Source: Saxibacter everestensis (lineage in GTDB: Bacteria; Actinomycetota; Actinomycetes; Actinomycetales; Brevibacteriaceae). Taken from it: a stretch of DNA of 64,000 nucleotides. The DNA lies in contig NZ_CP090958.1 of the NCBI RefSeq assembly GCF_025787225.1, forward strand, positions 682,001 through 746,000. The letters are read 5' to 3'. A program made the position numbers and the translations under genes. How positions within the stretch are numbered: position 1 is the stretch's first letter; every line of letters starts with the position of its first letter. Under the pieces are notes generated by a model. It was not told the DNA's origin and did not search any database. It saw nothing but the letters and a program-made list of their open reading frames with translations. Shown here piece by piece: positions 1 to 64,000 of the stretch.

Positions 1-261
1 CGATGGGAGGGCAAGCGTGGGTGTGGTGAACAGCAAACCATCGGGCATCGAACGTCTGAGCAGTGAATCAAGAGCGGCGGGCATGCCGGTCGAATCCCGC
101 CGCGGATGGACCAGGGTGCTCCGGCCCAGAACCCCCGCGGTGTGTGCCTCGACGGCGCTCAGTAGCTGAAGCGGAGATTCAACCCAGGCCGACGCCCGTC
201 CGACGCCGATCGGGAGGTCACGGTTACTCATCGAACCCCTGGCCACTGTTGGTGTGCTCAT
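1..261 (-). CDS. Partial CDS, polysialyltransferase-locus type protein (cut by window edge)
   Basis: An open frame of 87 codons starts at ATG 261 on the minus strand and runs without a stop off the left edge. It is the next gene after the polysialyltransferase-like gene in the same direction, 59 bp downstream of its stop. The N-terminus reads AWVESPLQLLSAVEAHTAG about 25 residues in. An ESPLQ-type opening strand is what I recall from glycosyltransferase-like proteins of surface sialyl-glycan loci, but I cannot confirm the family from 87 residues. A second possible start is ATG 231, which has AGGGG four bases upstream. Because the C-terminus is missing no catalytic motif can be checked. It probably belongs to the same operon. 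Confidence 0.6.
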   Translation of the reverse strand, partial: MSTPTVARGSMSNRDLPIGVGRASAWVESPLQLLSAVEAHTAGVLGRSTLVHPRRDSTGMPAALDSLLRRSMPDGLLFTTPTLALPS

Positions 262-320
262 GGTCTAAACCTAAAGCCGCTGGATTGCCTGCCGGTGTCT
301 TTCAAGTGACGGGCAGATGA

Positions 321-1664
321 CTACTGAGGAGTCCTTCGAGTGCGCGGGATGTCCTTGCCACGTGCCAGCGTGGTTGGGACCCTGCCGATGAGCCGACGCC
401 GGACGGCGCCCAGCTGGGCGCGCAGTGTGCGCCGCCGGGAGATCGTGACAAGTCCGAGTGACTGCAGGCGGCGTCGCTTGAAGTAGCGCATGTCCGCAGT
501 GCCGATCGCCCCGCTCACATACTCTTCGGCGCGGGGTTGCAGCTCGTGTAGGTTGTCCGGCTGCATGCAGTACGACACCGCCTCGATCAGCGGCTGCAGA
601 CCAGCGACGGGTTTATCCCGGGCAATCAGGGCGTCGACGATGGTTACCGGAATCCGGTTGCTGTTCTCGTACGGCGCGAGTCGTTCCAGCAACAACTCGG
701 TGCCGACCGCGATCGGCTCGATGCCATAGATGGACCGGGCGGTTGCCAGCGCAGTGGAGAAACAACCGACGACGCGGCCCGGCTTCAGCCGCTCCATCAG
801 CACCTCGGCTGGCATAGGCAGCGTGACAACCGAGAGCTCGACACTCAGCCTCGAGGCTGCGGCGCGTAACGGTTCGAGCGATGCGGCCGGCGCGCCGGGA
901 TGCGGCTTGAACACCACCCGGCTGCTGCCGGCTGCCACGGCTGACTCAATCATTCGTACATGCAGCGTGCTTTCCTCGTCCTGGGTGAGGATGCCGAGTG
1001 ACGAGAGGTACTGGCCGACCACAAGGGCGGTGGCGCCATCGGGGGCCGGGAGACCGATTCGGTCCAGCTCGGTGGCCAGGGCATCGGTGATCTGCCCGAT
1101 CGCTTTCCGGAACGGGTCAGGTCCGAGCGGGACCATGTCGACCCGGCATTCCCGGAGCAGCACCGGATCAAGCCCGGGCACCAGCTCGAGATAGATCAGC
1201 TTTTCCAGTCGTTGCTCGACGCTCAGAGGTACCGGGTTCCGGGTCGGCCCGAAGCTCATCAGGCCGTCGGAATGGATCGTAATCAGGCTGTCGTGGAACA
1301 CCCTCGCCAGCGCGATGGCGGGGTTGACCTGAATCGATTCCAGCACCAGTTCGACCGGCTGATTGCCGAGGCGCCATTCGGTGCGCAGCAGGCGTTGCAG
1401 AAGTGACAGGTCGGCGTCCCGAGGCGACCAGTCGTTAGGGTGCTGCGGCGCCAGCGTCTCGTTGAGCTGAACGACCCGGTCGTACCGGTTCAACACAGCT
1501 TCGGCACCAGGCACGTCGTGCAGCGCGTCGGTCAGTTCCGGCGCATACGAATTGTTGGCCACCAGGAGTACCCGCTCATCCGCGTCGCCGAGCAGTCCCT
1601 CATCGATGGCTGCTGCGACCGACACGGCCTGGAACAGCGTGGAGGCAAGGATCAGCTGAATCAT
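321..1664 (-). CDS. Polysialyltransferase-like protein (alpha-2,8-polysialyltransferase family)
   Basis: 447 residues. It probably transfers nonulosonic acid residues from CMP-sugar to a growing chain on the cytoplasmic face of the membrane. The protein opens with a strand (MIQLILASTLFQAVSVAAA) followed by a Rossmann-like half. Around two thirds in are VFKPHPGAP and then GCFSTALATARSIYG, the KPHP and S-T pocket motifs typical of bacterial polysialyl- and capsule transferases. The start at ATG 1664 is chosen because it overlaps the stop of the upstream glycosyltransferase as ATGA; a longer frame to 1730 would run well into that gene. It follows nonulosonate synthesis and sialyltransferase genes, which supports the family. 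Whether it polymerises or adds single residues cannot be read from sequence. Confidence 0.75.
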   Translation of the reverse strand: MIQLILASTLFQAVSVAAAIDEGLLGDADERVLLVANNSYAPELTDALHDVPGAEAVLNRYDRVVQLNETLAPQHPNDWSPRDADLSLLQRLLRTEWRLGNQPVELVLESIQVNPAIALARVFHDSLITIHSDGLMSFGPTRNPVPLSVEQRLEKLIYLELVPGLDPVLLRECRVDMVPLGPDPFRKAIGQITDALATELDRIGLPAPDGATALVVGQYLSSLGILTQDEESTLHVRMIESAVAAGSSRVVFKPHPGAPAASLEPLRAAASRLSVELSVVTLPMPAEVLMERLKPGRVVGCFSTALATARSIYGIEPIAVGTELLLERLAPYENSNRIPVTIVDALIARDKPVAGLQPLIEAVSYCMQPDNLHELQPRAEEYVSGAIGTADMRYFKRRRLQSLGLVTISRRRTLRAQLGAVRRRLIGRVPTTLARGKDIPRTRRTPQ

Positions 1665-2710
1665 GCGCTTCGCCTTCCCACGGTTCGGCCGAGCATCGGC
1701 CGTCCGGAGCCGGCGGCGCGGCTCCACCAACCGCGGTTGCCGGTGGCGATGGCACGAACCATGGCGAAGCGCTTCTGATCGAGCTCAGACAGGGCACGAT
1801 CGAGCACATCCGCGGGCATCAGCCGGCAGAGATTGGCCGCCCGCTCCTGAAGTTCACGCCGCACAGCCCCGGTCATCTGTTCGCTGCGGCCGACCTGATG
1901 GGCAAGGATCGCCAGGAAGTTCCGCGCAGCTTTCGGCCAGAACGTCCCGGCGTCGTCGTCCGCTGCGACGAGGGCAAAGACGCCGGCAAAAGCCGGAATG
2001 AAATCCAGCTGCCGCCGATCGAAGATCTGGGTGAGTGAACCGGGGATGCCTCGCCGGTAATAGATGCCGGGGGAGTCGAGCACCGCGAAGCTCTCCGCCT
2101 GCAAGTGCAGCCGCCAGATCCAGGAGCGGTCCTCGGCGGTGTGCAGCCCGGTCGGGAAGTCGAGCAGCCCGGCGTCGGCAACCCGGCGGTTGAACATTCC
2201 GGCCCACGCATAGGGGTAGTCGACCATAGTTGGCGCCGAGGTTGGCAGGATTCCCTGGCGAGGGTTGAGCGATATCCCACGCCGGGCGAACGGCGCCCTG
2301 CGCAGCGACCGCTTCCTGCCCTGCACGCTGATATGGTCCACCCTGATGAAATCAACGTCGAGGTCCTTCAGGTTCCGGGCCAGCCAGGGCAACTGACCTG
2401 GTGCTAGCCAGTCATCGGCGTCCAGGAAGGCGATGAACCGGCCAACCGAGGAGGCCACACCCTGATTGCGGGCGTTCGCCAGGCCGGTTGGCGTGTCGTT
2501 GTGCAGCACTCGAAGGCCCGGCAGCCTAGCCGAGAATCCCTCGGCGATATCCCCGGTGTCATCTACGGAGCCATCGTTGATCACGATCACCTCCAGCTCC
2601 CGCGGATCATCGAACTGGCGGCCGAGGCTGCCCAGGCTGGTCAGCAGGTATTCCCCGGAATCCTTCGCCGGAACGACCAGGCTGACCAGCGGTTTCTTGT
2701 GCGGGCTCAT
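1661..2710 (-). CDS. Family 2 glycosyltransferase
   Basis: 349 residues, cytoplasmic GT-A fold enzyme. The N-terminal nucleotide-binding strand is VSLVVPAKDSGEYL, followed by VIVINDGSVDDT and, near residue 95, the metal-binding FLDADDWL motif. The C-terminal third is variable, as usual in GT2 enzymes of capsule or teichoic-acid loci. No membrane segment is visible. Its start codon directly abuts the stop of the upstream GT42-GT8 gene (TGAATG) and its stop overlaps the next start by 4 bp, so it is translationally coupled to both neighbours. It likely adds a non-sialic sugar in the repeat unit or linkage of the polymer. Acceptor and donor are unknown. Confidence 0.85.
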   Translation of the reverse strand: MSPHKKPLVSLVVPAKDSGEYLLTSLGSLGRQFDDPRELEVIVINDGSVDDTGDIAEGFSARLPGLRVLHNDTPTGLANARNQGVASSVGRFIAFLDADDWLAPGQLPWLARNLKDLDVDFIRVDHISVQGRKRSLRRAPFARRGISLNPRQGILPTSAPTMVDYPYAWAGMFNRRVADAGLLDFPTGLHTAEDRSWIWRLHLQAESFAVLDSPGIYYRRGIPGSLTQIFDRRQLDFIPAFAGVFALVAADDDAGTFWPKAARNFLAILAHQVGRSEQMTGAVRRELQERAANLCRLMPADVLDRALSELDQKRFAMVRAIATGNRGWWSRAAGSGRPMLGRTVGRRSA

Positions 2711-4717
2711 TCAGTCCCTTCCGGATGTGCCACTGGGCGTGGCCCGCCCGGCGATCAGATTGGCGGCTATCAGTGTGACGACCCGTGAGCCGAGCGCGGT
2801 GGCATCACCGAGCCGGCGCTGTTTCAGGCTCACATCGCGGAGCAGTTTAAGGTTTGCGACGGAGCGCGGATTCTCGGCAAGGTTGCGGCGGGCTATCCGC
2901 TCGGCGCCCGCGACATCACCGGCGCCGAGCAGCTCGCGTCCCTTGCGATGGCCTTGCCGGAGTGGGGGTTTTGCCGGTGTGCCGCTCTTTGCGGCAGGTG
3001 ATGGCGGCTTGGATTGTTCCGGCGGTGGTGCAGGGGCTATGTCCTTTTCTGCGCCAGGCAGCTTGAGCGACCAGTCGCGGAGCAGGTCACGGAGCTCGAA
3101 ATCCTCGAGGTACTCGAACCAGAGTGAGTTCAGCTCGGCATAGTCGTCATTACCCTTGTGCTGGATCCAGGGTTTGGCGCCGACGTAGTGGATCACGCGG
3201 ACGTCGTGGTCGTTGAACAGGCCCGGATGGGCGAAGAAGATCCGCTTGGTGGTGTTGTATTCGATCGGTAGCCGGGTCCAGTCAGTGATGTACTCGTTGA
3301 GAAAGCCCTGGTCGCCGCCGTCGGCCGAGCTCAGTCTGGCGACCTGGTTCAGCATGTCGTCGAAGACCTCCCGGGACGGCTGATAGCCGAAGACACCGGA
3401 ATTGAATCCTTCGTTGTCGGTCCCCCATCCCGCGTCGGGCACCGCGCAGAACCCGTCGCGTTCGAACAAGTCGTCCAGCGAGCGTCGAACTATGGTGTCG
3501 CTGTCGATGAATACCGCGCGATCGAGAAAGTTCAGCCGAAACGCGTTCAGTTTCGTGTAGGTTGCGGCGAACCTGGACTGCACACCCTTGCGGTCGGTCA
3601 CCGGATTGATGATCTCCGGCACGTCCACGCACTCGATACCGCTGCGCTGCAGGGCAAGCTTGTTGGTGCCCGGCGTGCACATCACGATGAGCGGAACATC
3701 GCTGACCTGCCGCAGCGAGCGCGCAAGTGCCCGGGCGCCGTGATGATAATTGCCGGAGGCGAGCGTGACATAGCCGCATTTCCTGCCGTTGATCAGCGCG
3801 AACTGGGTGCCGGCGCCAGCCGATGTCCGGAATACGACCTGGCCGCCGGCGTCGTCCGGACTGATGCTCAGATGGCTCTTCGGCCTGCCCTGCATCTGGG
3901 TGGGCTGGGTTGCAAGGGTCGCCGCCGCGGCGTCGCCAGCTACGGCCGGCGAACGTGGTGCCGGCGAACGTGGTGCCGGCGGAATGAGCTGGCGCAGATG
4001 GCGCTGCTCGCCGAGATTGACGATTTCGGCGTCCGGGAATTCCAGCAGGCATGACTTCGCAAATGCGAGGTCGAAGTCGATGTCGTGCCCGGAGTCGACG
4101 CCATGCCCGGAAATCCGGTCCGGATGTCCGGCTGCCTTGGCCGTCTCCTGGCTGAGACTCCGGCCGTATCGGGCGTCCTTGTGTTCGAACAGGTCGATTC
4201 CGCTGAGATAGATCTTGCGGAAGCCCGCCGCCAACCCGAACCCGAGCGCCTGCAGCGCGGCCGACGGCCTCATGCTGCCCATGAAGTGCCGGGCCAGCCG
4301 GGGATGGCCCGCGATCAGGGCCCAGGGGTCTGCCTCGGTCAGCCCGAGAGTCAGCAGGGCATTTCCGTGCTGCTCTCCGGTCCGGGTGGACTGCAGGCGC
4401 AGGGGCGAAAGCAACCTGTCGACCGTGTAGCGCCCGGACCGGATCTCGTCGGCGAGCTTCAGTTCGAGCCCGGCGTTCGGCTCGGCGTGAAAGAAGGCGT
4501 CGACGTGGCGGCCGAAGTGGTAATGACTTTCGGTGAAGAACCAGTCCAGCCGGAACACCACGGGGTTGGCTGGAATCCGGTCGTAGGCGGGAAAACACGC
4601 AGAGGGACCGTTGCCGACAACCAGTAGTGGACGGGAGACGTCTGCTGCGAACGAGACCATTTCCGCCGAGCCTGGGTCGGCATCGGAGGCAAGCAGTCGC
4701 GGGTAGGTCATGAACAA
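2711..4717 (-). CDS. Two-domain glycosyltransferase: GT42 sialyltransferase fused to GT8-type domain, TPR-like tail
   Basis: 668 residues. Residues about 30-245 resemble GT42 (Cst-I/Cst-II type) sialyltransferases: LLVVGNGPSA, then VFRLDWFFTESHYHFG, then a second nucleotide-binding stretch IYLSGIDLFEHKDARYG. A Pro/Ala linker follows, part of it encoded by a 15-bp tandem repeat near 3945-3980. Residues about 305-530 look like a GT8 (glycogenin-type) enzyme: GYVTLASGNYHHGARALARS, the DxD motif in AVFIDSDTIV, and GFNSGVFGY. After another Pro-rich stretch comes a short TPR-like helical region (about 575-650). A single polypeptide may therefore add a sugar and a nonulosonic acid in sequence. It starts 29 bp after the synthesis fusion gene, in the same operon. 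Domain order is seen directly; substrates are inferred. Confidence 0.78.
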   Translation of the reverse strand: MFMTYPRLLASDADPGSAEMVSFAADVSRPLLVVGNGPSACFPAYDRIPANPVVFRLDWFFTESHYHFGRHVDAFFHAEPNAGLELKLADEIRSGRYTVDRLLSPLRLQSTRTGEQHGNALLTLGLTEADPWALIAGHPRLARHFMGSMRPSAALQALGFGLAAGFRKIYLSGIDLFEHKDARYGRSLSQETAKAAGHPDRISGHGVDSGHDIDFDLAFAKSCLLEFPDAEIVNLGEQRHLRQLIPPAPRSPAPRSPAVAGDAAAATLATQPTQMQGRPKSHLSISPDDAGGQVVFRTSAGAGTQFALINGRKCGYVTLASGNYHHGARALARSLRQVSDVPLIVMCTPGTNKLALQRSGIECVDVPEIINPVTDRKGVQSRFAATYTKLNAFRLNFLDRAVFIDSDTIVRRSLDDLFERDGFCAVPDAGWGTDNEGFNSGVFGYQPSREVFDDMLNQVARLSSADGGDQGFLNEYITDWTRLPIEYNTTKRIFFAHPGLFNDHDVRVIHYVGAKPWIQHKGNDDYAELNSLWFEYLEDFELRDLLRDWSLKLPGAEKDIAPAPPPEQSKPPSPAAKSGTPAKPPLRQGHRKGRELLGAGDVAGAERIARRNLAENPRSVANLKLLRDVSLKQRRLGDATALGSRVVTLIAANLIAGRATPSGTSGRD

Positions 4718-4746
4718 GGTCCTTCTACGTTCGTAGTCGAGGTGGT

Positions 4747-5649
4747 TCAGGCGTTGACGCGGCGCAGCCGGGAGAGTGGCGCCTCTTCGCCCGGGAACAC
4801 CCGCTTCTCGCCATCACCCAGCGCGTCTTCCAGAATCCGGATGTCACGGATCAAGGTGGTGAGCCCGCGCGGCTCGAGCGATGCGCCGTGATCCGAGCCC
4901 CACATGGCGCGGTCAAGGGTGATGTGCCGTTCGACGGCGACGGCGCCGAGTGCGACGGCCGCCAGCGAAATCTGCAGACCGGTTTCGTGGCCGGAGTAAC
5001 CGACCGGCACGCCATATCGCTGCTGCAGCGTGTTGATGGTCCGCAGGTTGGCTTCCTCGGCGGGCAGCGGGTAGGTCGAGGTGGCATGCAGGATGACCAG
5101 CTTGTCGGTGCCCAGGATCTCGACCGCCTTATCGATCTGGGGCAGAGTGGACATCCCGGTGGACAGGATGATCGGCTTGTTCGTGTCGCGCAGGGCGCTG
5201 AGCAGCTCGATGTCGGTGACCGAGGCGCTCGCCACCTTGTGGGTGACGACATCGAACGATTCCAGGAACTCGACCGAGGGCACGTCCCATGGCGAAGCGA
5301 ACCACTGCAGTCCCTTCTCGGCGCTGTACCGGGCGATCTCGTTGTACTCTTCCTTTTCGAACTCGACCTTGTACTTGTAGTCGAGATACGTCATCTCACC
5401 CCACGGCGTCTGGCGAATCTGGCTCTTCTGCGCCTCAGGGGTTGAGATCTCAGGTGTGCGCTTCTGGAACTTGACCGCCTGCGCCCCTGCCTCGGCGGCG
5501 ACATCGATCAGCTTCTTGGCGTTCTCGACGTCACCGTTGTGGTTGATGCCGATTTCGCCGATCACGTAGACAGGCTGGTCCGGCCCGACCTGGTGCTCAC
5601 CGATGGCGACTGGACGGGCAGTGGTCTGGGTCTGGGTAACTGCTGTCAT
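4747..5649 (-). other. Possible internal translation start giving a free NeuB-type synthase
   Basis: ATG 5649 lies exactly at the junction between the HAD domain linker and the synthase domain. It is preceded by AAGGAG at 5655-5660 with a five-base spacer, a better ribosome site than the GTG at the start of the whole fusion. Translation from here would yield a 300-residue synthase with a normal N-terminus. The frame is continuous with the upstream domains, so this could be a recent fusion of two genes that kept the old initiation site. Confidence 0.5.
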
Positions 5650-6924
5650 TGTTGCTCCTTGTGTTGTTGGTGCGCGGAGTGTTGTTGTGGTCAGGTTTTC
5701 GGGAGAGAGTTGGTCGCATAATTCACGAATGGCGCCCTGCCCACCGTCTCGCTGCAGGACGAGCCGCGCCGCGGACTTGACCTCCGGGTGGGCGTCTGCC
5801 ACCGCGATCGGCCAGCCAACGACATCGAAAGCTTCGAGGTCGTTGACGTCGTTGCCGATGTAGCCGACGCGCCGGGGATCGAGCTGCCGGTCTTCGATCC
5901 AGCCGCGCAGCACCTCGGCCTTGTTGTCGATGCCCTGTCGCACCTCGACCCGGAGTTTGCGTGCCCGGGCGGAGACCACGGGGTGGCGTTCCTTGGACAG
6001 AATCAGAAGCGGCATCCCGGAATCACGCAGCCGGGCGATTCCGAGTCCATCGCCGCGGTGCACCCGGACTCGTTCATCGCCTTCGTGGTCGATCCAGGCG
6101 CAATCATCGGTGTGCACGCCGTCGAAATCGGTGACCAGCGCGTCGATGTCCGGCCGCTCGGGCTGATCGATCAGTGGCGCCATCGCACGTGCCAGCTCAA
6201 GGTCGGCAGGCGTATCGATTTCGAGAGCGAGCTCCTCGGGCACCGGTTGTAGCGCGATCCGGTCGAAGAAGCGGTGGCCGTGCCGGCGGAATCCACTGGT
6301 GCGCATGACGTAGAAGGCGCCGGTTTCGCGGAACTGCGGCTCACGATCCTGGCGGCGGGGGCGGAAATCGGCGCTGTGCCCGATGGCGAGTGCCTGACCG
6401 CCGGCCTGTCGTGCCCAGAGGAAGCCGTGGTCGAGTGCGGCGGCCAGAACCGAATCGGCCTCGTCATCGTGCACCCGCCGAATCGCCTCGCCGAGTTCCT
6501 CGGCCGGGATGAATGGCGAGGTGCACTGCATCAGGACCGTGATCTCAGGGTCGGGGCCCGGGCTGTGATCCAGGGCGTGCAGAACCGCTGATTCCGAGCT
6601 CGCTTGATCGCCGGCGAGGTCCGCCGGTCGGCCGATCACCGAGGCTCCGGCGGCTCGGGCTTCGGCGGCAATGTCGTCGTGATCGGTGCTGACCACGACT
6701 CCGCTCACGCCCGGGGCGGCGCGAGCGGAGTCGATTGCCCGGGTGAGGAGAGTGCGTCCAGCGACCCTGCGCAGGTTCTTAGCCGTGATTCCCTTGGAAC
6801 CGCCGCGGGCCGGGATGACGACCAGGGCAGTGGGGGTGACCGGGGCTCCGGCATCGGCCGAGTGGCCGGGGGTAGCTGGGGCGCCGGGGGTAGCCAGGGG
6901 AGCGGGGTTACTGGTGGGGCTCAC
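4747..6924 (-). CDS. Fused CMP-nonulosonate cytidylyltransferase / KdsC-like HAD phosphatase / nonulosonate synthase
   Basis: 725 residues from GTG 6924. Residues about 30-235 are a NeuA-type cytidylyltransferase (ALVVIPARGGSKGITAKNL). Residues about 255-400 are a KdsC-like HAD phosphatase (VTDFDGVHTDD, then ILSKER and YIGNDVNDLEAF). Residues 426-725 are a NeuB-type synthase TIM barrel (YVIGEIGINHNGD, VKFQKRTPE, FASPWDVPSV, VGYSGHETG, VERHITLDR). The three steps would be condensation of a hexose with PEP, dephosphorylation of a 9-phosphate, and CMP activation. The synthase part stops at about 300 residues and lacks the usual C-terminal SAF (antifreeze-like) domain. ATG 5649 inside the frame has AAGGAG five bases upstream, so a separate NeuB may also be made. 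Product may be Kdn or another nonulosonate; no NeuC epimerase is in the window. The GTG start has no clear ribosome site. Confidence 0.85.
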   Translation of the reverse strand: MSPTSNPAPLATPGAPATPGHSADAGAPVTPTALVVIPARGGSKGITAKNLRRVAGRTLLTRAIDSARAAPGVSGVVVSTDHDDIAAEARAAGASVIGRPADLAGDQASSESAVLHALDHSPGPDPEITVLMQCTSPFIPAEELGEAIRRVHDDEADSVLAAALDHGFLWARQAGGQALAIGHSADFRPRRQDREPQFRETGAFYVMRTSGFRRHGHRFFDRIALQPVPEELALEIDTPADLELARAMAPLIDQPERPDIDALVTDFDGVHTDDCAWIDHEGDERVRVHRGDGLGIARLRDSGMPLLILSKERHPVVSARARKLRVEVRQGIDNKAEVLRGWIEDRQLDPRRVGYIGNDVNDLEAFDVVGWPIAVADAHPEVKSAARLVLQRDGGQGAIRELCDQLSPENLTTTTLRAPTTQGATMTAVTQTQTTARPVAIGEHQVGPDQPVYVIGEIGINHNGDVENAKKLIDVAAEAGAQAVKFQKRTPEISTPEAQKSQIRQTPWGEMTYLDYKYKVEFEKEEYNEIARYSAEKGLQWFASPWDVPSVEFLESFDVVTHKVASASVTDIELLSALRDTNKPIILSTGMSTLPQIDKAVEILGTDKLVILHATSTYPLPAEEANLRTINTLQQRYGVPVGYSGHETGLQISLAAVALGAVAVERHITLDRAMWGSDHGASLEPRGLTTLIRDIRILEDALGDGEKRVFPGEEAPLSRLRRVNA

Positions 6925-6999
6925 AAACGATCACGCTAGGCAGCCCCGATGGCCGGCAGGTTACGCCGGCGTGACCGGGTGGTGGAACGTTCGCGTCGG

Positions 7000-7054
7000 C
7001 TGGCCGAAGGTCCGGTGGACGGGAGGTGACGGCCAGGGCAACGGCTGGGAACCG
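7000..7054 (+). repeat. Imperfect direct repeat, left copy (flanks flavoprotein-LysR block)
   Basis: About 46 of 55 positions match 10031-10084 in the same orientation, with one single-base gap. The best shared core is GGCCAGGGCAAC followed by GCTGGGAACCG. This copy lies 8 bp beyond the 3' end of the flavoprotein gene. Confidence 0.7.
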
Positions 7055-7062
7055 CTCGTCCA

Positions 7063-8820
7063 CTACTCCACGAGTTTGCCCTCCTGGCTGATCTCGTCGG
7101 TGCGCATCAGCTCGGCGACCTCGGGATCGACGGGCGGAATGTCCTCAGCCACGACGCCGGTCGTCGGCGACCACACGAGGTTGACCTGCAGGCTCTCGTC
7201 CTGTTCCGGGTAGTCGCTGCGGTTGTGGCAGCCTCGTGTCTCGCGGCGTTCGAGTGCGCATTCGAGCGTGGCCCTGGCCGCGAGCACCGAGGACTTCAGG
7301 TCGAAGGCATGGGAGAGGTCGGAGAATCCTGCGATGTCGGGGTGGATTCCGACATTCCCCAATCGCGCTTCGATGTCGGCAAGCTTCTCGAGGCCGGCCA
7401 ACAGTCCGGCCCCGTCACGGACGACACCGGCGTGCTCGGTCATGAGGTTGCGGACCTCGCGCTGCAGGGCCCTGACGTTCTCCGTGCCATCGGCCGCGAG
7501 CAGATCATCGATCTCCGCACGCGCCTCGGCGATGGCATCCTTCGAACGCATCTGCGCCTCGAGCCCATCGGAGTAGGCAACAGCGGACCGGCCGACGATC
7601 CGGCCGAAGACGAGGAGTTCGATGAGTGAATTGCCGCCGAGGCGGTTGGCTCCGTGCAGGCCGGACGAGGCCTCGCCGATGGCCCACAGTCCCTCGACGT
7701 CGGTGCTGTGCTCGACCGGGTCGACCCACACCCCGCCCATCGAATAGTGGGCGGTCGGGGCGATCTCGATGGGAGAGGTGGTGATGTCGAGCATCTGCGT
7801 CTCCATCATCGTCTGGAACACGCGGGGCAGGCGGTTCATGATTGTCTCGCGCGGCAGGTGGGAGACGTCGAGCCAGACGCCGCCGTTCTCGGTGCCGCGA
7901 CCCTCAGCGATCTCGGTGTAGGCAGCGAGTGCCACCCGGTCGCGGGTGGACAGTTCCATCCGCTCGGGATCGTAGCGTTCCATGAACCGCTCCCCCCGGC
8001 CGTTGCGCAGGATCCCGCCTTCGCCGCGGGCCGCCTCAGAGACCAGGGTGCCCGCGGCGTTCTCCGGCTCGATGATGCCCGAGGGGTGGAACTGGACGAG
8101 CTCGGCATCACGCAGGCGGGCGCCTGCCTCGACTGCCAGGCGGAACGAGTCGCCGGTGTTCTCATCACGGCGGGAGGAGGTGCGACGCCAGATCCGGTTG
8201 TGTCCACCGGCAGCGAGGATGACGGCGTCGGCGTGGATGCGGTAGCCGGTGCCGTCGATGACGTCGAAGCCGTAGGCGCCGAAGATGCGGCCGCCTGAGA
8301 CGAGCAGTTTCGTGATGTAGACGCGGTCGAGGATGGGGATGTTCAGTGCTTCGGCGCGATGAATGAGGGTGCGCTGGATCTCCAGTCCCGTGTAGTCGCC
8401 GGCGAATGCGGTGCGACGCCAGGTGTGGGCGCCGAAGAACCGCTGTGAGATCCGACCGTCGGCCTCCTTCGCGAAGTCCATTCCATAGCGCTCCAGGTCG
8501 GCGATGCCCTGGGCTGCTCCCTGGGTGACGATCTCGACGGTGCGAGGGTTGGCGAGACCATAGGATTCCTTGATCGTGTCGGCCGCGTGCTGCTGCCAGG
8601 TGTCCTCAGGGTCCATCGTGCCCAGTGCGGCGTTGATTCCGCCAGCAGCCAACGAGGTGTGTGCATCGTCCTTAGGGCGCTTGCCCACGGCGAGGACATC
8701 GGTACCCGCCTCGGCGACCTCGATGGCGGCGCGAAGGCCGGATCCGCCGGTGCCGATGACCAGCACCGAGGTGGAGATTGAGTGTTCGTGTCGACGGAAG
8801 CCGTCCTGTGTCGTGTTCAT
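7063..8820 (-). CDS. FAD-binding fumarate reductase / succinate dehydrogenase / L-aspartate oxidase-type flavoprotein
   Basis: 585 residues. The N-terminal FAD site reads STSVLVIGTGGSGLRAAIEV, followed by the Ala/Gly-rich HTSLAAGGINAALG that binds the flavin in this superfamily. The substrate and capping domain contains ELVQFHPSG, a GxGG-like ARGEGGILRN, SRRDENTGDS and, near the C-terminal half, IAPTAHYSMGGVWVD and GANRLGGNSL. These mark a flavoprotein subunit of the SdhA/FrdA/NadB group. No iron-sulfur or membrane-anchor subunit gene is adjacent, and nadA/nadC are absent, so the electron partner and exact substrate are unknown. ATG 8820 is preferred over GTG 8829 because GTGGAAA can then act as a ribosome site. 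It is divergent from a LysR regulator 77 bp away, which probably controls it. Confidence 0.8.
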   Translation of the reverse strand: MNTTQDGFRRHEHSISTSVLVIGTGGSGLRAAIEVAEAGTDVLAVGKRPKDDAHTSLAAGGINAALGTMDPEDTWQQHAADTIKESYGLANPRTVEIVTQGAAQGIADLERYGMDFAKEADGRISQRFFGAHTWRRTAFAGDYTGLEIQRTLIHRAEALNIPILDRVYITKLLVSGGRIFGAYGFDVIDGTGYRIHADAVILAAGGHNRIWRRTSSRRDENTGDSFRLAVEAGARLRDAELVQFHPSGIIEPENAAGTLVSEAARGEGGILRNGRGERFMERYDPERMELSTRDRVALAAYTEIAEGRGTENGGVWLDVSHLPRETIMNRLPRVFQTMMETQMLDITTSPIEIAPTAHYSMGGVWVDPVEHSTDVEGLWAIGEASSGLHGANRLGGNSLIELLVFGRIVGRSAVAYSDGLEAQMRSKDAIAEARAEIDDLLAADGTENVRALQREVRNLMTEHAGVVRDGAGLLAGLEKLADIEARLGNVGIHPDIAGFSDLSHAFDLKSSVLAARATLECALERRETRGCHNRSDYPEQDESLQVNLVWSPTTGVVAEDIPPVDPEVAELMRTDEISQEGKLVE

Positions 8821-8878
8821 ATTTTCCACGGTAGATTTGCCTACTTAATACGTCCAATGCATTGTTCGGCTCACGTCC

Positions 8879-8893
8879 ATAGCGATACGCTAT
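8879..8893. promoter_or_regulatory. LysR-type operator candidate (T-N11-A palindrome)
   Basis: ATAGCGATACGCTAT is a perfect inverted repeat (ATAGCG, 3-base centre, CGCTAT) that contains the T-N11-A core typical of LysR-family sites. It sits between the divergent flavoprotein and LysR genes, four bases before the LysR start codon, where binding would repress the regulator itself. Confidence 0.65.
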
Positions 8894-8897
8894 TGCC

Positions 8898-9905
8898 ATG
8901 AATCTGGAACAGCTCTCGAGCTTCATCGAGGTCGCCAACACTGGTCATTTCACGAAGGCCGCTGCCGCCCTTCACCTGGCACAGCCCTCGTTGAGTCGCC
9001 AGATCTCGACCCTGGAGAAGGAGCTCGGGGCCGAGCTCTTCCACCGCGCACATGGGCACATCTCCCTGACCGCGGCCGGCGAGACTCTGCTGCCCACGGC
9101 ACGGAGAATGCTTGCCGACGCCGAGGCGGTGCGCCGGGACATGGATGAGCTCGCGGGACTGCGCAAGGGCCGGATCCGCCTCGGCGCGACACCGACCCTG
9201 TGTGTGAGCCTCGTCGCCGAGGCGATCAGCCGGTTCCACAACGAGCATCCCGGGGTCGAACTCGAGCTCATGGAGAAAGGGTCACGGCAGCTCATCGAGG
9301 CGCTGGGCACGGGTGAGCTCGATCTCGCGCTCATCACACGCACCCTCGACCTCGGATCACAGATGCCCAGGCTGAGGATGCAGGGAGTTCTCAGCGAGGA
9401 CCTCGTCGTGATCGCGGCCGCCGAGGCGGGGCGGGATGGCGCGGGTGGTAGCACAACGGGTGGAGGCGCCTCCAACACTTCGGATGAAGCCGATGGCACT
9501 ATTCTGCCCGGTGGCTCGATCACCCTGGCCGAAGTTGCGGCTCTGCCCCAGGTGCTGTTCCATCACGGTTACGATCTGCGCGCAGCCACCTCGGCGGCAT
9601 TCGAATCAGCCGGACTCGCACCGCACATCGTCGTCGAGGGGGCGGAGATGGATGCGGTCCTGCGGTTCGTCGAACTGGGATTGGGGGTCGCGATCGTTCC
9701 GGCGATGGTGCTCGTCGACCGGCCTCGCCTCACCTCGGTGCCGCTGGTGGAGCCGAGCCTGTCGCGCACGATCAGCCTCGCGAAGCGCGCGGATGTGCGG
9801 GCGACGAAAGCGGCAGCGGCAATGGAGAAAACCATCCTCGCCACCGCACGGGTCCTCACCGCCGAGGAAGCCGGCCTGGCTCCGTACGTGCGGCTGGCGA
9901 GGTGA
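8898..9905 (+). CDS. LysR family transcriptional regulator
   Basis: 335 residues. Residues 1-60 are a LysR winged helix-turn-helix: MNLEQLSSFIEVANTGHFTK, then AAAALHLAQPSLSRQIS and LEKELGAELFHR. The rest is a periplasmic-binding-like effector domain (RIRLGATPTLCVSLVAEAI, LDLALITR, GLGVAIVPAMV). A Gly/Ser-rich insertion lies around residues 175-195. The start codon has no clear ribosome site upstream because a palindromic operator occupies that position; a leaderless transcript is possible. It is divergent from the flavoprotein gene, the usual arrangement of a LysR protein with its target. The effector is unknown, but a dicarboxylate would fit the flavoprotein. Confidence 0.92.
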   Translation: MNLEQLSSFIEVANTGHFTKAAAALHLAQPSLSRQISTLEKELGAELFHRAHGHISLTAAGETLLPTARRMLADAEAVRRDMDELAGLRKGRIRLGATPTLCVSLVAEAISRFHNEHPGVELELMEKGSRQLIEALGTGELDLALITRTLDLGSQMPRLRMQGVLSEDLVVIAAAEAGRDGAGGSTTGGGASNTSDEADGTILPGGSITLAEVAALPQVLFHHGYDLRAATSAAFESAGLAPHIVVEGAEMDAVLRFVELGLGVAIVPAMVLVDRPRLTSVPLVEPSLSRTISLAKRADVRATKAAAAMEKTILATARVLTAEEAGLAPYVRLAR

Positions 9906-10280
9906 CCGACTATGGCGCAGGGTGGTGTTCGCCGGTGTACCGGCGGGCGACGTTGAGAGCGACCTGCTCCAGTCCGAGCACGTCGTACGGCCGACGGCGT
10001 CTCGTGTTCCTTGACGGTGCCCGGCGCATGCTGGCCGAAGTTCGGGTGGCTGCGAGGGTGAGGCCAGGGCAACGCTGGGAACCGGGCTGCGAATCACTTT
10101 CCGTCGGGTTGATCCTTCCGGGAAGCGAGTCCCGGACGAGCTGGTAGGACCTGTTCTCGATGAGGTCCTCGATGAGGTCCTCGATGATCCCGTGGTCGGC
10201 GTCGAGGCACGCGCCGCCCGGCTCGCGGTCGTCTTGCCGCGGAGGGATGACTTTCGGCGCACTGTGGGATTTAATCAGGC
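9906..10280. other. Non-coding or degraded stretch after the LysR gene
   Basis: No convincing gene on either strand. It contains the second copy of a 55-bp imperfect direct repeat (10031-10084) and, near 10157-10192, a short tandem repeat of CTCGATGAGGTC. Open frames here have no family features and skewed composition. Confidence 0.5.
10031..10084 (+). repeat. Imperfect direct repeat, right copy (flanks flavoprotein-LysR block)
   Basis: Partner of 7000-7054. It begins CTGGCCGAAG and ends GCTGGGAACCG like the left copy. It lies 125 bp after the LysR stop, so the two copies bracket the flavoprotein and LysR genes. Confidence 0.7.
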
Positions 10281-10664
10281 ATGACGATGACGACGAAAGT
10301 GCTGAGCGTGTCCGTTCCGGTGGCCGATCAGGATGCAGCGGTGAAGTTCTACACCGAGGTGCTGGGCTGTGAACTTCGCACCGATGTGGAGATCTGGCCG
10401 GGTGCGCGGATGATCGAGGTCGTGCCACCGGGCTCGAGTGTTTCCCTGGTGCTCCTACCCCCGGACGGCCAGATTCCGATCGCGATCCGCCTGGGCACCC
10501 CTGACGCTCAGCAGGCCCACGACAAGATCCGCGAGGCCGGGGTGACCCTGCACAACGAGGAATTGATCCGCATGGAGGGTGTCCCGGCGATGTTCTCCTT
10601 CACTGACCCCGACGGCAACGGCCTTGTCTACCTGGAAGACACCGACGAGAACCAAAGTCGGTGA
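10281..10664 (+). CDS. VOC (glyoxalase/bleomycin resistance) superfamily protein
   Basis: 127 residues, one VOC module of two beta-alpha-beta-beta-beta units. The N-terminal unit has [20 protein letters not shown] followed by LGCEL, and the C-terminal unit ends [16 protein letters not shown], the standard closing strand carrying the last metal ligand (Glu). Family members include glyoxalase I, dioxygenases and resistance proteins; the exact reaction cannot be told. It overlaps or nearly touches a DUF1905 gene downstream, suggesting co-transcription. Start ATG 10281 could also be ATG 10287. Confidence 0.85.
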
Positions 10665-10708
10665 CAACTGAACCGAGCCATCCAACTGGATGGGGGAGGA
10701 CCACGACC

Positions 10709-10993
10709 ATGACCGAGCCCCAGCCTTTAGACATCGCGTTCACCGCTCGCCTGGGCAAGGCCCGTCCAGGCGACACCTGGACCTGTGTTCAGCTACCTGA
10801 CTCAGCACAGATTTTCGGCACCCGAGGCTTGGTCAAGGTCGCTGGAACCGTGAATGGGCACCCGTTCACTGGAGCGTTCATGGCCTTGGGAGACGGCACC
10901 CATAAGCTCCCCGTGGCCGCTGCCATCCGTAAGGCCATCGGCAAGAACGACGGTGACGACGTCGACGTACACCTCACCGAGCGGCTCAACTGA
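10709..10993 (+). CDS. DUF1905 domain protein
   Basis: 94 residues, small soluble beta-rich protein. The core [20 protein letters not shown], then [20 protein letters not shown] and the closing [15 protein letters not shown] followed by VDVHL match the DUF1905 pattern of an eight-strand domain often associated with YdeI-type proteins. ATG 10709 is chosen because GGGGGAGG lies about eight bases upstream. A longer frame from GTG 10661 would overlap the VOC gene stop as GTGA but adds an unconserved-looking N-terminus. Function unknown. Confidence 0.75.
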
Positions 10994-11315
10994 CGCTCTA
11001 GTACATGACGCCTGGTCAGGGATCGTTGGACGAATCAGTTGCGGCATTACCGATAGGGGCATACAGACGCCGTGCCTCACCCAACTTCTACAGGTGCCGG
11101 ATGCCGAGAATCCACCCCTACATCCTCACGGGAGCGATGGCTGCTATCTGGTCTAAACGACTTTCGGTTACTTGGCCCTGACGGGCCGGCGTGTGCGATG
11201 TGCGTGGGCGGAAGCCGAGCTGACCCAGGCGCTCCTCGAAAAGCAATACGGTGTGTTAGTCTGGCGGAAGCTTGTCAGCAGTACACTGTATTAGTGCCGA
11301 TTGAGGGGCAAGGAA
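10994..11315. other. Intergenic stretch without a recognisable gene
   Basis: 322 bp. No supported ORF. It should hold the promoter of the downstream membrane protein gene, with AT-richer sequence around 11250-11295, but no clear -35/-10 pair could be fixed. Confidence 0.4.
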
Positions 11316-11969
11316 ATGACCGCGAGCTGGAATCAGCGTCGTTTGGCCAAGCGGGTGAAGCCGGGCGATGGGCGCCCACTCAAGCCGTTCCGTTGGTGGC
11401 AGATGACGCGGCGCTCGGTGTTGTCGATCACGCTGGAAGATGGCACGCAGCAGGTTGGCTTCACCGTCGAGGTCAGGCACGGAGGTGACCTCAAAACGGG
11501 CGAGATAATGGCGAGGTTGTACCGCGATGGTCAACTCGACGCCGAGTCCAAAGTTCCCGCGCGTTTCCCGGTTCCGGGTGGGCATATCGAAGTTCGTACA
11601 AGCGAGGCGGGCATGCGTCGCTGTCACTTCGTCGCAGACGACGGAACGGAACGCCAGCTCATGCCTGATCCTCGATCGGCGGAGGGGCGTCGTATGCGTT
11701 TCGCACGTGAGCGTCCGATCGCGAGTGGATTGATTGGTGCTGTGTCGGTGCTTCTGTTGCTCATCGGAGTAGGCCTCAACCTGCTCCAGATCGCAGAACC
11801 GATCTCCGAGATTCCGCCGATCGCCGACACGATTGGTACCTTCCGATCCCCGTTGCACTTGCCGCTCGAACTTAACCTCGCGCTCGGACTTGGGGCGGCG
11901 GCCGGCGCCGTGGAGCGCGCGATGCGGATGCGCTACCACTGGCTCCTTGACAGTGGCGCCGGCACCTGA
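11316..11969 (+). CDS. Hypothetical membrane protein
   Basis: 217 residues; I do not recognise the family. The N-terminal 130 residues are soluble and basic, with two short beta-rich segments (SVLSITLEDGTQQVGFTVEV and GGHIEVRTSEAG). A strong membrane segment follows at about 137-160 (IASGLIGAVSVLLLLIGVGL) and a weaker hydrophobic segment near the C-terminus (LELNLALGLGAAAGAVERAM). The layout suggests a cytoplasmic domain anchored by two helices, ending in a short charged tail. ATG 11316 is used; GAGGGG lies seven bases upstream. An alternative TTG at 11301 is in frame. It stands alone between unrelated genes. Confidence 0.6.
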   Translation: MTASWNQRRLAKRVKPGDGRPLKPFRWWQMTRRSVLSITLEDGTQQVGFTVEVRHGGDLKTGEIMARLYRDGQLDAESKVPARFPVPGGHIEVRTSEAGMRRCHFVADDGTERQLMPDPRSAEGRRMRFARERPIASGLIGAVSVLLLLIGVGLNLLQIAEPISEIPPIADTIGTFRSPLHLPLELNLALGLGAAAGAVERAMRMRYHWLLDSGAGT

Positions 11970-12268
11970 TGCGCCCCAGTGCCTGTGTTCCGCGTTGACC
12001 TCGAAGATCGGGATCGCTCAGCCGGAGCTGGGCAGCCGTCCCTGCTCGTGTCGGCGGAAAGCTGCGTGCCCTTACCCGGCAGAACCTGCTCGACCGAGAT
12101 GCCGTTGACAACGGTCAGCAGGAACCGTGCTCGGCGCGAATGGCCTGCGTCGGCTCGACTGCGATGTAGCGCTCGTGCATAGTGAGCCAGGCATGGCATG
12201 AACCCGACATACACGTCGCGTTCTTAGGTCGGCAGGGAGAGTCGCGCGCGTGCCAGCCACGATTGTGA
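11970..12268. other. Intergenic stretch without a recognisable gene
   Basis: 299 bp between two convergent genes. Short open frames exist on both strands but show no family features; nothing else was identified. Confidence 0.4.
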
Positions 12269-13009
12269 CTACGTCGAACGTCGTCGTGCGGCCCATCTTT
12301 CCCAGGGGCGCTCGTCACGCCAGTTCACCCGGACTGTTTCGATGCCACGGCGCAATCGCACCGAGGTCCCTGCCCTGAGTGGCCGAGCCGACATGCCGAC
12401 CCAGATGGCCGGCGCGAAGACCACGCGGTCTTGAGGGCGGACCCGAAAGCTGAGGTCCAAGTCGTCGTGGACATCAGGGCCCAGATGCAGGTCGCACCTC
12501 ACCTGGTTCCACCACGACGTCCGGAACGCGAGATTGGTGCCGAACAGTGGTGGATGACCAAGGGCGAGCCCGGTGGCGCAGACATAACCGCCGTTATAGA
12601 GAAACGACGCGACGCTGCTGATCAGGTTCGGCATCCCGTAGAAGTGTCCTGGTCCGGATACCGCCACGGCATCGTCGTGCCGGTCAAGGTGGGCCAGGAG
12701 CTTGTCGAGCCAGTCAGCACCGGGAAGGGTGTCGGCATCTGCGCGTACGATGACTCTGCCCGTCGCAGCGTTGTAGCCTGTGGCAGCTGCGAAAGGTATG
12801 CCGATGCGCGATTCCTGCAGCACGCGGGCACCCCGGTCACGGGCAAGGCGCGCACTGTCGTCGCACGAGGCGTTGTCGACCACGATCACTTCGTCCGGAG
12901 TCCGGGACTGCTGGTCGAGCGCATCGAGGAACCGGCGAAGGTGCACAGCATCATTGCGTACCGGAACGACAACTGAGCACCTGGGAGAGTCGCGTTGCTG
13001 CTGATTCAT
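12269..13009 (-). CDS. Family 2 glycosyltransferase
   Basis: 246 residues. GT2 features in order: CSVVVPVRNDAVHLRRFLDA, then VIVVDNASCDDS, GYNAATGRVIVRADADTLPG with the DxD-type metal site, and HDDLDLSFRV matching the ED motif near the C-terminal part of the catalytic domain. It lacks membrane helices and ends soon after the catalytic domain in an Arg-rich tail. ATG 13009 is chosen for the G-run GGGGGG six bases upstream. It stands alone, far from the nonulosonate locus, so its acceptor is unknown; cell-envelope lipid or polysaccharide glycosylation is likely. Confidence 0.8.
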   Translation of the reverse strand: MNQQQRDSPRCSVVVPVRNDAVHLRRFLDALDQQSRTPDEVIVVDNASCDDSARLARDRGARVLQESRIGIPFAAATGYNAATGRVIVRADADTLPGADWLDKLLAHLDRHDDAVAVSGPGHFYGMPNLISSVASFLYNGGYVCATGLALGHPPLFGTNLAFRTSWWNQVRCDLHLGPDVHDDLDLSFRVRPQDRVVFAPAIWVGMSARPLRAGTSVRLRRGIETVRVNWRDERPWERWAARRRST

Positions 13010-13147
13010 CACGCGCCCCCCATCCACGTCAGGCACGCAGGATTATTCCGACAAGCTTGTAGGAAGAATCTCTCACAATCAAGGGCGGGTAGGCAGGGCG
13101 GAACGGCACTGTGGAATTCCAGCTGCGATGCCGCATAGATTGTGTCC

Positions 13148-14572
13148 ATGGGGACAACAGTCGTCTGGCTGCGGGACGATTTAAGGGTGGCGGACAATCC
13201 GGCACTGTACGAGGCTGCTCGACGCGGCGGGCAAACTGCCGTGCTGTTCGTGTTCGATGAATCGTCGGACATCCGTCCGCTTGGCGGGGCGGCTCGATGG
13301 TGGATGCACTATTCGTTGCAGTCCCTCGATGCGCAGTTGCGCGAAATCGGCGGCCGCTTGATCCTTCGTCGTGGTGTTGCGGTCGATGTCGTTAAGCAGC
13401 TGATCGTCGAAACCGGCGCGAAAGCAGTGCTGTGGAACCGGCGCTATGGGCTGCACGAACGTAATGCCGACTCCGGCCTGAAAGATTGGTCGCGGGACAA
13501 CGGCATCGATGCGCAGAGTTTCCAGGCGAACCTGCTATTCGAGCCGTGGCAGGTGCAGACCGGGCAGGGAGAAAACTATAAGGTCTTCACCCCCTTCTGG
13601 CGCGCCTGCCTCGCGCAGCCGGAACCACGGGAGCCGGTACCAGCGCCGTCATCGTTGAAGGCGGTGAAAATGGCCGGAACCGAAAAGTCCGACCATCTGG
13701 ACACCTGGGCACTGCTGCCCACCTCCCCAGATTGGGCCGGTGGTCTTCGGTCCGAGTGGACACCAGGCGAGCCGGGAGCGCACCGTCGGCTTACTGAATT
13801 CTTCGACGAGCGGCTGATTGGATACAGCGAGGGCCGGGAGCGGCCAAGTCAGGAAAGCACAAGCAGGCTGTCGCCCCACCTGCGGTTCGGCGAAGTCAGC
13901 CCCTTCCAGATCTGGCACGCCGCGAGAACCAGCCGAACTGTCGGCATCGACGATGAGATTCAGACTTTTGGTGCTGAGATCGGCTGGCGGGAATTCTGCT
14001 GGCACCTGCTCTACCACAACCCACGTCTGGCCACGGAGAGTTATCGGCGGGAGTTCGACGCATTCGCTTGGGAGCACGACACGGCCGAGGAGGTTCGTGC
14101 CTGGTGCCGGGGCCGCACCGGTTATCCAATGGTGGATGCCGGAATGCGGCAGCTCTGGGAAACCGGCTGGATGCACAACCGGGTAAGAATGATTACCGCG
14201 TCATTTCTGACCAAGAACCTGCTGGTCGATTGGCGTGCCGGGGAACAGTGGTTCTGGGACACCCTGGTTGACGCGGATGCCGCCAACAATCCTGCCAACT
14301 GGCAGTGGGTAGCCGGATCCGGCGCCGACGCGGCACCCTATTTCAGGATCTTCAACCCAGTCACCCAGAGTATTAAGTTTGACTCTGCGGGACGCTATCT
14401 GCGGCGGTTCCTCCCGGAACTGACGGGCTTGGATGACGCTGCCATCCACCGGCCGTGGACGGACTCGAAGCGCGCTCCGGACTATCCGGAGCCGATCGTT
14501 GACCTGGCCGAGTCACGGCAGCGCGCCCTCGCTGCCTATGCGAAGGTGAAAAACCGGGGGACCGCCGGCTAG
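13148..14572 (+). CDS. phrB: Deoxyribodipyrimidine photolyase (class I cryptochrome/photolyase family)
   Basis: 474 residues. The enzyme splits UV-made cyclobutane pyrimidine dimers using blue light and FAD. The N-terminal alpha/beta antenna domain starts TVVWLRDDLRVADNPAL and contains LWNRRY. The FAD-binding helical domain carries TSRLSPHLRFGEVSP, EIGWREFCWHLLYHNP, TGYPMVDAGMRQLWETGWMH followed by NRVRM, and NPANWQWVAGSG, all diagnostic. Length matches the usual 450-480 residues. ATG 13148 follows a possible GTG 13142; neither has a strong ribosome site. It is a single gene divergent from the GT2 gene. Confidence 0.95.
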   Translation: MGTTVVWLRDDLRVADNPALYEAARRGGQTAVLFVFDESSDIRPLGGAARWWMHYSLQSLDAQLREIGGRLILRRGVAVDVVKQLIVETGAKAVLWNRRYGLHERNADSGLKDWSRDNGIDAQSFQANLLFEPWQVQTGQGENYKVFTPFWRACLAQPEPREPVPAPSSLKAVKMAGTEKSDHLDTWALLPTSPDWAGGLRSEWTPGEPGAHRRLTEFFDERLIGYSEGRERPSQESTSRLSPHLRFGEVSPFQIWHAARTSRTVGIDDEIQTFGAEIGWREFCWHLLYHNPRLATESYRREFDAFAWEHDTAEEVRAWCRGRTGYPMVDAGMRQLWETGWMHNRVRMITASFLTKNLLVDWRAGEQWFWDTLVDADAANNPANWQWVAGSGADAAPYFRIFNPVTQSIKFDSAGRYLRRFLPELTGLDDAAIHRPWTDSKRAPDYPEPIVDLAESRQRALAAYAKVKNRGTAG

Positions 14573-14807
14573 GCGGTATTCGTAATTATCCTGACCCTTG
14601 TCGGTGCTCGCTGTGTTGTGCAGGAGGCCGTCTCATGCGTGTACGTACGCGCTTGACTCAATGCGATCCCCGACCTTCATATGACAGGTATAGCCGCACG
14701 CCTGGTGCTGTACGCGGTCACTGAAAGTCAGTTAGTTCTCGGACAGCACCAGGCCTCGGTCGCGACACACTCGCCGATAACTTTCGTAGCGCCTGCGTTG
14801 TGGAAGG

Positions 14808-15026
14808 TTAGTTCTTTTCGTAGCCTCGCAAGGCTAATCCCAGGCCGAAGAAAGTTGGCGCCCACTGCCCGACGAAGATCCCCCAACGATCGGCGCGGTC
14901 TGTCCCGGCATTTTCGGCTTTCTTGCTGATCACCCACGAGGTGAATGATAGGGCGATCGAGGCGAACGCGGCAGCGTAGGCCCATTCGCTTTTGATCCCG
15001 GTCTCGTGCAGCTTCTTGACAATCAT
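14808..15026 (-). CDS. Small membrane protein (72 aa)
   Basis: 72 residues, unrecognised. The sequence has a charged N-terminus (MIVKKLHETGIKSEW), a hydrophobic helix AYAAAFASIALSFTSWVI, a charged hinge SKKAENAGTDRADRWG, and a second hydrophobic segment FVGQWAPTFFGLGLALRG, giving a two-helix hairpin with both ends probably inside. AAGGAG lies seven bases before the ATG, so translation is well supported. It starts 65 bp downstream of the manganese catalase stop in the same direction and may share its transcript. It resembles, in design, another mini membrane protein on the other side of the catalase gene. Confidence 0.7.
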   Translation of the reverse strand: MIVKKLHETGIKSEWAYAAAFASIALSFTSWVISKKAENAGTDRADRWGIFVGQWAPTFFGLGLALRGYEKN

Positions 15027-15091
15027 TTGAATCTCCTTAGTGGTGGTGCGGGTGGCTTTTGGTCGCTATCAAGTGCGCGGCAAGTCTGCGG

Positions 15092-15955
15092 CTATTTCAG
15101 GGCGTCTTTTGCTTTAGCAATTAAGCCTTCGGTTTCTTCCAGCACGCTAGTCCCGTAGAGCCTGGGGTCACCGGGTGCGAGTTCTGGCTCCTGCCCGTGG
15201 GCCTGGATCAAGGCGCTGGTGAAGTCACCGCGGCCGTCGGGTGCGGGGCCCGAGGCCCAGCGGCCATCGACGGCTTTCGCCCCATCGGAGGCGTGGATGA
15301 ATGTGTGGGAGAACTCGTCGAATTCTTCTTCGAGAGGGAAGGCTTCGGGAACGGGCAACCCATCGAGTCCATCGGCTTTGAGTTCCTCGATCGCGGCGAG
15401 CCACTGCATTTGATGCATGTGATCACGGGTGACGAGCATCCGGATCATGTCCTTCACACCCTTGTCGTCGGTCATGTGGAAGAGTCGCGAGACCTGGAGT
15501 CGGCCCTGCATCTCGGCGGTTGCGTTGAGATAGAAATCGGCCATCAGGTTTCCGCTGGAGGTGACAAATGCACCGGACCATGGAACACCGTTGCTGTCTT
15601 GCGGGGAGGCGCCGCCGCCGTTGACAATGGTGTGCTGCGGGTTGGATCCGCCGAAAGCGGCGGACTTTTCATTTGTGCCGTCGGCCTCGTCCGGCGACAG
15701 TGGTGCCTTATCGAGGAGTTTGCCGATCATCGTCGTGATGATCTCCACGTGGGAAAGTTCTTCGGTGCCGATGGCCAGCAGCATGTCCTTGTACTTGCCG
15801 GGAAGGCGGCAGTTCCACCCCTGGTAGAGGTACTGCATCGCCACGGTCATCTCCCCCCATTTTCCGCCAAGTACTTCCTGGAGGCGACGAGCGAAAGCAG
15901 CATCGGGTGCTGCGGGGTTTGTTTCAAATTGCAATGCCTTGTTGTGCGTGAACAT
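15092..15955 (-). CDS. Manganese (non-haem) catalase
   Basis: 287 residues. It should dismutate hydrogen peroxide with a dinuclear manganese centre in a four-helix ferritin-like bundle. Visible ligand-bearing helices are AMQYLYQGWNC, GTEELSHVEIITTMI (the E-x-x-H pair), AEMQGRLQVSRLF and TRDHMHQMQWLAAIEEL (second E/H set). The C-terminal region with DGRWASGPAPDGRG is typical of the family. ATG 15955 (MFTHNKALQFE) is chosen since GGGAG precedes it and the family begins M-F-x-H; the longer frame to 16033 is not needed. A small membrane protein follows on the same strand. Regulation is likely by stress, but no operator was identified. Confidence 0.93.
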   Translation of the reverse strand: MFTHNKALQFETNPAAPDAAFARRLQEVLGGKWGEMTVAMQYLYQGWNCRLPGKYKDMLLAIGTEELSHVEIITTMIGKLLDKAPLSPDEADGTNEKSAAFGGSNPQHTIVNGGGASPQDSNGVPWSGAFVTSSGNLMADFYLNATAEMQGRLQVSRLFHMTDDKGVKDMIRMLVTRDHMHQMQWLAAIEELKADGLDGLPVPEAFPLEEEFDEFSHTFIHASDGAKAVDGRWASGPAPDGRGDFTSALIQAHGQEPELAPGDPRLYGTSVLEETEGLIAKAKDALK

Positions 15956-16263
15956 TGAGTCTCCCAAGTGGTGTCCGGCCCCGGAGTACACGAGACCGGG
16001 TATGGGGGCTGTACCCCAGACCTCGGCGAGCAAACATAGTCGCGCTAGTGTTCGACGCCATCACTGCCAGTGCGCACGCCGTAAATCGTGTCAGTCATCA
16101 GCACCCGGACTGTTCCTCACCGCCCTCAGAAACAGGAGCGTTCTTTTGATCTGTGACCTGAAATGTGGATTACAAGTGAAATCAATGGGTAGAAGCAAAG
16201 GAGTTGCGAAAGCGACGTCCAGCAACGGCGTCTTGCGAGCGACGTCTATGTATGGAGAAGAAC

Positions 16264-16554
16264 ATGAGTAACCCGACTTCTGATCACAACATCAATTCTG
16301 GCCCAGCCCGTCGGCTCACCACCGAGACCAAGGCTTCGACAAAGACCACCGAGTTCTACGTCTATATCGTCGTGGTCATTGCCATCATCATCACTTCCGC
16401 AGTGGCCGGCGGCAACAACGAGGAAGGCAACGGAGGAGCCGACGTTTTCGACTCCGCTCGCGCCATGATGTACATCACCTGGGCCACCATCGGCTATATG
16501 GTCTCCCGTGGCCTGGCCAAGTCCGGCAGTCGCGACCGCTACGACGAGAAGTAA
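16264..16554 (+). CDS. Small membrane protein (96 aa)
   Basis: 96 residues, unrecognised. A polar N-terminus of about 30 residues rich in Thr/Lys precedes a hydrophobic helix FYVYIVVVIAIIITSAVAGG, then an acidic linker NNEEGNGGADVF and a second helix ARAMMYITWATIGYMVSRGL, ending in charged residues. GGAGAAG lies just upstream of ATG 16264; longer starts at 16204 are unlikely. The 308-bp gap to the divergent catalase start holds both promoters. A strong terminator follows the gene. The acidic linker between helices might bind cations, but this is speculation. Confidence 0.75.
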   Translation: MSNPTSDHNINSGPARRLTTETKASTKTTEFYVYIVVVIAIIITSAVAGGNNEEGNGGADVFDSARAMMYITWATIGYMVSRGLAKSGSRDRYDEK

Positions 16555-16596
16555 GACACGCTGTCGCTGTGAGGGGCACGTAGCGCTTCGCACCTA

Positions 16597-16636
16597 ACTA
16601 TCGGGGAGGACCGCGCATGCGGTCCTCCCCGATAGT
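16597..16636. terminator. Strong hairpin terminator between convergent genes
   Basis: A perfect 18-bp stem (arms 16597-16614 and 16619-16636) closes on a 4-base GCAT loop and is followed by GTTT. It lies 43 bp after the small membrane protein gene and before the 3' end of the antiporter gene, so it may act in both directions. Confidence 0.85.
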
Positions 16637-16713
16637 GTTTCGCGGTGCAGACAGTGGTCCGATAACCTGCCCACACGAGCCGGACACCAGCAACCATGGA
16701 TCCAGCCGGCCTC

Positions 16714-18411
16714 CTACAGCCGGTCGATGCTCTGGGTATACGCGGCCGCCTCGGAGGCGTCGAGCCGCTCAAGTGCCGCTCGCATGGCCTCGTCATCGAG
16801 GCGGCCGGCGTCGCGTTCGGCGATCAGCGCCTGCCGCTGGGCCTTCGCCGTTCTGCGGCGCAGATTGTGCATCAGCTGAAGGGCATGCAGCCGCTCGCTT
16901 GTACGCTCGGCGCTCATCTCGTCCAGGTCGAGCGCCTGACGGACATGGATGCTCTGTGACAGGCGTTCGGCTATCTTGTCGATCACCTTCTGCTCGACGC
17001 CAGGGGGCGGCGATTTGCGGATGGCGTCCAGCGTTTCCCGGGCCGCCCGGGCGTTCACCGCGTCGGCATGCCTGCGCTGCGCGCGGTCGTGCTCTGCCTC
17101 GGCCGGGTCGTCCAGCCGAAGCTTCCTGATCAGGAACGGCAGGGTGAGTCCCTGGATCAGCAGGGTTCCAACCGCGACCACGAAGGCCACCATTTGGATC
17201 ACCGCGCGGCCGGGGAAGTCCCCGCCGCCAAGGGTGGTAGCCGGAATACCTGCTGCCGCCGCCAGGGTGACGACGCCGCGCATCCCGGTCCAGGAGAGCA
17301 CCACGTTCTCCTTCCACCCAAGTGTGGTGGCACGCGTGTTCCGCCTGGCCCGCAGTGCCAGGTTGTGCCACCAGGTGCCGGGTTTCCATCTGGCGGCCTG
17401 CCGGCGCGACCAGTACAGGACGACGCGCGACACGATCCCCATCTGGGCGACCCAGAGGATGCGGATCAGCAGCACGGCGATCAACACGAAACCCGCTGCG
17501 AGTAGCGTGCTGCCGATCGGTTCGCCTGCCGCTTCGACATCGGCGAACACGAAGCGCAGCTGCAGCCCGATATAGGCAAAGACGAACGCCTCGAGCACCA
17601 GATCCACCGCGTTCCAGATGTAGCGCTCCTGCAGCCGGGTGGCGAACCCGGAACGGGCGGCGTTGTGTCCCAGCGCGAACCCCGCGGTAATCACGGCGAT
17701 CACGCCAGACCCATTCAGCTCCTCGGCGCTCAGATACGCGGCGAACGGCACGAGTGCCCCGAGCACTGCTTCCACGGTTGGATCGTCGAGCCGGGAACGC
17801 ACCCAGGTCACCAGGCCGGCCAGTACCAGCCCGACCAGCAGCCCGACAACCGCACCGTAGACGAAGAACAGCACCGGATTCTCGATCAGCGGATGTTCGC
17901 CGACCACGGCTGCCGTCGTCACGGTGAAGAGGGTGAGCGCGGCGGCGTCGTTGACCAGGCTTTCACCGGTCAGAATCGACATCAGCCGCCTCGGCAGGCC
18001 GAGCCGGCGTCCGATCGCCGCGGCGGTCACCGCGTCCGGCGGTGCGACGACGGCGGCGAGCACGAGCCCGGTGGCGAGCGTCAGCTGAGGTACGAGGTAC
18101 GAGCTGGCTACACCCAGAACGATCGTTGAGACCGCGATCAGCACGACGCCAAGCGAGAGGATCGGTCGCAGGTTGCGCTTGAAGTTCGGCACCGAGAAGT
18201 TCAGCGCGGTGCTGTACAGCAGCGGCGGCAGGACAATGCCCAGGATTAGCTCGGGGCTCACCTCGAGCCTCGGGATAACAGGTATTGCCGAAACGCCGAG
18301 GCCGAGGATGACGACCAGTAGCGGCGCCTGCCAGCCCACTTTCCGGGCGTAGGCGGTGACCGCGACTGCGCCGATCACGACGAGTAGCAGGACGATGTCG
18401 TTTTCGCTCAT
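16714..18411 (-). CDS. Na+/H+ antiporter, CPA1 (NhaP) family
   Basis: 565 residues. About 12 hydrophobic segments fill residues 1-430. Conserved parts include VLAAVVAPPDAVTAAAIGRR (the ion-binding region with its Asp) and ILTGESLVNDAAALTLF, with the SLVND motif carrying the key Asp of CPA1 antiporters, and later GMRGVVTLAAAAGIP. The C-terminal 130 residues form a charged, coiled, cytoplasmic tail (RKSPPPGVEQKVIDKIAERL and on) as in NhaP-type regulators. Exchange of cytoplasmic Na+ (or K+) for protons is expected. It is a single gene, 37 bp downstream of the mannosyltransferase in the same direction. Confidence 0.93.
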   Translation of the reverse strand: MSENDIVLLLVVIGAVAVTAYARKVGWQAPLLVVILGLGVSAIPVIPRLEVSPELILGIVLPPLLYSTALNFSVPNFKRNLRPILSLGVVLIAVSTIVLGVASSYLVPQLTLATGLVLAAVVAPPDAVTAAAIGRRLGLPRRLMSILTGESLVNDAAALTLFTVTTAAVVGEHPLIENPVLFFVYGAVVGLLVGLVLAGLVTWVRSRLDDPTVEAVLGALVPFAAYLSAEELNGSGVIAVITAGFALGHNAARSGFATRLQERYIWNAVDLVLEAFVFAYIGLQLRFVFADVEAAGEPIGSTLLAAGFVLIAVLLIRILWVAQMGIVSRVVLYWSRRQAARWKPGTWWHNLALRARRNTRATTLGWKENVVLSWTGMRGVVTLAAAAGIPATTLGGGDFPGRAVIQMVAFVVAVGTLLIQGLTLPFLIRKLRLDDPAEAEHDRAQRRHADAVNARAARETLDAIRKSPPPGVEQKVIDKIAERLSQSIHVRQALDLDEMSAERTSERLHALQLMHNLRRRTAKAQRQALIAERDAGRLDDEAMRAALERLDASEAAAYTQSIDRL

Positions 18412-18448
18412 CGGCTCGCTTTCGATTGTTTGGTGCTTCTCAGCCGAG

Positions 18449-20161
18449 CTAGATCCAGGTCACGAGCCACATTCGCTCGTTCCAGCTCTGATATGGGATC
18501 ACCTGCGCGGAGTAGATCGGATAGAAGTAGGCGAAGGTGATGACGATGATGGCGACGATCAGGCCGGCCGCAAGCGCTCCCCACAGTCGCCGCGCGGGCG
18601 GTGCGGGACGTGCGGTGAAGCGGCGCAGGAGCTCCGGCCCGACGGCATTCGCGCGTTGCTCCGGTCCGAGGATCAGGCCGAGCAGATAGGTGACGGCGAG
18701 CACCACGAACGGGGTGAACACGATGGTGTAGAAGGTGTAGATCGTGCGGTCCTGGTATTGGAACCAGGGCAGATAGCCCGCGGCGAACCCGGCGCAGATC
18801 GCCCCGGCGCGCCAGTCGCGCCGCAAAGCCCAGGCTCCGATGCAGACCAGCAGCGCGATGACCCCAAGCCACCACAGCATCGGATTGCCGAGCGAGGTGA
18901 TTGCCGCCGAACACTTTTCAGCTTCGCATCCGGCGTCGCCGCTGCCGTACGACTCGTAGTAGAACGAGGTCGGCCGCCACTGCACCAGCCAACCCCACGG
19001 ATTCGATTTGTATGGGTGGTCCGAGCTGAGCCCGACGTGGAAGCCGTAAGTGGTGAAATGGTAATGCGCAAGTGACACCAGCCAGTCGGGCAGCCAGTCG
19101 GCCGGATGACCGGGATGCTCCGCCGCCCACTGCCGGTCGTAACCGCCGCTCGACCTGATCCACCCGGTCCAGCTGGCGAGGTAGCTGAGCAGCGCGACCG
19201 GCACGATGGAGATGAATGCCGGGATGCCGTCCTTGATCGCGGTCGCCCGCAGATAGGGGATCACCCCGGCTGCCCGGCGCGCGCCGACATCCCAGAGCAC
19301 TGTCATCAGGCCGAAGGCCACGATGAAGTACAGTGCCGACCACTTCGTGCCCAGTGCCAGGCCGAGGCACAGCCCGGCCACGATCCGCCACGGCCGGAGC
19401 CCGAGGCCGGGCCCCCACCAGCCCAATGTCCAGGTGGGCGTTCCGTCGTCCGCGCGGCGGCCGAACGGGTGTGCGCGATACCAGCCGGCCATGAGCCGGC
19501 TGAGTCGGATACGTGACTGATCGCGGTCGATCAGCAGGGCCCCGAACGCGGCAAGCACCCAGAACATCAGGAACACATCGAGCAGTGAGGTTCGTGAATG
19601 TACGAAGTGTTCGCCGTCGACTGCCAGCAGGATGCCGGCGGTCGCGCCGAGCAGCGTTGAGCCGAAGAGCCGGCGCGCGATCCGCGCGATCATCAGAATG
19701 GAAAGCGTGCCGACGACGGCCGCGGCGAACCGCCAACCAAAGCTGGAATCGGTGCCGAAGATCTTCAGCCCCGCCGCGATCATCCATTTGCCGACCGGCG
19801 GATGGACGGCGTACTCCGGTTCGTCGAGAAATATGTGCTGGTCGCCGTTTTCGAAACTATCGTTCGGTTCATCCGGCCAATTGCGCTCGAAGCCGCCGAA
19901 AAGATAGCTGTAGGCGTCCTTGACGTAGTAGGTCTCATCGAAGATCAGGGTGTGTGGCTCGCCAAGACGGAAAAACCTGAGCGCACCTCCGATCACAGCT
20001 ATCGCGATCGGGAGCAGCCACCCCCACAGGGCGCTCTGAGCGCGGATGCCCAATAGTGTGAGCCTGAGTTCTGTTTCGGTCGGCCACCGGACTGCCAATT
20101 GTGACCGCCGTGGTACCTGCGCCCGCTCCGGCGTTCGCGGGGCGTTTGGCAGCAGATTCAC
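18449..20161 (-). CDS. pmt: Protein O-mannosyltransferase (Pmt-type, GT39)
   Basis: 570 residues. It transfers mannose from polyprenyl-phosphate-mannose to secreted proteins during Sec export. The first outer loop has FFRLGEPHTLIFDETYYVKD, the DE motif essential in GT39, followed by HPPVGKWMIAAGLKIF. Ten or more membrane segments follow, with SWTGWIRSSGGYDRQWA and FHVGLSSDHPYKSNPWGW in the large loops. The C-terminus has YFYPIYSAQVIPYQSW, usual in actinobacterial Pmt. It starts at GTG 20161. The order pmt - (divergent) rsmI - metG - tatD - rpfB is known from mycobacteria, which supports the call. Confidence 0.92.
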   Translation of the reverse strand: MNLLPNAPRTPERAQVPRRSQLAVRWPTETELRLTLLGIRAQSALWGWLLPIAIAVIGGALRFFRLGEPHTLIFDETYYVKDAYSYLFGGFERNWPDEPNDSFENGDQHIFLDEPEYAVHPPVGKWMIAAGLKIFGTDSSFGWRFAAAVVGTLSILMIARIARRLFGSTLLGATAGILLAVDGEHFVHSRTSLLDVFLMFWVLAAFGALLIDRDQSRIRLSRLMAGWYRAHPFGRRADDGTPTWTLGWWGPGLGLRPWRIVAGLCLGLALGTKWSALYFIVAFGLMTVLWDVGARRAAGVIPYLRATAIKDGIPAFISIVPVALLSYLASWTGWIRSSGGYDRQWAAEHPGHPADWLPDWLVSLAHYHFTTYGFHVGLSSDHPYKSNPWGWLVQWRPTSFYYESYGSGDAGCEAEKCSAAITSLGNPMLWWLGVIALLVCIGAWALRRDWRAGAICAGFAAGYLPWFQYQDRTIYTFYTIVFTPFVVLAVTYLLGLILGPEQRANAVGPELLRRFTARPAPPARRLWGALAAGLIVAIIVITFAYFYPIYSAQVIPYQSWNERMWLVTWI

Positions 20162-20317
20162 GCTCGTTAGTCTAGGCGAAACTGCATTAGGGTAATGTTG
20201 ACCGTCGAGATAGTGCCTTTTACGAACATTTACCGATGTGCTTAGCAGTGCTCTACTCTCACTGTACGATTGACCGAGTACCAGCTAAATTCCCCCGATA
20301 CCTAGGAGCGTAGTTAA

Positions 20318-20653
20318 ATGACTACCGATCCCTCAGCCCCGAACAACGATTCGCAGCAGTCCAACCAGGGACAGTACGGCGCATCCTACAACGCCGGCGG
20401 CTACGGAGCACCGGCTCCAGCCAAGACCAATGTCCTGGCAATCATCGCCCTGATCCTCGGCATCGTGGTTCCGATCGGCGGAATCATCTGTGGCCCAATC
20501 GCCCTGAAGCAGATCAAGCGGACCGGCGAGAATGGTGCCGGACTGGCTAAGGCCGGTCTGATTATCGGCATCATCCTGACCCTGGTCACCATCGTGTCCT
20601 GGATCATCGTCGGGGTCATGGCCGCCAACGCTCCCGAGCTGGCGACTTACTAA
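20318..20653 (+). CDS. DUF4190 membrane protein
   Basis: 111 residues. A Gln/Asn/Gly/Tyr-rich disordered N-terminus of about 40 residues leads into the DUF4190 core: NVLAIIALILGIVVPIGGII, then CGPIALKQIKRTGENGAGLA and the second helix LIIGIILTLVTIVSWIIVGV. The core is two membrane helices joined by a short cytoplasmic loop with the conserved G-x-I-A-L-x-Q-I-K-R-T pattern. Function of the family is unknown. The upstream 156 bp is AT-rich for this genome and should hold promoters for this gene and the divergent pmt. A paralogue follows after a terminator. Confidence 0.88.
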   Translation: MTTDPSAPNNDSQQSNQGQYGASYNAGGYGAPAPAKTNVLAIIALILGIVVPIGGIICGPIALKQIKRTGENGAGLAKAGLIIGIILTLVTIVSWIIVGVMAANAPELATY

Positions 20654-20694
20654 GACCGTCGGCTGACGATCCTTTCGATCGGATAAGCCAGCTG

Positions 20695-20732
20695 ACGAGA
20701 GGCGTCGTGGAATTGTCCGCGGCGCCTCTCGT
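20695..20732 (+). terminator. Rho-independent terminator after first DUF4190 gene
   Basis: Ten-bp stem ACGAGAGGCG / CGCCTCTCGT with an 18-base loop, followed by TTTG. It lies 42 bp after the stop codon and separates the two DUF4190 genes. Confidence 0.75.
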
Positions 20733-20817
20733 TTTGCCTCGATCGAAGTCGTTAGCTTCTTCCACCGGCTAGCAAGTACGGTTAGATCACGTCCTTAACG
20801 ATCCAGAAGGAATTGCC

Positions 20818-21306
20818 ATGTCCAGCAATGACCCGAACAATCCCTATGGCGCACCACAGCAGCCTGCGTATGGCGAGCAGCCGCAGTATGGCCAGCAGCC
20901 TGCGTATGGCGAGCAGCCACAGTATGGCCAGCAGCCTGCATACGGCGAGCAGCCACAGTATGGCCAGCAGCCTGCGTATGGCGAGCAGCCGCAGTACGGC
21001 CAGCCGGTCGCTTATCAGGCACCCGGGTATGGCTACCAGAACACTGCGCCTACCAACACGCTGGCCATTATTACGATTATCGCCGCCTTTGTGATGCCAA
21101 TCGCCGGGATCATCTGCGGCCACATCTCGATGCGTCAGATCGCGCAGACCGGCGAGCAAGGCAATGGCTTGGCCAAAGCCGGACTGATTCTGTCCTACGT
21201 CTTCACCGGACTCGCGGTGCTTGCCATCCTCTTCTACATAATTGTCGTGGTCTTGATCCTGGGTGCAGCAGGCGCAGCAAGCACGTACGATCCGTCGTCG
21301 TACTAG
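20818..21306 (+). CDS. DUF4190 membrane protein with Tyr/Gln-rich tandem repeats
   Basis: 162 residues. The N-terminal 60 residues contain four copies of the 12-residue unit [12 protein letters not shown], a low-complexity, probably disordered cytoplasmic tail. The DUF4190 core follows: [40 protein letters not shown] and [20 protein letters not shown]. It ends in STYDPSSY. It is a paralogue of the gene just upstream. Its stop codon lies inside the ribosome site (AGGAG) of rsmI, so the two may be co-translated. The repeat region could vary in length between strains. Confidence 0.88.
20863..21006 (+). repeat. Four in-frame 36-bp tandem repeats
   Basis: Units start at 20863, 20899, 20935 and 20971 and differ by only a few third-position changes; each encodes [12 protein letters not shown] (last unit ends QP). 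High DNA identity suggests recent expansion. Confidence 0.9.
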
Positions 21307-21314
21307 GAGTCGGC

Positions 21315-22172
21315 GTGGCCGATCCTCAGACAGGCAGAATCGTTCTGGCTGGCACACCGATCGGCAACATCCTCGACGCACCGCCCCGTTTAGTGAACCT
21401 GCTGACCGGGGCGGACGTCATCGCCGCCGAAGACACCAGACGGTTCCGCAAGCTTGCGGCCTCGCTCGATATCACCGTAACTGCCCGCGTGGTGAGCTAT
21501 TACGAGCACAACGAGACGAGCAGGTTGCCCGAGCTGTTGGAAGCAGTCGCCGCGGGCCAAACCGTTGTCGTGCTGACGGATGCCGGAATGCCCTCGGTTT
21601 CCGATCCCGGCTTCCGGATCGTGCAGGCCGCGGCCGAGGCGAACCTGACGGTGACCGCAGTGCCGGGCCCATCGGCGGTACTGACGGCGCTGGCAGTTTC
21701 AGGGCTGCCGACGGACCGATTCTGCTTCGAGGGCTTCCTGCCGCGTAAGGGTGGCGACCGGCGCCGCCAGTTCGGCGCGCTCGCCACCGAACCCCGGACC
21801 ATGGTCTTCTTCGAGTCGCCGCACCGGTTGGCGTCGTCGTTGGAAGACCTGGCCACCGCCTTCGGCGCCGACCGTCGCGCGGCGGTGTGCCGCGAGCTGA
21901 CCAAGACCTATGAAGAAACCAAGCGGGGCACGCTTGCCGAACTCGCCCAGTGGGCGGAGGCCGGAGTCAAGGGCGAGATCAGCATCGTGGTGGCCGGCGC
22001 CGAGCCGCAGGAAGCAGCGCGGGCCGACGACCTGGTGGATGAGGTGATGGCGGTTGCGGCCTCGGGAGTCCGGCTGAAGGATGCCGCGGCCCAGGTTGCC
22101 GCGACCGCGGGCCTGAAGACCCGGGAGCTCTACCAGGCAGTGCTGGCCCGCAAGGGCGATGACAGGTCCTGA
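21315..22172 (+). CDS. rsmI: 16S rRNA (cytidine(1402)-2'-O)-methyltransferase
   Basis: 285 residues. RsmI methylates the 2'-O of C1402 in the ribosomal decoding centre using S-adenosylmethionine. Features of this tetrapyrrole-methylase-fold enzyme: [97 protein letters not shown] and FFESPHRL. Length is normal. GTG 21315 has AGGAG six bases upstream that overlaps the previous stop codon. It is divergent from pmt with the DUF4190 pair in between, and followed by metG. Confidence 0.95.
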
Positions 22173-22209
22173 TAGTGGCAGGTTCAAATCCCGATAGAGT
22201 GGTTGCATC

Positions 22210-23754
22210 ATGACGAAGACCCCGTATTACATCACCACGGCAATCGCGTACCCCAATGGAGATCCCCACATCGGGCATGCCTACGAGTACATCGCGACGG
22301 ACGCTCTGGCCCGGTTCAAACGGCTCGACGACTACGACGTGTTCTACCTGACCGGCACCGACGAACACGGCCAGAAGATGCAGCAAACCGCGGCCAGGAT
22401 CGGACTCACCGCCCGCGAGCTTGCCGACCGCAATGCGGAGGTCTTCAAGAAGCTCGACGCGGTGCTGGACATCTCGTATGACAGGTTCATCCGCACCACC
22501 GATGCCGACCACTACGAAGCCAGCAAGGCCATCTGGCTGCGAATGGTCGCCAACGGCGATATCTATTCGGATACCTATTCCGGCTGGTACTCGATTCGCG
22601 ACGAGGCGTTCTACAACGATGGTGAAACCCAGATCGGCGAGGACGGAGTGCGCCGCTCGAAGGAAAGTGGCACCGAGGTCGAGTGGACCGAGGAAGAAAC
22701 CTACTTCTTCAGGCTCTCCGCCTACCAGGACCGCCTGCTCGCCCACTATGAGAACAGCCCTGAATTCATCGGGCCGTCGACCCGTCGCAACGAGGTCGTC
22801 AGTTTCGTCAAGGGCGGACTGCGCGACCTATCGATATCTCGCACCACGTTCGAATGGGGAATCCCGGTTCCGGACGCGCCCGAGCATGTGATGTACGTGT
22901 GGGTCGACGCGCTCACGAATTACCTCACCGGCGTCGGGTATCCCGATGTGGACGGCGACTCGTTCAGGAAGCTCTGGCCCGCGGATCTGCACATCATCGG
23001 CAAGGACATCGCACGGTTCCATGCCGTGTATTGGCCGGCATTCCTGATGTCGGCCGGGCTCGAGTTGCCGAAACGCGTGTACGTGCACGGCTTCCTGTTC
23101 CATAAGGGCGAGAAGATGTCGAAATCGCTCGGCAATGTCGTCGACCCATTCGAACTGGTTGAGACATATGGACTGGATACTGTCCGCTTCTTCCTGCTGC
23201 GCGAAGTGCCGTTCGGGCAGGATGGCAGCTATAGCCATGACGCAATCGTTTCGCGGATGAACGCGGATCTCGCCAATGAGCTCGGCAATCTTGCCCAGCG
23301 GTCCCTGTCGATGGTTGCGAAGAACTGTGCCGGAGTGGTTCCGGAACCGGGCGAGTTCACCGACGCGGACAATGAGCTGCTGGCACAGGCCGATGCGCTG
23401 CTGGCAACCTGCCGCAAGGCGTTCGATGAGCAGAACATTCATCAGGCTCTCGAGGCGATCTGGAACGTGCTGGGTGCGAGCAACCGGTACTTCTCCGCCC
23501 AGGAGCCATGGGTGCTGCGCAAGACCGACGTCGCCCGGATGGCGACGGTGCTCTACGTGACCCTCGAGGTGGTGCGGGTCGTCGCCATTCTGGTGCAGCC
23601 TGTGGTGCCGTCGTCGGCCGGTAAGTTGCTCGACCTGCTTAGCCAGGCGCAAGATGCGCGCGATTTCGCCCACCTGGCGGATCGAATTGCCACCGGGATC
23701 GCGCTACCGACGCCGGTGCCGGTGTTCCCGAAATTCGTTGAGCCAGTCGAGTAG
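22210..23754 (+). CDS. metG: Methionyl-tRNA synthetase
   Basis: 514 residues, class I synthetase charging tRNA-Met. The HIGH motif appears in [16 protein letters not shown] near residue 22 and the KMSKS loop in [12 protein letters not shown] near residue 303. The usual AYPNG and TGTDEHGQK active-site segments are present. The protein ends after the anticodon-binding helical domain and lacks the extra C-terminal dimerisation domain seen in the E. coli enzyme, as is normal for actinobacterial MetG. It follows rsmI after 37 bp and abuts tatD, so the three genes probably form one operon. Confidence 0.97.
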
Positions 23755-23769
23755 TTGAGCCAGCAGAGT

Positions 23770-24726
23770 ATGGCGAAACCATCATCGCGTGCTGCGGGGG
23801 AGTACCCGGCAGTTCCCGAGCCGCTGCCGCATCCGATCGTCGACAACCACACCCACCTCGACATCGGCACAGGCGCGCGGCTGCTGGAAGCCGAGCGCGA
23901 GGAGTCAAGCAGCCCGGAAGTCGGCGGCCCGGAATCCGAGAACGCGGAAGCCGGTGGCCCGGAATCCGAGGACTCGGGCGAATTCCCGGGTCTCGACTGG
24001 TTCCTGACTCAGGCCGAGGCGGCCGGAGTTCCTCGCGCGGTGCAGATCGGTTGCGAGTTGCCGGCCGCGCGTTGGACAGCCGAACTGGTCAGCTCGACGC
24101 CCCAGCTACTTGGCGGCGCCGCGCTCCATCCGAATGAGGCACCAAGGCTCGCTGCGCTTGGCACCCTTGACGACGCGCTGGCCGAAATAGAGCACTTGAG
24201 TTCCGGACCGCGGATGCGGGTCGTCGGCGAGACGGGTCTCGACTACTTCCGCACGGGCGAGGAAGGGCTCAAGGCGCAGGAATATTCATTCCGGGAACAC
24301 ATCGGAATCGCCAAACGCCTCGGATTAGCACTGCAGATCCACGATCGGGAAGCGCACGACGACGTTCTCCGGGTCCTCGATGAGGAGGGGGCACCGGACA
24401 TCACAGTGTTCCACTGTTTCTCCGGTGATCTCGAAATGGCTGAATTCTGCGCCGCCAAGGGGTGGTACCTGTCGTTCGCCGGAAATTCCACGTTCAGGAA
24501 CGCCCATGATCTGCGCGCCGCGGCGGCGGTCGTCCCGCTGGCACAGATCCTCACCGAGACCGACGCGCCGTTCCTGACCCCGCACCCGCACCGGGGCATG
24601 CCCGGCGGCTCATACCTCACCGGCATCACCGCGCGGATCCTGGCCGAGGTACGGGGTGAACCACTGGAGGAATTCTGCCAGGCGGTCTGGAACAACAGCG
24701 AACGGGTCTACGGCAGCTGGGAGTAG
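23770..24726 (+). CDS. tatD: TatD family metal-dependent hydrolase (DNase)
   Basis: 318 residues. TIM-barrel amidohydrolase-like nuclease with two metal ions. Metal ligands are visible: VDNHTHLDIG near the N-terminus, VVGETGLDYFR, LALQIHDREAHDD, FHCFSG and ETDAPFLTPHPHRG. An unusual insertion of about 30 acidic residues near positions 35-60 contains two copies of a GGPESE-type unit. ATG 23770 is used; a TTG at 23755 directly after the metG stop would add five residues. The position between metG and rpfB is conserved in mycobacteria. The family takes part in DNA degradation or repair. Confidence 0.93.
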   Translation: MAKPSSRAAGEYPAVPEPLPHPIVDNHTHLDIGTGARLLEAEREESSSPEVGGPESENAEAGGPESEDSGEFPGLDWFLTQAEAAGVPRAVQIGCELPAARWTAELVSSTPQLLGGAALHPNEAPRLAALGTLDDALAEIEHLSSGPRMRVVGETGLDYFRTGEEGLKAQEYSFREHIGIAKRLGLALQIHDREAHDDVLRVLDEEGAPDITVFHCFSGDLEMAEFCAAKGWYLSFAGNSTFRNAHDLRAAAAVVPLAQILTETDAPFLTPHPHRGMPGGSYLTGITARILAEVRGEPLEEFCQAVWNNSERVYGSWE

Positions 24727-24762
24727 CGCCAGGATTCCTTGCCGGCCAGCTTGGACATAAAT

Positions 24763-24779
24763 GTCACAAACCGGTTACG
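24763..24779 (+). promoter_or_regulatory. MtrA-like direct repeat in front of first rpf gene
   Basis: GTCACAAACCGGTTACG: two GT(C/T)AC half-sites separated by six bases. This resembles what I know as the MtrA response-regulator box that controls rpf and cell-wall hydrolase genes in actinobacteria. A nearly identical site precedes the second rpf gene. Confidence 0.6.
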
Positions 24780-24895
24780 ATCAAGTGGATTTGCGGCCCT
24801 CCGGCGAAACCCGGGCGGCCGCTGCCTGAACCGCTTTGCACCATCCGTCGAATACCCGGCTCGTTCGGGTTCGTACCGATCGGGAAGTCTGTTAC

Positions 24896-26002
24896 GTGAA
24901 TTTCTTGTCCAGCCGTAAGTTCATGATCGGCGCCCAGACCCTGGTGATTGGCGCCCTCGTCGCCGGTTCGCTTGCCTTCATCGTGTTCAACAAGCCTGTA
25001 TCGGTGTCGGTCGATGGCTCATCCGAGCAGGTGCGCACATTCGGCCGGTCCGTCTCGGATGTGCTCGAGGCAGAGGGTGTGGCCGTCGGCGCGCACGACT
25101 CGGTCTCACCGTCCCTGCAGACGAAGATCGACCGGAACAGCGAGATCGTGGTCCGGCACGGCCGCCAGGTTTCCCTGGCCGTCGACGGCAGACAGCAGAA
25201 GATCTGGACCACCGCGCTGACGGTGGACGAGGCGCTTGCGGATGCCGGCATCGATGCCGAGGGAGCGGAGCTGTCCGCGTCGCGATCCTCAGCCATCGGC
25301 CGGCAGGGCACGTCGGTGCAGGTCACCACCGCCAAGGAAGCCCGGGTTCTCGTTGACGGCAAGTCAGTCCCGGTCAGCACCACCGCCGCCACCGTCGGCG
25401 AGGCCCTGGACGACGCCAAGGTGAAGCTCGACGACGATGACGTGACGTCCGTTCCGGCGTCGGCCCCGGTGGTACCGGGTCTCACTGTTTCGGTGCTCCG
25501 GGTGACAACGGAGGAGGTCACCGAGAAGGAGACAGTCAAGCACGAGACAGAGACCAAGAAGGACAAGGAAAAAGACGAAGGCGAAAAGGCCGTGACCCAG
25601 AAGGGTAAGGACGGCGAGAAGACGGTGACCTACAAGACCCGATCCGTCGACGGTGAAACGGTTGAAAAGACGAAGGTCGGCGAAGAGGTCACCACGAAGC
25701 CGCAGAAAGAGATCGTGACCGTCGGTACCAAGAAGGAAGAGTTCCCGTCCAAAACCGGCACCAAGGCTGACTCGCTGAACTGGAAGGCGCTGGCCAAGTG
25801 CGAGTCCACCAACAACCCGAAGGCGGTCAACTCCAACGGTCACTACGGCCTGTATCAGTTCTCGCTGTCCACCTGGCAGAAGGTCGGCGGCTCCGGTAAC
25901 CCGATCGATGCCAGTGAAGCCGAACAGACGTACCGCGCAAAGCTGCTGTACGACAAAGCCGGTGCCGGACAGTGGAGCTGCGGGCATTACCTGTTCACCT
26001 AA
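24896..26002 (+). CDS. Resuscitation-promoting factor-like protein (DUF348-G5-transglycosylase)
   Basis: 368 residues, secreted or membrane-anchored peptidoglycan hydrolase. An N-terminal basic stretch and helix (FMIGAQTLVIGALVAGSLAF) form a signal or anchor. Three DUF348 repeats follow (about 35-190; TFGRSVSDVLEAEGV, TTALTVDEALADAGI, TTAATVGEALDDAKV), then a Lys/Glu-rich G5 domain (TEKETVKHETETKK to TVGTKKEEFPS) and a lysozyme-like catalytic domain with LAKCESTNNPKAVNSNGHYG, whose Glu is the expected catalytic acid, followed by LYQFSLSTWQ. GTG 24896 is chosen by alignment with the neighbouring paralogue and GGGAAG eight bases upstream. Compared with canonical Rpf its catalytic domain is divergent. 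Confidence 0.9.
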   Translation: MNFLSSRKFMIGAQTLVIGALVAGSLAFIVFNKPVSVSVDGSSEQVRTFGRSVSDVLEAEGVAVGAHDSVSPSLQTKIDRNSEIVVRHGRQVSLAVDGRQQKIWTTALTVDEALADAGIDAEGAELSASRSSAIGRQGTSVQVTTAKEARVLVDGKSVPVSTTAATVGEALDDAKVKLDDDDVTSVPASAPVVPGLTVSVLRVTTEEVTEKETVKHETETKKDKEKDEGEKAVTQKGKDGEKTVTYKTRSVDGETVEKTKVGEEVTTKPQKEIVTVGTKKEEFPSKTGTKADSLNWKALAKCESTNNPKAVNSNGHYGLYQFSLSTWQKVGGSGNPIDASEAEQTYRAKLLYDKAGAGQWSCGHYLFT

Positions 26003-26018
26003 CGGGATTGCCTAAAAG

Positions 26019-26035
26019 ATCACGAACCGGTTACG
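26019..26035 (+). promoter_or_regulatory. MtrA-like direct repeat in front of second rpf gene
   Basis: ATCACGAACCGGTTACG, differing from 24763-24779 at only two positions and placed 54 bp before the second rpf start. The match suggests both genes answer to the same regulator. Confidence 0.6.
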
Positions 26036-26088
26036 ATTGGTTGTCCGCTGAGTAACTCCCTCAACGTCGATGATCGGGAAACCCAACT

Positions 26089-27270
26089 GTGAAGTTTTTC
26101 TCCAACCGTAAATTTATGATTGGCGCGCAAGCCATCGTGATCGGCACCCTGGTAGCCGGTACCGCTGCTTTCGTCACTTTCAACAAGTCGGTATCCGTAT
26201 CGATCGACGGCAAAACCGAGGATGTTCGCACCTTTGGCCGGACCGTCTCGGACGTGCTCGCGGCGCAGAACGTCAAGGTCGGCTCGCGCGACGAGGTTGC
26301 GCCGGCGCCGGACAGCAAGATTTCCAACGACACCGATATCGTCGTGAACCACTCCCGGCAGATCACCCTCAACGTGGATGGCCGGGAAAGCAAGGTCTGG
26401 ACCACCGCCCGAACCGTGGACGAGGCGCTGGATGACGCCGGCGTCCGCGCCGAGAACGCAGAGCTCTCCGCTTCGCGTTCCAAGGCGATCGGCCGCGATG
26501 GCATCGACCTCTCCGTGAACACCGAGAAGCAGGTGCAGATTCTGGTCGACGGCAAGGCCGTCCCGGTCAAGTCAACGTCGGCCACCGTCGGCGACGCTCT
26601 CAATGACGCGGGCATAAAGGTGGGCAAGGACGACATCGTGTCGCTGCCTGCCGTCTCTCCGATTGTTGCCGGCGCGCCGATCAAGGTGCTGCGGGTGAAG
26701 AACGGCGAGGTCAAGGAGACCAAAAAGGTCGCACACGAAACCGAGACCAAGAAGGACAGCTCCGAGTACGAGGACTACAAGAAGGTCACTCGGAAAGGCG
26801 AAGACGGCACCAAGGAGATCGTCTACAAGAAGCGCGAAGTAGACGGCGAAGAGGTCGCCAAGTCCAAGGTCGAGGAAAAGGTCACCAAGAAGCCCGTGAA
26901 GGAAGTAGTCACGGTCGGTACCAAGAAGCGAAGCACCGAAAGCGACAGCCCCGAAAGCGACAGCAAGAAGAGCAAGAGCGACGACGGCGGAAGCGATAGC
27001 AGCCCGGATACCCCGAAGTCGAGCGAACCCTCGGGCAGTGTCTGGGACCGGTTGGCCAAGTGCGAGTCCGGCGGTGACTGGCACATCAACACCGGCAACG
27101 GCTACTACGGCGGCCTGCAGTTCAATGCTGGCACCTGGAAGGCCTACGGCGGCAAGGGAATGCCGCATGAGAACTCGCGCGAGCAGCAGATCGCCATCGC
27201 CAAGAAGGTCCAGAAAGCACAGGGCTGGGGTGCCTGGCCGGCTTGCACGGCAAAACTCGGCATCCGGTAG
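26089..27270 (+). CDS. rpfB: Resuscitation-promoting factor RpfB (canonical)
   Basis: 393 residues. Same layout as the preceding gene: MKFFSNRKFMIGAQAIVIGT anchor, three DUF348 units (TFGRTVSDVLAAQNV, TTARTVDEALDDAGV, STSATVGDALNDAGI), G5 domain, a Ser/Asp/Lys-rich linker (about 280-310), and a classical Rpf domain with WDRLAKCESGGDWHINTGNG, YYGGLQFNAGTWKAYGG and a C-terminal GWGAWPACTAKLGI containing the second disulfide Cys. The enzyme cleaves peptidoglycan glycan strands to wake dormant cells. Start is GTG 26089. A strong terminator follows. The ksgA gene expected after rpfB in related genomes is not present. Confidence 0.95.
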   Translation: MKFFSNRKFMIGAQAIVIGTLVAGTAAFVTFNKSVSVSIDGKTEDVRTFGRTVSDVLAAQNVKVGSRDEVAPAPDSKISNDTDIVVNHSRQITLNVDGRESKVWTTARTVDEALDDAGVRAENAELSASRSKAIGRDGIDLSVNTEKQVQILVDGKAVPVKSTSATVGDALNDAGIKVGKDDIVSLPAVSPIVAGAPIKVLRVKNGEVKETKKVAHETETKKDSSEYEDYKKVTRKGEDGTKEIVYKKREVDGEEVAKSKVEEKVTKKPVKEVVTVGTKKRSTESDSPESDSKKSKSDDGGSDSSPDTPKSSEPSGSVWDRLAKCESGGDWHINTGNGYYGGLQFNAGTWKAYGGKGMPHENSREQQIAIAKKVQKAQGWGAWPACTAKLGIR

Positions 27271-27296
27271 CCGTTCGGCCTGAGCCCCAACCCGCG

Positions 27297-27332
27297 CCGA
27301 GCCGGTCCTCCCGAACGGGAGGACCGGCTCGG
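27297..27332. terminator. Bidirectional hairpin terminator
   Basis: A 17-bp perfect stem (27297-27313 and 27316-27332) with a two-base loop, between the convergent rpfB and SRPBCC genes, only a few bases before the SRPBCC stop. Confidence 0.85.
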
Positions 27333-27336
27333 TTCC

Positions 27337-27789
27337 TTACCCCATCGGCAGCGGCTTGCCGGTTTCGAGATAGGACTTCAGGCTGGAGAACAATAGCGGC
27401 CAGGTGCCTTTGGTCTCCTCATAGCCTGGATGGCCATCACTCCAGTTGTCATTGACGACTGTGAGCCTGGTCAGTTGGTCGGAAACCTGCTCAAAGCTGA
27501 AGTTCATCCGGCTGCTGCGCTCCTCGCCCTCCGTGTTGTAACTCGGGCCCGGTCGCTCGGTCATCGACAGCTTCTGCGGTTCGTTGACTTCAATGAATTC
27601 ACCGGTGACATGCACGGTTCTTTCTCCGTCCTGGCCCGGGCCCACGTAGGCATAGTCGCTGCCGGCCGTCGGCGTGCCCTCCAGAACGCAACTCCACCAG
27701 ACGGCCCGGACATCCTCGTCGTCGATGAAGGCGTCCCACACCCGCTGCTGCGGTGCGGTGATGTAGATGGTGTAGCTGATCGGTTCCAT
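27337..27789 (-). CDS. SRPBCC (AHSA1-type) domain protein
   Basis: 150 residues. START-like fold protein of the Aha1-C-terminal type. It begins SYTIYITAPQQRVWDAFIDD, with VRAVWWSCVLEGTPTAGSDY and the closing FSFEQVSDQLTRLTVVNDNW and GTWPLLFSSLKSYLETG, all typical of this group of hydrophobic-ligand proteins. ATG 27789 is chosen because GGAG lies six bases upstream; the frame extends to 27834. It is divergent from an AraC-family regulator 114 bp away, a common pairing, so that regulator may control it. Ligand unknown. Confidence 0.85.
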   Translation of the reverse strand: MEPISYTIYITAPQQRVWDAFIDDEDVRAVWWSCVLEGTPTAGSDYAYVGPGQDGERTVHVTGEFIEVNEPQKLSMTERPGPSYNTEGEERSSRMNFSFEQVSDQLTRLTVVNDNWSDGHPGYEETKGTWPLLFSSLKSYLETGKPLPMG

Positions 27790-27903
27790 GCCTGCTCCAG
27801 TGCTGAATCGATAGGTTGAAAACAACTGACGCATTCACGCTACTCACTTACGCGTCGGTGCTACTTGCAATAATGCGACAGATGATGACTTACCCGGCTC
27901 ACG

Positions 27904-28749
27904 GTGCCTGAAGTGCCACACAGCAAGGGGGTGCTCTTCCCCGGCCGGCAGCGCCCAGGACTGTCCTTCAAGCGATATTCGCCGGCCGCCGAGCTTGCCG
28001 ACGTGGTGACGCATTATTGGATTCCGCGCTGGGATCTTCGCGGTAAGGAGCCGATCACCCAGGAGATAATCCAGTACCCGACCAGCAATCTGGTCGTCGA
28101 GCCCGAGCAGGCGGCGCTGTACGGCGTAACCCTGAGCCGGGGCACCAGGCGCCTGGCCGGCCAAAGCTGGGCGTTCGGAGCGATGCTGGCACCCGGCGCT
28201 GGATACGGTCTGCTGGGCCGGTCCCTCGTCTCGATCCGGAACGGACAGGCCGAACTGGATGGCAGCTTCGGCGAAGCCGTCCCGACCCGGAGCGCGGCAG
28301 GACTGGTCGCCGAGCTGCGCGCCGTTGGCGGTTCGGATGCCGACCTGATCCGGGTTTTCGAGCGCTGGCTGCTGACAAGAGAATCGCTGTGGGACGCGGA
28401 GACGGTCCGGTGTCGCCGCGAGGTGAACGACCTGGTGAAGGTGGTCGCCGACAACCGCGACGTCGTCCGGGTTGAGGAACTGGCCTTGCGGGCGAACCGC
28501 AGCGTGCGGGGCCTGCAGCGTCTCACGCGGGACTACATCGGCGTCAGTCCGAAGTGGATCATAAGTCGCTACCGGCTGCAGGAAGCCGCCTACGCCCTGG
28601 CCGAAGCCGGCGCGAGTGAAGCCGAGACGACGCTGACCGAGCTTGCCTTCAGGCTTGGATATGCCGACCAGGCGCACTTCAGCAGGGACTTCAAGAGCAC
28701 GATCGGAATCGGTCCCCGGGAGTACCTGCGGCGTAATATTTTGCACTGA
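27904..28749 (+). CDS. AraC family transcriptional regulator
   Basis: 281 residues. The N-terminal part (FKRYSPAAELADVVTHYWIP, then RGKEPITQEIIQYPTSNLVV) is the sensor domain of the DUF6597 type found in many AraC regulators. The C-terminal 100 residues contain two helix-turn-helix motifs: VEELALRANRSVRGLQRLTR and LTELAFRLGYADQAHFSRDF, the latter ending GIGPREYLRR. Start is GTG 27904. It faces the SRPBCC gene and is followed by the HrcA-type groES promoter. Inducer unknown. Confidence 0.92.
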   Translation: MPEVPHSKGVLFPGRQRPGLSFKRYSPAAELADVVTHYWIPRWDLRGKEPITQEIIQYPTSNLVVEPEQAALYGVTLSRGTRRLAGQSWAFGAMLAPGAGYGLLGRSLVSIRNGQAELDGSFGEAVPTRSAAGLVAELRAVGGSDADLIRVFERWLLTRESLWDAETVRCRREVNDLVKVVADNRDVVRVEELALRANRSVRGLQRLTRDYIGVSPKWIISRYRLQEAAYALAEAGASEAETTLTELAFRLGYADQAHFSRDFKSTIGIGPREYLRRNILH

Positions 28750-28751
28750 TT

Positions 28752-28778
28752 TTGGCACTCGGGTTGCGTGAGTGCTAA
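28752..28778. promoter_or_regulatory. CIRCE operator 1 (HrcA site)
   Basis: TTGGCACTC, nine bases, GAGTGCTAA: one mismatch to the CIRCE consensus. It begins three bases after the AraC stop codon and lies 152 bp before the groES start. Confidence 0.93.
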
Positions 28779-28797
28779 CGGCGTCCTAAAGTCTGTA

Positions 28798-28824
28798 TTA
28801 GCACTCTCCTAGTGAGGGTGCTAA
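28798..28824. promoter_or_regulatory. CIRCE operator 2 (HrcA site)
   Basis: TTAGCACTC, nine bases, GGGTGCTAA: again one mismatch to the consensus. Two CIRCE copies spaced 46 bp apart are usual in front of actinobacterial groES. Confidence 0.93.
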
Positions 28825-28930
28825 CCCTGACGTGAGGGACTGACCGGCACCGCGACGACGGCCAGCGCCAATCGACAGGGCTAAGACATTGACCATTGAA
28901 ATCGCTCACTCGAAGGGGGAGGTCCGAAAA

Positions 28931-29224
28931 GTGTCGGTCTCCATCAAGCCTCTTGAGGACCGGATCGTAGTTCGCCAGCTTGACGCTGAGCAGACCACGG
29001 CATCCGGCCTCGTCATCCCAGACACCGCCAAGGAAAAGCCCCAGGAGGGCGAAGTTGTGGCAGTCGGTCCAGGTCGTGTTGCTGACAATGGCAACCGCGT
29101 ACCTGTCGACGTCACCGTTGGCGACAAGGTCATCTACTCCAAGTACGGAGGAACCGAAGTCAAGTACTCCGGCGAGGAATACCTGGTGCTCTCCGCCCGC
29201 GACGTGCTCGCGGTCATCGGTTAA
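28931..29224 (+). CDS. groES: Co-chaperonin GroES
   Basis: 97 residues. The heptameric lid of Gro[22 protein letters not shown], the mobile loop [40 protein letters not shown] and [17 protein letters not shown] 28931 is chosen because GGGGGAGG lies about eight bases upstream and the family starts M-S-V-S-I-K-P-L; an earlier start at 28889 would add 14 residues. Two CIRCE sites upstream show heat-shock repression by HrcA. A hairpin separates it from groEL. Confidence 0.97.
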
Positions 29225-29241
29225 TCACCGAACAAACGTAA

Positions 29242-29281
29242 GCTGCCCCGGCGCTACCGGTCCGCCGGTGCCCGGGGCAGC
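29242..29281 (+). terminator. Hairpin between groES and groEL
   Basis: Stem GCTGCCCCGG / CCGGGGCAGC with an inner ACCGG/CCGGT hairpin, followed by GTGTTTCT. It could attenuate or process the groES-groEL transcript, setting their ratio, rather than stop it fully. Confidence 0.6.
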
Positions 29282-29307
29282 GTGTTTCTAATAACTTAAG
29301 GAGCCAG

Positions 29308-30918
29308 ATGCCAAAGACACTGGAATTCAGTGACTCGGCGCGGCGTAAGCTCGAACAGGGTGTTGACATCCTGGCCGACGCGGTCAAGATCACCCTTGGA
29401 CCGCGCGGGCGCAACGTCGTATTGGATAAAAAATGGGGCGCGCCGACCATTACCAACGACGGCGTCACGATTGCTCGCGAAATCGAGCTGGATGACCCGT
29501 ATGAGAACCTTGGCGCACAGCTGGCCAAGGAAGTCGCCACCAAGACGAATGACGTGGCCGGCGATGGAACGACGACGGCGACCGTGCTCGCGCAGGCACT
29601 CGTGCATGAGGGCCTTCGCAATGTGGCCGCCGGCGCAGCGCCTGGTGCGCTGAAGGCCGGTATCGACGCCGCGGTCGACGCGGTTGAAAAGCGCCTTGTC
29701 GCCAATGCTCGCGAGGTCGACGGAACCGAGGAGATCTCCCAGGTTGCCGCTATCTCCGCGCAGGATGCCGAGATCGGAACGCTGATCGCCAAGGCATTCG
29801 ACAAGGTCGGCAAAGATGGCGTGATCACCATTGACGAATCGCAGGCCTCATCGGTCGAACTTGAGTTCACCGAGGGAATGCAGTTCGACAAGGGTTACCT
29901 TTCGCCATACTTCGTCACGGACCAGGATCGCCAGGAAGCTGTTCTGACCGATCCGTACATTCTGATCAACCAGGGCAAGATTTCGGCCATTGCGGACCTG
30001 CTGCCAGTGCTGGAGAAGATCCAGCAGACCGGTAAGCCGCTTCTGCTTGTTGCCGAGGACGTTGACGGCGAAGCGCTGTCGACGATCGTGGTCAACAAGA
30101 TGCGCGGAATCCTGAACATCGCCGCGGTAAAGGCTCCGGGCTTCGGCGATCGTCGCAAGGCGATCCTGGAAGACCTGGCAGTTCTTACCGGCGGTGAGGT
30201 CATCTCGCCGGACCTCGGCCTGAAGCTGGACCAGATCGGTCTGGATTCGCTGGGCTCGGCACGTCGCGTCACGGTCACCAAGGACAACACCACGGTTATC
30301 GACGGCGCCGGCGAGCAGACGGCAGTTGACGGCCGGGTCGCACAGATTCGCGCCGAAATCGAGCGGACCGATTCCGATTGGGATCGGGAGAAGCTGCAGG
30401 AACGGCTCGCCAAGCTGGCCGGCGGGGTCGGCGTCATCAAGGTTGGTGCCGCGACCGAGGTCGAGCTGAAGGAAAAGAAGCACCGGATCGAAGATGCTGT
30501 TGCGGCGACGCGTGCCGCAATCGAAGAGGGCATCGTCGCCGGAGGTGGCGCCGCGCTGGTCCAGGCCGCGGCCGTGCTGGACGAGAGCGATCTCGGACTG
30601 ACCGGCGACGCTCTGACAGCGGTTGGCATCGTGAAGCGTGCGCTCGTCGAGCCGCTGCGCTGGATCGCCACCAACGCAGGAGTCCAGGGGTACGTTGTCG
30701 TCGACAAGGTTCAGCAGCTTGAACTTGGTCATGGCTTCAACGCGGCCACGGGCGAGTACGTGGACATGATCGGGGCCGGCATCATCGACCCCGTCAAGGT
30801 GACCCGATCGGCTCTGCGTAACGCAGCGTCAATCGCGGCGCTGGTCCTGACAACCGAAACCCTTGTCGTCGAGAAGCACGAAGACGATGAGGACGAGGCA
30901 CACGGCCACAGCCACTAA
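29308..30918 (+). CDS. groEL: Chaperonin GroEL, His-rich-tail (GroEL1) type
   Basis: 536 residues, 60-kDa ATP-driven folding chamber. Signature parts: [37 protein letters not shown] with the catalytic Asp, [36 protein letters not shown], and [13 protein letters not shown]. The C-terminus ends [13 protein letters not shown], acidic and rich in His, instead of the Gly-Met repeats of the main housekeeping chaperonin. In actinobacteria with two chaperonins this tail and the linkage to groES identify GroEL1, and a GGM-tailed GroEL2 is then expected elsewhere. A terminator follows the gene. Confidence 0.97.
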
Positions 30919-30935
30919 GTGGTTGACCGAACGAA

Positions 30936-30973
30936 AAGCGGGCCCGCAGCCAATCCGGCTGCGGGTCCGCTTT
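30936..30973 (+). terminator. Rho-independent terminator after groEL
   Basis: Stem of about 17 bp with one mismatch (AAAGCGG..GCAGCC paired with GGCTGC..CCGCTTT), five-base loop, T run at the end. Located 17 bp after the stop codon. Confidence 0.88.
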
Positions 30974-31001
30974 GTCGTTGGCTGTCGTCTAGGATTATTG
31001 A

Positions 31002-31943
31002 GTGCCTTCAGCTCCGCTGCCGATCCGCCACGGCATCAACCCGACCCGGCTTCGGCTCCCCGACGACGGCGTCTGGCCGACCGTCAGGGAGTATCTGCTG
31101 GACCGGTTTCCGGACCAGCCGGCGGCGATCGAGGGTCTCTTCGACGCCGGCGACATCGTGTACCTCGACGGCAAACCGCTCAGCCGGCATTCGCCCTTCC
31201 GGCGGGATGAATTCGTCTGGTACCACCGCGAGGTGGCCGCCGAGGAACGCGTTCCGTTCGAAGTGGAGACTATCTTCGAAGACGCCGAAATCCTCGTAGT
31301 GGACAAGCCGCATTTCCTGGCCAGCACGCCGAATGGCCGGTTCGTGATCGAGTGCGTCGTTACCCGGTTACGCCGGGAACGGAATGAACCCGATCTGGTC
31401 GCGATCCATCGGCTCGACCGGGTGACCGCGGGCCTGCTGGTGCTTTCCCGAAATCCCGCAACCCGCGGAAGGTACCAGCTGCTGTTCCAGAATCGTCAGA
31501 TTCGCAAAGAGTACGAGGCGCTTGCTGGTTTCGACCCGGAGCTCGAATTTCCGATCACTGTGCGGAACCGGCTGGGCAAGCCGCCGGGAACCCGTCAGAC
31601 ACTCGTGCTCGACGGCGAACCGAACGCGGAAACCCGGATCGAGCTGCTCGAGCGCCTCGGTGATGTCGCCAGGTACCGGTTGCTGCCGCATACCGGGAAG
31701 ACCCATCAGCTAAGGGTGCACCTCAATGCGCTCGGCATTCCGATCGTGGGGGACACGCTCTATCCGAACGAACGTGAGATTGCCCGTGACGACTATTCGT
31801 CGCCGCTGCAGTTGATTGCCCGCCGACTCAGCTTCGAGGACCCGCTGACCGGGGAGCCGCGAACGTTCACCAGCCGGCGCATGCTGCGAGAGCCCGGTGA
31901 CCTCGCGGTCGGGCGCAGCGGCGACGCTGCTTCCCGGAGCTGA
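31002..31943 (+). CDS. RluA-type RNA pseudouridine synthase
   Basis: 313 residues. Converts uridine to pseudouridine in rRNA or tRNA. After an N-terminal region with S4-like features (IEGLFDAGDIVYLDGKPLSR) comes the catalytic domain: EILVVDKPHFLASTPNGRF, then AIHRLDRVTAGLLVLS, where the RLD Asp is the catalytic residue, and VARYRLLPHTGKTHQLRVHL followed by GIPIVGDTLYP. These match the RluA family. Starts at GTG 31002. It stands between the groEL terminator and a hydrolase gene. The exact target site cannot be given. Confidence 0.93.
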   Translation: MPSAPLPIRHGINPTRLRLPDDGVWPTVREYLLDRFPDQPAAIEGLFDAGDIVYLDGKPLSRHSPFRRDEFVWYHREVAAEERVPFEVETIFEDAEILVVDKPHFLASTPNGRFVIECVVTRLRRERNEPDLVAIHRLDRVTAGLLVLSRNPATRGRYQLLFQNRQIRKEYEALAGFDPELEFPITVRNRLGKPPGTRQTLVLDGEPNAETRIELLERLGDVARYRLLPHTGKTHQLRVHLNALGIPIVGDTLYPNEREIARDDYSSPLQLIARRLSFEDPLTGEPRTFTSRRMLREPGDLAVGRSGDAASRS

Positions 31944-31984
31944 GCCCACCATCCGACAGTAGGACCGTGACGAATACCAGGCAT

Positions 31985-32040
31985 GCAGAGTCTTTCGGGC
32001 CGGCAGAGTCTTCCGGGCGGGCAGAGTCTTCCGGGCCGGC
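31985..32040 (+). repeat. Three tandem 17-bp repeats
   Basis: Three near-identical units of about 17 bp with core CAGAGTCTTCCGGGC (first unit has one change), just upstream of the alpha/beta hydrolase gene. If translated in the long frame they give repeated QSLPG-like residues. Confidence 0.75.
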
Positions 32041-32123
32041 GCGGGGTGCTCGGTTGCGCGATGGCGGCAATCGCGGCCGGGATGCTCTCGTCCTGTTCCG
32101 TGTCCTCCAGGAAGGACAGTCCG

Positions 32124-32930
32124 ATGCGCTTTGACTACGGCGAGGATCCTTCGCAGTTCGCCGAGCTCTTCCTGCCGGAAGGCCGCCGCCACGAGGAGCT
32201 GATCGTCATCATCCATGGTGGCTTCTGGCGTTCAGGCTATGGTGCCTCGCTTGGTGTTCCACTCGCCGAAGACCTGCGCCGTCTCGGCTACGTGTGCTGG
32301 AACATCGAGTACCGCAGGGTGGGCAACGGCGGCGGCTGGCCGGCCACATTCGATGACGTTGCCGCAGCAATAGACGAACTCCGCGACGTGCGGGAAGAAC
32401 ATCCGGAACTCGGCCTCCAACTTGACCAGGTGATAACCCTTGGCCATTCCGCAGGAGGGCAGCTTGCGGTCTGGGCGGCGGGACGCGGCAAGCTGGCCGG
32501 TTCGGCGACCGCAGCCGCGGCCGGCTCGTCGGCGGACGACTCGGCGGCGCTTCCGGGTGGTGCGCCGCGGGTGGACGTTGCCGGAGCCATCTCGCAGGCC
32601 GGAGTGCTGGACCTTGCCCGTGCTCAGCGCGAGCGGGTCGGCGGTCGTGCCGTCTCCGATCTGATCGGCGGCTCTCCGGAGGGCCGTCCCGAGCGATACG
32701 CTGTGGCCGATCCCGCCGCCATCGTGCCGCTGGACGTGCCGGTGTACTGCGTGCATGCCCGGGACGACAACGAGGTGCCGTTCGACCAGTCGGCAGGATA
32801 TGTCGACGCCGCGAAGTCGGCGGGCGGCCGGGCGCGCCTTGTCGAGGTGACCGGCGGCCACTACGACGTGATCGATCCGCAGACCGAGGCTTGGCAGGCG
32901 ATCGTCGACCTGCTGGCCGACTGGGGCTGA
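32124..32930 (+). CDS. Alpha/beta hydrolase (BD-FAE/carboxylesterase type)
   Basis: 268 residues from ATG 32124. Catalytic features: oxyanion-hole LIVIIHGGFWRSGYGA, nucleophile elbow ITLGHSAGGQLAVWA, acid in YCVHARDDNEVPFDQS and base in VTGGHYDVIDPQT. These place it with the esterase/lipase group that hydrolyses small esters or amides. ATG 32124 has GGAAGGA seven bases upstream. A longer frame from 31983 would add a stretch with RRGVLGCAMAAIAAGMLSSC, which looks like a lipoprotein signal with an LSSC lipobox, so a membrane-anchored form is possible. The 5' part of that frame, however, is built from short DNA repeats. Confidence 0.8.
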   Translation: MRFDYGEDPSQFAELFLPEGRRHEELIVIIHGGFWRSGYGASLGVPLAEDLRRLGYVCWNIEYRRVGNGGGWPATFDDVAAAIDELRDVREEHPELGLQLDQVITLGHSAGGQLAVWAAGRGKLAGSATAAAAGSSADDSAALPGGAPRVDVAGAISQAGVLDLARAQRERVGGRAVSDLIGGSPEGRPERYAVADPAAIVPLDVPVYCVHARDDNEVPFDQSAGYVDAAKSAGGRARLVEVTGGHYDVIDPQTEAWQAIVDLLADWG

Positions 32931-33049
32931 AGACGCAGAATCAGCAGCCGCAGTGGCGGTCGGACCGACATTTGCAGGGGCTTACCGGCCAGTAACCCTC
33001 GACATCTCACGATGCGAGCGGAATCCAGCGACCGCAACGGGCTAGCACC

Positions 33050-33089
33050 TGCAATTGTCGGCTGGTCATGGCTGCAATTGTCGACTGGT
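33050..33089 (+). repeat. Pair of 17-bp direct repeats upstream of guaB
   Basis: TGCAATTGTCGGCTGGT at 33050-33066 and TGCAATTGTCGACTGGT at 33073-33089, one mismatch, start-to-start 23 bp (about two helical turns), 114 bp before the guaB start. Could be a regulator site; no known regulator is assigned. The 272-bp gap holds nothing else recognisable. Confidence 0.6.
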
Positions 33090-33136
33090 GTGGGCTGCGT
33101 CTCATCCGGAATGAAGTGCCTGCCAACGGGCGTTAG

Positions 33137-34726
<1,590 letters not shown>

Positions 34727-34812
34727 CTTCGGCAGCCCTCCGCGGGCACCTGACCTCGGCGGCTATTGAGTGGTTGGTGGGCTTTTCCGTGTCCGGGTCC
34801 TAGTCTTGAAGC

Positions 34813-35706
34813 GTGACCCAGATCACCGGAAGTGAGATCTCATCAGGCGCCGAGCTCGGGGCCAGGCTGCAGACGGTCGGGTACCTGAGCGACGATGGCC
34901 TGTCCACCATCGCCTACCTCGCGCTGGCCATGCATCGACCGCTGCTGCTTGAAGGCGAGCCCGGCACCGGGAAGACGTCGCTCGCCGACGCGCTGGCCGA
35001 ATCTCTTGGGCTGCCGCTGATCCGGCTGCAATGTTACGAGGGCATCGACGCCACCCAGGCGCTCTATGACTGGGACTTCAGCAAGCAGATCCTGCACCTG
35101 CGCGCGCTCGAGGCGGTCGGGGCCACGCAGCGGGCCGAAGAGGTCGAACGTTCATTGTTCGACGAACGATTCCTGCTGGCCCGGCCGATCCTGCGAGCGT
35201 TGCGGGAGAGCCCGGCCGTACTGCTTGTCGACGAGATCGACCGGGCCGACGACGAGTTCGAGGCGTTCCTGCTCGAGGTGCTCTCGACGAACCAGGTGTC
35301 GATCCCCGAACTCGGAACCATCCGAGCAGCGCACCCGCCGATCACGGTGCTGACATCGAATCGCACCCGGGAGCTGCATGACGCGCTGAAGCGCCGCTGC
35401 CTCTACCACTGGATAGACCATCCAAGCCTCACCAGGGAGTTGGCCATCCTGCGTGCCCGGCTGCCCGGCGTCCCGGAGCGGCTAGCGGAACAGCTGGTCG
35501 CTGTGGTAGCCCAACTCCGTCATGGCGGTGACCTGCTGAAGCCCCCGGGTGTGGCCGAAACCCTGGACTGGGCGCAGGCACTCGTGCACCTGGGCCGCAC
35601 GGAGCTTGACCTGGACGCGGCCGCGGCCACCGTGGGTGCCGTCTGCAAGTACCGGGAGGACGCCGATCGGGTGCGCGCAATGCTTGGCCGACTGCTGGCG
35701 GCATGA
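34813..35706 (+). CDS. MoxR-type AAA+ ATPase (CoxD-like)
   Basis: 297 residues. Walker A in LLLEGEPGTGKTSLADALAE near residue 50, Walker B in AVLLVDEIDRADDEFEAFLL, then sensor-1 VLTSNRTRELHDALKRRCLY and a C-terminal lid. In aerobic CO dehydrogenase operons the CoxD ATPase works with a VWA protein (CoxE) to insert the copper-sulfur part of the active site; in related enzymes a similar pair handles metal insertion. Starts at GTG 34813, 86 bp after guaB, and is followed after one base by the CoxE-like gene. It is the first gene of the seven-gene molybdenum hydroxylase cluster. Confidence 0.92.
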   Translation: MTQITGSEISSGAELGARLQTVGYLSDDGLSTIAYLALAMHRPLLLEGEPGTGKTSLADALAESLGLPLIRLQCYEGIDATQALYDWDFSKQILHLRALEAVGATQRAEEVERSLFDERFLLARPILRALRESPAVLLVDEIDRADDEFEAFLLEVLSTNQVSIPELGTIRAAHPPITVLTSNRTRELHDALKRRCLYHWIDHPSLTRELAILRARLPGVPERLAEQLVAVVAQLRHGGDLLKPPGVAETLDWAQALVHLGRTELDLDAAAATVGAVCKYREDADRVRAMLGRLLAA

Positions 35707-35707
35707 A

Positions 35708-36838
35708 ATGCGAACCCACGCCGGCAGCGGACCTCTTGCCCGTGCCGCCTCGAATCCGCCCGAGGCCGTGCTGCTGGGCTTTTGCCGCGCCCTGACCGCG
35801 GCCGGGCTCCCGGTCACCGCCGACCGCACACATGTTTTCGTTGACGCCGTAGCCCGGTTGGGCTACGGACGCCGTGAGCACGTGTTCTGGGCCGGCAGTG
35901 CCACGCTGTGTTCCGGCCCGGAGGAACTGGCGCGGTTCGGTCGTACCTTCGATGCCTGGTTCACGGACTCACCCGAAACGGCCACGACAAGACGCCAGGA
36001 CGCGGTCCGGGTGGCCGAGGCGGGGCTGGACCCAGGGGAGGGTACCGGCGACGGTCAGGCACAGGTTGCGATGCTTGCCTCAACCGACGATGTGCTCGGC
36101 CGGCGCGATGTCGCCGAACTCAGCGCGGCCGAACGAGAGTTGGTCAACCGGCGCTTCGCCTCCCTCACTGTGCCGCTGCCCACGCGGCGCGCACTGCGCA
36201 CGATTTCGCATCGGCGTGGCGCGATCGATCCGGTCCGAACCATGCGCGAACAGCTGCGCCGAGCCGGTGAGCCCGGCCCGCTGAAGTACCGCCGCCGTCA
36301 GGTGAAGACCCGGCGCATCGTGCTGCTGATCGACGTGTCCGGGTCGATGCGCAACTACGCCGACTCGCTGCTCCGGCTGGCTCACCAGGTGGTGCGCGCG
36401 GCGGGCCGCGACGCGGAGGTGTTCACCATCGGCACCCGGCTGACCCGGGTGACCCGGGAGCTGCGCACAGTCGATGTCGACCGCGCTCTGTTGCTGGCCG
36501 GGCAGGCCGTTCCAGACTGGGCCGGCGGAACCCGGCTGGGCGAGGTGCTTGCCGCATTCGTGGATCGCTGGGGACAGCGAGGAATGGCGCGCGGGGCAGT
36601 GGTTGTCGTGATCAGCGACGGTTGGGAACGCGGCGACCCGCGCCTGCTTGGCGAGCAGCTGAGCCGGCTCTCCAACCTGGCCCGGCGGCTGATCTGGTCG
36701 AACCCGCACCGCGGCAAGCCCGGCTACGTACCGGTGCAAGCCGGCATCGCGGAGGCGCTGCCGTATTTGGATTCATTGGTGGCTGGACATTCGCTAGCCG
36801 CCTTTGCCGAGCTCCTGGAGTTGATTGGCGATGCGTGA
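35708..36838 (+). CDS. VWA domain protein (CoxE-like)
   Basis: 376 residues. The C-terminal half is a von Willebrand A domain: RRIVLLIDVSGSMRNYADSL carries the MIDAS DxSxS motif, followed by DAEVFTIGTRLTRVTRELR, WAGGTRLGEVLAAFVDRWG and VVVVISDGWERGD. The N-terminal half is helical. It is the usual partner of the MoxR ATPase for maturation of CO-dehydrogenase-like enzymes. The ATG at 35708 lies one base after the moxR stop; the open frame upstream overlaps moxR and is not used. It overlaps the next gene by 8 bp. Confidence 0.92.
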   Translation: MRTHAGSGPLARAASNPPEAVLLGFCRALTAAGLPVTADRTHVFVDAVARLGYGRREHVFWAGSATLCSGPEELARFGRTFDAWFTDSPETATTRRQDAVRVAEAGLDPGEGTGDGQAQVAMLASTDDVLGRRDVAELSAAERELVNRRFASLTVPLPTRRALRTISHRRGAIDPVRTMREQLRRAGEPGPLKYRRRQVKTRRIVLLIDVSGSMRNYADSLLRLAHQVVRAAGRDAEVFTIGTRLTRVTRELRTVDVDRALLLAGQAVPDWAGGTRLGEVLAAFVDRWGQRGMARGAVVVVISDGWERGDPRLLGEQLSRLSNLARRLIWSNPHRGKPGYVPVQAGIAEALPYLDSLVAGHSLAAFAELLELIGDA

Positions 36839-38051
36839 TGTGTTGGACGAACTGTTGGCGGTCTGGCGCGACGGCGAGACAGCCGGCGTGGCCACCGTCG
36901 TGCGAACGATGAAGTCAGCGCCCCGGCTGCCAGGTGCGGCGATGCTCGTGACGCCAGACGGCACCGCCACCGGCTCGGTATCCGGCGGTTGTGTCGAGGG
37001 CGCGGTTTACGAGTTGGCCACCGACGTGGTGTCCACCGGGCGGCCGGTGCTGGAAAGGTACGGGGTGAGCGACGACGACGCCTTCGCCGTGGGCCTGACC
37101 TGCGGCGGCATCATCGACATCTTCGTCCAACCGATATCCAAGCGCACCTTCCCGCAACTGGCCGATATTGCCGGGGACATTGCAGCGGGACATCCCGTCG
37201 CGACAGCCACCGTGATCGGCCACCCGGACGAGTCGTGGCACGGCCGGCACCTGGTGGTGTGGCCCGATCGCGTCGCCGGTTCACTCGGCTCCGACCGGGC
37301 CGACCAGGCGGTCACTGACGACGCCCGCGGCCTGCTCGCCACCGGCCGGAACGCCACCTTGACCTATGGGCCGGATGGCGAGCGACTCGGCGAGGGGATG
37401 GAGGTCTTCGTCTCGTCGTTCGCGCCCCGGCCGAGAATGCTGATCTTCGGCGCCATCGACTTCGCCTCCGCACTCGCACGGCAGGGCGCATTCCTCGGTT
37501 ATCGGGTCACTGTGTGCGATGCCCGCCCGGTGTTCGCCACACCCGCACGGTTCCCGGATGCCGACGAAGTCGTTGTGCAGTGGCCACACCTTTACCTGCA
37601 GTCCGAGCTGGAGGCTGGCCGGATAGATCGGCGGACGGTGCTTGCGGTGCTCACTCATGACCCGAAGTTCGACGTTCCGCTGCTGCAGGTCGCGCTGACC
37701 GCGGACGTCGGATTCATCGGCGCGATGGGTTCCCGCCGCACCCACGATGACCGGTTGGGCCAGTTGCGCGATCTCGGCGTGACCGAGGAGCAACTCGAGA
37801 GGCTTGCCAGCCCGATCGGCCTGGACCTGGGCGCGCGGACCCCGGAAGAGACATCCGTGTCGATCGCGGCAGAAATCATTGCCCAGCAGTGGGGTGGCAG
37901 CGGCGAGCGGCTCAGCCGGCTGCCCGGGCGGATCCATCATGACCAGGAGGCTGGAGACGAGCTGAAGGAGCAGGATGGCGTTGGTCCGGATGGCGGTGCC
38001 GCCCGGCAGCCGGGGCGGGTTGAACCGGAGGCGGTGGTTCGCTTTCATTGA
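36831..38051 (+). CDS. XdhC/CoxI-family molybdenum enzyme maturation protein
   Basis: 406 residues. The N-terminal XdhC_CoxI domain begins LDELLAVWRDGETAGVATVV and carries GSVSGGCVEGAVYELA and GLTCGGIIDIFVQPI. The C-terminal Rossmann domain contains PRMLIFGAIDFASALARQGA, TVCDARPVFATPARFPDADE and GFIGAMGSRRTHDDR. Family members bind and protect the molybdenum cofactor and pass the sulfurated form to the hydroxylase. The last 45 residues look unrelated and low in structure, which could reflect a frameshift near the end. ATG 36831 overlaps coxE; GGAG lies ten bases upstream. Confidence 0.9.
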   Translation: MRDVLDELLAVWRDGETAGVATVVRTMKSAPRLPGAAMLVTPDGTATGSVSGGCVEGAVYELATDVVSTGRPVLERYGVSDDDAFAVGLTCGGIIDIFVQPISKRTFPQLADIAGDIAAGHPVATATVIGHPDESWHGRHLVVWPDRVAGSLGSDRADQAVTDDARGLLATGRNATLTYGPDGERLGEGMEVFVSSFAPRPRMLIFGAIDFASALARQGAFLGYRVTVCDARPVFATPARFPDADEVVVQWPHLYLQSELEAGRIDRRTVLAVLTHDPKFDVPLLQVALTADVGFIGAMGSRRTHDDRLGQLRDLGVTEEQLERLASPIGLDLGARTPEETSVSIAAEIIAQQWGGSGERLSRLPGRIHHDQEAGDELKEQDGVGPDGGAARQPGRVEPEAVVRFH

Positions 38052-38135
38052 GAAATCCGGCAAACAGTGTAATGTGCGTCACATCCTGGTTCCGGCATCG
38101 GGATCGGACATCTGGGCAACGGATGGGAGCGGTCA

Positions 38136-38720
38136 ATGACGACCTCAATGCAGATTTCCACCACGGTCGACGGTGTGCGCTACGTCGATCAGGTCGAACC
38201 AAGGATGCTGCTCGTTCAGTATCTGCGGGAGCGGCTGGGCAAGACCGGAACCGTGGTCGGGTGCGACACCAGCAATTGCGGTGCGTGCACTGTTTTGCTG
38301 GACGGTACGAGCATCAAGTCATGCACGATGTTCGCGGTGCAGGCAGATGGCCACGAGGTGACCACGATCGAGGGGATATCCAGGGATGGCGAGCTGCACC
38401 CGGTGCAGCAGGCATTCCATGAATGTCACGCCCTGCAATGCGGTTTCTGCACTTCGGGGATGATCATGCAGTCGGTGTCGCTGCTGCGGGAGAACCCGCA
38501 CCCCAGCGAAGAAGAGGTCCGGGAGGGCCTCGAAGGAAATCTGTGCCGGTGCACGGGCTATCAGAACATCGTCGCGGCCGTGCGTTCGGCAGCCGACGCC
38601 GGTGACGGGGCGAGCTCCCAGGCGGCCGGCTCTGACACAGCGAGCGCCGTCGCTGCGAGCACTGATACAGCGGGCACTGGCTCGGCTGGCGCCGACGCGG
38701 AACGGGTAGGCATGCCATGA
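38136..38720 (+). CDS. Molybdenum hydroxylase small subunit, [2Fe-2S] (CoxS-like)
   Basis: 194 residues. Plant-type [2Fe-2S] domain with [20 protein letters not shown], then the helical second cluster domain with [18 protein letters not shown] and [17 protein letters not shown]. These eight Cys serve two iron-sulfur clusters that move electrons from the molybdenum site to FAD. An Ala/Ser/Thr/Asp-rich tail of about 40 residues follows, longer than usual. Stop and start of the large subunit overlap by 4 bp (ATGA). The order S-L-M here differs from the M-S-L order of classical coxMSL. Confidence 0.95.
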
Positions 38721-41149
38721 GCATCACCGAAGAGCGCGAGGTAGGACGGGCGCGGCCCCGGAAAGAAGACCAGCGGCTGATCACCGGCCGAAGCCGGTAC
38801 ACCGACAACATGACCCTTCCGGGGATGCTGCACCTGGGCATGGTGCGCAGCCCCTTCGCCCACGCGCGGATCACCGGCATCGAGGTGGCAGCCGCGAAGG
38901 AGTCACCCGGCGTGATCGACGTGCTTACCGGCGCCGACCTCGCCGACACCCAGGGCAGTCTGCCCAATGCCTGGCCGGTGACCCCGGATCAGAAGGCGCC
39001 AGCGCATCCTGCGGTTGCCGTCGATCGGGTCAGCTTCGCCGGCGAGGTGGTCGCCGTCGTGATCGCACGATCGGCAGCCGAAGCGCGCGACGCGATGGAA
39101 CTCGTCGACGTCGACTACGATGAGCTGCCGGTCGCCCTGGATCTGGAACGGGCGGCTGACGACCAGGTTCTCGCGCACCCCGATCTCGGAACGAACACCT
39201 CGGCGGTATGGGTTTTCGACTCGGCCGAGGCGGGCACCGGAGGCGAGGTGGGGCAGGCGATTGACTCCGCAGAGGTGGTTGTCGAGCGGACCTTCCACCA
39301 GCAGCGGTTGATCCCGGCATTCATGGAGCCCCGTTCGATTGTGGTCGACCCGACGGGTGACCAGATCACTATGTGGTCGGCCACCCAGGTGCCGCACATT
39401 CTGCGACTCATGCTGGCCCTGACGCTCGGCATCCCGGAGGGCAAGTTGCGGGTTATCGCGCCCGACGTCGGCGGCGGTTTCGGCGGGAAGCTGCAGGTTA
39501 CCCCCGAAGAGGTAATAACCCTTCTGGCGGCGCGCCGCACCGGCAAGCCATGCAAGTACACCGAGACCCGCAGCGAATCGCTGATGGTGGCTCATCATGG
39601 CCGCGGCCAGGTGCAGCACGTGACGGTGTCGGCGACCAGGGACGGCCAGGTCACCGGCCTGTCCGTACACCTGCTGGCCGACATGGGCGCCTATCTCGGC
39701 CTGGTCACCTCGGGTGTGCCGATTCTCGGCGCGTTCATGTACAACTCGATCTACAAGTTCCCTGCCTACCGGTTCGAATGCCGCAACGTTTTCACCAACA
39801 AGGCCTGGACCGACGCCTACCGCGGGGCGGGCCGGCCGGAGGCGACGTTCGCCATCGAACGGATCATGGACGAGCTGGCGACCGAATTGGGCATGGACCC
39901 GATAGAGCTTCGCCGGAAGAACTGGATCGGGCACGAGGAGTTTCCGTTCACCACAGTGGCCGGGTTGGAGTATGACAGCGGCAACTACGAGGCGGCGACC
40001 GCCAAGGCGCTGGATCTGTTCGGCTACGACGAACTGCGCGCCGAACAGGCCAGGCGGCGGGATGCCAATGATCCGGTCCAGCTGGGCATCGGGGTGTCAA
40101 CGTTCACCGAGATGTGCGGCCTGGCGCCCTCACGAGTGCTCGGCTCGCTCGACTACGGCGCCGGCGGCTGGGAGTACGCGCAGGTCCGGGTGCTGCCGAC
40201 CGGGCACGTCGAGGTTGTGACCGGGTCGAGCTCGCACGGCCAGGGCCACGAGACGGCGTGGAGCCAGATCGTCGCCGACCGGCTGGGAGTGCCGTTCGAG
40301 AACGTCGAGGTGCTGCACGGGGATACGGCTATCGCGCAGCGCGGCCTGGACACCTATGGATCCCGGTCACTCACCGTCGGCGGCATGGCGGTGATCGCCG
40401 CGGCGGACAAGGTGATCGCAAAGGCGAAGACGGTGGCGGCGCACATGCTGGAGGCGAGCGAGGACGATATCGAGTTCGCGGCAGGCCGGTTCGGCGTGCG
40501 AGGCACCGACCAGGGGGTGGGGTTGGGCGATGTCGCGCTCGCAACGTTTGCGGCGCACGACCTGCCCGATGGGATGGAACCGAGCCTCGACTCCGACGCC
40601 ACCTTCGACCCGGAGAACTTCTCCTTCCCGCATGGCACTCACCTGGCCGCGATGGAGGTCGACACGGAGACGGGTCAGGTCACGCTGCGCAAATATGTGT
40701 GCGTCGATGACGTCGGCAACGTGGTCAACCCACTGATCGTCGAGGGCCAGGTGCACGGCGGGCTTGTGCAGGGGATAGCGCAGGCGCTGTTCGAGGAGGC
40801 TGTCTACGACGAATCGGGGACGCTGGTCACCGGATCGTTCGTCGACTACCTGGTGCCTAGCGCGGCCGACCTGCCCTCGTTCATCACCGACCGCACCGAG
40901 ACTCCGTCGACCACGAACGTGCTCGGCGTCAAGGGAGTCGGTGAGGCGGGAACCATCGCTTCGACCCCGGCGATCGTCAACGGCGTGCTTGACGCCATCC
41001 GGCACCTGGGAGTGCAGGACGTCCGGATGCCGTGCTCGCCCAGCCGGGTGTGGGCGGCGATCAACTCGGCCGGCTCGGCAGAGACTGCTCGGGCGCCACA
41101 GGTGCAAACTGCAGAAGGAGGCATGTCCCATGATCCCAACCAGCTTTGA
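38717..41149 (+). CDS. Molybdenum hydroxylase large subunit, form II CO dehydrogenase-like (CoxL-like)
   Basis: 810 residues, binds the molybdopterin cofactor. Motifs: [19 protein letters not shown] at the N-terminus, [35 protein letters not shown], the active-site loop [34 protein letters not shown], and [20 protein letters not shown] with the conserved Glu near the C-terminus. The loop reads AYRGAGR, the form II signature, not AYxCSFR of true (form I) CO dehydrogenase. Real substrate could be CO, a purine or another heterocycle or aldehyde. It overlaps the medium-subunit gene by 20 bp. Confidence 0.93.
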
Positions 41150-41996
41150 TTACGCGGCGCCGACAACCATCGACGAGGCGCTACAGATGTTGGCCGCGTC
41201 GCCGGATGACACGAAGCTGCTTGCCGGCGGGCAAAGCCTTATCCCGGTGATGAAACTGAGGCTGGCGGACGCGGAGCACCTCGTCGACCTCGGACGGATC
41301 GAGCAGATGCGCGGTGTGCGGATGGACGGTGACCGGTTGGTTATCGGCGCGATGACCGAGCATCACGAGGTGGCGAGCCACCCGCTGGTCGCCGCGCACG
41401 CCGGCGTGCTTGCCGACGCCGCGGCCTCGGTCGCCGACCCGCAGGTGCGGCACCGCGGCACGATCGGTGGGGCGCTGGTGCATGCCGACCCGGCCGGAGA
41501 CTACCCCGCCCCGGCGCTGGCCCTGGATGCCGAGCTGGTGATCACCGGGGCAACGGGCACCCGGACGGTGCCGGCCGCTGAGTTCTTCGAAGACTACTTC
41601 ACCACGGCGGTCGGCGACGACGAGATCCTGACCGAGATCCGGTTGCCTTCCTACTCCGGTTGGGGCGGCCGCTATGAGAAGTTCACCCGGGTGGCACAGC
41701 AGTGGTCGATCGTGGCGGTGGCCGCCGAAGTCAGGGTGGACGGCGGTGTGATCGCCGAGGCGCGGATCGGGCTGACCAATATGGGGTCGACCCCGATCCG
41801 AGCCCGCGGCGTCGAGGCCGCGTTGGCCGGCTGTGCGATTGATGACGGTTCGGTCGCTGAGGCGTGCGCCTCGGTCGCCGAGGGCACCAGCCCGCCTAAC
41901 GACATCAACGGCGATGCCGACTACCGGCGGCACCTGGCGACAGTGCTCACCCGGCGGGCTGTGCTCGGCGCGGCCCGGCAGGAGCCGGCGCACTAG
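41130..41996 (+). CDS. Molybdenum hydroxylase medium subunit, FAD-binding (CoxM-like)
   Basis: 288 residues. FAD-binding domain with KLLAGGQSLIPVMKLRLADA and RHRGTIGGALVHADPAGDYP, the two dinucleotide-contact motifs of this family, then YYTT-like FFEDYFTTAVGDDEILTEIR and the CO-dehydrogenase flavoprotein C-terminal domain (FTRVAQQWSIVAVAAEV). ATG 41130 has AGGAGG eight bases upstream and lies inside the end of coxL, so the two are coupled. The stop codon falls in the first unit of an imperfect 51-bp tandem repeat. Confidence 0.93.
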   Translation: MIPTSFDYAAPTTIDEALQMLAASPDDTKLLAGGQSLIPVMKLRLADAEHLVDLGRIEQMRGVRMDGDRLVIGAMTEHHEVASHPLVAAHAGVLADAAASVADPQVRHRGTIGGALVHADPAGDYPAPALALDAELVITGATGTRTVPAAEFFEDYFTTAVGDDEILTEIRLPSYSGWGGRYEKFTRVAQQWSIVAVAAEVRVDGGVIAEARIGLTNMGSTPIRARGVEAALAGCAIDDGSVAEACASVAEGTSPPNDINGDADYRRHLATVLTRRAVLGAARQEPAH

Positions 41997-42093
41997 GGTC
42001 CGGCTGCAGCTGGGCAGCGCTAGGGTCCGGCGGACCAGGTAGCACTAGTGCATGGTGCAGCTGTGCAGCACTAGTACCTGGCGGACCAGACAG
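41991..42093 (+). repeat. Two imperfect tandem repeats of 51-52 bp between coxM and coxG
   Basis: Unit A 41991-42042 and unit B 42043-42093 share the order CACTAG - TGCAGCTG - GCAGC - CTAG - GGCGGACCAG. Unit A overlaps the coxM stop codon. Each unit has internal palindromes (CTAG, CAGCTG), so RNA hairpins could form. Confidence 0.75.
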
Positions 42094-42130
42094 CAACGAA
42101 ACCTCGGCAGTGACTTGGGAGGAACGCGGA

Positions 42131-42931
42131 ATGGAACTGCATCATCGATTTGAGGTGCCGAGCCCGCTCGATAAAACCTGGCGAGCGTTCAATGAGCTGG
42201 AAGGAGTTGCGCCCTGCTTTCCTGGCGCCACCCTGACCGGCGTCGAGGGCGACGAATTCAGCGGAAGCGTCAAAGTGAAACTCGGCCCGATTTCGATGGT
42301 TTACAGCGGCACCGGCCGGTTCATCGAGCGTGACGAGGCGAATCACCGCGTGGTGATCGAGGCGGCTGGCAAGGACAGGCGAGGCAATGGCACGGCCGGC
42401 GCCACCGTGACAGCCCGGCTGACACCGTCCGTGGCCGGTACCGAAGTCACCGTCGACACGGACATGAACGTGACCGGCAAGCCTGCCCAGTTCGGTCGCG
42501 GCGTCATCCAGGACGTGTCGGACAAGCTGCTCGACCGATTCGTCGCCTGCCTGGTGACCACGTTGCCGGACGGGGAGCGCGAGACCGGTGTAGAGCCGGG
42601 TTCTGGCGGCTCGGGACCGGTTGACGCAAGACCCGACTCGGGAACGGTTGCCGCGGGTCCTTACTCGGGACCGATACACCCTGGCGCGGACACCAGCCCG
42701 GTTGACGCCGGCCCGGACTCGGGAACGGCCGGCCCTTCACCGGAGCGAAGCCCGGCCGCCGGCCCGACGCCTGCCCCCACCCCTCGCCGGGCGCCGGAAC
42801 CACCCGCCGGCCTCGACTTCGGTGCCACGCTCGTACCGGTGTTGCTTAAGCGCTACGGCCGGGGACTGGCCGTCGCGGCGTCCATCGTCGTGGCGGTGAC
42901 GCTGCTCGCCCGGCGTCGGCGCCGCGGTTAG
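42131..42931 (+). CDS. CoxG-like SRPBCC membrane-anchoring protein
   Basis: 266 residues. Residues 1-150 are a CoxG/SRPBCC domain: MELHHRFEVPSPLDKTWRAF, VAPCFPGATLTGVEGDEFSG, SVKVKLGPISMVYSGTGRF, and VTVDTDMNVTGKPAQFGRGV. A Pro/Gly/Ser-rich disordered linker (about 155-230) with repeated PDSGT-type units follows, then one membrane helix (GLAVAASIVVAVTLLARR) at the end. In Oligotropha CoxG recruits CO dehydrogenase to the cytoplasmic membrane, and the C-terminal helix here fits that role. GGGAGGAA upstream supports ATG 42131. It is the last gene of the cluster. Confidence 0.9.
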   Translation: MELHHRFEVPSPLDKTWRAFNELEGVAPCFPGATLTGVEGDEFSGSVKVKLGPISMVYSGTGRFIERDEANHRVVIEAAGKDRRGNGTAGATVTARLTPSVAGTEVTVDTDMNVTGKPAQFGRGVIQDVSDKLLDRFVACLVTTLPDGERETGVEPGSGGSGPVDARPDSGTVAAGPYSGPIHPGADTSPVDAGPDSGTAGPSPERSPAAGPTPAPTPRRAPEPPAGLDFGATLVPVLLKRYGRGLAVAASIVVAVTLLARRRRRG

Positions 42932-43059
42932 CGGTGCGGAGGAACGCGAACTCTGTGCAGGCTGCTGCAGAAGAACGCGCACGGTGTGCCAGAACGCCCC
43001 TGAATACGCGCGCGGTCCTGCCGGAAGTCAGCGATCCTCGGCTCAGGTAACCTGAACCG

Positions 43060-44190
43060 GTGAGCATTGAGATTGAAATTGGCCGTGGAAAGCGTGGTCG
43101 CCGCGCGTACTCTCTCGACGATATTGCTGTCGTCCCGTCGCGCCGGACCCGGGATCCGGAAGAAGTTTCGGTTTCCTGGCAGATCGACGCCTACCACTTC
43201 GACCTGCCGATCGTCGGTGCGCCGATGGACTCCGTTGTCTCACCAGCGATGGCGGTTGCGCTCGGTCGTCTCGGCGGCCTCGGCGTCCTCGACCTGGAGG
43301 GATTGTGGACTCGGTACGACGACCCGGAGCCGCTGTTGGCGGCAATCGCCGAGCTACCCCAGGCCGAAGCGACCGCGCAGATGCAGAAGCTCTACGAGGA
43401 GCCGATCCGCGCTGAACTGATCACGGCTCGCCTGGCCGAGATCCGCGACGCCGGCGTCACGGTTGCCGGCGCGCTGACGCCGCAGCGAACCCAGCAGTTC
43501 TGGAAGACCGTCGTCGATGCAGGCGTCGACATCTTCGTCATCCGTGGCACGACTGTGTCGGCGGAGCATGTGTCCGGTCACGCGGAACCACTTAACCTCA
43601 AGCGCTTCATTTACGAACTCGACGTCCCGGTAATCGTTGGCGGCGCCGCCACCTACACCGCGGCGCTGCACCTGATGCGTACCGGCGCTGCCGGGGTGCT
43701 CGTCGGTTTCGGCGGGGGAGCGGCGATGACAACCCGGACAACGCTCGGCATCCACGCGCCGATGGCCAGCGCCATCGCGGATGTCGCGGCGGCTCGACGG
43801 GATTACATGGATGAGTCCGGTGGGCGCTACGTGCATGTGATCGCCGATGGAGGGCTTGGCTACTCAGGCGACCTGGTGAAGGCGGTCGCGGTTGGCGCTG
43901 ACGCCGTCATGCTGGGAACCGCACTGGCGCGCGCCGAGGAGGCTCCCGGGGGAGGCTGGCACTGGGGTGCGGAGGCGCACCACTCGTTGTTGCCGCGCGG
44001 GTCCCGGGTGAATGTCGGCACCGTTGCGCCCTTGGAACAGATCCTGTTCGGGCCAAGCCGCCGTGCCGACGGCACGTCCAATCTGGTCGGAGCGCTGAAG
44101 CGGGCGATGGCGACTACCGGGTACTCGGACCTGAAGGAATTCCAGCGGGTCGAGGTCGTTGTGTCGCCGTACCACTCCCGTTCCGAGTAG
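43060..44190 (+). CDS. guaB3: GuaB3 family IMP dehydrogenase-related protein
   Basis: 376 residues. A TIM barrel like IMP dehydrogenase but without CBS domains: SLDDIAVVPSRRTRDPEEVS, VGAPMDSVVSPAMAVALGRL, VIVGGAATYTAALHLMRTGA, GVLVGFGGGAAMTTRTTLGI (where the GuaB catalytic-Cys loop is altered), and IADGGLGYSGDLVKAVAVGA. The standard actinobacterial GuaB3 has these features; its activity may be IMP or GMP metabolism. In mycobacteria it directly follows guaB2, whereas here about 8.3 kb of molybdenum-enzyme genes separate them. A cluster of short repeats follows the gene. Confidence 0.92.
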   Translation: MSIEIEIGRGKRGRRAYSLDDIAVVPSRRTRDPEEVSVSWQIDAYHFDLPIVGAPMDSVVSPAMAVALGRLGGLGVLDLEGLWTRYDDPEPLLAAIAELPQAEATAQMQKLYEEPIRAELITARLAEIRDAGVTVAGALTPQRTQQFWKTVVDAGVDIFVIRGTTVSAEHVSGHAEPLNLKRFIYELDVPVIVGGAATYTAALHLMRTGAAGVLVGFGGGAAMTTRTTLGIHAPMASAIADVAAARRDYMDESGGRYVHVIADGGLGYSGDLVKAVAVGADAVMLGTALARAEEAPGGGWHWGAEAHHSLLPRGSRVNVGTVAPLEQILFGPSRRADGTSNLVGALKRAMATTGYSDLKEFQRVEVVVSPYHSRSE

Positions 44191-44287
44191 TGGCCGGGTA
44201 GTAGCGGCCGGGTAGTAGCGGCCGGGTAGTCACTGCCGGCGAAACGGTCCGGTTTCGCCCCCTGCCAAGCGAAACGGTCCGGTTTCG
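44186..44287. repeat. Short tandem repeats and two GCGAAAC hairpins after guaB3
   Basis: About three 14-bp units (TAGTAGCGGCCGGG) directly follow the guaB3 stop. Then two hairpin sequences GCGAAACGGTCCGGTTTCG occur, at 44239-44257 and 44269-44287. They share the GCGAAACGGTCCG end with the 76-bp elements at 49691 and 59314. They may work as a terminator region or be remnants of that element. Confidence 0.75.
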
Positions 44288-44360
44288 TGCGTTTGGTCCG
44301 TTTAAAGGTGACGACCAGAGCAACTTTGTGGACCGTTGCGCCGAACGGAGTCCTGAGAAT

Positions 44361-44376
44361 GTACCTAAACAGGTAC
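44361..44376. promoter_or_regulatory. Palindrome upstream of XRE regulator (operator candidate)
   Basis: GTACCTAAACAGGTAC: perfect six-base arms around a four-base centre, 35 bp before the start of a small helix-turn-helix gene. Position and form fit autoregulation by that protein. Confidence 0.6.
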
Positions 44377-44410
44377 AGACCTTTGTGAAAAGCTCAAGTG
44401 AGCTTGGTGG

Positions 44411-44680
44411 GTGTCGCCGAATTCAGAACAGCCCCCGTTCATTAATCAGCATCGACGAAATTTGGGCCTTCGAATTCGGGAGGCCCGGGCAGGTAATTCG
44501 CTGAGCCAGGAACTGCTGGCGGACCGGGTTGGCGTGGATCGCAAGACGATCAGCCGGGTCGAGAACGGTCTGATCAGCCCGAAGTACGACCTCATCGTCG
44601 ACCTTGCCTATGCCTTGAACGTCCGGGTCGAGTGGCTGGTGGAGGATCCGGGCCGACCGCCGCACGGATCGGCTTCGTAG
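44411..44680 (+). CDS. Small XRE-family DNA-binding protein
   Basis: 89 residues, essentially one Cro/CI-type helix-turn-helix: GLRIREARAGNSLSQELLAD, then RVGVDRKTISRVENGLISPK and YDLIVDLAYALNVRVEWLVE. No sensor or second domain. Starts at GTG 44411 with only a weak ribosome site. A palindrome upstream is a likely operator. It lies between guaB3 and the SURF1 gene, so a role in local regulation is possible, but targets are unknown. Confidence 0.88.
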   Translation: MSPNSEQPPFINQHRRNLGLRIREARAGNSLSQELLADRVGVDRKTISRVENGLISPKYDLIVDLAYALNVRVEWLVEDPGRPPHGSAS

Positions 44681-44731
44681 CCTGGCTCACTCGATGTGCG
44701 TTCGGCCCGCGCGGGCGCGTATCGTTATTGA

Positions 44732-45604
44732 GTGCTTAAAGTGGCGTTACGGGGCAAATGGATCTGGGCACTTGTGCTTGCCCTGGTTCTGGCGTCCGGA
44801 TTCGCCTTCCTAGCCAATTGGCAGTTCTCCCGCGCGCAGGAACGTTCGCAGCAGGTAGAGACCGCCGATACCGAGACTGTGCGACCCTTCCTCGACGTCG
44901 TGCAGCCCCAGCAGATGCTTCCATCCACGAAAGCCGACCAGATGGTGTCGCTCAGCGGACACTACAATCCGGAACAGCAGGTCGTCGTGCCCGGTCGTGA
45001 GCAGGGCAGCGATACCGGCTTCTGGGTCGTCACCATGTTCGTTCCCGACGGGGCAGAATGGCCGGGCCATACGGATGACGAACGGGACGTCGCCATCCCG
45101 GTGGTGCGCGGATGGACGGCGTCGGAAGATGAGGCGATGGCGTCCGTGGCGAGTGCCGAGCCGGTGATGATGACTGCACGACTCACGCCGACAGAGTCGC
45201 CAGAGCCCGCAGATAGTCTGCCGAAGGGCCAGGTGGCTACCCTGTCGACGGCGCAGTTGATCAACGACTTCGACGTGCTTAGTTACCCGGCCTTCCTGCT
45301 GCCGACGCAGCAGGAGGGTGCCGGCGCCAGCGCGGCGACATCCGGGCTCGAGCCGGTGCCCGCGCCCGCTCCGCAGCCCGGCGGGATCAATCTGCAGAGC
45401 CTGTTCTATGGGATCGAATGGGTCGTTTTCGCGCTCTTTGCGCTGTACATCTGGTGGCGGATGGTTCGAGACGTTTACCAGCGTGAGCAGGAGACCGCTC
45501 TTATGGCCGATAATGGATACGACGTGGTGCAACGAAATGGCAGGGAGAGCCCTGATGCCAAGACCGCCCTCGCCACACAACACCTGGAGAGTAAGGACAC
45601 ATGA
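44732..45604 (+). CDS. SURF1 family protein (cytochrome oxidase assembly)
   Basis: 290 residues. N-terminal membrane helix (WIWALVLALVLASGFAFLAN) followed by WQFSRAQER, the family's W-Q-x-x-R motif. A large extracytoplasmic domain contains LSGHYNPEQQVVVPGREQ, TGFWVVTMFV, VAIPVVRGW, and a second membrane helix GIEWVVFALFALYIWWRMV with the Gly-x-Glu-Trp pattern near the C-terminus. SURF1 helps insert haem a into cytochrome c oxidase. A Pro/Ala-rich insertion lies before the second helix. GTG start. It overlaps the DUF3817 gene by 4 bp. Confidence 0.92.
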   Translation: MLKVALRGKWIWALVLALVLASGFAFLANWQFSRAQERSQQVETADTETVRPFLDVVQPQQMLPSTKADQMVSLSGHYNPEQQVVVPGREQGSDTGFWVVTMFVPDGAEWPGHTDDERDVAIPVVRGWTASEDEAMASVASAEPVMMTARLTPTESPEPADSLPKGQVATLSTAQLINDFDVLSYPAFLLPTQQEGAGASAATSGLEPVPAPAPQPGGINLQSLFYGIEWVVFALFALYIWWRMVRDVYQREQETALMADNGYDVVQRNGRESPDAKTALATQHLESKDT

Positions 45605-46023
45605 GCGGATCGCCGATGGATGAGCGTCCCGATGCCGAATCGAGTTCGCCGTGGACCGCGCGCCGCTACGGCCAGGCCCGGGGCGCACTGACCTTTTATC
45701 GGATCATGGCGTATATCACCGGCACATTCCTGCTGGTGCTATGCGTTGAGATGATCCTGAAGTACGGGCTGCAGATCGACATGCAGTTCGGTTCGTTCAA
45801 CCTCGCCTCCGCCATCGCCATCGGCCACGGTTGGTGCTACGTCGTGTACCTGATCGCCGATTTCCGGCTTTGGCAGTCGATGCGCTGGCGGCTCAAGGAC
45901 TTCCTGATCATCGCCCTGGGCGGCGTGATTCCACTGTTGTCCTTCATCCTGGAGAAGCGGGTACACGCCAGGGCGAGCCGCGAACTCGACGACGCCATCG
46001 TCCTGGCTCCCCGAGACCTGTAA
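45601..46023 (+). CDS. DUF3817 integral membrane protein
   Basis: 140 residues. After a short polar N-terminus three hydrophobic segments are visible: YRIMAYITGTFLLVLCVEMI, ASAIAIGHGWCYVVYLIADF and FLIIALGGVIPLLSFILEKR. The first two are typical of DUF3817 proteins. Stop of SURF1 and start overlap as ATGA. The SURF1-DUF3817-guaA neighbourhood is common in actinobacteria. The function is unknown. Confidence 0.9.
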   Translation: MSGSPMDERPDAESSSPWTARRYGQARGALTFYRIMAYITGTFLLVLCVEMILKYGLQIDMQFGSFNLASAIAIGHGWCYVVYLIADFRLWQSMRWRLKDFLIIALGGVIPLLSFILEKRVHARASRELDDAIVLAPRDL

Positions 46024-46065
46024 AAGCGCAGCCGTCGCAAGGCGGCCCCACCCTAAAGGAAATCT

Positions 46066-47670
46066 GTGACCGACTCCGTCCAACAGCCGCCGGCAACCCA
46101 TGCCCGTCCCGTTCTCGTGGTCGATTACGGCGCGCAATACGCGCAGTTGATCGCCCGGCGCGTGCGTGAGGCAAACGTTTATTCAGAGATCGTGCCGCAC
46201 ACCATGTCCCTGGAGAAGATGCTCGCCAAGGATCCCTCGGCGTTCATTCTTTCCGGCGGACCGGCAAGCGTTTATGCCGATGGGGCGCCGGCTGTCGACA
46301 GCGAGCTTTTCGAGTCCGGCGTGCCGGTGCTCGGCATCTGCTACGGCTTCCAGCTGATGAACCAGGCGCTCGGCGGCGAGGTCGCTCACACCGGAGCCCG
46401 TGAGTATGGTGGCACTGCTGTCACCGTCTCGCCCGACAACACGCTGCTCGCCGGGCAGCCGGAGTCGCAGAATGTCTGGATGAGTCACGGCGACTCGGTG
46501 CAGAAGGCGCCGGATGGATTTGACGTCCTCGCCAGCTCATCGGTTGTTCCGGTTGCAGCGATAGCCGATACGGAACGCGCGCTCTACGGTGTGCAGTGGC
46601 ACCCTGAGGTAAAGCACTCCACCCACGGCCAGGCCGTGCTGGAGAACTTCCTGTACCACGGCGCCGGGCTGAAAGGCGACTGGACGACGGGCAACGTCAT
46701 CGAGGAGCAGGTCGCCGTTATCCGCAGTCAGGTCGGCGACGGCAAGGTTATCTGCGGTCTTTCCGGCGGTGTCGATTCCGCCGTGGCCGCGGCACTCGTG
46801 CACGAGGCGGTCGGTGACCAGTTGACCTGCGTCTTCGTCGACCACGGTCTGCTTCGTGCCGGCGAGGCAGAGCAGGTCGAAACTGACTACGTTGCCGCCA
46901 CCGGCATCAGGCTCAAGGTGGTGGACGCCGCCGATCAGTTCCTGGCCGCGCTGGACGGGGTCAGCGATCCGGAAACGAAACGCAAGATCATTGGCCGCGA
47001 GTTCATCCGGGTCTTCGAGGCTGCCGCGCGGGAAGTTGTGGCTGAAGGCGCGGCCGAGGCATCGAGCGAGGACGAGCAGGTGCGTTTCCTGGTGCAGGGG
47101 ACGCTTTACCCGGATGTTGTCGAATCCGGGGGCGGCGAGGGGGCTGCGAATATCAAGAGCCACCACAACGTCGGTGGCCTGCCGGATGACCTGCAGTTCG
47201 AACTGGTCGAGCCGCTGCGCACGTTGTTCAAGGACGAGGTACGCGCGGTCGGAGCGGAGCTGGGTCTGCCTGAGGCGATGGTCTGGCGCCAGCCGTTCCC
47301 GGGTCCAGGCCTCGCCATCAGGATTGTCGGCGCGGTGAACCAGGCACGCCTGGAGACGCTGCGCGCCGCCGACGCGATCGCACGAGAAGAGCTGACCAAG
47401 GCCGGACTGGATCGCGAGATCTGGCAGTGCCCGGTGGTGTTGCTCGCCGACGTGCGCTCGGTGGGCGTGCAGGGTGATGGCCGCACCTATGGCCATCCGA
47501 TCGTGCTGCGGCCGGTTTCCAGCGAGGATGCGATGACAGCCGACTGGACCCGGTTGCCATACGACGTTTTGGCCCGGATTTCAACTCGGATAACCAACGA
47601 AGTTGCCGATGTCAATCGAGTGGCTTTGGATGTAACGTCCAAGCCGCCGGGCACCATTGAGTGGGAGTAG
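46066..47670 (+). CDS. guaA: GMP synthase (glutamine-hydrolysing)
   Basis: 534 residues. Converts XMP, ATP and glutamine to GMP. N-terminal class I glutaminase: [32 protein letters not shown], nucleophile Cys in [20 protein letters not shown], and [12 protein letters not shown] with the His-Glu pair. ATP pyrophosphatase domain: [20 protein letters not shown] (P-loop) and [15 protein letters not shown]; then the dimerisation domain [20 protein letters not shown] and the closing [16 protein letters not shown] 46066 with AAAGGAA upstream. It is separate from guaB and guaB3 but in the same neighbourhood. Confidence 0.97.
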
Positions 47671-47707
47671 AACCTCTACACCACTTTGCCCAAACATCAG
47701 GAGTGAC

Positions 47708-48340
47708 ATGAAGACCAGCACCTCGCAGGTCCGCGAAGCCAGATCGCCGGAGACAGGTCGTCGGCGCCAAGGGTGGCGTGCGGGCGACCTCGCGCTCATC
47801 GCCGTGTTCGCCGCATTGATCGCCACGATGGGAATGCTTCCGGCGATTCCGGTTGGCGGGGTCGGGGTTCCGATCACCCTGCAGTCCCTGGCCGTGATTC
47901 TCACCGGTTTGGTGCTCGGACCCGCGCGGGGCTTCGCGGCGACCGCGCTCTACGTTGTGGTCGGCCTGATCGGGATCCCGGTTTTCGCCGGCTTCACCGG
48001 AGGCATCGGGGTGTTGGCAAAGCCGTCCGCCGGCTACATTATCGCCTTCCCGCTGGTATCCGCGCTTGCCGGGCTATTGGCGCTGATAGTGGTCCGCAAG
48101 ATGAAGCGGGCGTGGCACATCCCGCTGTTGTTCGTTGCCGGTCTGCTCGCCAGCTTCACTTTCATGCACCCTTTGGGCATTGCCGGCATTATGGTCAACG
48201 CCGGACTTGACCTGCGCGCCGCTATCGCCGCCGACGCGATCTTCATCCCGGGAGATGTGATCAAGAACGTCGTCGCAGCGCTGATCGCAGGCACCGTGCA
48301 CCGCGCCTTCCCCGATTTGCTGGCCCGTCGGCGCGCGTGA
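47708..48340 (+). CDS. bioY: Biotin transporter S component BioY
   Basis: 210 residues. Six membrane segments typical of an ECF S component: DLALIAVFAALIATMGMLPA, VGVPITLQSLAVILTGLVLG, ATALYVVVGLIGIPVFAGFT, GYIIAFPLVSALAGLLALIV and others. PVGGVGVPITLQ and the Gly-rich GFTGGIGVLAKPSAGYI are BioY signatures for biotin capture. ATG 47708 has AGGAG closely upstream. It overlaps bioM by 4 bp, forming bioY-bioM-bioN, a dedicated biotin uptake system. Confidence 0.94.
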   Translation: MKTSTSQVREARSPETGRRRQGWRAGDLALIAVFAALIATMGMLPAIPVGGVGVPITLQSLAVILTGLVLGPARGFAATALYVVVGLIGIPVFAGFTGGIGVLAKPSAGYIIAFPLVSALAGLLALIVVRKMKRAWHIPLLFVAGLLASFTFMHPLGIAGIMVNAGLDLRAAIAADAIFIPGDVIKNVVAALIAGTVHRAFPDLLARRRA

Positions 48341-49059
48341 GCGTTCTCCAGCTGGACGGCGCCGCGGTCGCGGTCACCGATCTGGACGGTGACAGCAAGA
48401 CAGTGCTGGCGCCGACCTCGCTGACGCTTACCGAACGCCGGATCAGTGTGATCGGAGCGAACGGCTCGGGCAAATCCACCCTGCTACGGCTGCTGAACGG
48501 CCTCGTCATGCCGAGCGAGGGTTCGGTGACGATCGATGGCCTCGACACCCGCAAGGATGGCGCCAAGGTGCGCCGCCGGGTCGGCTTCGTTTTCACCGAT
48601 CCGGCAGCGCAGCTGGTGATGCCGACCGGGCGGGAGGACGTCGAGTTGTCATTGCGCCGCCTGGAGAAAGATCCGCGAGCCCGTAGCCGGCGAGCGATGG
48701 CAGCGCTGGAGCGATTCGGCTTGGCGGAGCTCGCCGAGCAGAGCGTCTACGAACTTTCCGGAGGCGAACGCCAGCTGCTCGCAATCGCCACGGTGCTTGC
48801 GGTCGAGCCGACAGTGCTTGTGCTCGACGAGCCGACGACACTGCTCGACCTGCGCAATCGGGAACTCGTTCGGAGCTTGCTGGCCGGCCTCGACCAGCAG
48901 ATGGTGCTGGCCACGCACGATCTCGACCTTGCTCTGGATGCGGACCGCTCGCTCGTCATCGACGACGGCAGGGTGGCCTTCGACGGCAGCCCGGCGGCCG
49001 CCGTGGCCTGGTACCGTCAGCTGGTTGCCGCCGAGATTCCGCTGGAGAGGCGAAAGTGA
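48337..49059 (+). CDS. bioM: Energy-coupling ABC ATPase BioM
   Basis: 240 residues. Walker A in ISVIGANGSGKSTLLRLLNG near residue 40, Q-loop region VGFVFTDPAAQLVMPTGRED, ABC signature VYELSGGERQLLAIATVLAV and Walker B TVLVLDEPTTLLDLRNRE, plus the switch His in MVLATHDLDLAL. It powers biotin uptake with BioN and BioY. Only one ATPase is encoded, as in other BioMNY systems. It overlaps neighbours by 4 bp on both sides. Confidence 0.94.
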   Translation: MSVLQLDGAAVAVTDLDGDSKTVLAPTSLTLTERRISVIGANGSGKSTLLRLLNGLVMPSEGSVTIDGLDTRKDGAKVRRRVGFVFTDPAAQLVMPTGREDVELSLRRLEKDPRARSRRAMAALERFGLAELAEQSVYELSGGERQLLAIATVLAVEPTVLVLDEPTTLLDLRNRELVRSLLAGLDQQMVLATHDLDLALDADRSLVIDDGRVAFDGSPAAAVAWYRQLVAAEIPLERRK

Positions 49060-49688
49060 CGCACCGGAGCGCGTTGCTGGGCAGGTATGTGCAGGGGAAC
49101 TCCTGGCTGCATCGGGCTCCGGTGTGGTCGAAGTTGCTCGGCATCGCGGTTTTCAGCCTCGTGGTGTTTCTTCACGAGGGCGTGTGGCTCAGTCTCGGCC
49201 TGCTGATACTGGCTGCCGCGGCGGGCTTGTCCTCCGGAGTCCGGAGCACGATGTTGCTGGTGCCCTTGGCGCTGCTCTGGCCGGTTCTGCTGCTGCTGTT
49301 CGGCTATCACTGGTGGTTGCAGGGCCCATTGGCGGCGGCGCAGATAGTTATCGATATCGTTTCGGTCGTTCTGACTGCCTCGCTGATCACGCTTACCACC
49401 CCGAGCCAGCGGCTGCTGGATGCGCTGGTCGCGATGGCTCGCCCGCTGCGGCCGCTCGGCGCGGACCCGGAGCGCTTCGGCCTGTCGGTGGGGTTGATGA
49501 TCCGGAGCGTTCCCCACCTAATCGGGCTGGGACATCAGGTGCGTGACTCGGCCAAGGCCCGCGGCCTCGAGCGCAACCCGCGCGCCGTCCTGCTTCCCGT
49601 CGTGGTGAATGCGGTTGCCTATGCGCAAGCCACCGGCGACGCGCTGGCTGCACGCGGACTCGGCGAGCGGGACGACGGTTCCGCTTGA
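49056..49688 (+). CDS. bioN: Energy-coupling T component BioN
   Basis: 210 residues. Membrane segments are at SKLLGIAVFSLVVFLHEGVW, LLVPLALLWPVLLLLFGYHW and IVIDIVSVVLTASLITLT. The two cytoplasmic coupling motifs Ala-Arg-Gly appear in DSAKARGLERNP and DALAARGLGER, which dock on the ATPase. It is the T component of BioMNY. The start overlaps the bioM stop (GTGA). Confidence 0.9.
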   Translation: MTHRSALLGRYVQGNSWLHRAPVWSKLLGIAVFSLVVFLHEGVWLSLGLLILAAAAGLSSGVRSTMLLVPLALLWPVLLLLFGYHWWLQGPLAAAQIVIDIVSVVLTASLITLTTPSQRLLDALVAMARPLRPLGADPERFGLSVGLMIRSVPHLIGLGHQVRDSAKARGLERNPRAVLLPVVVNAVAYAQATGDALAARGLGERDDGSA

Positions 49689-49690
49689 CC

Positions 49691-49766
49691 GGCGAAACGG
49701 TCCGGTATCAGCCCTAGCACCCCGGTCATTGCATACCACTTGGGCAAGAAAGCGGACCGTTTCGCC
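49691..49766. repeat. 76-bp hairpin-ended repeat element, copy 1
   Basis: Ends are inverted repeats GGCGAAACGGTCCG (49691-49704) and CGGACCGTTTCGCC (49753-49766), a 14-bp stem. The inner 48 bp closely match copy 2 at 59314-59389, including CACCCCGGTCATTGC. The six bases upstream (TTGACC) also match. It lies directly between bioN and the LacI gene. No ORF inside. Confidence 0.9.
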
Positions 49767-49803
49767 GTTCGGCTCGCGGGCGCCTGTCGGTAGCATTGCG
49801 TGC

Positions 49804-50868
49804 ATGGCGACTATCAAGGAAGTGGCGCGCGAGGCGGGGGTCACCCACGCCGTCGTGTCGCGCATCCTCAACGAGGACCCGACCCTGCACGTCCGTCCTG
49901 ATACCCGAGAGCGGGTGCTCGCAGCTGCAGCCCAGCTGAAGTACATCCCGAACCATGCGGCGAAGGCGCTGCGCGGCGCCCGAGCCGGCGCAATCGGGCT
50001 CGCGGTGCACGAGGTGAGCAATCCGATCTACAGCGCGATCATCGAAGGCGCGCAGCGGGCCGTGTCCGCCCACGGGTCAGTGCTGATGCTCGCCGATGCC
50101 GACGAGCTCTACCGTGACCCCGCCACGTTTAGCAGAATGATCACGAGCAAGGCGATCGACGGGCTTATCCTGCTTCCCGCCGGCACTGAGGCCGACGAGT
50201 TCGTCGCGCGCGCCGCAGCCGCCTCGCTTCCCACGGTGGTCGTGAACGAGCGCGCCGCCGGCCAACGCAGTGTCAGCGTCGACGATGCCGCGGCGGCCGG
50301 CCTGGCGGTGCAGCATCTGGTCGGGCTCGGGCACCGCGACATAGGCGTGCTCCTCCTCGATGGAGAGACCCGGCGGCGACTAGACCGGCGCGAGGGTCAT
50401 GAGACCGCACTGCGGGACGCGGGCCTCGATCTCCACGACTCGTGGGTCGGTAATGGCGGGCACACGCTCGAGAGCGGACGCGTGGGACTGTTGCGGATGG
50501 CAGACCGCGGCCCGTTGCCGACCTCGGTGGTCGTTCACAACGTCATGGCGGCTGTTGGTGTCATCCGCGCGGCGAAAGAACTCGGCCTGAGCGTGCCGCA
50601 CGAGCTGTCGGTCATCGGATTCCACGACATGAGCTTCGCCGATTTCGTGAGCCCCTCGTTGACGGTGGTGAAACTCGCCCTCGCCGAGATGGGGGTAGCG
50701 GCGGTCGAGACCCTGATGCGACTGCTCGCCGGCCAGGAGGTAGATCAGACGATCAGCGTGCTGGAGCCGGCTCCTGCCCTCGTGATCCGTGAGTCGACCG
50801 CGCCTCCGCCGCACCGTCCCGATGTCCCTGCGGAAGCTCGATCGGGCGGCGGCACAGACGCGGAGTAG
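49804..50868 (+). CDS. LacI family transcriptional regulator
   Basis: 354 residues. N-terminal helix-turn-helix MATIKEVAREAGVTHAVVSR, then ILNEDPTLHVRPDTRERVLA and the hinge NHAAKALRGARAGAIGLAV. A periplasmic-binding-like core follows, with AQRAVSAHGSVLMLADADEL, GLGHRDIGVLLLDG and ELSVIGFHDMSFADFVSPSL. ATG 49804 is chosen as the canonical family start. Likely targets are the MHS transporter and the CoA-ligase operon, whose promoters share a LacI-type palindrome (52962 and 59272). Its inducer is unknown. Confidence 0.93.
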   Translation: MATIKEVAREAGVTHAVVSRILNEDPTLHVRPDTRERVLAAAAQLKYIPNHAAKALRGARAGAIGLAVHEVSNPIYSAIIEGAQRAVSAHGSVLMLADADELYRDPATFSRMITSKAIDGLILLPAGTEADEFVARAAAASLPTVVVNERAAGQRSVSVDDAAAAGLAVQHLVGLGHRDIGVLLLDGETRRRLDRREGHETALRDAGLDLHDSWVGNGGHTLESGRVGLLRMADRGPLPTSVVVHNVMAAVGVIRAAKELGLSVPHELSVIGFHDMSFADFVSPSLTVVKLALAEMGVAAVETLMRLLAGQEVDQTISVLEPAPALVIRESTAPPPHRPDVPAEARSGGGTDAE

Positions 50869-50893
50869 CCGAATGACGTCTGGAGGCCGGCCC

Positions 50894-52312
50894 TTACCGC
50901 GGCGTGCGGCGCCCGCCGATCAGGATCACGAGGCCGCTGAGACCGAGCGGCAGTAGCGCCCAGAGTGTGGCGGTGATGTACCCCTGGCGTGTGGGGAGGA
51001 GCCCGCCGGCGGGGGTGGCGGTGGCAAGGAGTAGGCCGGCCAGGGCGCTGCCGATGCTGAATCCGATGCTGCGCACGATCTGGTTGATGGCCAGCACGCT
51101 GGCGGTCTCAGCGGGGGGCACCCCGGTCAGGACGAGCGAGGGCATTGCCGCGGAGATGCCCCCGACTCCGAGGCCGAGCACGGCCATCGCCACGAGGACC
51201 GCGATGAGTGACCCGGAGGTCGCGGCGAACAGTGTGGCGGCAAACACCGCGGCGGCGAGCATCACTGCCGCCGCCGAGACGAGGTAGGCCCAGCGGTTGG
51301 AGATACGGGCGATGAGTCCGGGGAGCGCTTTCCCGGCGACGAAGCCGAGGGCGGAAAACGGGATCAAAGCGGCTCCGGACGCCACGCCGGGGAGTCCGAA
51401 GCCGTACGGTGCACCGGAGGGTGTTTGCAGGTAGCGGGTCAGCAGGCTGAACAGCAGGTACATGCCGATTCCGGCGACGATCATCGCGAGGTTCGCCCGG
51501 AGCACGGCGGGTTGTCCGAGCAGTCGCAGGTTGACCAGCGGTACGCTCGTCCGCAACTCGACCGCCGCCCAGGCCGTGAGGAATACAACGGTGATCACCA
51601 GGATGGACGCTCCTACCCAGGGGCGGTTCCAGGTGCTGGGCTCGGCGATGACCAGGAGGGCCCCGAGCGTACCGAGGCAGAGCAGGAGAGCGCCGGGCCA
51701 GTCAATGCCAGGTCGCGGTCCGGGTGCCTCCTTCGGCAGCACCAGCCACGCGATCACGAGCGCGGCAATGGATAGCACGAGCCCAAGCCCGTAGGCGGCG
51801 CGCAGCCCGGCGAGCTGGTCGAGCAGGCCGATCACCGGATAGCCGACGCCGATTCCGACTGTGGAGACGACCGAGAGGGTCGCGATCGTGGACGCGGACT
51901 TCTCTGCCGGGAGGTGAGCGCGGGCAACGCTCATCAGCAGCGGGACTCCGCCCAGCCCGACTCCTTGCAGTCCCCGTCCGATCAGCAGAAGCGGAAACGG
52001 CAGAGGGAGCGTGGTCAGCGCTCCGCCGATCACCACGATCGCAAGGCAGACCAAGATCACCAGTCGCCGCAGTGATCCGCTGCCGAGCCTGCCCAGGAGC
52101 GGACCGGCGATGGCGCCGGAGAACAACGTCACGGTCAACGTCCACTGTGCCGCGTTTAACGAGACGTGCAGACCGGTAGCAACCGGCGTGATGAGCGGAG
52201 CGCCGAGGCTGCCGATGACTGCCACCACGAGTGCGACGCACACCAACGCGATGCTCAGCCGAGAAGCACCGGCCTCGCTAATGGCCGCATCATCGGTCGT
52301 CTTGTCGCTCAT
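50894..52312 (-). CDS. MFS efflux transporter
   Basis: 472 residues with about 14 hydrophobic segments, e.g. LSIALVCVALVVAVIGSLGA, WTLTVTLFSGAIAGPLLGRL, GVGLGGVPLLMSVARAHLPA, GLGVGGISAAMPSLVLTGVP. The layout fits drug:H+ antiporters of the 14-helix type. It overlaps the TetR gene upstream by 4 bp (ATGA), a standard arrangement for regulated multidrug or toxic-compound export. ATG 52312 is used; the frame continuing to 52549 runs into tetR and is not real. Confidence 0.88.
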   Translation of the reverse strand: MSDKTTDDAAISEAGASRLSIALVCVALVVAVIGSLGAPLITPVATGLHVSLNAAQWTLTVTLFSGAIAGPLLGRLGSGSLRRLVILVCLAIVVIGGALTTLPLPFPLLLIGRGLQGVGLGGVPLLMSVARAHLPAEKSASTIATLSVVSTVGIGVGYPVIGLLDQLAGLRAAYGLGLVLSIAALVIAWLVLPKEAPGPRPGIDWPGALLLCLGTLGALLVIAEPSTWNRPWVGASILVITVVFLTAWAAVELRTSVPLVNLRLLGQPAVLRANLAMIVAGIGMYLLFSLLTRYLQTPSGAPYGFGLPGVASGAALIPFSALGFVAGKALPGLIARISNRWAYLVSAAAVMLAAAVFAATLFAATSGSLIAVLVAMAVLGLGVGGISAAMPSLVLTGVPPAETASVLAINQIVRSIGFSIGSALAGLLLATATPAGGLLPTRQGYITATLWALLPLGLSGLVILIGGRRTPR

Positions 52313-52881
52313 CGGTTCGATTCGGTCGTGATGTGCTCGAACAACCCCGAGTCGATCCGCGTCCGCAGCCCGTCGGCCCAGGTCTCGTCGAGATCCGCTA
52401 TGTCCAGCGCGGCGCCGGCGTTCAGCAGCATCCCGAATGCGAGGAACGACTTGACCGTCACCGGTTCGAGCCCGGTTGCGTCCGCAATCACGTCCCACAT
52501 GCGGCCGAAACTGGCGCGCACCGCGTCGCGGACTTCCAAATCGCCACATGCAGCAAAGCCCTGCAACTGCAGCAGCAAGTTCGTCCGATCGGCCAGCAAC
52601 TCGTAATACTCCCGACCCAGCTCCGATAAGGCAGCCAGCCCATCCTTGCCCGACGCTGCCGTCCGCATCCCGTCGATGATGCGATCGAAAGACCCCTGCA
52701 CCAGTTCCAAGAACAGTGCCTTCTTCGTTCCGAACATGCGGAAGACGTACGCCTGGGTGATCCCCGCCGTCCGTGCAATCGCCTCAGTCGACGCACCGTG
52801 CAATCCGTGCGCGGCGAACTCCTCCGCCGCGACCGCCAGCACCTGAGCTCGCCGCTCAACACCAGTCATCCGTTTAGCCAT
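52309..52881 (-). CDS. TetR family transcriptional repressor
   Basis: 190 residues. N-terminal helix-turn-helix: RAQVLAVAAEEFAAHGLHGA, then STEAIARTAGITQAYVFRMF and GTKKALFLELVQ, the usual TetR DNA-binding pattern. The remainder is an all-helical ligand domain. It starts 10 bases from a 21-bp palindrome that is probably its operator and is followed by an overlapping MFS exporter gene. It most likely represses itself and the exporter until a toxic ligand binds. Confidence 0.93.
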   Translation of the reverse strand: MAKRMTGVERRAQVLAVAAEEFAAHGLHGASTEAIARTAGITQAYVFRMFGTKKALFLELVQGSFDRIIDGMRTAASGKDGLAALSELGREYYELLADRTNLLLQLQGFAACGDLEVRDAVRASFGRMWDVIADATGLEPVTVKSFLAFGMLLNAGAALDIADLDETWADGLRTRIDSGLFEHITTESNR

Positions 52882-52890
52882 GGGGATAGA

Positions 52891-52911
52891 TTACTAGTTA
52901 CTAACTACTAA
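52891..52911. promoter_or_regulatory. TetR operator candidate
   Basis: 21-bp palindrome with arms TTACTAGTTA and TAACTACTAA around a central C, one mismatch. It is 9 bp upstream of the tetR start codon. AT-rich, unlike its surroundings. Confidence 0.75.
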
Positions 52912-52930
52912 TCAATCCCTGCGCCTAGGG

Positions 52931-52959
52931 TTGACAGCCAATCCTCGCCGTCCTAGATT
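52931..52959 (+). promoter_or_regulatory. Sigma-70-type promoter of the MHS transporter gene
   Basis: TTGACA at 52931-52936, a 17-bp spacer, and TAGATT at 52954-52959. It points toward the transporter gene, 85 bp before its start. A LacI-type palindrome begins two bases after the -10 box. Confidence 0.7.
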
Positions 52960-52961
52960 AG

Positions 52962-52976
52962 GTAAATCGTGTTAAC
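52962..52976. promoter_or_regulatory. LacI-type operator candidate (MHS transporter promoter)
   Basis: GTAAATCGTGTTAAC, right after the -10 box, so bound protein would block transcription. It matches the reverse complement of the site at 59272-59285 (GTAAAACGTGTTAC) at 12 of 14 positions. Confidence 0.65.
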
Positions 52977-53043
52977 GCGACGCTGAGCAGGGTGTGGCCG
53001 ACCGGAATTCGGGCACCATCAACCGAGTCAAAGGAGACAGTGG

Positions 53044-54354
53044 ATGTCAGTACTGAGTACCGGCAAGGGGAAGATAATCGCTGCGGCGGCCGCCGGAAAC
53101 TTCGTCGAGTGGTACGACTTCGCAATCTACGGGTATTTCTCGCCCGTGCTGGCGAAAGTCTTCTTCCCGGAAACCACGGGTTTGGTCGGCCTCCTGGCCA
53201 CACTTGGAGTATTCGGCGCCGCCTTCGTGCTCCGGCCGGTCGGCGCCCTCGTCTTCGGGCACTTCGGCGACCGCCTCGGCCGACGCTGGGTGCTCTCCTT
53301 CGTCATCCTGGCGATGGCGGGGGCAACAACTCTGATGGGACTGCTTCCCTCCTACGAGATGATTGGCGTGTTCGCGCCGATCGCGCTCACCCTGTTGCGG
53401 CTGATCCAGGGCTTCTCGGCGGGCGGCGAGTTCGGCGGAGCGGCCTCACTACTGTTCGAGTACGCGCGGCCCGAGAAACGGGGACTGATGGGGTCGGCGC
53501 AACCGGCCAGCATCGTGGTGGCCTTGGCCGTCTCCGCCGGTCTCGGTGCCGCGCTCACCGCCGCTATGAGTGAGGAGTTCCTCTACTCGGTCGGATGGCG
53601 CATCCCGTTCCTTTTGGCGCTTCCGTTCGGTCTGATCGGCTGGTACATTCGCCGGCACATCGACGAGACTCCGGCGTTCATCGAGCTGCAGGAGAGCGGT
53701 GAGGTGGCGACGAGCCCCGTGAAGGACGTGTTCCGAGCAAACTGGCGGATGATCGTCGCCGGCACCGCCGCGATCGTGTCGTGGACCGCAGGCGGATACG
53801 TGACCCTCCAGTTCCTGCCGACCTTCTTCAACGGTGTGCTGGAACGCCCGATCACCGACGGCCTGACCGCGTCACTCGTCGGACTGTCCATCTATGCTGT
53901 GTTCATAGTTTTCGGCGGCTGGCTCGCCGACCGGGTGGCCCGCTGGAAGGTGATGATGACGGGCGCGATCGCCCTCGCGGTGTTTGCGGTGCCCTGCTAC
54001 TTGCTTCTCATCGACGGCTCGCTCGTGGGCATCGGCGTGGCTCTTGTACTTTTCGCGGCGGCGCTGGGACTCGTCGCCGGACCGACGCCGGCGCTGTTGT
54101 CCGAGCTCACGCCGGAGAAGGTCCGCACCACCTATCTCGGCATCGTTTACGCGATTGCCAACGCCGCGTTCGGCGGCTTTGCCCCCTACATCGTCATCGC
54201 GCTGATCTCCTCCACCGGCCTGTTGATCTCTCCGGCGATCTACCTCGTGGCGCTTGAGCTGATCGCGGTCGGGGGCCTCATCGGGGTCGCCGTGCATATC
54301 CGCCGTCGTGCCCGGGCGCGCGCCGTGGCTGTCGAGTCCCTCACGGAGGCGTGA
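53044..54354 (+). CDS. MHS-family MFS transporter (ProP/ShiA/KgtP type)
   Basis: 436 residues, 12 membrane helices. The metabolite:H+ symporter signature is clear: AAGNFVEWYDFAIYGYFSPV and FFP at the N-terminus, then RPVGALVFGHFGDRLGRR between helices 2 and 3 and LLRLIQGFSAGGEFGGAA. Members import carboxylic acids or betaines such as alpha-ketoglutarate, shikimate, citrate or proline betaine. Its promoter carries a LacI-type operator also found in front of the CoA-ligase operon, so it probably imports the acid used by that operon. Downstream its stop is convergent with the enoyl-CoA hydratase gene. Ligand is not predictable. Confidence 0.9.
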   Translation: MSVLSTGKGKIIAAAAAGNFVEWYDFAIYGYFSPVLAKVFFPETTGLVGLLATLGVFGAAFVLRPVGALVFGHFGDRLGRRWVLSFVILAMAGATTLMGLLPSYEMIGVFAPIALTLLRLIQGFSAGGEFGGAASLLFEYARPEKRGLMGSAQPASIVVALAVSAGLGAALTAAMSEEFLYSVGWRIPFLLALPFGLIGWYIRRHIDETPAFIELQESGEVATSPVKDVFRANWRMIVAGTAAIVSWTAGGYVTLQFLPTFFNGVLERPITDGLTASLVGLSIYAVFIVFGGWLADRVARWKVMMTGAIALAVFAVPCYLLLIDGSLVGIGVALVLFAAALGLVAGPTPALLSELTPEKVRTTYLGIVYAIANAAFGGFAPYIVIALISSTGLLISPAIYLVALELIAVGGLIGVAVHIRRRARARAVAVESLTEA

Positions 54355-54415
54355 GCTGGCTGGCCAGGTCTCAGTCGGGCCCGCTCACGGAAGCGTGAGC
54401 TGGCCCGGCCCGGTC

Positions 54416-55222
54416 TCAGTCGTCGCCGAACGCCGCAGGGCGCTTCTCGATGAAGGCCCGAATCCCCTCCTGGCCGTCCTCCGAATGGAACAACCGCGCG
54501 AGGGCCAACTGATCTGCGGTCAGGGCAGTCTCGATGTCCTGCGACCGGCCGGAGTCGATCAAATGCTTCGCGTCGCGAAGAGCGCTCCGAGGCTGCCCGG
54601 CGAGCACCGTGGCGAACTCGAGAGCCGCCTCCAAGAGCTCCTCCGGCGGGTGCACGCGCGTCACGATCCCTTTAGCCAGGGCCTCGTCGGGGTACACGGT
54701 GCGGCCCGTCATCACGAGTTCCTTGGTCCAGCGGGCGCCCACTTCGCGCACCAGACGCTGAGGACCGCCCCCGCCCGGGAACAGCCCGAGCTTGATCTCT
54801 GGCAGCCCGAGCCGGGCCGTCGTTGAGGCGAGGATGAAGTCGCAGCAGAGCGCGATCTCGAAGCCGCCGCCGAACGCGTAGCCGTTTACGGCGGCGATCG
54901 TCGCCTGGGGCAGCCGGGCGAGATCATCGAACACCGCCCGTGAGCGTCGCTGGTACTCCTCGAATTCCTCGACGGAGGCATGGGAGTACTCCTCGATGTC
55001 CGCTCCGGCGACAAATCCGCGGCCGGTGCCGGTGAGCACCACCACCCGCACCGCGGGCGTCTGGCGGATGCGGACGATCTCCGTGCCGATCGCCGCGACC
55101 AGAGAGCTGGAGAACGCTCCGAGCTTCTCCTCGCGGTCAATGCGAAGGATGCGCACGTGTCCCACGTCGCGCAGCCGGAGATTCGGGTGCACTGAGACCT
55201 CGTCGCTGGATTCGGCGATCAT
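54416..55222 (-). CDS. Enoyl-CoA hydratase/isomerase family protein
   Basis: 268 residues, crotonase fold. Oxyanion-hole segments are GFVAGADIEEYSHASVEEFE and NGYAFGGGFEIALCCDFILA, the latter with the first catalytic Glu; the second Glu lies in LGLPEIKLGLFPGGGGPQRL. These residues fit a hydratase. Start ATG 55222 has GGAG nine bases upstream and overlaps the CoA-transferase stop (ATGA). The frame that continues upstream to 56122 crosses the CoA-transferase gene and is not used. It is the last gene of the minus-strand operon and probably hydrates the unsaturated acyl-CoA made by the ligase or transferase. Confidence 0.93.
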   Translation of the reverse strand: MIAESSDEVSVHPNLRLRDVGHVRILRIDREEKLGAFSSSLVAAIGTEIVRIRQTPAVRVVVLTGTGRGFVAGADIEEYSHASVEEFEEYQRRSRAVFDDLARLPQATIAAVNGYAFGGGFEIALCCDFILASTTARLGLPEIKLGLFPGGGGPQRLVREVGARWTKELVMTGRTVYPDEALAKGIVTRVHPPEELLEAALEFATVLAGQPRSALRDAKHLIDSGRSQDIETALTADQLALARLFHSEDGQEGIRAFIEKRPAAFGDD

Positions 55223-56388
55223 CGATTTTGCTCCTTCAGTAGTTCCTCGATCTGCGACTCGGGCAGCACCTCGCGTAGGATCTCGGCGCTGTGCTCGCCG
55301 ACCCGCGGGGGAGCGTGCCGCTGGCGCCAGGGTGTCTCGCTCATCCGGATAGCGCATCCGATCAATTCGATCGGCGTTCCGCCCGGGCCGTCCACAGTGA
55401 CGATCATGTCTGAATCGTCGGCGCGTAGCTCGTCCACGGCCTCGCGCGTGGTGCGCACGCGCGCCGCCCACAGTCCACGGGACCCGAACGCGTCGAGCCA
55501 GTGCTGGATGGGACGCCTGACCAGGACGGATCCAAGTGCCCGCTTCGCCTCGTCGCGCTCGGTCCACGGATCGAACGCGGCCACAGCCGCGTCGCCCACG
55601 GCGTCGGCGATCGTCTCCAGCGGGGCCATCGCTACGGCCAACCAGCCGTCGCTGGCCTGGTAAATGCCGAACGGCGCTGACAGCCAGGCCTGGCCGATCC
55701 CTTCCGTCGAGCGTTCGTAGTCGGTCTCCTGGTTCACGAACGCCGAGATCTCCTGGCACTGCATAGCGATCGCCGTGGAGTACAGGTCGACCTCGACTCG
55801 CTGCCCGATGCCGTGGATGCTCCGTGCGACCAATGCCGCGAGGATGCCGTTGGCGAGCGTGAGAGCGGTGGCATGGTCGACAATCGCCGTTCCCGCCGGG
55901 GTCGGCGGGTCGGTTCGGCGGCCGGTTGCCGCCGCAAGCCCAGACATGGCCTGGATCAGCAGATCCTGGCCGGGGCGGTTCTCGCGTGCGAAGGTCGTGT
56001 CCTGGCCCCAGCCCGATCCCGAGCAGTAGATGATGTCGGGCTTGACCGACTTGAATTCCTCGTAGCCAAGTCCCAGCCTGGCGAGGACGCCGGGCCGGAA
56101 GTTCTCGACCACCACGTCGCAACTTGCGCCGAGGTCGAGCAGCGCCTGACGTGCGATCGGGTTCTTCAGATCGAGGGCGAGCGAGCGCTTGTTGCGGTTC
56201 ATCGCCAGATAGGCCGCGGACTCGCCATCGACGAGCTCGCCAATCATCTCAAGCGAGCGTTCCCACTCGCCCTCCGCGCGCTCCACCTTGATCACATCCG
56301 CGCCCAGATCGCCGAGCAGCTGGGTGCCGTACGGCCCCAACATCATCTGGGTGAAGTCGAGTACGCGGATTCCGTCGAGGGCCTGCAT
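55219..56388 (-). CDS. CaiB/BaiF family III CoA-transferase
   Basis: 389 residues. Opens LDGIRVLDFTQMMLGPYGTQ and LLGDLGADVIKVERAEGEWE, with NRNKRSLALDLKNPIARQAL, VVENFRPGVLARLGLGYEEF and DIIYCSGSGWGQD; the catalytic Asp is expected in GQDLLIQAMSGLAAATGRRT. These are the hallmarks of formyl-CoA transferase-like enzymes that exchange CoA between carboxylic acids. Start codon overlaps the ligase stop (TGATG). With a ligase and hydratase in the same operon it resembles carnitine-type or other carboxylate pathways, but the substrate is unknown. Confidence 0.93.
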   Translation of the reverse strand: MQALDGIRVLDFTQMMLGPYGTQLLGDLGADVIKVERAEGEWERSLEMIGELVDGESAAYLAMNRNKRSLALDLKNPIARQALLDLGASCDVVVENFRPGVLARLGLGYEEFKSVKPDIIYCSGSGWGQDTTFARENRPGQDLLIQAMSGLAAATGRRTDPPTPAGTAIVDHATALTLANGILAALVARSIHGIGQRVEVDLYSTAIAMQCQEISAFVNQETDYERSTEGIGQAWLSAPFGIYQASDGWLAVAMAPLETIADAVGDAAVAAFDPWTERDEAKRALGSVLVRRPIQHWLDAFGSRGLWAARVRTTREAVDELRADDSDMIVTVDGPGGTPIELIGCAIRMSETPWRQRHAPPRVGEHSAEILREVLPESQIEELLKEQNR

Positions 56389-58007
56389 CAGGGGTTCTCC
56401 ATTTCGTTCGTGGGGTTCTGCGGGTCGGTCGTGGACTCGGGCCGGAACGCCTCGCGCAGCGCGGCCCGGTCGACTTTGCCGAAACTGTTGCGGGGGAGCG
56501 CATCGACGACGTGCACGCCAACGGGCTTCTTGTACGACGCGATTCGCGCGAGGCAGGCCTCGCGTACGAGCCTTGCCAGTTCGTCGCGAGAGATGGGAAC
56601 CGACGCCGAGGCTTCGAGGACGGCGAAGGCGTGCACACCTTCACCCCATCGCTCGTCGGCCAGGCCAACGACCGCCACCTCGGCGATGCCGTCGATCTCC
56701 TCGATCACCTGCTCAACCTCACGCGGATGGATATTGAATCCCCCGGAGATGATGAGGTCGGAACGCCGTCCGAAGATGTGGAGGTAGCCTGCATCGTCGG
56801 TGCACCCGATGTCGCCGGTCGAGAACCAGCCGTCGTTGAGCACCGACGCGGTCAGCTCGTCGCGGCGCCAGTATCCGGGCATGACGACGGGACCGCGTAT
56901 CTTCAGCACCCCGTCGTCGTCGCGATGCTCGATCTCGGGGATCCAGCGTCCCGCCGACTGCAGCCGGGTTCGCGCCACGTCGGCCCGGTGCGGGTGCTCC
57001 GCCAGATCGCGGGCCGCACGATCATGGTCGTCAGGCGTGAGTACCGTCAGCGGCGCCAGCGCTTCGGCGAGACCGTAGAACTGGGTGAGGGCGCCAGGGA
57101 AGCATCGTGCCGCTCGCGCAAGGACATCGACCGGCGCCGGCGAGCCGCCGTAGGGGACGCTGCGCACGGTCGCGACCGACTCCTCGCGCCCTGGCAGGGC
57201 GTCGACCAGCCGGGCGAGCAGGGTGGGAACGAGCGGCAGTACGGTGCCACCGTGCCGCTCGACGGCGTCGAGCACCCGGGACGCGTCGAACGGCTCGACG
57301 ACTACGGTGCGGGCGCCTCGCATGGCGCAGTCGAGTGCCACAGACCCGCCGAAGTGGGGCATCGGGGCGCCGAGCACGACGACATCCTGGGGGCCGATCA
57401 GTGGCAGATGTGACAGGGCGTGCTCGGTCTGCGCCAACCAAGCTGAGTGGGTGACCACTACGCCCTTGGGCGCGCCGGTCGTCCCGGAGCTGTACATCAG
57501 CATCGCGATGTCGCCGGGCCCCGAATACACCCGGGTTTCGCCGCCGGCCGTGGCGCCGTAGAAACGAGTGAGGATTGCGTCATCGTTGCCAAGGTCGAGC
57601 ACCGGAACTACCGATCCCCGCTCGTTCAGCGCATCCCGCACGCCACGCTCGCGTGAGCCTGCGACGCACACGATGGCCGCCTGTGCGTCGTCGACGATCG
57701 CCGCGACCTCGCGCGGGTGCAGTCGCGACGACAGTGCCACGCGTACGAACCCGAACCCGAGCAGGGCATGGTCGACGAGGCGCGCCAATACACTGTTTTC
57801 GAGATAGACGACGACGCGGTCGCCGGGCGCAGCACCCGAGTCGAGTAGCTCGCGGGCCATGCCGGCGGCCAGCCCCGCTACCTCGTCGAAGCTCAGCCAG
57901 CGTTCACCCCACCGCAGGGCGTGCTCGGCGGCGTGGCTGGCGTAGACCCGGTCGAGGAGCTCCGAGACGGTTCGCACCTCGTTGCGCGGGTTAGTGCGAT
58001 GCGACAT
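56388..58007 (-). CDS. AMP-forming acyl-CoA ligase
   Basis: 539 residues, ANL superfamily. ATP site in AMLMYSSGTTGAPKGVVVTH; then LTQFYGLAEALAPLTVLTPD in the core; GWFSTGDIGCTDDAGYLHIF and GRRSDLIISGGFNIHPREVE of the hinge; the catalytic Lys in LPRNSFGKVDRAALRE near the C-terminus. It activates a carboxylic acid to acyl-AMP and then acyl-CoA. A 17-bp overlap joins it to the solute-binding-like gene upstream, and a 3-bp overlap to the CoA-transferase downstream, so the four genes are one operon. Substrate range cannot be read. Confidence 0.93.
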   Translation of the reverse strand: MSHRTNPRNEVRTVSELLDRVYASHAAEHALRWGERWLSFDEVAGLAAGMARELLDSGAAPGDRVVVYLENSVLARLVDHALLGFGFVRVALSSRLHPREVAAIVDDAQAAIVCVAGSRERGVRDALNERGSVVPVLDLGNDDAILTRFYGATAGGETRVYSGPGDIAMLMYSSGTTGAPKGVVVTHSAWLAQTEHALSHLPLIGPQDVVVLGAPMPHFGGSVALDCAMRGARTVVVEPFDASRVLDAVERHGGTVLPLVPTLLARLVDALPGREESVATVRSVPYGGSPAPVDVLARAARCFPGALTQFYGLAEALAPLTVLTPDDHDRAARDLAEHPHRADVARTRLQSAGRWIPEIEHRDDDGVLKIRGPVVMPGYWRRDELTASVLNDGWFSTGDIGCTDDAGYLHIFGRRSDLIISGGFNIHPREVEQVIEEIDGIAEVAVVGLADERWGEGVHAFAVLEASASVPISRDELARLVREACLARIASYKKPVGVHVVDALPRNSFGKVDRAALREAFRPESTTDPQNPTNEMENP

Positions 58008-59157
58008 CCGCCCACATCCGGTTCAGGGTCGACACGATGTGCTGTGCCGATCGGCCCTGTTCGAACAGGTCGTGAAGCGCGTGGGCTGCCGCCCGCTGGT
58101 AGGCGGGATACCCGGCGCGGCGCGGTCGCAGAAACGACAGCTCCATCGTCGAGGCTGTGTTGCGGTAGAGGCCACCCGCCCGCTCGTTTACAGCGCCGTC
58201 CAGCCATGCGGCCGTGCTGGCTGGCTGCCCTCCGGCCTCGGCGTAGATGCCGCGCTGGACGTGTTCCGAGGTCGCGAACAGAATGAAGTCCGCCGCCTCG
58301 TTCCGGCAGGCCGATCGCCCTGAGACGGCTAGGCCGACCCCTCCGGTCAGCGTTCCGGTGGGCTGCTCCCCAACGGCCGGGGCAGCGTGGAACGACACGG
58401 CGCCCCGGCCGTCGCGTCGCAGCGAGTACGTCGAGTACATGAAGACCAGTGGCGTGTAGACCCCCGGCCCGTCGCCGGCGAGCTCGTCCAGCACGGCGAC
58501 CGGGTCGAGATGCAAGGATCGCGTGGCCGAGGCGATGACGATCTCGCGCATGAGCTCGAGCGCGGGCACGGCAACCTCATCGCAGATCCCGCCGGTTCGC
58601 CACCAGCTCGGACCGGTCGCAAGATCCGGGACGGTGCCCGCGTTGTGGGCCTCGCAGAGCGAGAGGAACGTGCCCCAGAGGTGCGTCGGATTCGCGGCGA
58701 TCACCGTGCGATCTTTTCCGAGTTCGCGGATGAAAGGCACCACATCATCCCAGCGTTCCGGAAGTCCCGCGGCGGGAGCGTCGTCGAGGCGAACGGCGGC
58801 CACCATGCACGCCGCGTCAACGGGCAGGGCCCACAATTCGCCCTCCCGCTCGTAACTTGCGTAGCTGCGGCCGATGTAGGCGTCGGCGCGGGAGCGGAGT
58901 TTTTCGGCGCCCAAGAGGGCGGAAAGCGAGGTGAGTGCGCCACTCGCCGCGGCGTCTCCGACGAACGGGTGATCGATCGCCAATACGTCGAATCCGGATG
59001 CGAGGTCGTCGAGCGGAACGTCCTCGAATTCGTGCAGCGGACGCGCGGTCCACTCGAACGTCGTCCCGGGATTCAGCGCCGAGTAGGCCGAGCTTGCGGC
59101 ATGAATGGAATCGACGGCCCTCGGATGATCCCAAGTGAGACCCCGAATGAGGCTCAT
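57991..59157 (-). CDS. Solute-binding-protein-like protein without signal peptide
   Basis: 388 residues. The fold and motifs look like ABC transporter family 1 substrate-binding proteins: SIHAASSAYSALNPGTTFEW, VLAIDHPFVGDAAASGALTS, GELWALPVDAACMVAAVRLD, GLPERWDDVVPFIRELG and AGGQPASTAAWLDGAVNER near the end. It starts MSLIRGLTWDHPRAVDSI and has no signal peptide or lipobox, so it is predicted to stay in the cytoplasm. No ABC permease or ATPase is nearby. It is translationally coupled to the acyl-CoA ligase. It may sense or buffer the substrate of the pathway. I recall similar signal-less proteins near CaiB genes but cannot cite them. Confidence 0.78.
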   Translation of the reverse strand: MSLIRGLTWDHPRAVDSIHAASSAYSALNPGTTFEWTARPLHEFEDVPLDDLASGFDVLAIDHPFVGDAAASGALTSLSALLGAEKLRSRADAYIGRSYASYEREGELWALPVDAACMVAAVRLDDAPAAGLPERWDDVVPFIRELGKDRTVIAANPTHLWGTFLSLCEAHNAGTVPDLATGPSWWRTGGICDEVAVPALELMREIVIASATRSLHLDPVAVLDELAGDGPGVYTPLVFMYSTYSLRRDGRGAVSFHAAPAVGEQPTGTLTGGVGLAVSGRSACRNEAADFILFATSEHVQRGIYAEAGGQPASTAAWLDGAVNERAGGLYRNTASTMELSFLRPRRAGYPAYQRAAAHALHDLFEQGRSAQHIVSTLNRMWADVASH

Positions 59158-59271
59158 GCTGTTTCGACTCCGGTCGTCGGCCGCGTAAGTCGGACCTCTC
59201 CCGTCATGATGCACTCCTCGTCTGCGCTGTACTTCCGATGCTCGCCCCGCGTTCTGGCGGGACAATTCACC

Positions 59272-59285
59272 GTAACACGTTTTAC
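59272..59285. promoter_or_regulatory. LacI-type operator candidate (CoA-ligase operon promoter)
   Basis: GTAACACGTTTTAC, a near-perfect palindrome with central CG, 115 bp upstream of the solute-binding-like gene. Its reverse complement nearly equals the site at 52962-52976 in the MHS promoter. Confidence 0.65.
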
Positions 59286-59313
59286 TAGCTTGGCCGGGGT
59301 CGGCGGCTTGACC

Positions 59314-59389
59314 GGCGAAACGGTCCGGTATCTGCCCTGACACCCCGGTCATTGCCTACCCCCTGGGCAAGAAAGCGGACCGTTTCGCG
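59314..59389. repeat. 76-bp hairpin-ended repeat element, copy 2
   Basis: Same element as 49691-49766: left end GGCGAAACGGTCCG, right end CGGACCGTTTCGC at 59376-59388 (the last base differs). It lies just downstream of the 3' end of ramB and upstream of the CoA-ligase operon promoter. Inner differences are seven single-base changes. Confidence 0.9.
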
Positions 59390-59399
59390 GGTCGGCCCG

Positions 59400-60890
59400 C
59401 TACGGCGCGTGCTTTTCCAGGAATGAGTACACCTCGGTCGAGTCGACACCGGGGAAGCTGCCGGGCGGCAGTGCAGCCAGCAGGCTCGCGTGTGTCCGGG
59501 CCGAGGGCCAGGAGTGATCCGCCCACCGGTCGGCGAGGTGCTCGGGAGGTTTCCGGCAGCAGGAGGCATCTGGGCATCGTGATACCGAGCGCTCGGTGGT
59601 CTCCCTGCCGCGGAACCACTTGACCTGTGAGAACGGCACGCCGACACTGACCGAGAATTCGCCGTCCTCCCCGCTCAGCACCTTGGAAGTACACCAATAA
59701 GTGCCGGCTCCTGTGTCGGTGTACTGGTAGTAGGGGCTGAACCGATCGGCGATGTCGAAAACAACCCGCGCCGTCCAGTGCCGGCATACGTGCTGACCCT
59801 CGATGGCCCCGAGTGCGTCGGTTGGAAAGTTCACTCCGTCGTTTTCGTAGGCCTTGTGGATCGAACCGCTCTCATGCACCTTCATGAAGTGCACATTGAT
59901 GCCGAGGTGGCGGGTGGCGAGGTTCGTGAACCGATGAGCCGCCGTCTCATAGGAAACACCGAAGTGGTCGCGCAGGTCCTCGATCGAAAGCTGCCTGGCC
60001 TCCTTGGCGTTCTTCAGCGCGTGAACGGCGCTGCCTTCCGGCAGCAGAAGCGCCGCGGTGAGGTAGTTGGTTTCAACTCGCTGCCGGAGGAATTCACCGT
60101 AGTTGGCGGGCGCGCTGTGCTGCAGAATGTGGCTCGCCAGCGCCTGCAGCAGGGCTGCCCGGGGGTCGTGGCTGGCACGACTATCCTGCGGCAGGTAGAT
60201 CCGGCCGTTCTTAGTGTCGGTGACCGAACGCGTCGAATGGGGCAGGTCGTGCACGTAGTGCAGCGAGAAGCCGAGGTGCGAAGCCATGTCTCCGGCGACT
60301 CGCTGGGTGAGCGGACCGCCGGAGTGTCCGACCGCGGTCAGTAGTTCGGCGGCGTGCTCCTCCAGCTCCGGGAAGTAGTTGTCCTGGGCCCGCATCGTCT
60401 CGCGCAGCTCGGCGTTCGCCCGTCGTGCCTCTTCCGGTGTCGCCGCCTTCTGGGTGAGCAGGCGCTCGATCTCTCGTTGCAGCCCGACGATGGTCTGCAA
60501 CGCATCGGCCGGAAGTGACTTGCCCACCCGGACCTGCGGAAGTCCGAGCGCCGCAAACAGCGGTCCGCGCTGGGCCCGCTCCAGCTCGATCTCCATCGCC
60601 GCCCGCTCATCGGCCGGTGCCGGGTCAAGCAGCTCGGGTACGGTGACCGACAGCGCCGCGGCAAGCGTGCGGAGCATCGCGAGGCTCGGCTCGCGCTTTC
60701 CGTTCTCCATCATCGAAATTTGCGATGGCGCCCGACCGATGGCATCGCCAAGCGACTCCAGGGTCAGCTTTCGGAGCGTGCGCAGATGCCGGATTCTTCG
60801 TCCGATCGTCAGTGCGTCGGTGACCTGTTCGCCGGCAGACTCGACGCCGTCCGGTGTTTCAGGCGCTGTTTGGTGCTGAATAGTTGGCAT
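59400..60890 (-). CDS. ramB: RamB-type short-chain fatty acyl regulator (XRE HTH + DUF955/DUF2083)
   Basis: 496 residues. N-terminal helix-turn-helix: [40 protein letters not shown]. The middle has an IrrE/ImmA-like (DUF955) domain: [14 protein letters not shown] and [20 protein letters not shown], and [20 protein letters not shown]. The C-terminal domain carries a Cys/His set ([40 protein letters not shown]). This layout is that of RamB, which in Corynebacterium controls the glyoxylate shunt and acetate genes. Divergent position to aceA, 152 bp apart, fits. ATG 60890 is chosen; the longer frame to 61022 is unsupported. Confidence 0.92.
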
Positions 60891-60914
60891 GCCTAAGGCT
60901 CGCACGCAGACAAT

Positions 60915-60929
60915 TTCTACGCAATAGAA
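60915..60929. promoter_or_regulatory. Inverted repeat in ramB-aceA intergenic region
   Basis: TTCTACGCAATAGAA: five-base arms TTCTA/TAGAA around CGCAA. The gap of 152 bp between the divergent ramB and aceA starts must hold both promoters and RamB sites; this is the clearest palindrome there. It does not clearly match the RamB consensus I recall. Confidence 0.4.
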
Positions 60930-61042
60930 GAATCGTGAAATTTCTGTCGAGAAAGCCGGGCAAGAAGGGTTGTTCTTCCGAAAGACTGGGGTCACGCCAG
61001 CAAAACGTGCCGGTGAAGGCACGAAGTACTAACGGAGGAAAC

Positions 61043-62335
61043 ATGAGCACCTACAGCGATCCGAACCGCCAGACGGCAGAAGAGATCACCCGCGACTGGG
61101 ATACGAATCCACGCTGGAATGGTGTCCGTCGCGACTACACGGCCGAGGATGTCTTGGCCCTGCGCGGTTCCGTTACCGAAGAACACACTCTGGCCCGGCG
61201 CGGAGCGCAGCGGCTCTGGGAGCTGATGGATAGCGAGGAATGGGTAGCGGCCCTCGGCGCACTCACCGGGAACCAGGCGGTGCAGCAGGTGAAAGCGGGC
61301 CTGAAGGCAATTTACCTCTCCGGCTGGCAGGTCGCCGCTGACGCGAACCTTTCGGGGCAGACCTACCCGGACCAGAGCCTGTATCCGGCCAACTCGGTGC
61401 CCGCCGTCGTCCGCCGGATCAACAACGCGCTGCTGCGCGCCGACCAGATCGAGTGCAGCGAGAATGGCGGCGTGCCCGACCGGGAATGGCTGGCACCCAT
61501 CGTCGCCGACGCCGAGGCAGGGTTTGGCGGCCCGCTGAACGCCTATGAGTTGATGACCTCGATGATCGAGGCAGGCGCGGCCGGCGTGCACTGGGAAGAT
61601 CAGCTGGCCAGCGAAAAGAAGTGCGGACATCTTGGCGGCAAGGTGCTGATTCCGACGAAGCAGCATGTTCGCACGCTGAACGCCGCAAGGCTGGCCGCGG
61701 ATGTCGCCGGTATCCCGAGCGTGATCATCGCTCGCACCGACTCACTCGCCGCCGACCTGGTGACGTCCGATGTCGATGAGCGGGACCAGCCATTTCTCAC
61801 CGGGGAACGCACCGCGGAGGGCTATTTCCGCACCACACCTGGCTTCGACACAGTGATCTCCCGTGGCCTGGCCTACGCACCCTATGCGGACCTGCTCTGG
61901 GTGGAGACCTCGCTGCCGGACCTCGAATTGGCGCGGGAGTTCGCGGAACGGATCCACGCGGAGTTCCCGGGCAAGAAACTTGCCTACAACTGCTCGCCAT
62001 CGTTCAACTGGAAGAAGCACCTGGACGATGCCACCATCGCCCGGTTCCAGAAGGAGCTGGCCAGCTATGGGTACGCATTCCAGTTCATCACCCTTGCCGG
62101 CTTCCACGCGCTGAACCATTCGATGTTCCAGCTAGCCAAGGGCTATGCCAGCGACGCGATGACTGCCTACGTGGAGCTGCAGGAGGCCGAGTTCGCCTCT
62201 GAGCGCGACGGTTACACGGCCACCCGTCATCAGCGCGAGGTGGGAACCGGCTACTTCGACCGGGTATCCACGGCGCTGAACCCCGACAGCGCGACACTCG
62301 CGCTGGCCGGTTCGACCGAAACCGCCCAGTTCTAA
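61043..62335 (+). CDS. aceA: Isocitrate lyase
   Basis: 430 residues. Splits isocitrate to glyoxylate and succinate, first step of the glyoxylate shunt. Class signature [17 protein letters not shown] with the catalytic Cys, plus [51 protein letters not shown] and [14 protein letters not shown]. Length matches the short prokaryotic class. GGAGGAA lies two bases before ATG 61043. aceB follows 36 bp downstream, and ramB is divergent. Confidence 0.98.
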
Positions 62336-62371
62336 CCACTCAGACGCAGAACTAGTACCAGGAGCAAAAAG

Positions 62372-63997
62372 ATGTCCAGGATTGAGATTCGCGGACCGCT
62401 GGGCCCGCGGTACGAGGAGATACTGACCCCGGAGGCATTGGCCTTCATCGCGGAGCTGCACTCCCGTTTCGCCGGTGTCCGGCACGACAGGCTGCTTGAC
62501 CGGCAGAAGCAGCGCGCGGAATTCAGCAACGGTCGCAACCCCGGCTTCCGACCCGAGACGGCATCGGTCAGGAACGATCCGGCCTGGAAGGTAGCCGGCG
62601 CAGGGCCGGGACTGGAGGACCGCCGGGTGGAAATCACCGGCCCGGTCGACCAGAAGATGGCGATCAACGCCCTGAACTCGGACGCGCGGGTCTGGCTGGC
62701 CGATCTTGAGGACGCCACCTCGCCGACCTGGGCGAACGTGATCGAGGGACAGGTCAATCTGCGGGATGCGATTCGAGGTGAGCTGGAGTTCACCAACGAG
62801 GCGGGCAAGCACTACTCGGTTGGCGCCGAGACGCCGACCATCGTTGTCCGGCCGCGCGGTTGGCACCTGACCGAGAAGCACCTGCGCTACTTCGACCGCT
62901 TCGGGCAGGGTACGTCCGCGTCCGCTTCGCTGGTCGACTTCGGGCTGTTCTTCTTCCACAATGCGAAGGCATTGATCGAGCAGGGGCGCGGACCGTACTT
63001 CTACCTGCCGAAGCTGGAGAACCACCTGGAAGCGCGGCTGTGGAACGAGGTGTTCGAGTTCGCCCAGGAGTACGTCGGGCTCCGCCGGGGGACGATTCGG
63101 GCCACCGTGCTGATCGAAACCATCACCGCGGCCTTCGAGATGGAAGAGATCCTGTACGAGCTGCGCGACCACTGCGCAGGGTTGAACGCCGGTCGCTGGG
63201 ACTACATCTTCTCGATCATCAAGAACTTCCGGAACCGGGCACGGTTCGTCACGCCTGACCGGAAGAACATCACGATGACCGCGCCATTCATCCGGGCATA
63301 CACCGAGCTGCTGGTCGCAACCTGCCACCGCAGGGGAGCGCACGCCATCGGCGGAATGAGTGCCTTCATCCCTGACCGGCGGAATCCCGAAGTCACCGAA
63401 CGCGCTCTCGAACAGGTGCACGCGGACAAGACCCGGGAGGCCAACGACGGATACGACGGAACCTGGGTCGCGCACCCGGATCTGATCCCGACCGCCCGTG
63501 CCGTCTTCGATCAGGTGCTCGGAAGTCGTCCGAATCAGGTGTCACGCCAGCGCGACGACGTGAGCGTCACCGCGGCCGAACTGGTTGACCTCGGTTCGAT
63601 CACGTCCGTGGTGACGGATGAGGGCCTGCGTTCGAACGTGCGGATCGCGCTGCGCTACATCGAGGCGTGGCTGCGGGGTAACGGTGCCGTAGCAATCGAT
63701 CACCTGATGGAGGATGCCGCCACGGCGGAGATCTCCAGGTCTCAGGTGTGGCAGTGGATCCACCACGAGGCTCGCACAGCAGAGGGCACCGCGATCACTG
63801 TCGGCGAGGTCGAAAGACTGATCGAGCAGGAACTCGGCGCACTTGACCGGCAACCGGAAGACAGGTTCGATGATGCGGTGAGCGTCTTCCGCCAGGTCGC
63901 CCTGGCCGAGGAACTGCCGACATTCCTGACCATAGCTGCGTACACCCAGTTCCTGGTCGAGCCGGCAACGACCGAGCAGCAGCGGAACGCCGCCTGA
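62372..63997 (+). CDS. aceB: Malate synthase A
   Basis: 541 residues. Condenses glyoxylate with acetyl-CoA to malate. AceB features: MAINALNSDARVWLADLEDA followed by TSPTWANVIEGQVNL, PTIVVRPRGWHLTEKHLRYF, TIRATVLIETITAAFEMEEI, CAGLNAGRWDYIFSIIKNFR, and a C-terminal VFRQVALAEELPTFLTIAAY. This is the 530-550 residue malate synthase A, not the larger G form. AGGAGCAAAAAG upstream gives a good ribosome site. It ends 3 bp before the window edge. Confidence 0.97.
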   Translation: MSRIEIRGPLGPRYEEILTPEALAFIAELHSRFAGVRHDRLLDRQKQRAEFSNGRNPGFRPETASVRNDPAWKVAGAGPGLEDRRVEITGPVDQKMAINALNSDARVWLADLEDATSPTWANVIEGQVNLRDAIRGELEFTNEAGKHYSVGAETPTIVVRPRGWHLTEKHLRYFDRFGQGTSASASLVDFGLFFFHNAKALIEQGRGPYFYLPKLENHLEARLWNEVFEFAQEYVGLRRGTIRATVLIETITAAFEMEEILYELRDHCAGLNAGRWDYIFSIIKNFRNRARFVTPDRKNITMTAPFIRAYTELLVATCHRRGAHAIGGMSAFIPDRRNPEVTERALEQVHADKTREANDGYDGTWVAHPDLIPTARAVFDQVLGSRPNQVSRQRDDVSVTAAELVDLGSITSVVTDEGLRSNVRIALRYIEAWLRGNGAVAIDHLMEDAATAEISRSQVWQWIHHEARTAEGTAITVGEVERLIEQELGALDRQPEDRFDDAVSVFRQVALAEELPTFLTIAAYTQFLVEPATTEQQRNAA

Positions 63998-64000
63998 GCG

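Follow-up and report, generated by a model that had tools for sequence, protein, structure and literature searches.

A candidate REPIN-like family of fold-back repeats behind gene 3' ends in Saxibacter everestensis

Introduction

The closest described systems to the repeat reported here are the REPINs, which in the sections consulted of Bertels and Rainey (2011, PMC3116915) are REP doublets that form hairpins, with units of 71 and 110 bp, and which are tied to RAYT transposases. The consulted parts of a REP survey (PMC3733652) describe GTAG/CGTC-tagged REPs as palindromic and often paired, with spacers of 20 to 100 bp, and state that the CGTC REPs apparently lack a dedicated transposase. Insertion sequences that target REPs have been reported (PMC1525189 and PMC8450116, in the portions used here), and the bridge RNA of IS110 is treated in the part used of PMC11208160. 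The word actinobacteria is absent from the parts examined of the REP survey, and our literature search found nothing on the motifs described below or on actinobacterial REPs and no work joining RAYT, Actinobacteria, and REP sequences. Here, we describe a repeat of 74 to 76 bp that we read, with a probability of about 0.6, as a REPIN-like, nonautonomous, fold-back mobile family that has been copied alone and survives behind gene 3' ends.

Results

The window (the whole stretch of DNA analyzed, 64,000 nt) contains three copies. Two of them, at 49691-49766 (copy A) and 59314-59389 (copy B), had been described in the first-pass annotation as about 90% alike with 14-bp inverted ends; the coordinates are confirmed, the identity is 91% across 95 nt (49683-49777 versus 59306-59400), and the inverted ends measure 14 bp for copy A and 13 bp for copy B. 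Matches to a covariance model (CM), best on the minus strand, cover 49692-49765 and 59315-59388, with exact arms at 49692-49704 and 49753-49765 in copy A and at 59315-59327 and 59376-59388 in copy B. The two copies share one orientation and, as single-stranded DNA, fold at -23.6 kcal/mol (copy A; z, -6.9) and -24.5 kcal/mol (copy B; z, -6.3), with 0 of 200 shuffles folding equally well. What had been taken for short hairpins after guaB3 is indeed repeat sequence, made up of an extra arm (44239-44251, plus strand) lying 30 bp upstream and in the same orientation, a tandem half-repeat arrangement, and a complete but degenerate element, copy C (44268-44342; CM match 44269-44341, 39.6 bits). The left arm of copy C is exact (44269-44281), the right arm, GCGCAACGGTCCA, has 2 mismatches (44329-44341), and the copy folds more weakly (z, -2.8; 2 of 200 shuffles equal or better). 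All three sites lie just downstream of genes, as had been noted. Copy A begins 2 nt past the 3' end of an open reading frame (ORF) without a Pfam match at 1e-10 (49056-49688, plus strand) and is followed by a LacI-family regulator (49804-50868, plus strand), copy B stops 10 nt short of the 3' end of an HTH-domain ORF (59400-61022, minus strand), and the extra arm by copy C begins 48 nt past the end of the guaB3 homologue (43060-44190, plus strand), a name that is the earlier reader's, with an IMPDH-type domain among the Pfam matches of the neighbors.

The core arm CGAAACGGTCC occurs exactly 62 times in the 4.05-Mb genome, compared to 3 times for its reversed control, and GCGAAACGGTCCG is found 10 times in the window at ≤2 mismatches (6 exact), a number that 0 of 100 window shuffles reach (mean, 4.6); a chance repeat is thereby ruled out. 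The CM was built on a 22-row alignment in which rows 104885, 2656572, 3312256, and others were hand-trimmed to the element ends and from which 741315 (a near twin of 731692), 77218, 201211, 1399957, 2799619, 3567043, and those copies that the CM itself revealed afterward were omitted. At an E value of ≤0.01, it gave 39 separate loci in this genome, of which 22 had served to train the model and 17 had not. The 40 elements analyzed are these loci plus 202578 (E, 0.4), retained because an exact arm is present; 3235239 (E, 0.1) and 848359 (E, 0.9) were left out. The genome-wide count proposed in the first-pass annotation gives a dispersed family of about 40 elements. No replication-strand bias in the orientation of the CM loci was evident by eye.

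The geometry of the element is near fixed: the length is 73 to 74 bp in 36 of the 40, and the spacing of the 18 exact inward arm pairs is 61 bp in 13, 60 in 3, 59 in 1, and 48 in 1. Each element has two inverted arms of about 21 bp, consisting of GCGAAACGGTCC followed by a strength-class pattern. At arm positions 14 to 21, the minority letters exchange C with G or A with T in 158 of 217 cases, versus 217 of 609 at other positions, numbers that come from related copies whose changes are not independent events. Single exact arms also occur beside the pairs, and extra tandem arms are present at 30 to 32 bp and 20 to 22 bp; at the looser level of 9 of 12, there are 16 extra arms versus 9 in the opposite-orientation control.

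The interiors are divergent among copies, yet they covary and are able to pair. Two-sided compensated cells number 45, versus 24.9 (standard deviation, 4.0; 0 of 500 shuffles), and 81.8% of the cells are paired, versus 76.1% in shuffles and ≤46.5% after a slide of 1 to 3 columns. Two of the five covariation measures computed are weak, namely pairs with two-sided change (11 versus 9.0; 56 of 500 shuffles reach 11) and further pair types (31 versus 26.9; 15 of 500 shuffles). RNAalifold alone predicts just 14 pairs, and its covariation term is -0.05; with the register fixed, pairing in the interior reaches 59% versus 53% between copies (19/23 copies used). By these last two tests, interior pairing is modest in this genome, and it is strong in G059, the nearest relative compared.

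According to gene calls from a simple ORF/GC3 script, 34 of the 40 elements lie ≤125 bp from a gene 3' end. Convergent gene pairs host 21 of them, compared to 19.5% of intergenic bases (P = 3.3e-6), convergent status at 2075900 and 2799619 depending on ORFs of about 200 nt. Divergent intergenic positions host 2 (P = 0.006), with 731692 counted as tandem, which the script's minus-strand ORF there would make divergent. The family adjoins many kinds of genes and is mostly extragenic, with 6 elements overlapping a called ORF, some of these calls being weak or overlong. As a counterpoint to the mobile reading, a functional hairpin would equally sit at gene ends and covary.

Neighboring elements are <10 kb apart in 11 cases versus a mean of 3.7 (P = 0.0003), and interior similarity is 21.7 for copies within this distance versus 11.9 (0 of 3,000 label permutations). 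A blastp comparison of 158 neighboring ORFs gave eight weak pairs (26 to 38% identity), none of which joins the neighbors of near-duplicates, ruling out gene duplication as their source; one of the eight, an HTH domain common to genes beside copies B and C, concerns two copies that are not a near-duplicate pair. Since near copies are alike while their flanking genes are nonparalogous, the element itself was copied. We infer mobility from these near-duplicates, which gene conversion or template switching could make as well. The empty site sought in relatives was found after guaB3 in G059, which is 127 nt shorter there and has a downstream flank that aligns.

Across 59 other genomes of the bacterial family, GCGAARYGGTCC occurs 0 to 16 times per genome, versus 50 times in S. 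everestensis. Several of these genomes exceed the reversed control (16 versus 2 in G023, 12 versus 1 in G034, and 12 versus 3 in G001), so the motif is much rarer elsewhere and not at zero. The CM has matches in 8 other genomes of the family, and the eight loci inspected (L065 to L072) are long hairpins of different sequence or stretches that resemble one another among g2 genomes and not copies, apart from L067 in G003, a possible distant cousin with GCGAAATGGTCC arms, one of which is in tandem at 32 bp. A pattern scan of genome contigs, outside which the S. everestensis genome perhaps fell, gave four stretches (two in Prevotella lacticifex, one at a Streptomyces contig end, and one in a Solirubrobacteraceae metagenome-assembled genome) with middles unlike those of the family by eye. 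So far, the family with these arms has been seen in this genome alone. Long hairpins of different sequence stand behind ccsB in several g2 genomes; with CcsB as the marker of the orthologous convergent site, the partner gene was absent from the 1.5-kb flanks of 29 relatives' loci (tblastn, E ≤1e-3).

G059, from a sister genus, carries a family that is built in the same way but is more uniform and has a different arm sequence. Its arm matches number 295, versus 11 in the control, with few variants, which argues for the dispersal of one sequence. The 46 palindromes with a middle of 27 to 31 nt are all 57 bp long; the shorter palindrome 3071968, with an inward spacing of 39 instead of 43, falls outside this set. 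Arm changes are found on both arms in 55 cases versus one arm in 38, and arm mismatches number 38, compared to a mean of 130 (minimum, 101) across 2,000 shuffles. A spacing of exactly 31 bp separates arms of the same orientation in 54 cases; the 10-bp spacings, a self-overlap of the loose pattern, and two 79-bp spacings that fall in an IS110 element were not counted as arms. Near a gene 3' end lie 39 of the 46 elements, 20 are convergent (P = 0.002), and 6 overlap called ORFs. Two loci have a truncated arm directly next to an IS110-family element, and in three the loop holds an rve-type element, which we take to be IS481-like, with duplications of 15 bp.

Discussion

The REP- or MITE-like dispersed palindromic family raised in the first-pass annotation is supported by the copy number of about 40, the near-duplicates among nonparalogous genes, and the empty site. 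As in the consulted sections on REPINs (PMC3116915), short conserved arms are inverted at a near-fixed distance (units mostly of 73 to 74 bp here), the spacer is less conserved yet pairs, single arms occur beside pairs, and the location is extragenic. Unlike REPINs, the family has few copies, tandem extra arms at 30 to 32 bp, and arms that are not clearly self-palindromic, and its genome is without a RAYT/Y1 gene or a GTAG/CGTC tag. The Y1 transposase domain PF01797 gave 0 matches at an E value of ≤0.01 in this genome (controls positive, 6/14), which rules out membership among RAYT-driven REPINs, and visual inspection of the sequence beside the 40 copies showed no fixed tetranucleotide. Compared to GTAG/CGTC REPs as described in the parts consulted of PMC3733652, the arm is untagged, and the unit is a single palindrome of 57 to 74 bp instead of repeats of 20 to 40 bp. 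The insertion sequences of G059 sit in repeats like the REP-targeting ones in the portion used of PMC1525189, although the host repeat differs.

A known Rfam RNA is ruled out, as no match to the element was found at the gathering threshold; the one match in 14 sources was a glycine riboswitch elsewhere. Integron attC sites have RYYYAAC/GTTRRRY boxes and stand in cassette arrays; the arm GCGAAAC/GTTTCGC fails these boxes by eye, and the copies are scattered. DNA uptake sequences occur in Neisseria terminators, and this possibility is ruled out by 62 copies per 4 Mb being far too few and by the homologous interiors.

As a REPIN-like mobile family, the repeat would have gained new copies in the past by copying of the element alone, often to a site a few kilobases away. 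Copies would survive mainly behind gene 3' ends, and the fast-changing interior would keep pairing. Movement would be by a transposase acting in trans, other than a Y1/RAYT enzyme of this genome. The 31-bp spacing, about three turns, and the strength-class pattern suggest that a protein may read the arms as duplex DNA, and the hairpins may act at mRNA 3' ends, where they would be tolerated or used. A broader version, in which actinobacteria of this order carry a hitherto undescribed fold-back class with genus-specific arms, a duplex-binding protein that measures about 31 bp (three helical turns) from arm to arm, a mobilizer that is not Y1/RAYT, and a second arm remade from the first, is rather unlikely; if true, remaking of the second arm would give changes on both arms at once.

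Bidirectional 3'-end hairpins, serving as terminators or mRNA stabilizers under selection and spread by gene conversion or duplication and not by transposition, are in our judgment an unlikely explanation. They would account for the gene-end bias and the covariation in both genomes and for the hairpins of different sequence behind ccsB. Long hairpins are also commoner at convergent junctions genome-wide, a best-arm score of ≥12 in gaps of 20 to 200 bp being reached in 22% of convergent (n = 46), 10% of tandem (n = 112), and 2% of divergent (n = 44) gaps, with three of the high-scoring convergent gaps being copies of the family itself. However, the elements have no U-tract, a terminator scan of the window (44000-60000) placed 0 of 9 terminator-like sites at the three copies, and only about 3 to 4% of convergent junctions would carry an element. 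Furthermore, arm conservation far exceeds the need of a hairpin, extra arms stand in tandem at 30 to 32 bp, and the 295 arm matches of G059 look like one sequence dispersed. Of the options suggested earlier, a structured RNA is compatible with the covariation and the gene-end position, but a canonical terminator is not supported by the scan of the three window copies.

Quite improbable is that the arms would be binding sites for a chromosome-organizing or regulatory DNA-binding protein. The duplex-type constraint at arm positions 14 to 21 and the extra arms at 30 to 32 and 20 to 22 bp would suit such a protein, as would one 1.17-Mb stretch including the GC-skew terminus that holds just 1 of the 40 elements (simulation P = 0.001 for 40 points and 0.018 after cluster collapse), a gap that was spotted post hoc and may follow gene content. 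Against this stand the long palindrome with its covarying interior, which a binding site would not need, the rarity of the motif in the 59 other genomes, and the relatedness of near copies across the whole interior. An ordinary MITE, derived by internal deletion from a DDE insertion sequence that ends in GCGAAACGGTCC, would share the short, dispersed copies with terminal inverted repeats of 13 to 14 bp but is very improbable, as visual inspection of 40 flanked copies showed no target-site duplication, no parent insertion sequence was found, the only two inward combinations of exact arms <3 kb apart outside the 61-bp pairs include arms of already counted elements, and no transposase was found in 30 neighbors by NCBIfam or among 25 listed of the 101 Pfam families in 72 neighbors. 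The search for a transposase with matching ends, for which longer spacings were examined for exact arms only, likewise found none.

Copies A and B flank a 9.5-kb catabolic module, and it had been proposed that the repeats helped its insertion. Beyond the LacI-family regulator, the rest of the module (50894-59313) encodes two MFS transporters, an enoyl-CoA hydratase, a family III CoA-transferase, and an AMP-binding enzyme (Pfam), along with an ORF without a Pfam match at 57991-59352 in its longest reading, which enters copy B, so that the start is probably further in. The proposal is not supported: the two copies have the same orientation, the neighbor genes of the family are varied, and the search for a transposase with matching ends gave none. 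Near copies are unusually similar elsewhere too, and flanking of the module is therefore what local copying would give anyway.

If REPIN-like elements populate an actinobacterial genome that has no Y1 transposase, the question arises of what copies them. With its 295 arm matches and changes on both arms, G059 would be a good system in which to catch copying, and it could separate selection from hairpin-templated correction as the keeper of perfect palindromes.

Results

The two repeats at 49691-49766 and 59314-59389 that the first-pass annotation described are copies of one element (91% identity over 95 nt), a fold-back repeat of about 74 bp with two inverted arms and a pairing interior, of which the Saxibacter everestensis genome (one contig of 4.05 Mb, the window being C1:682001-746000) has about 40. 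The genome-wide count proposed there gave 62 matches to CGAAACGGTCC in 39 clusters, compared to 3 for the reversed control, and R1, a covariance model built from a 22-sequence alignment, gave 80 strand-matches at E<=1 and 39 separate loci at E<=0.01, 17 of them absent from its training set. Our working set of 40 elements includes 202578 for its exact arm. The nearest further copy, just beyond the window (genome 746021-746094), forms a nearly perfect palindrome (-61.8 kcal/mol). The hairpin repeat noted after guaB3 is real, but the "short hairpins" there are one extra arm (44239-44251) and an entire degenerate copy (44268-44342). Folded as single-stranded DNA, the three window copies beat nearly all shuffles (z of -6.9, -6.3, and -2.8); a U-tract terminator was called at none of the three, which speaks against a canonical terminator.

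Element length is 73-74 bp in 36/40 copies, and 13 of 18 inward arm pairs lie 61 bp apart. The arm consensus, GCGAAACGGTCC[GA][CG]T[TA]T[CG]T[CG][GC], is most strongly conserved at positions 5-12 and at position 2. The interiors are very unlike from copy to copy, yet able to pair: 81.8% of cells are paired, versus 76.1% after shuffling and no more than 46.5% with a shift of 1-3 columns. The alignment holds 45 two-sided changes versus 24.9 in shuffles. Two further covariation measures were weaker, RNAalifold alone predicted just the 10 outer pairs and 4 inner ones, and in a single fixed register, base-by-base pairing exceeded that between different copies only slightly (59% versus 53%). Among related copies, whose events are not independent, arm positions 14-21 showed 158 complementary changes (C<->G or A<->T), 46 transitions, and 13 others, and positions outside them 217, 232, and 160, respectively. 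Substitutions at positions 14-21 conserve base-pair strength and not identity, as would be expected if duplex DNA were read via its shape or minor groove. A second palindromic family, with arm TCGTGGGTTTGTC, was seen at C1:2005943, 3201625, and 2818335 in the 0.59 Mb searched.

The annotated position downstream of genes holds for most copies in the genome, with 34/40 at most 125 bp from a gene 3' end as called by our own simple, rough caller. Convergent-gene gaps (one call corrected) hold 21/40 elements versus 9587/49183 intergenic bases in sampled stretches (binomial P of 3.3e-6), and divergent gaps hold 2/40. One 1.17-Mb stretch (C1:1400224-2567258), within which the GC skew switches sign (at 1.62-1.80 Mb), has just 1 of the 40. 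A glycine riboswitch (RF00504, 61 bits; L050:312-413) lies near a pair of elements.

Near-identical interiors are common to three copies (731692, 741315, and 3559170) and to the pairs 3140072/3143567, 2859500/2861302, and 2799619/3650742. Eleven neighbor distances were below 10 kb versus a mean of 3.7 expected (P of 0.0003), and such neighbors were more alike than by label permutation (0/3000), both statistics being taken over kin copies whose events are not independent. Blast of 158 neighboring ORFs gave eight weak pairs, none accounting for the near-duplicates. The element itself was therefore copied, often locally. In G059, the nearest relative compared (a sister genus), guaB3 is 91% identical and the stretch after it is 127 nt shorter, without arm or element, while the downstream flank aligns. 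This is an empty site, at a divergence too large for exact borders.

Relatives carry the same build in other sequence. The arm pattern gave 0-16 matches per genome in 59 other family genomes versus 50 in S. everestensis, the only species representing its genus in the set. The R1 matches inspected in those genomes were not of the element's family, except for a possible cousin (L067 of G003). G059 has long palindromes with arm CCGAGTGGTGGCGAATGGCTGC (200 kb scanned); CGAGTGGYGGCGAANGG with at most 2 mismatches occurs 295 times in its whole genome (control, 11) and 8 times in S. everestensis (control, 15). In 50 surveyed stretches of G059 (40 chosen around matches and 10 at fixed intervals), all 46 palindromes with a 27- to 31-nt middle are 57 bp with a highly variable 3-nt loop; changes fell on both arms 55 times versus one arm 38 times, 39/46 lie at most 125 bp from a gene 3' end, and 20/46 are convergent. 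The distance to an extra arm in G059 is exactly 31 bp 54 times, 41 bp three times, and 24, 32, 42, 62, and 63 bp once each; the 31-bp cases have 49 distinct 15-nt spacers with a weak C-rich pattern (identity of 0.54 versus 0.36 from composition). In S. everestensis, extra arms (>=10/12 matches) stand at 20, 22, 30, 31, 31, 31, 32, 39, 45, and 87 bp, with none in the opposite-orientation control. R1 was also run on 297 genomes under strict filters, with 16 candidates scored in each. It matched six loci of 68 bp each in G160, from another genus of the order, and a single place at E<=1e-5 in each of five more genomes; the likeness of these loci to the R1 ends is partly selection because they were found with R1. 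The G059 family was identified without R1. Similar-looking, apparently unrelated GCGAAACGGTCCATTTC inverted repeats occur in Prevotella lacticifex (L060:3225-3285 and L062:1703-1763), and long hairpins with stems varying by species lie downstream of ccsB in g2 genomes (L139, L142, L143, and L149), with seemingly matching changes on both sides, by eye, in L142 and L149.

Insertion sequences lie in or beside the G059 repeat. At L210, L213, and L228, an element with a 404-aa transposase, rve-type by Pfam on 2/3 copies and presumably IS481-like, sits inside the palindrome loop with 15-bp duplications. An IS110-family element adjoins a truncated arm at L209:1555-2927 and L243:1481-2853, and its non-coding part contains CCACCACTCGG, the sequence of the arm, as might be expected of a target guide of the bridge-RNA kind. 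Insertion sequences that target REPs are already known (PMC1525189).

Discussion

Nothing was found in support of the idea that the copy pair aided insertion of the 9.5-kb catabolic module between them. The reading as a MITE or REP family held as far as a dispersed, palindromic, REPIN-like family is concerned. Inspection of the flanks by eye showed no target duplication, and the transposase to be looked for was found neither among 30 element neighbors scanned with NCBIfam nor among the best 25 of 101 Pfam families in 72 neighbors.

With REPINs, as far as PMC3116915 describes them, the family has in common the inverted arms, a near-fixed unit length, and a variable but pairing spacer. It differs in two defining features, since the genome has no RAYT (Y1 transposase, PF01797) and the element no GTAG/CGTC tag, and it is therefore not classed as a REPIN here. 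In organization and dispersal pattern, it is a REPIN-like population, and some copies are likely to have a role at gene ends, as hairpins at mRNA 3' ends.
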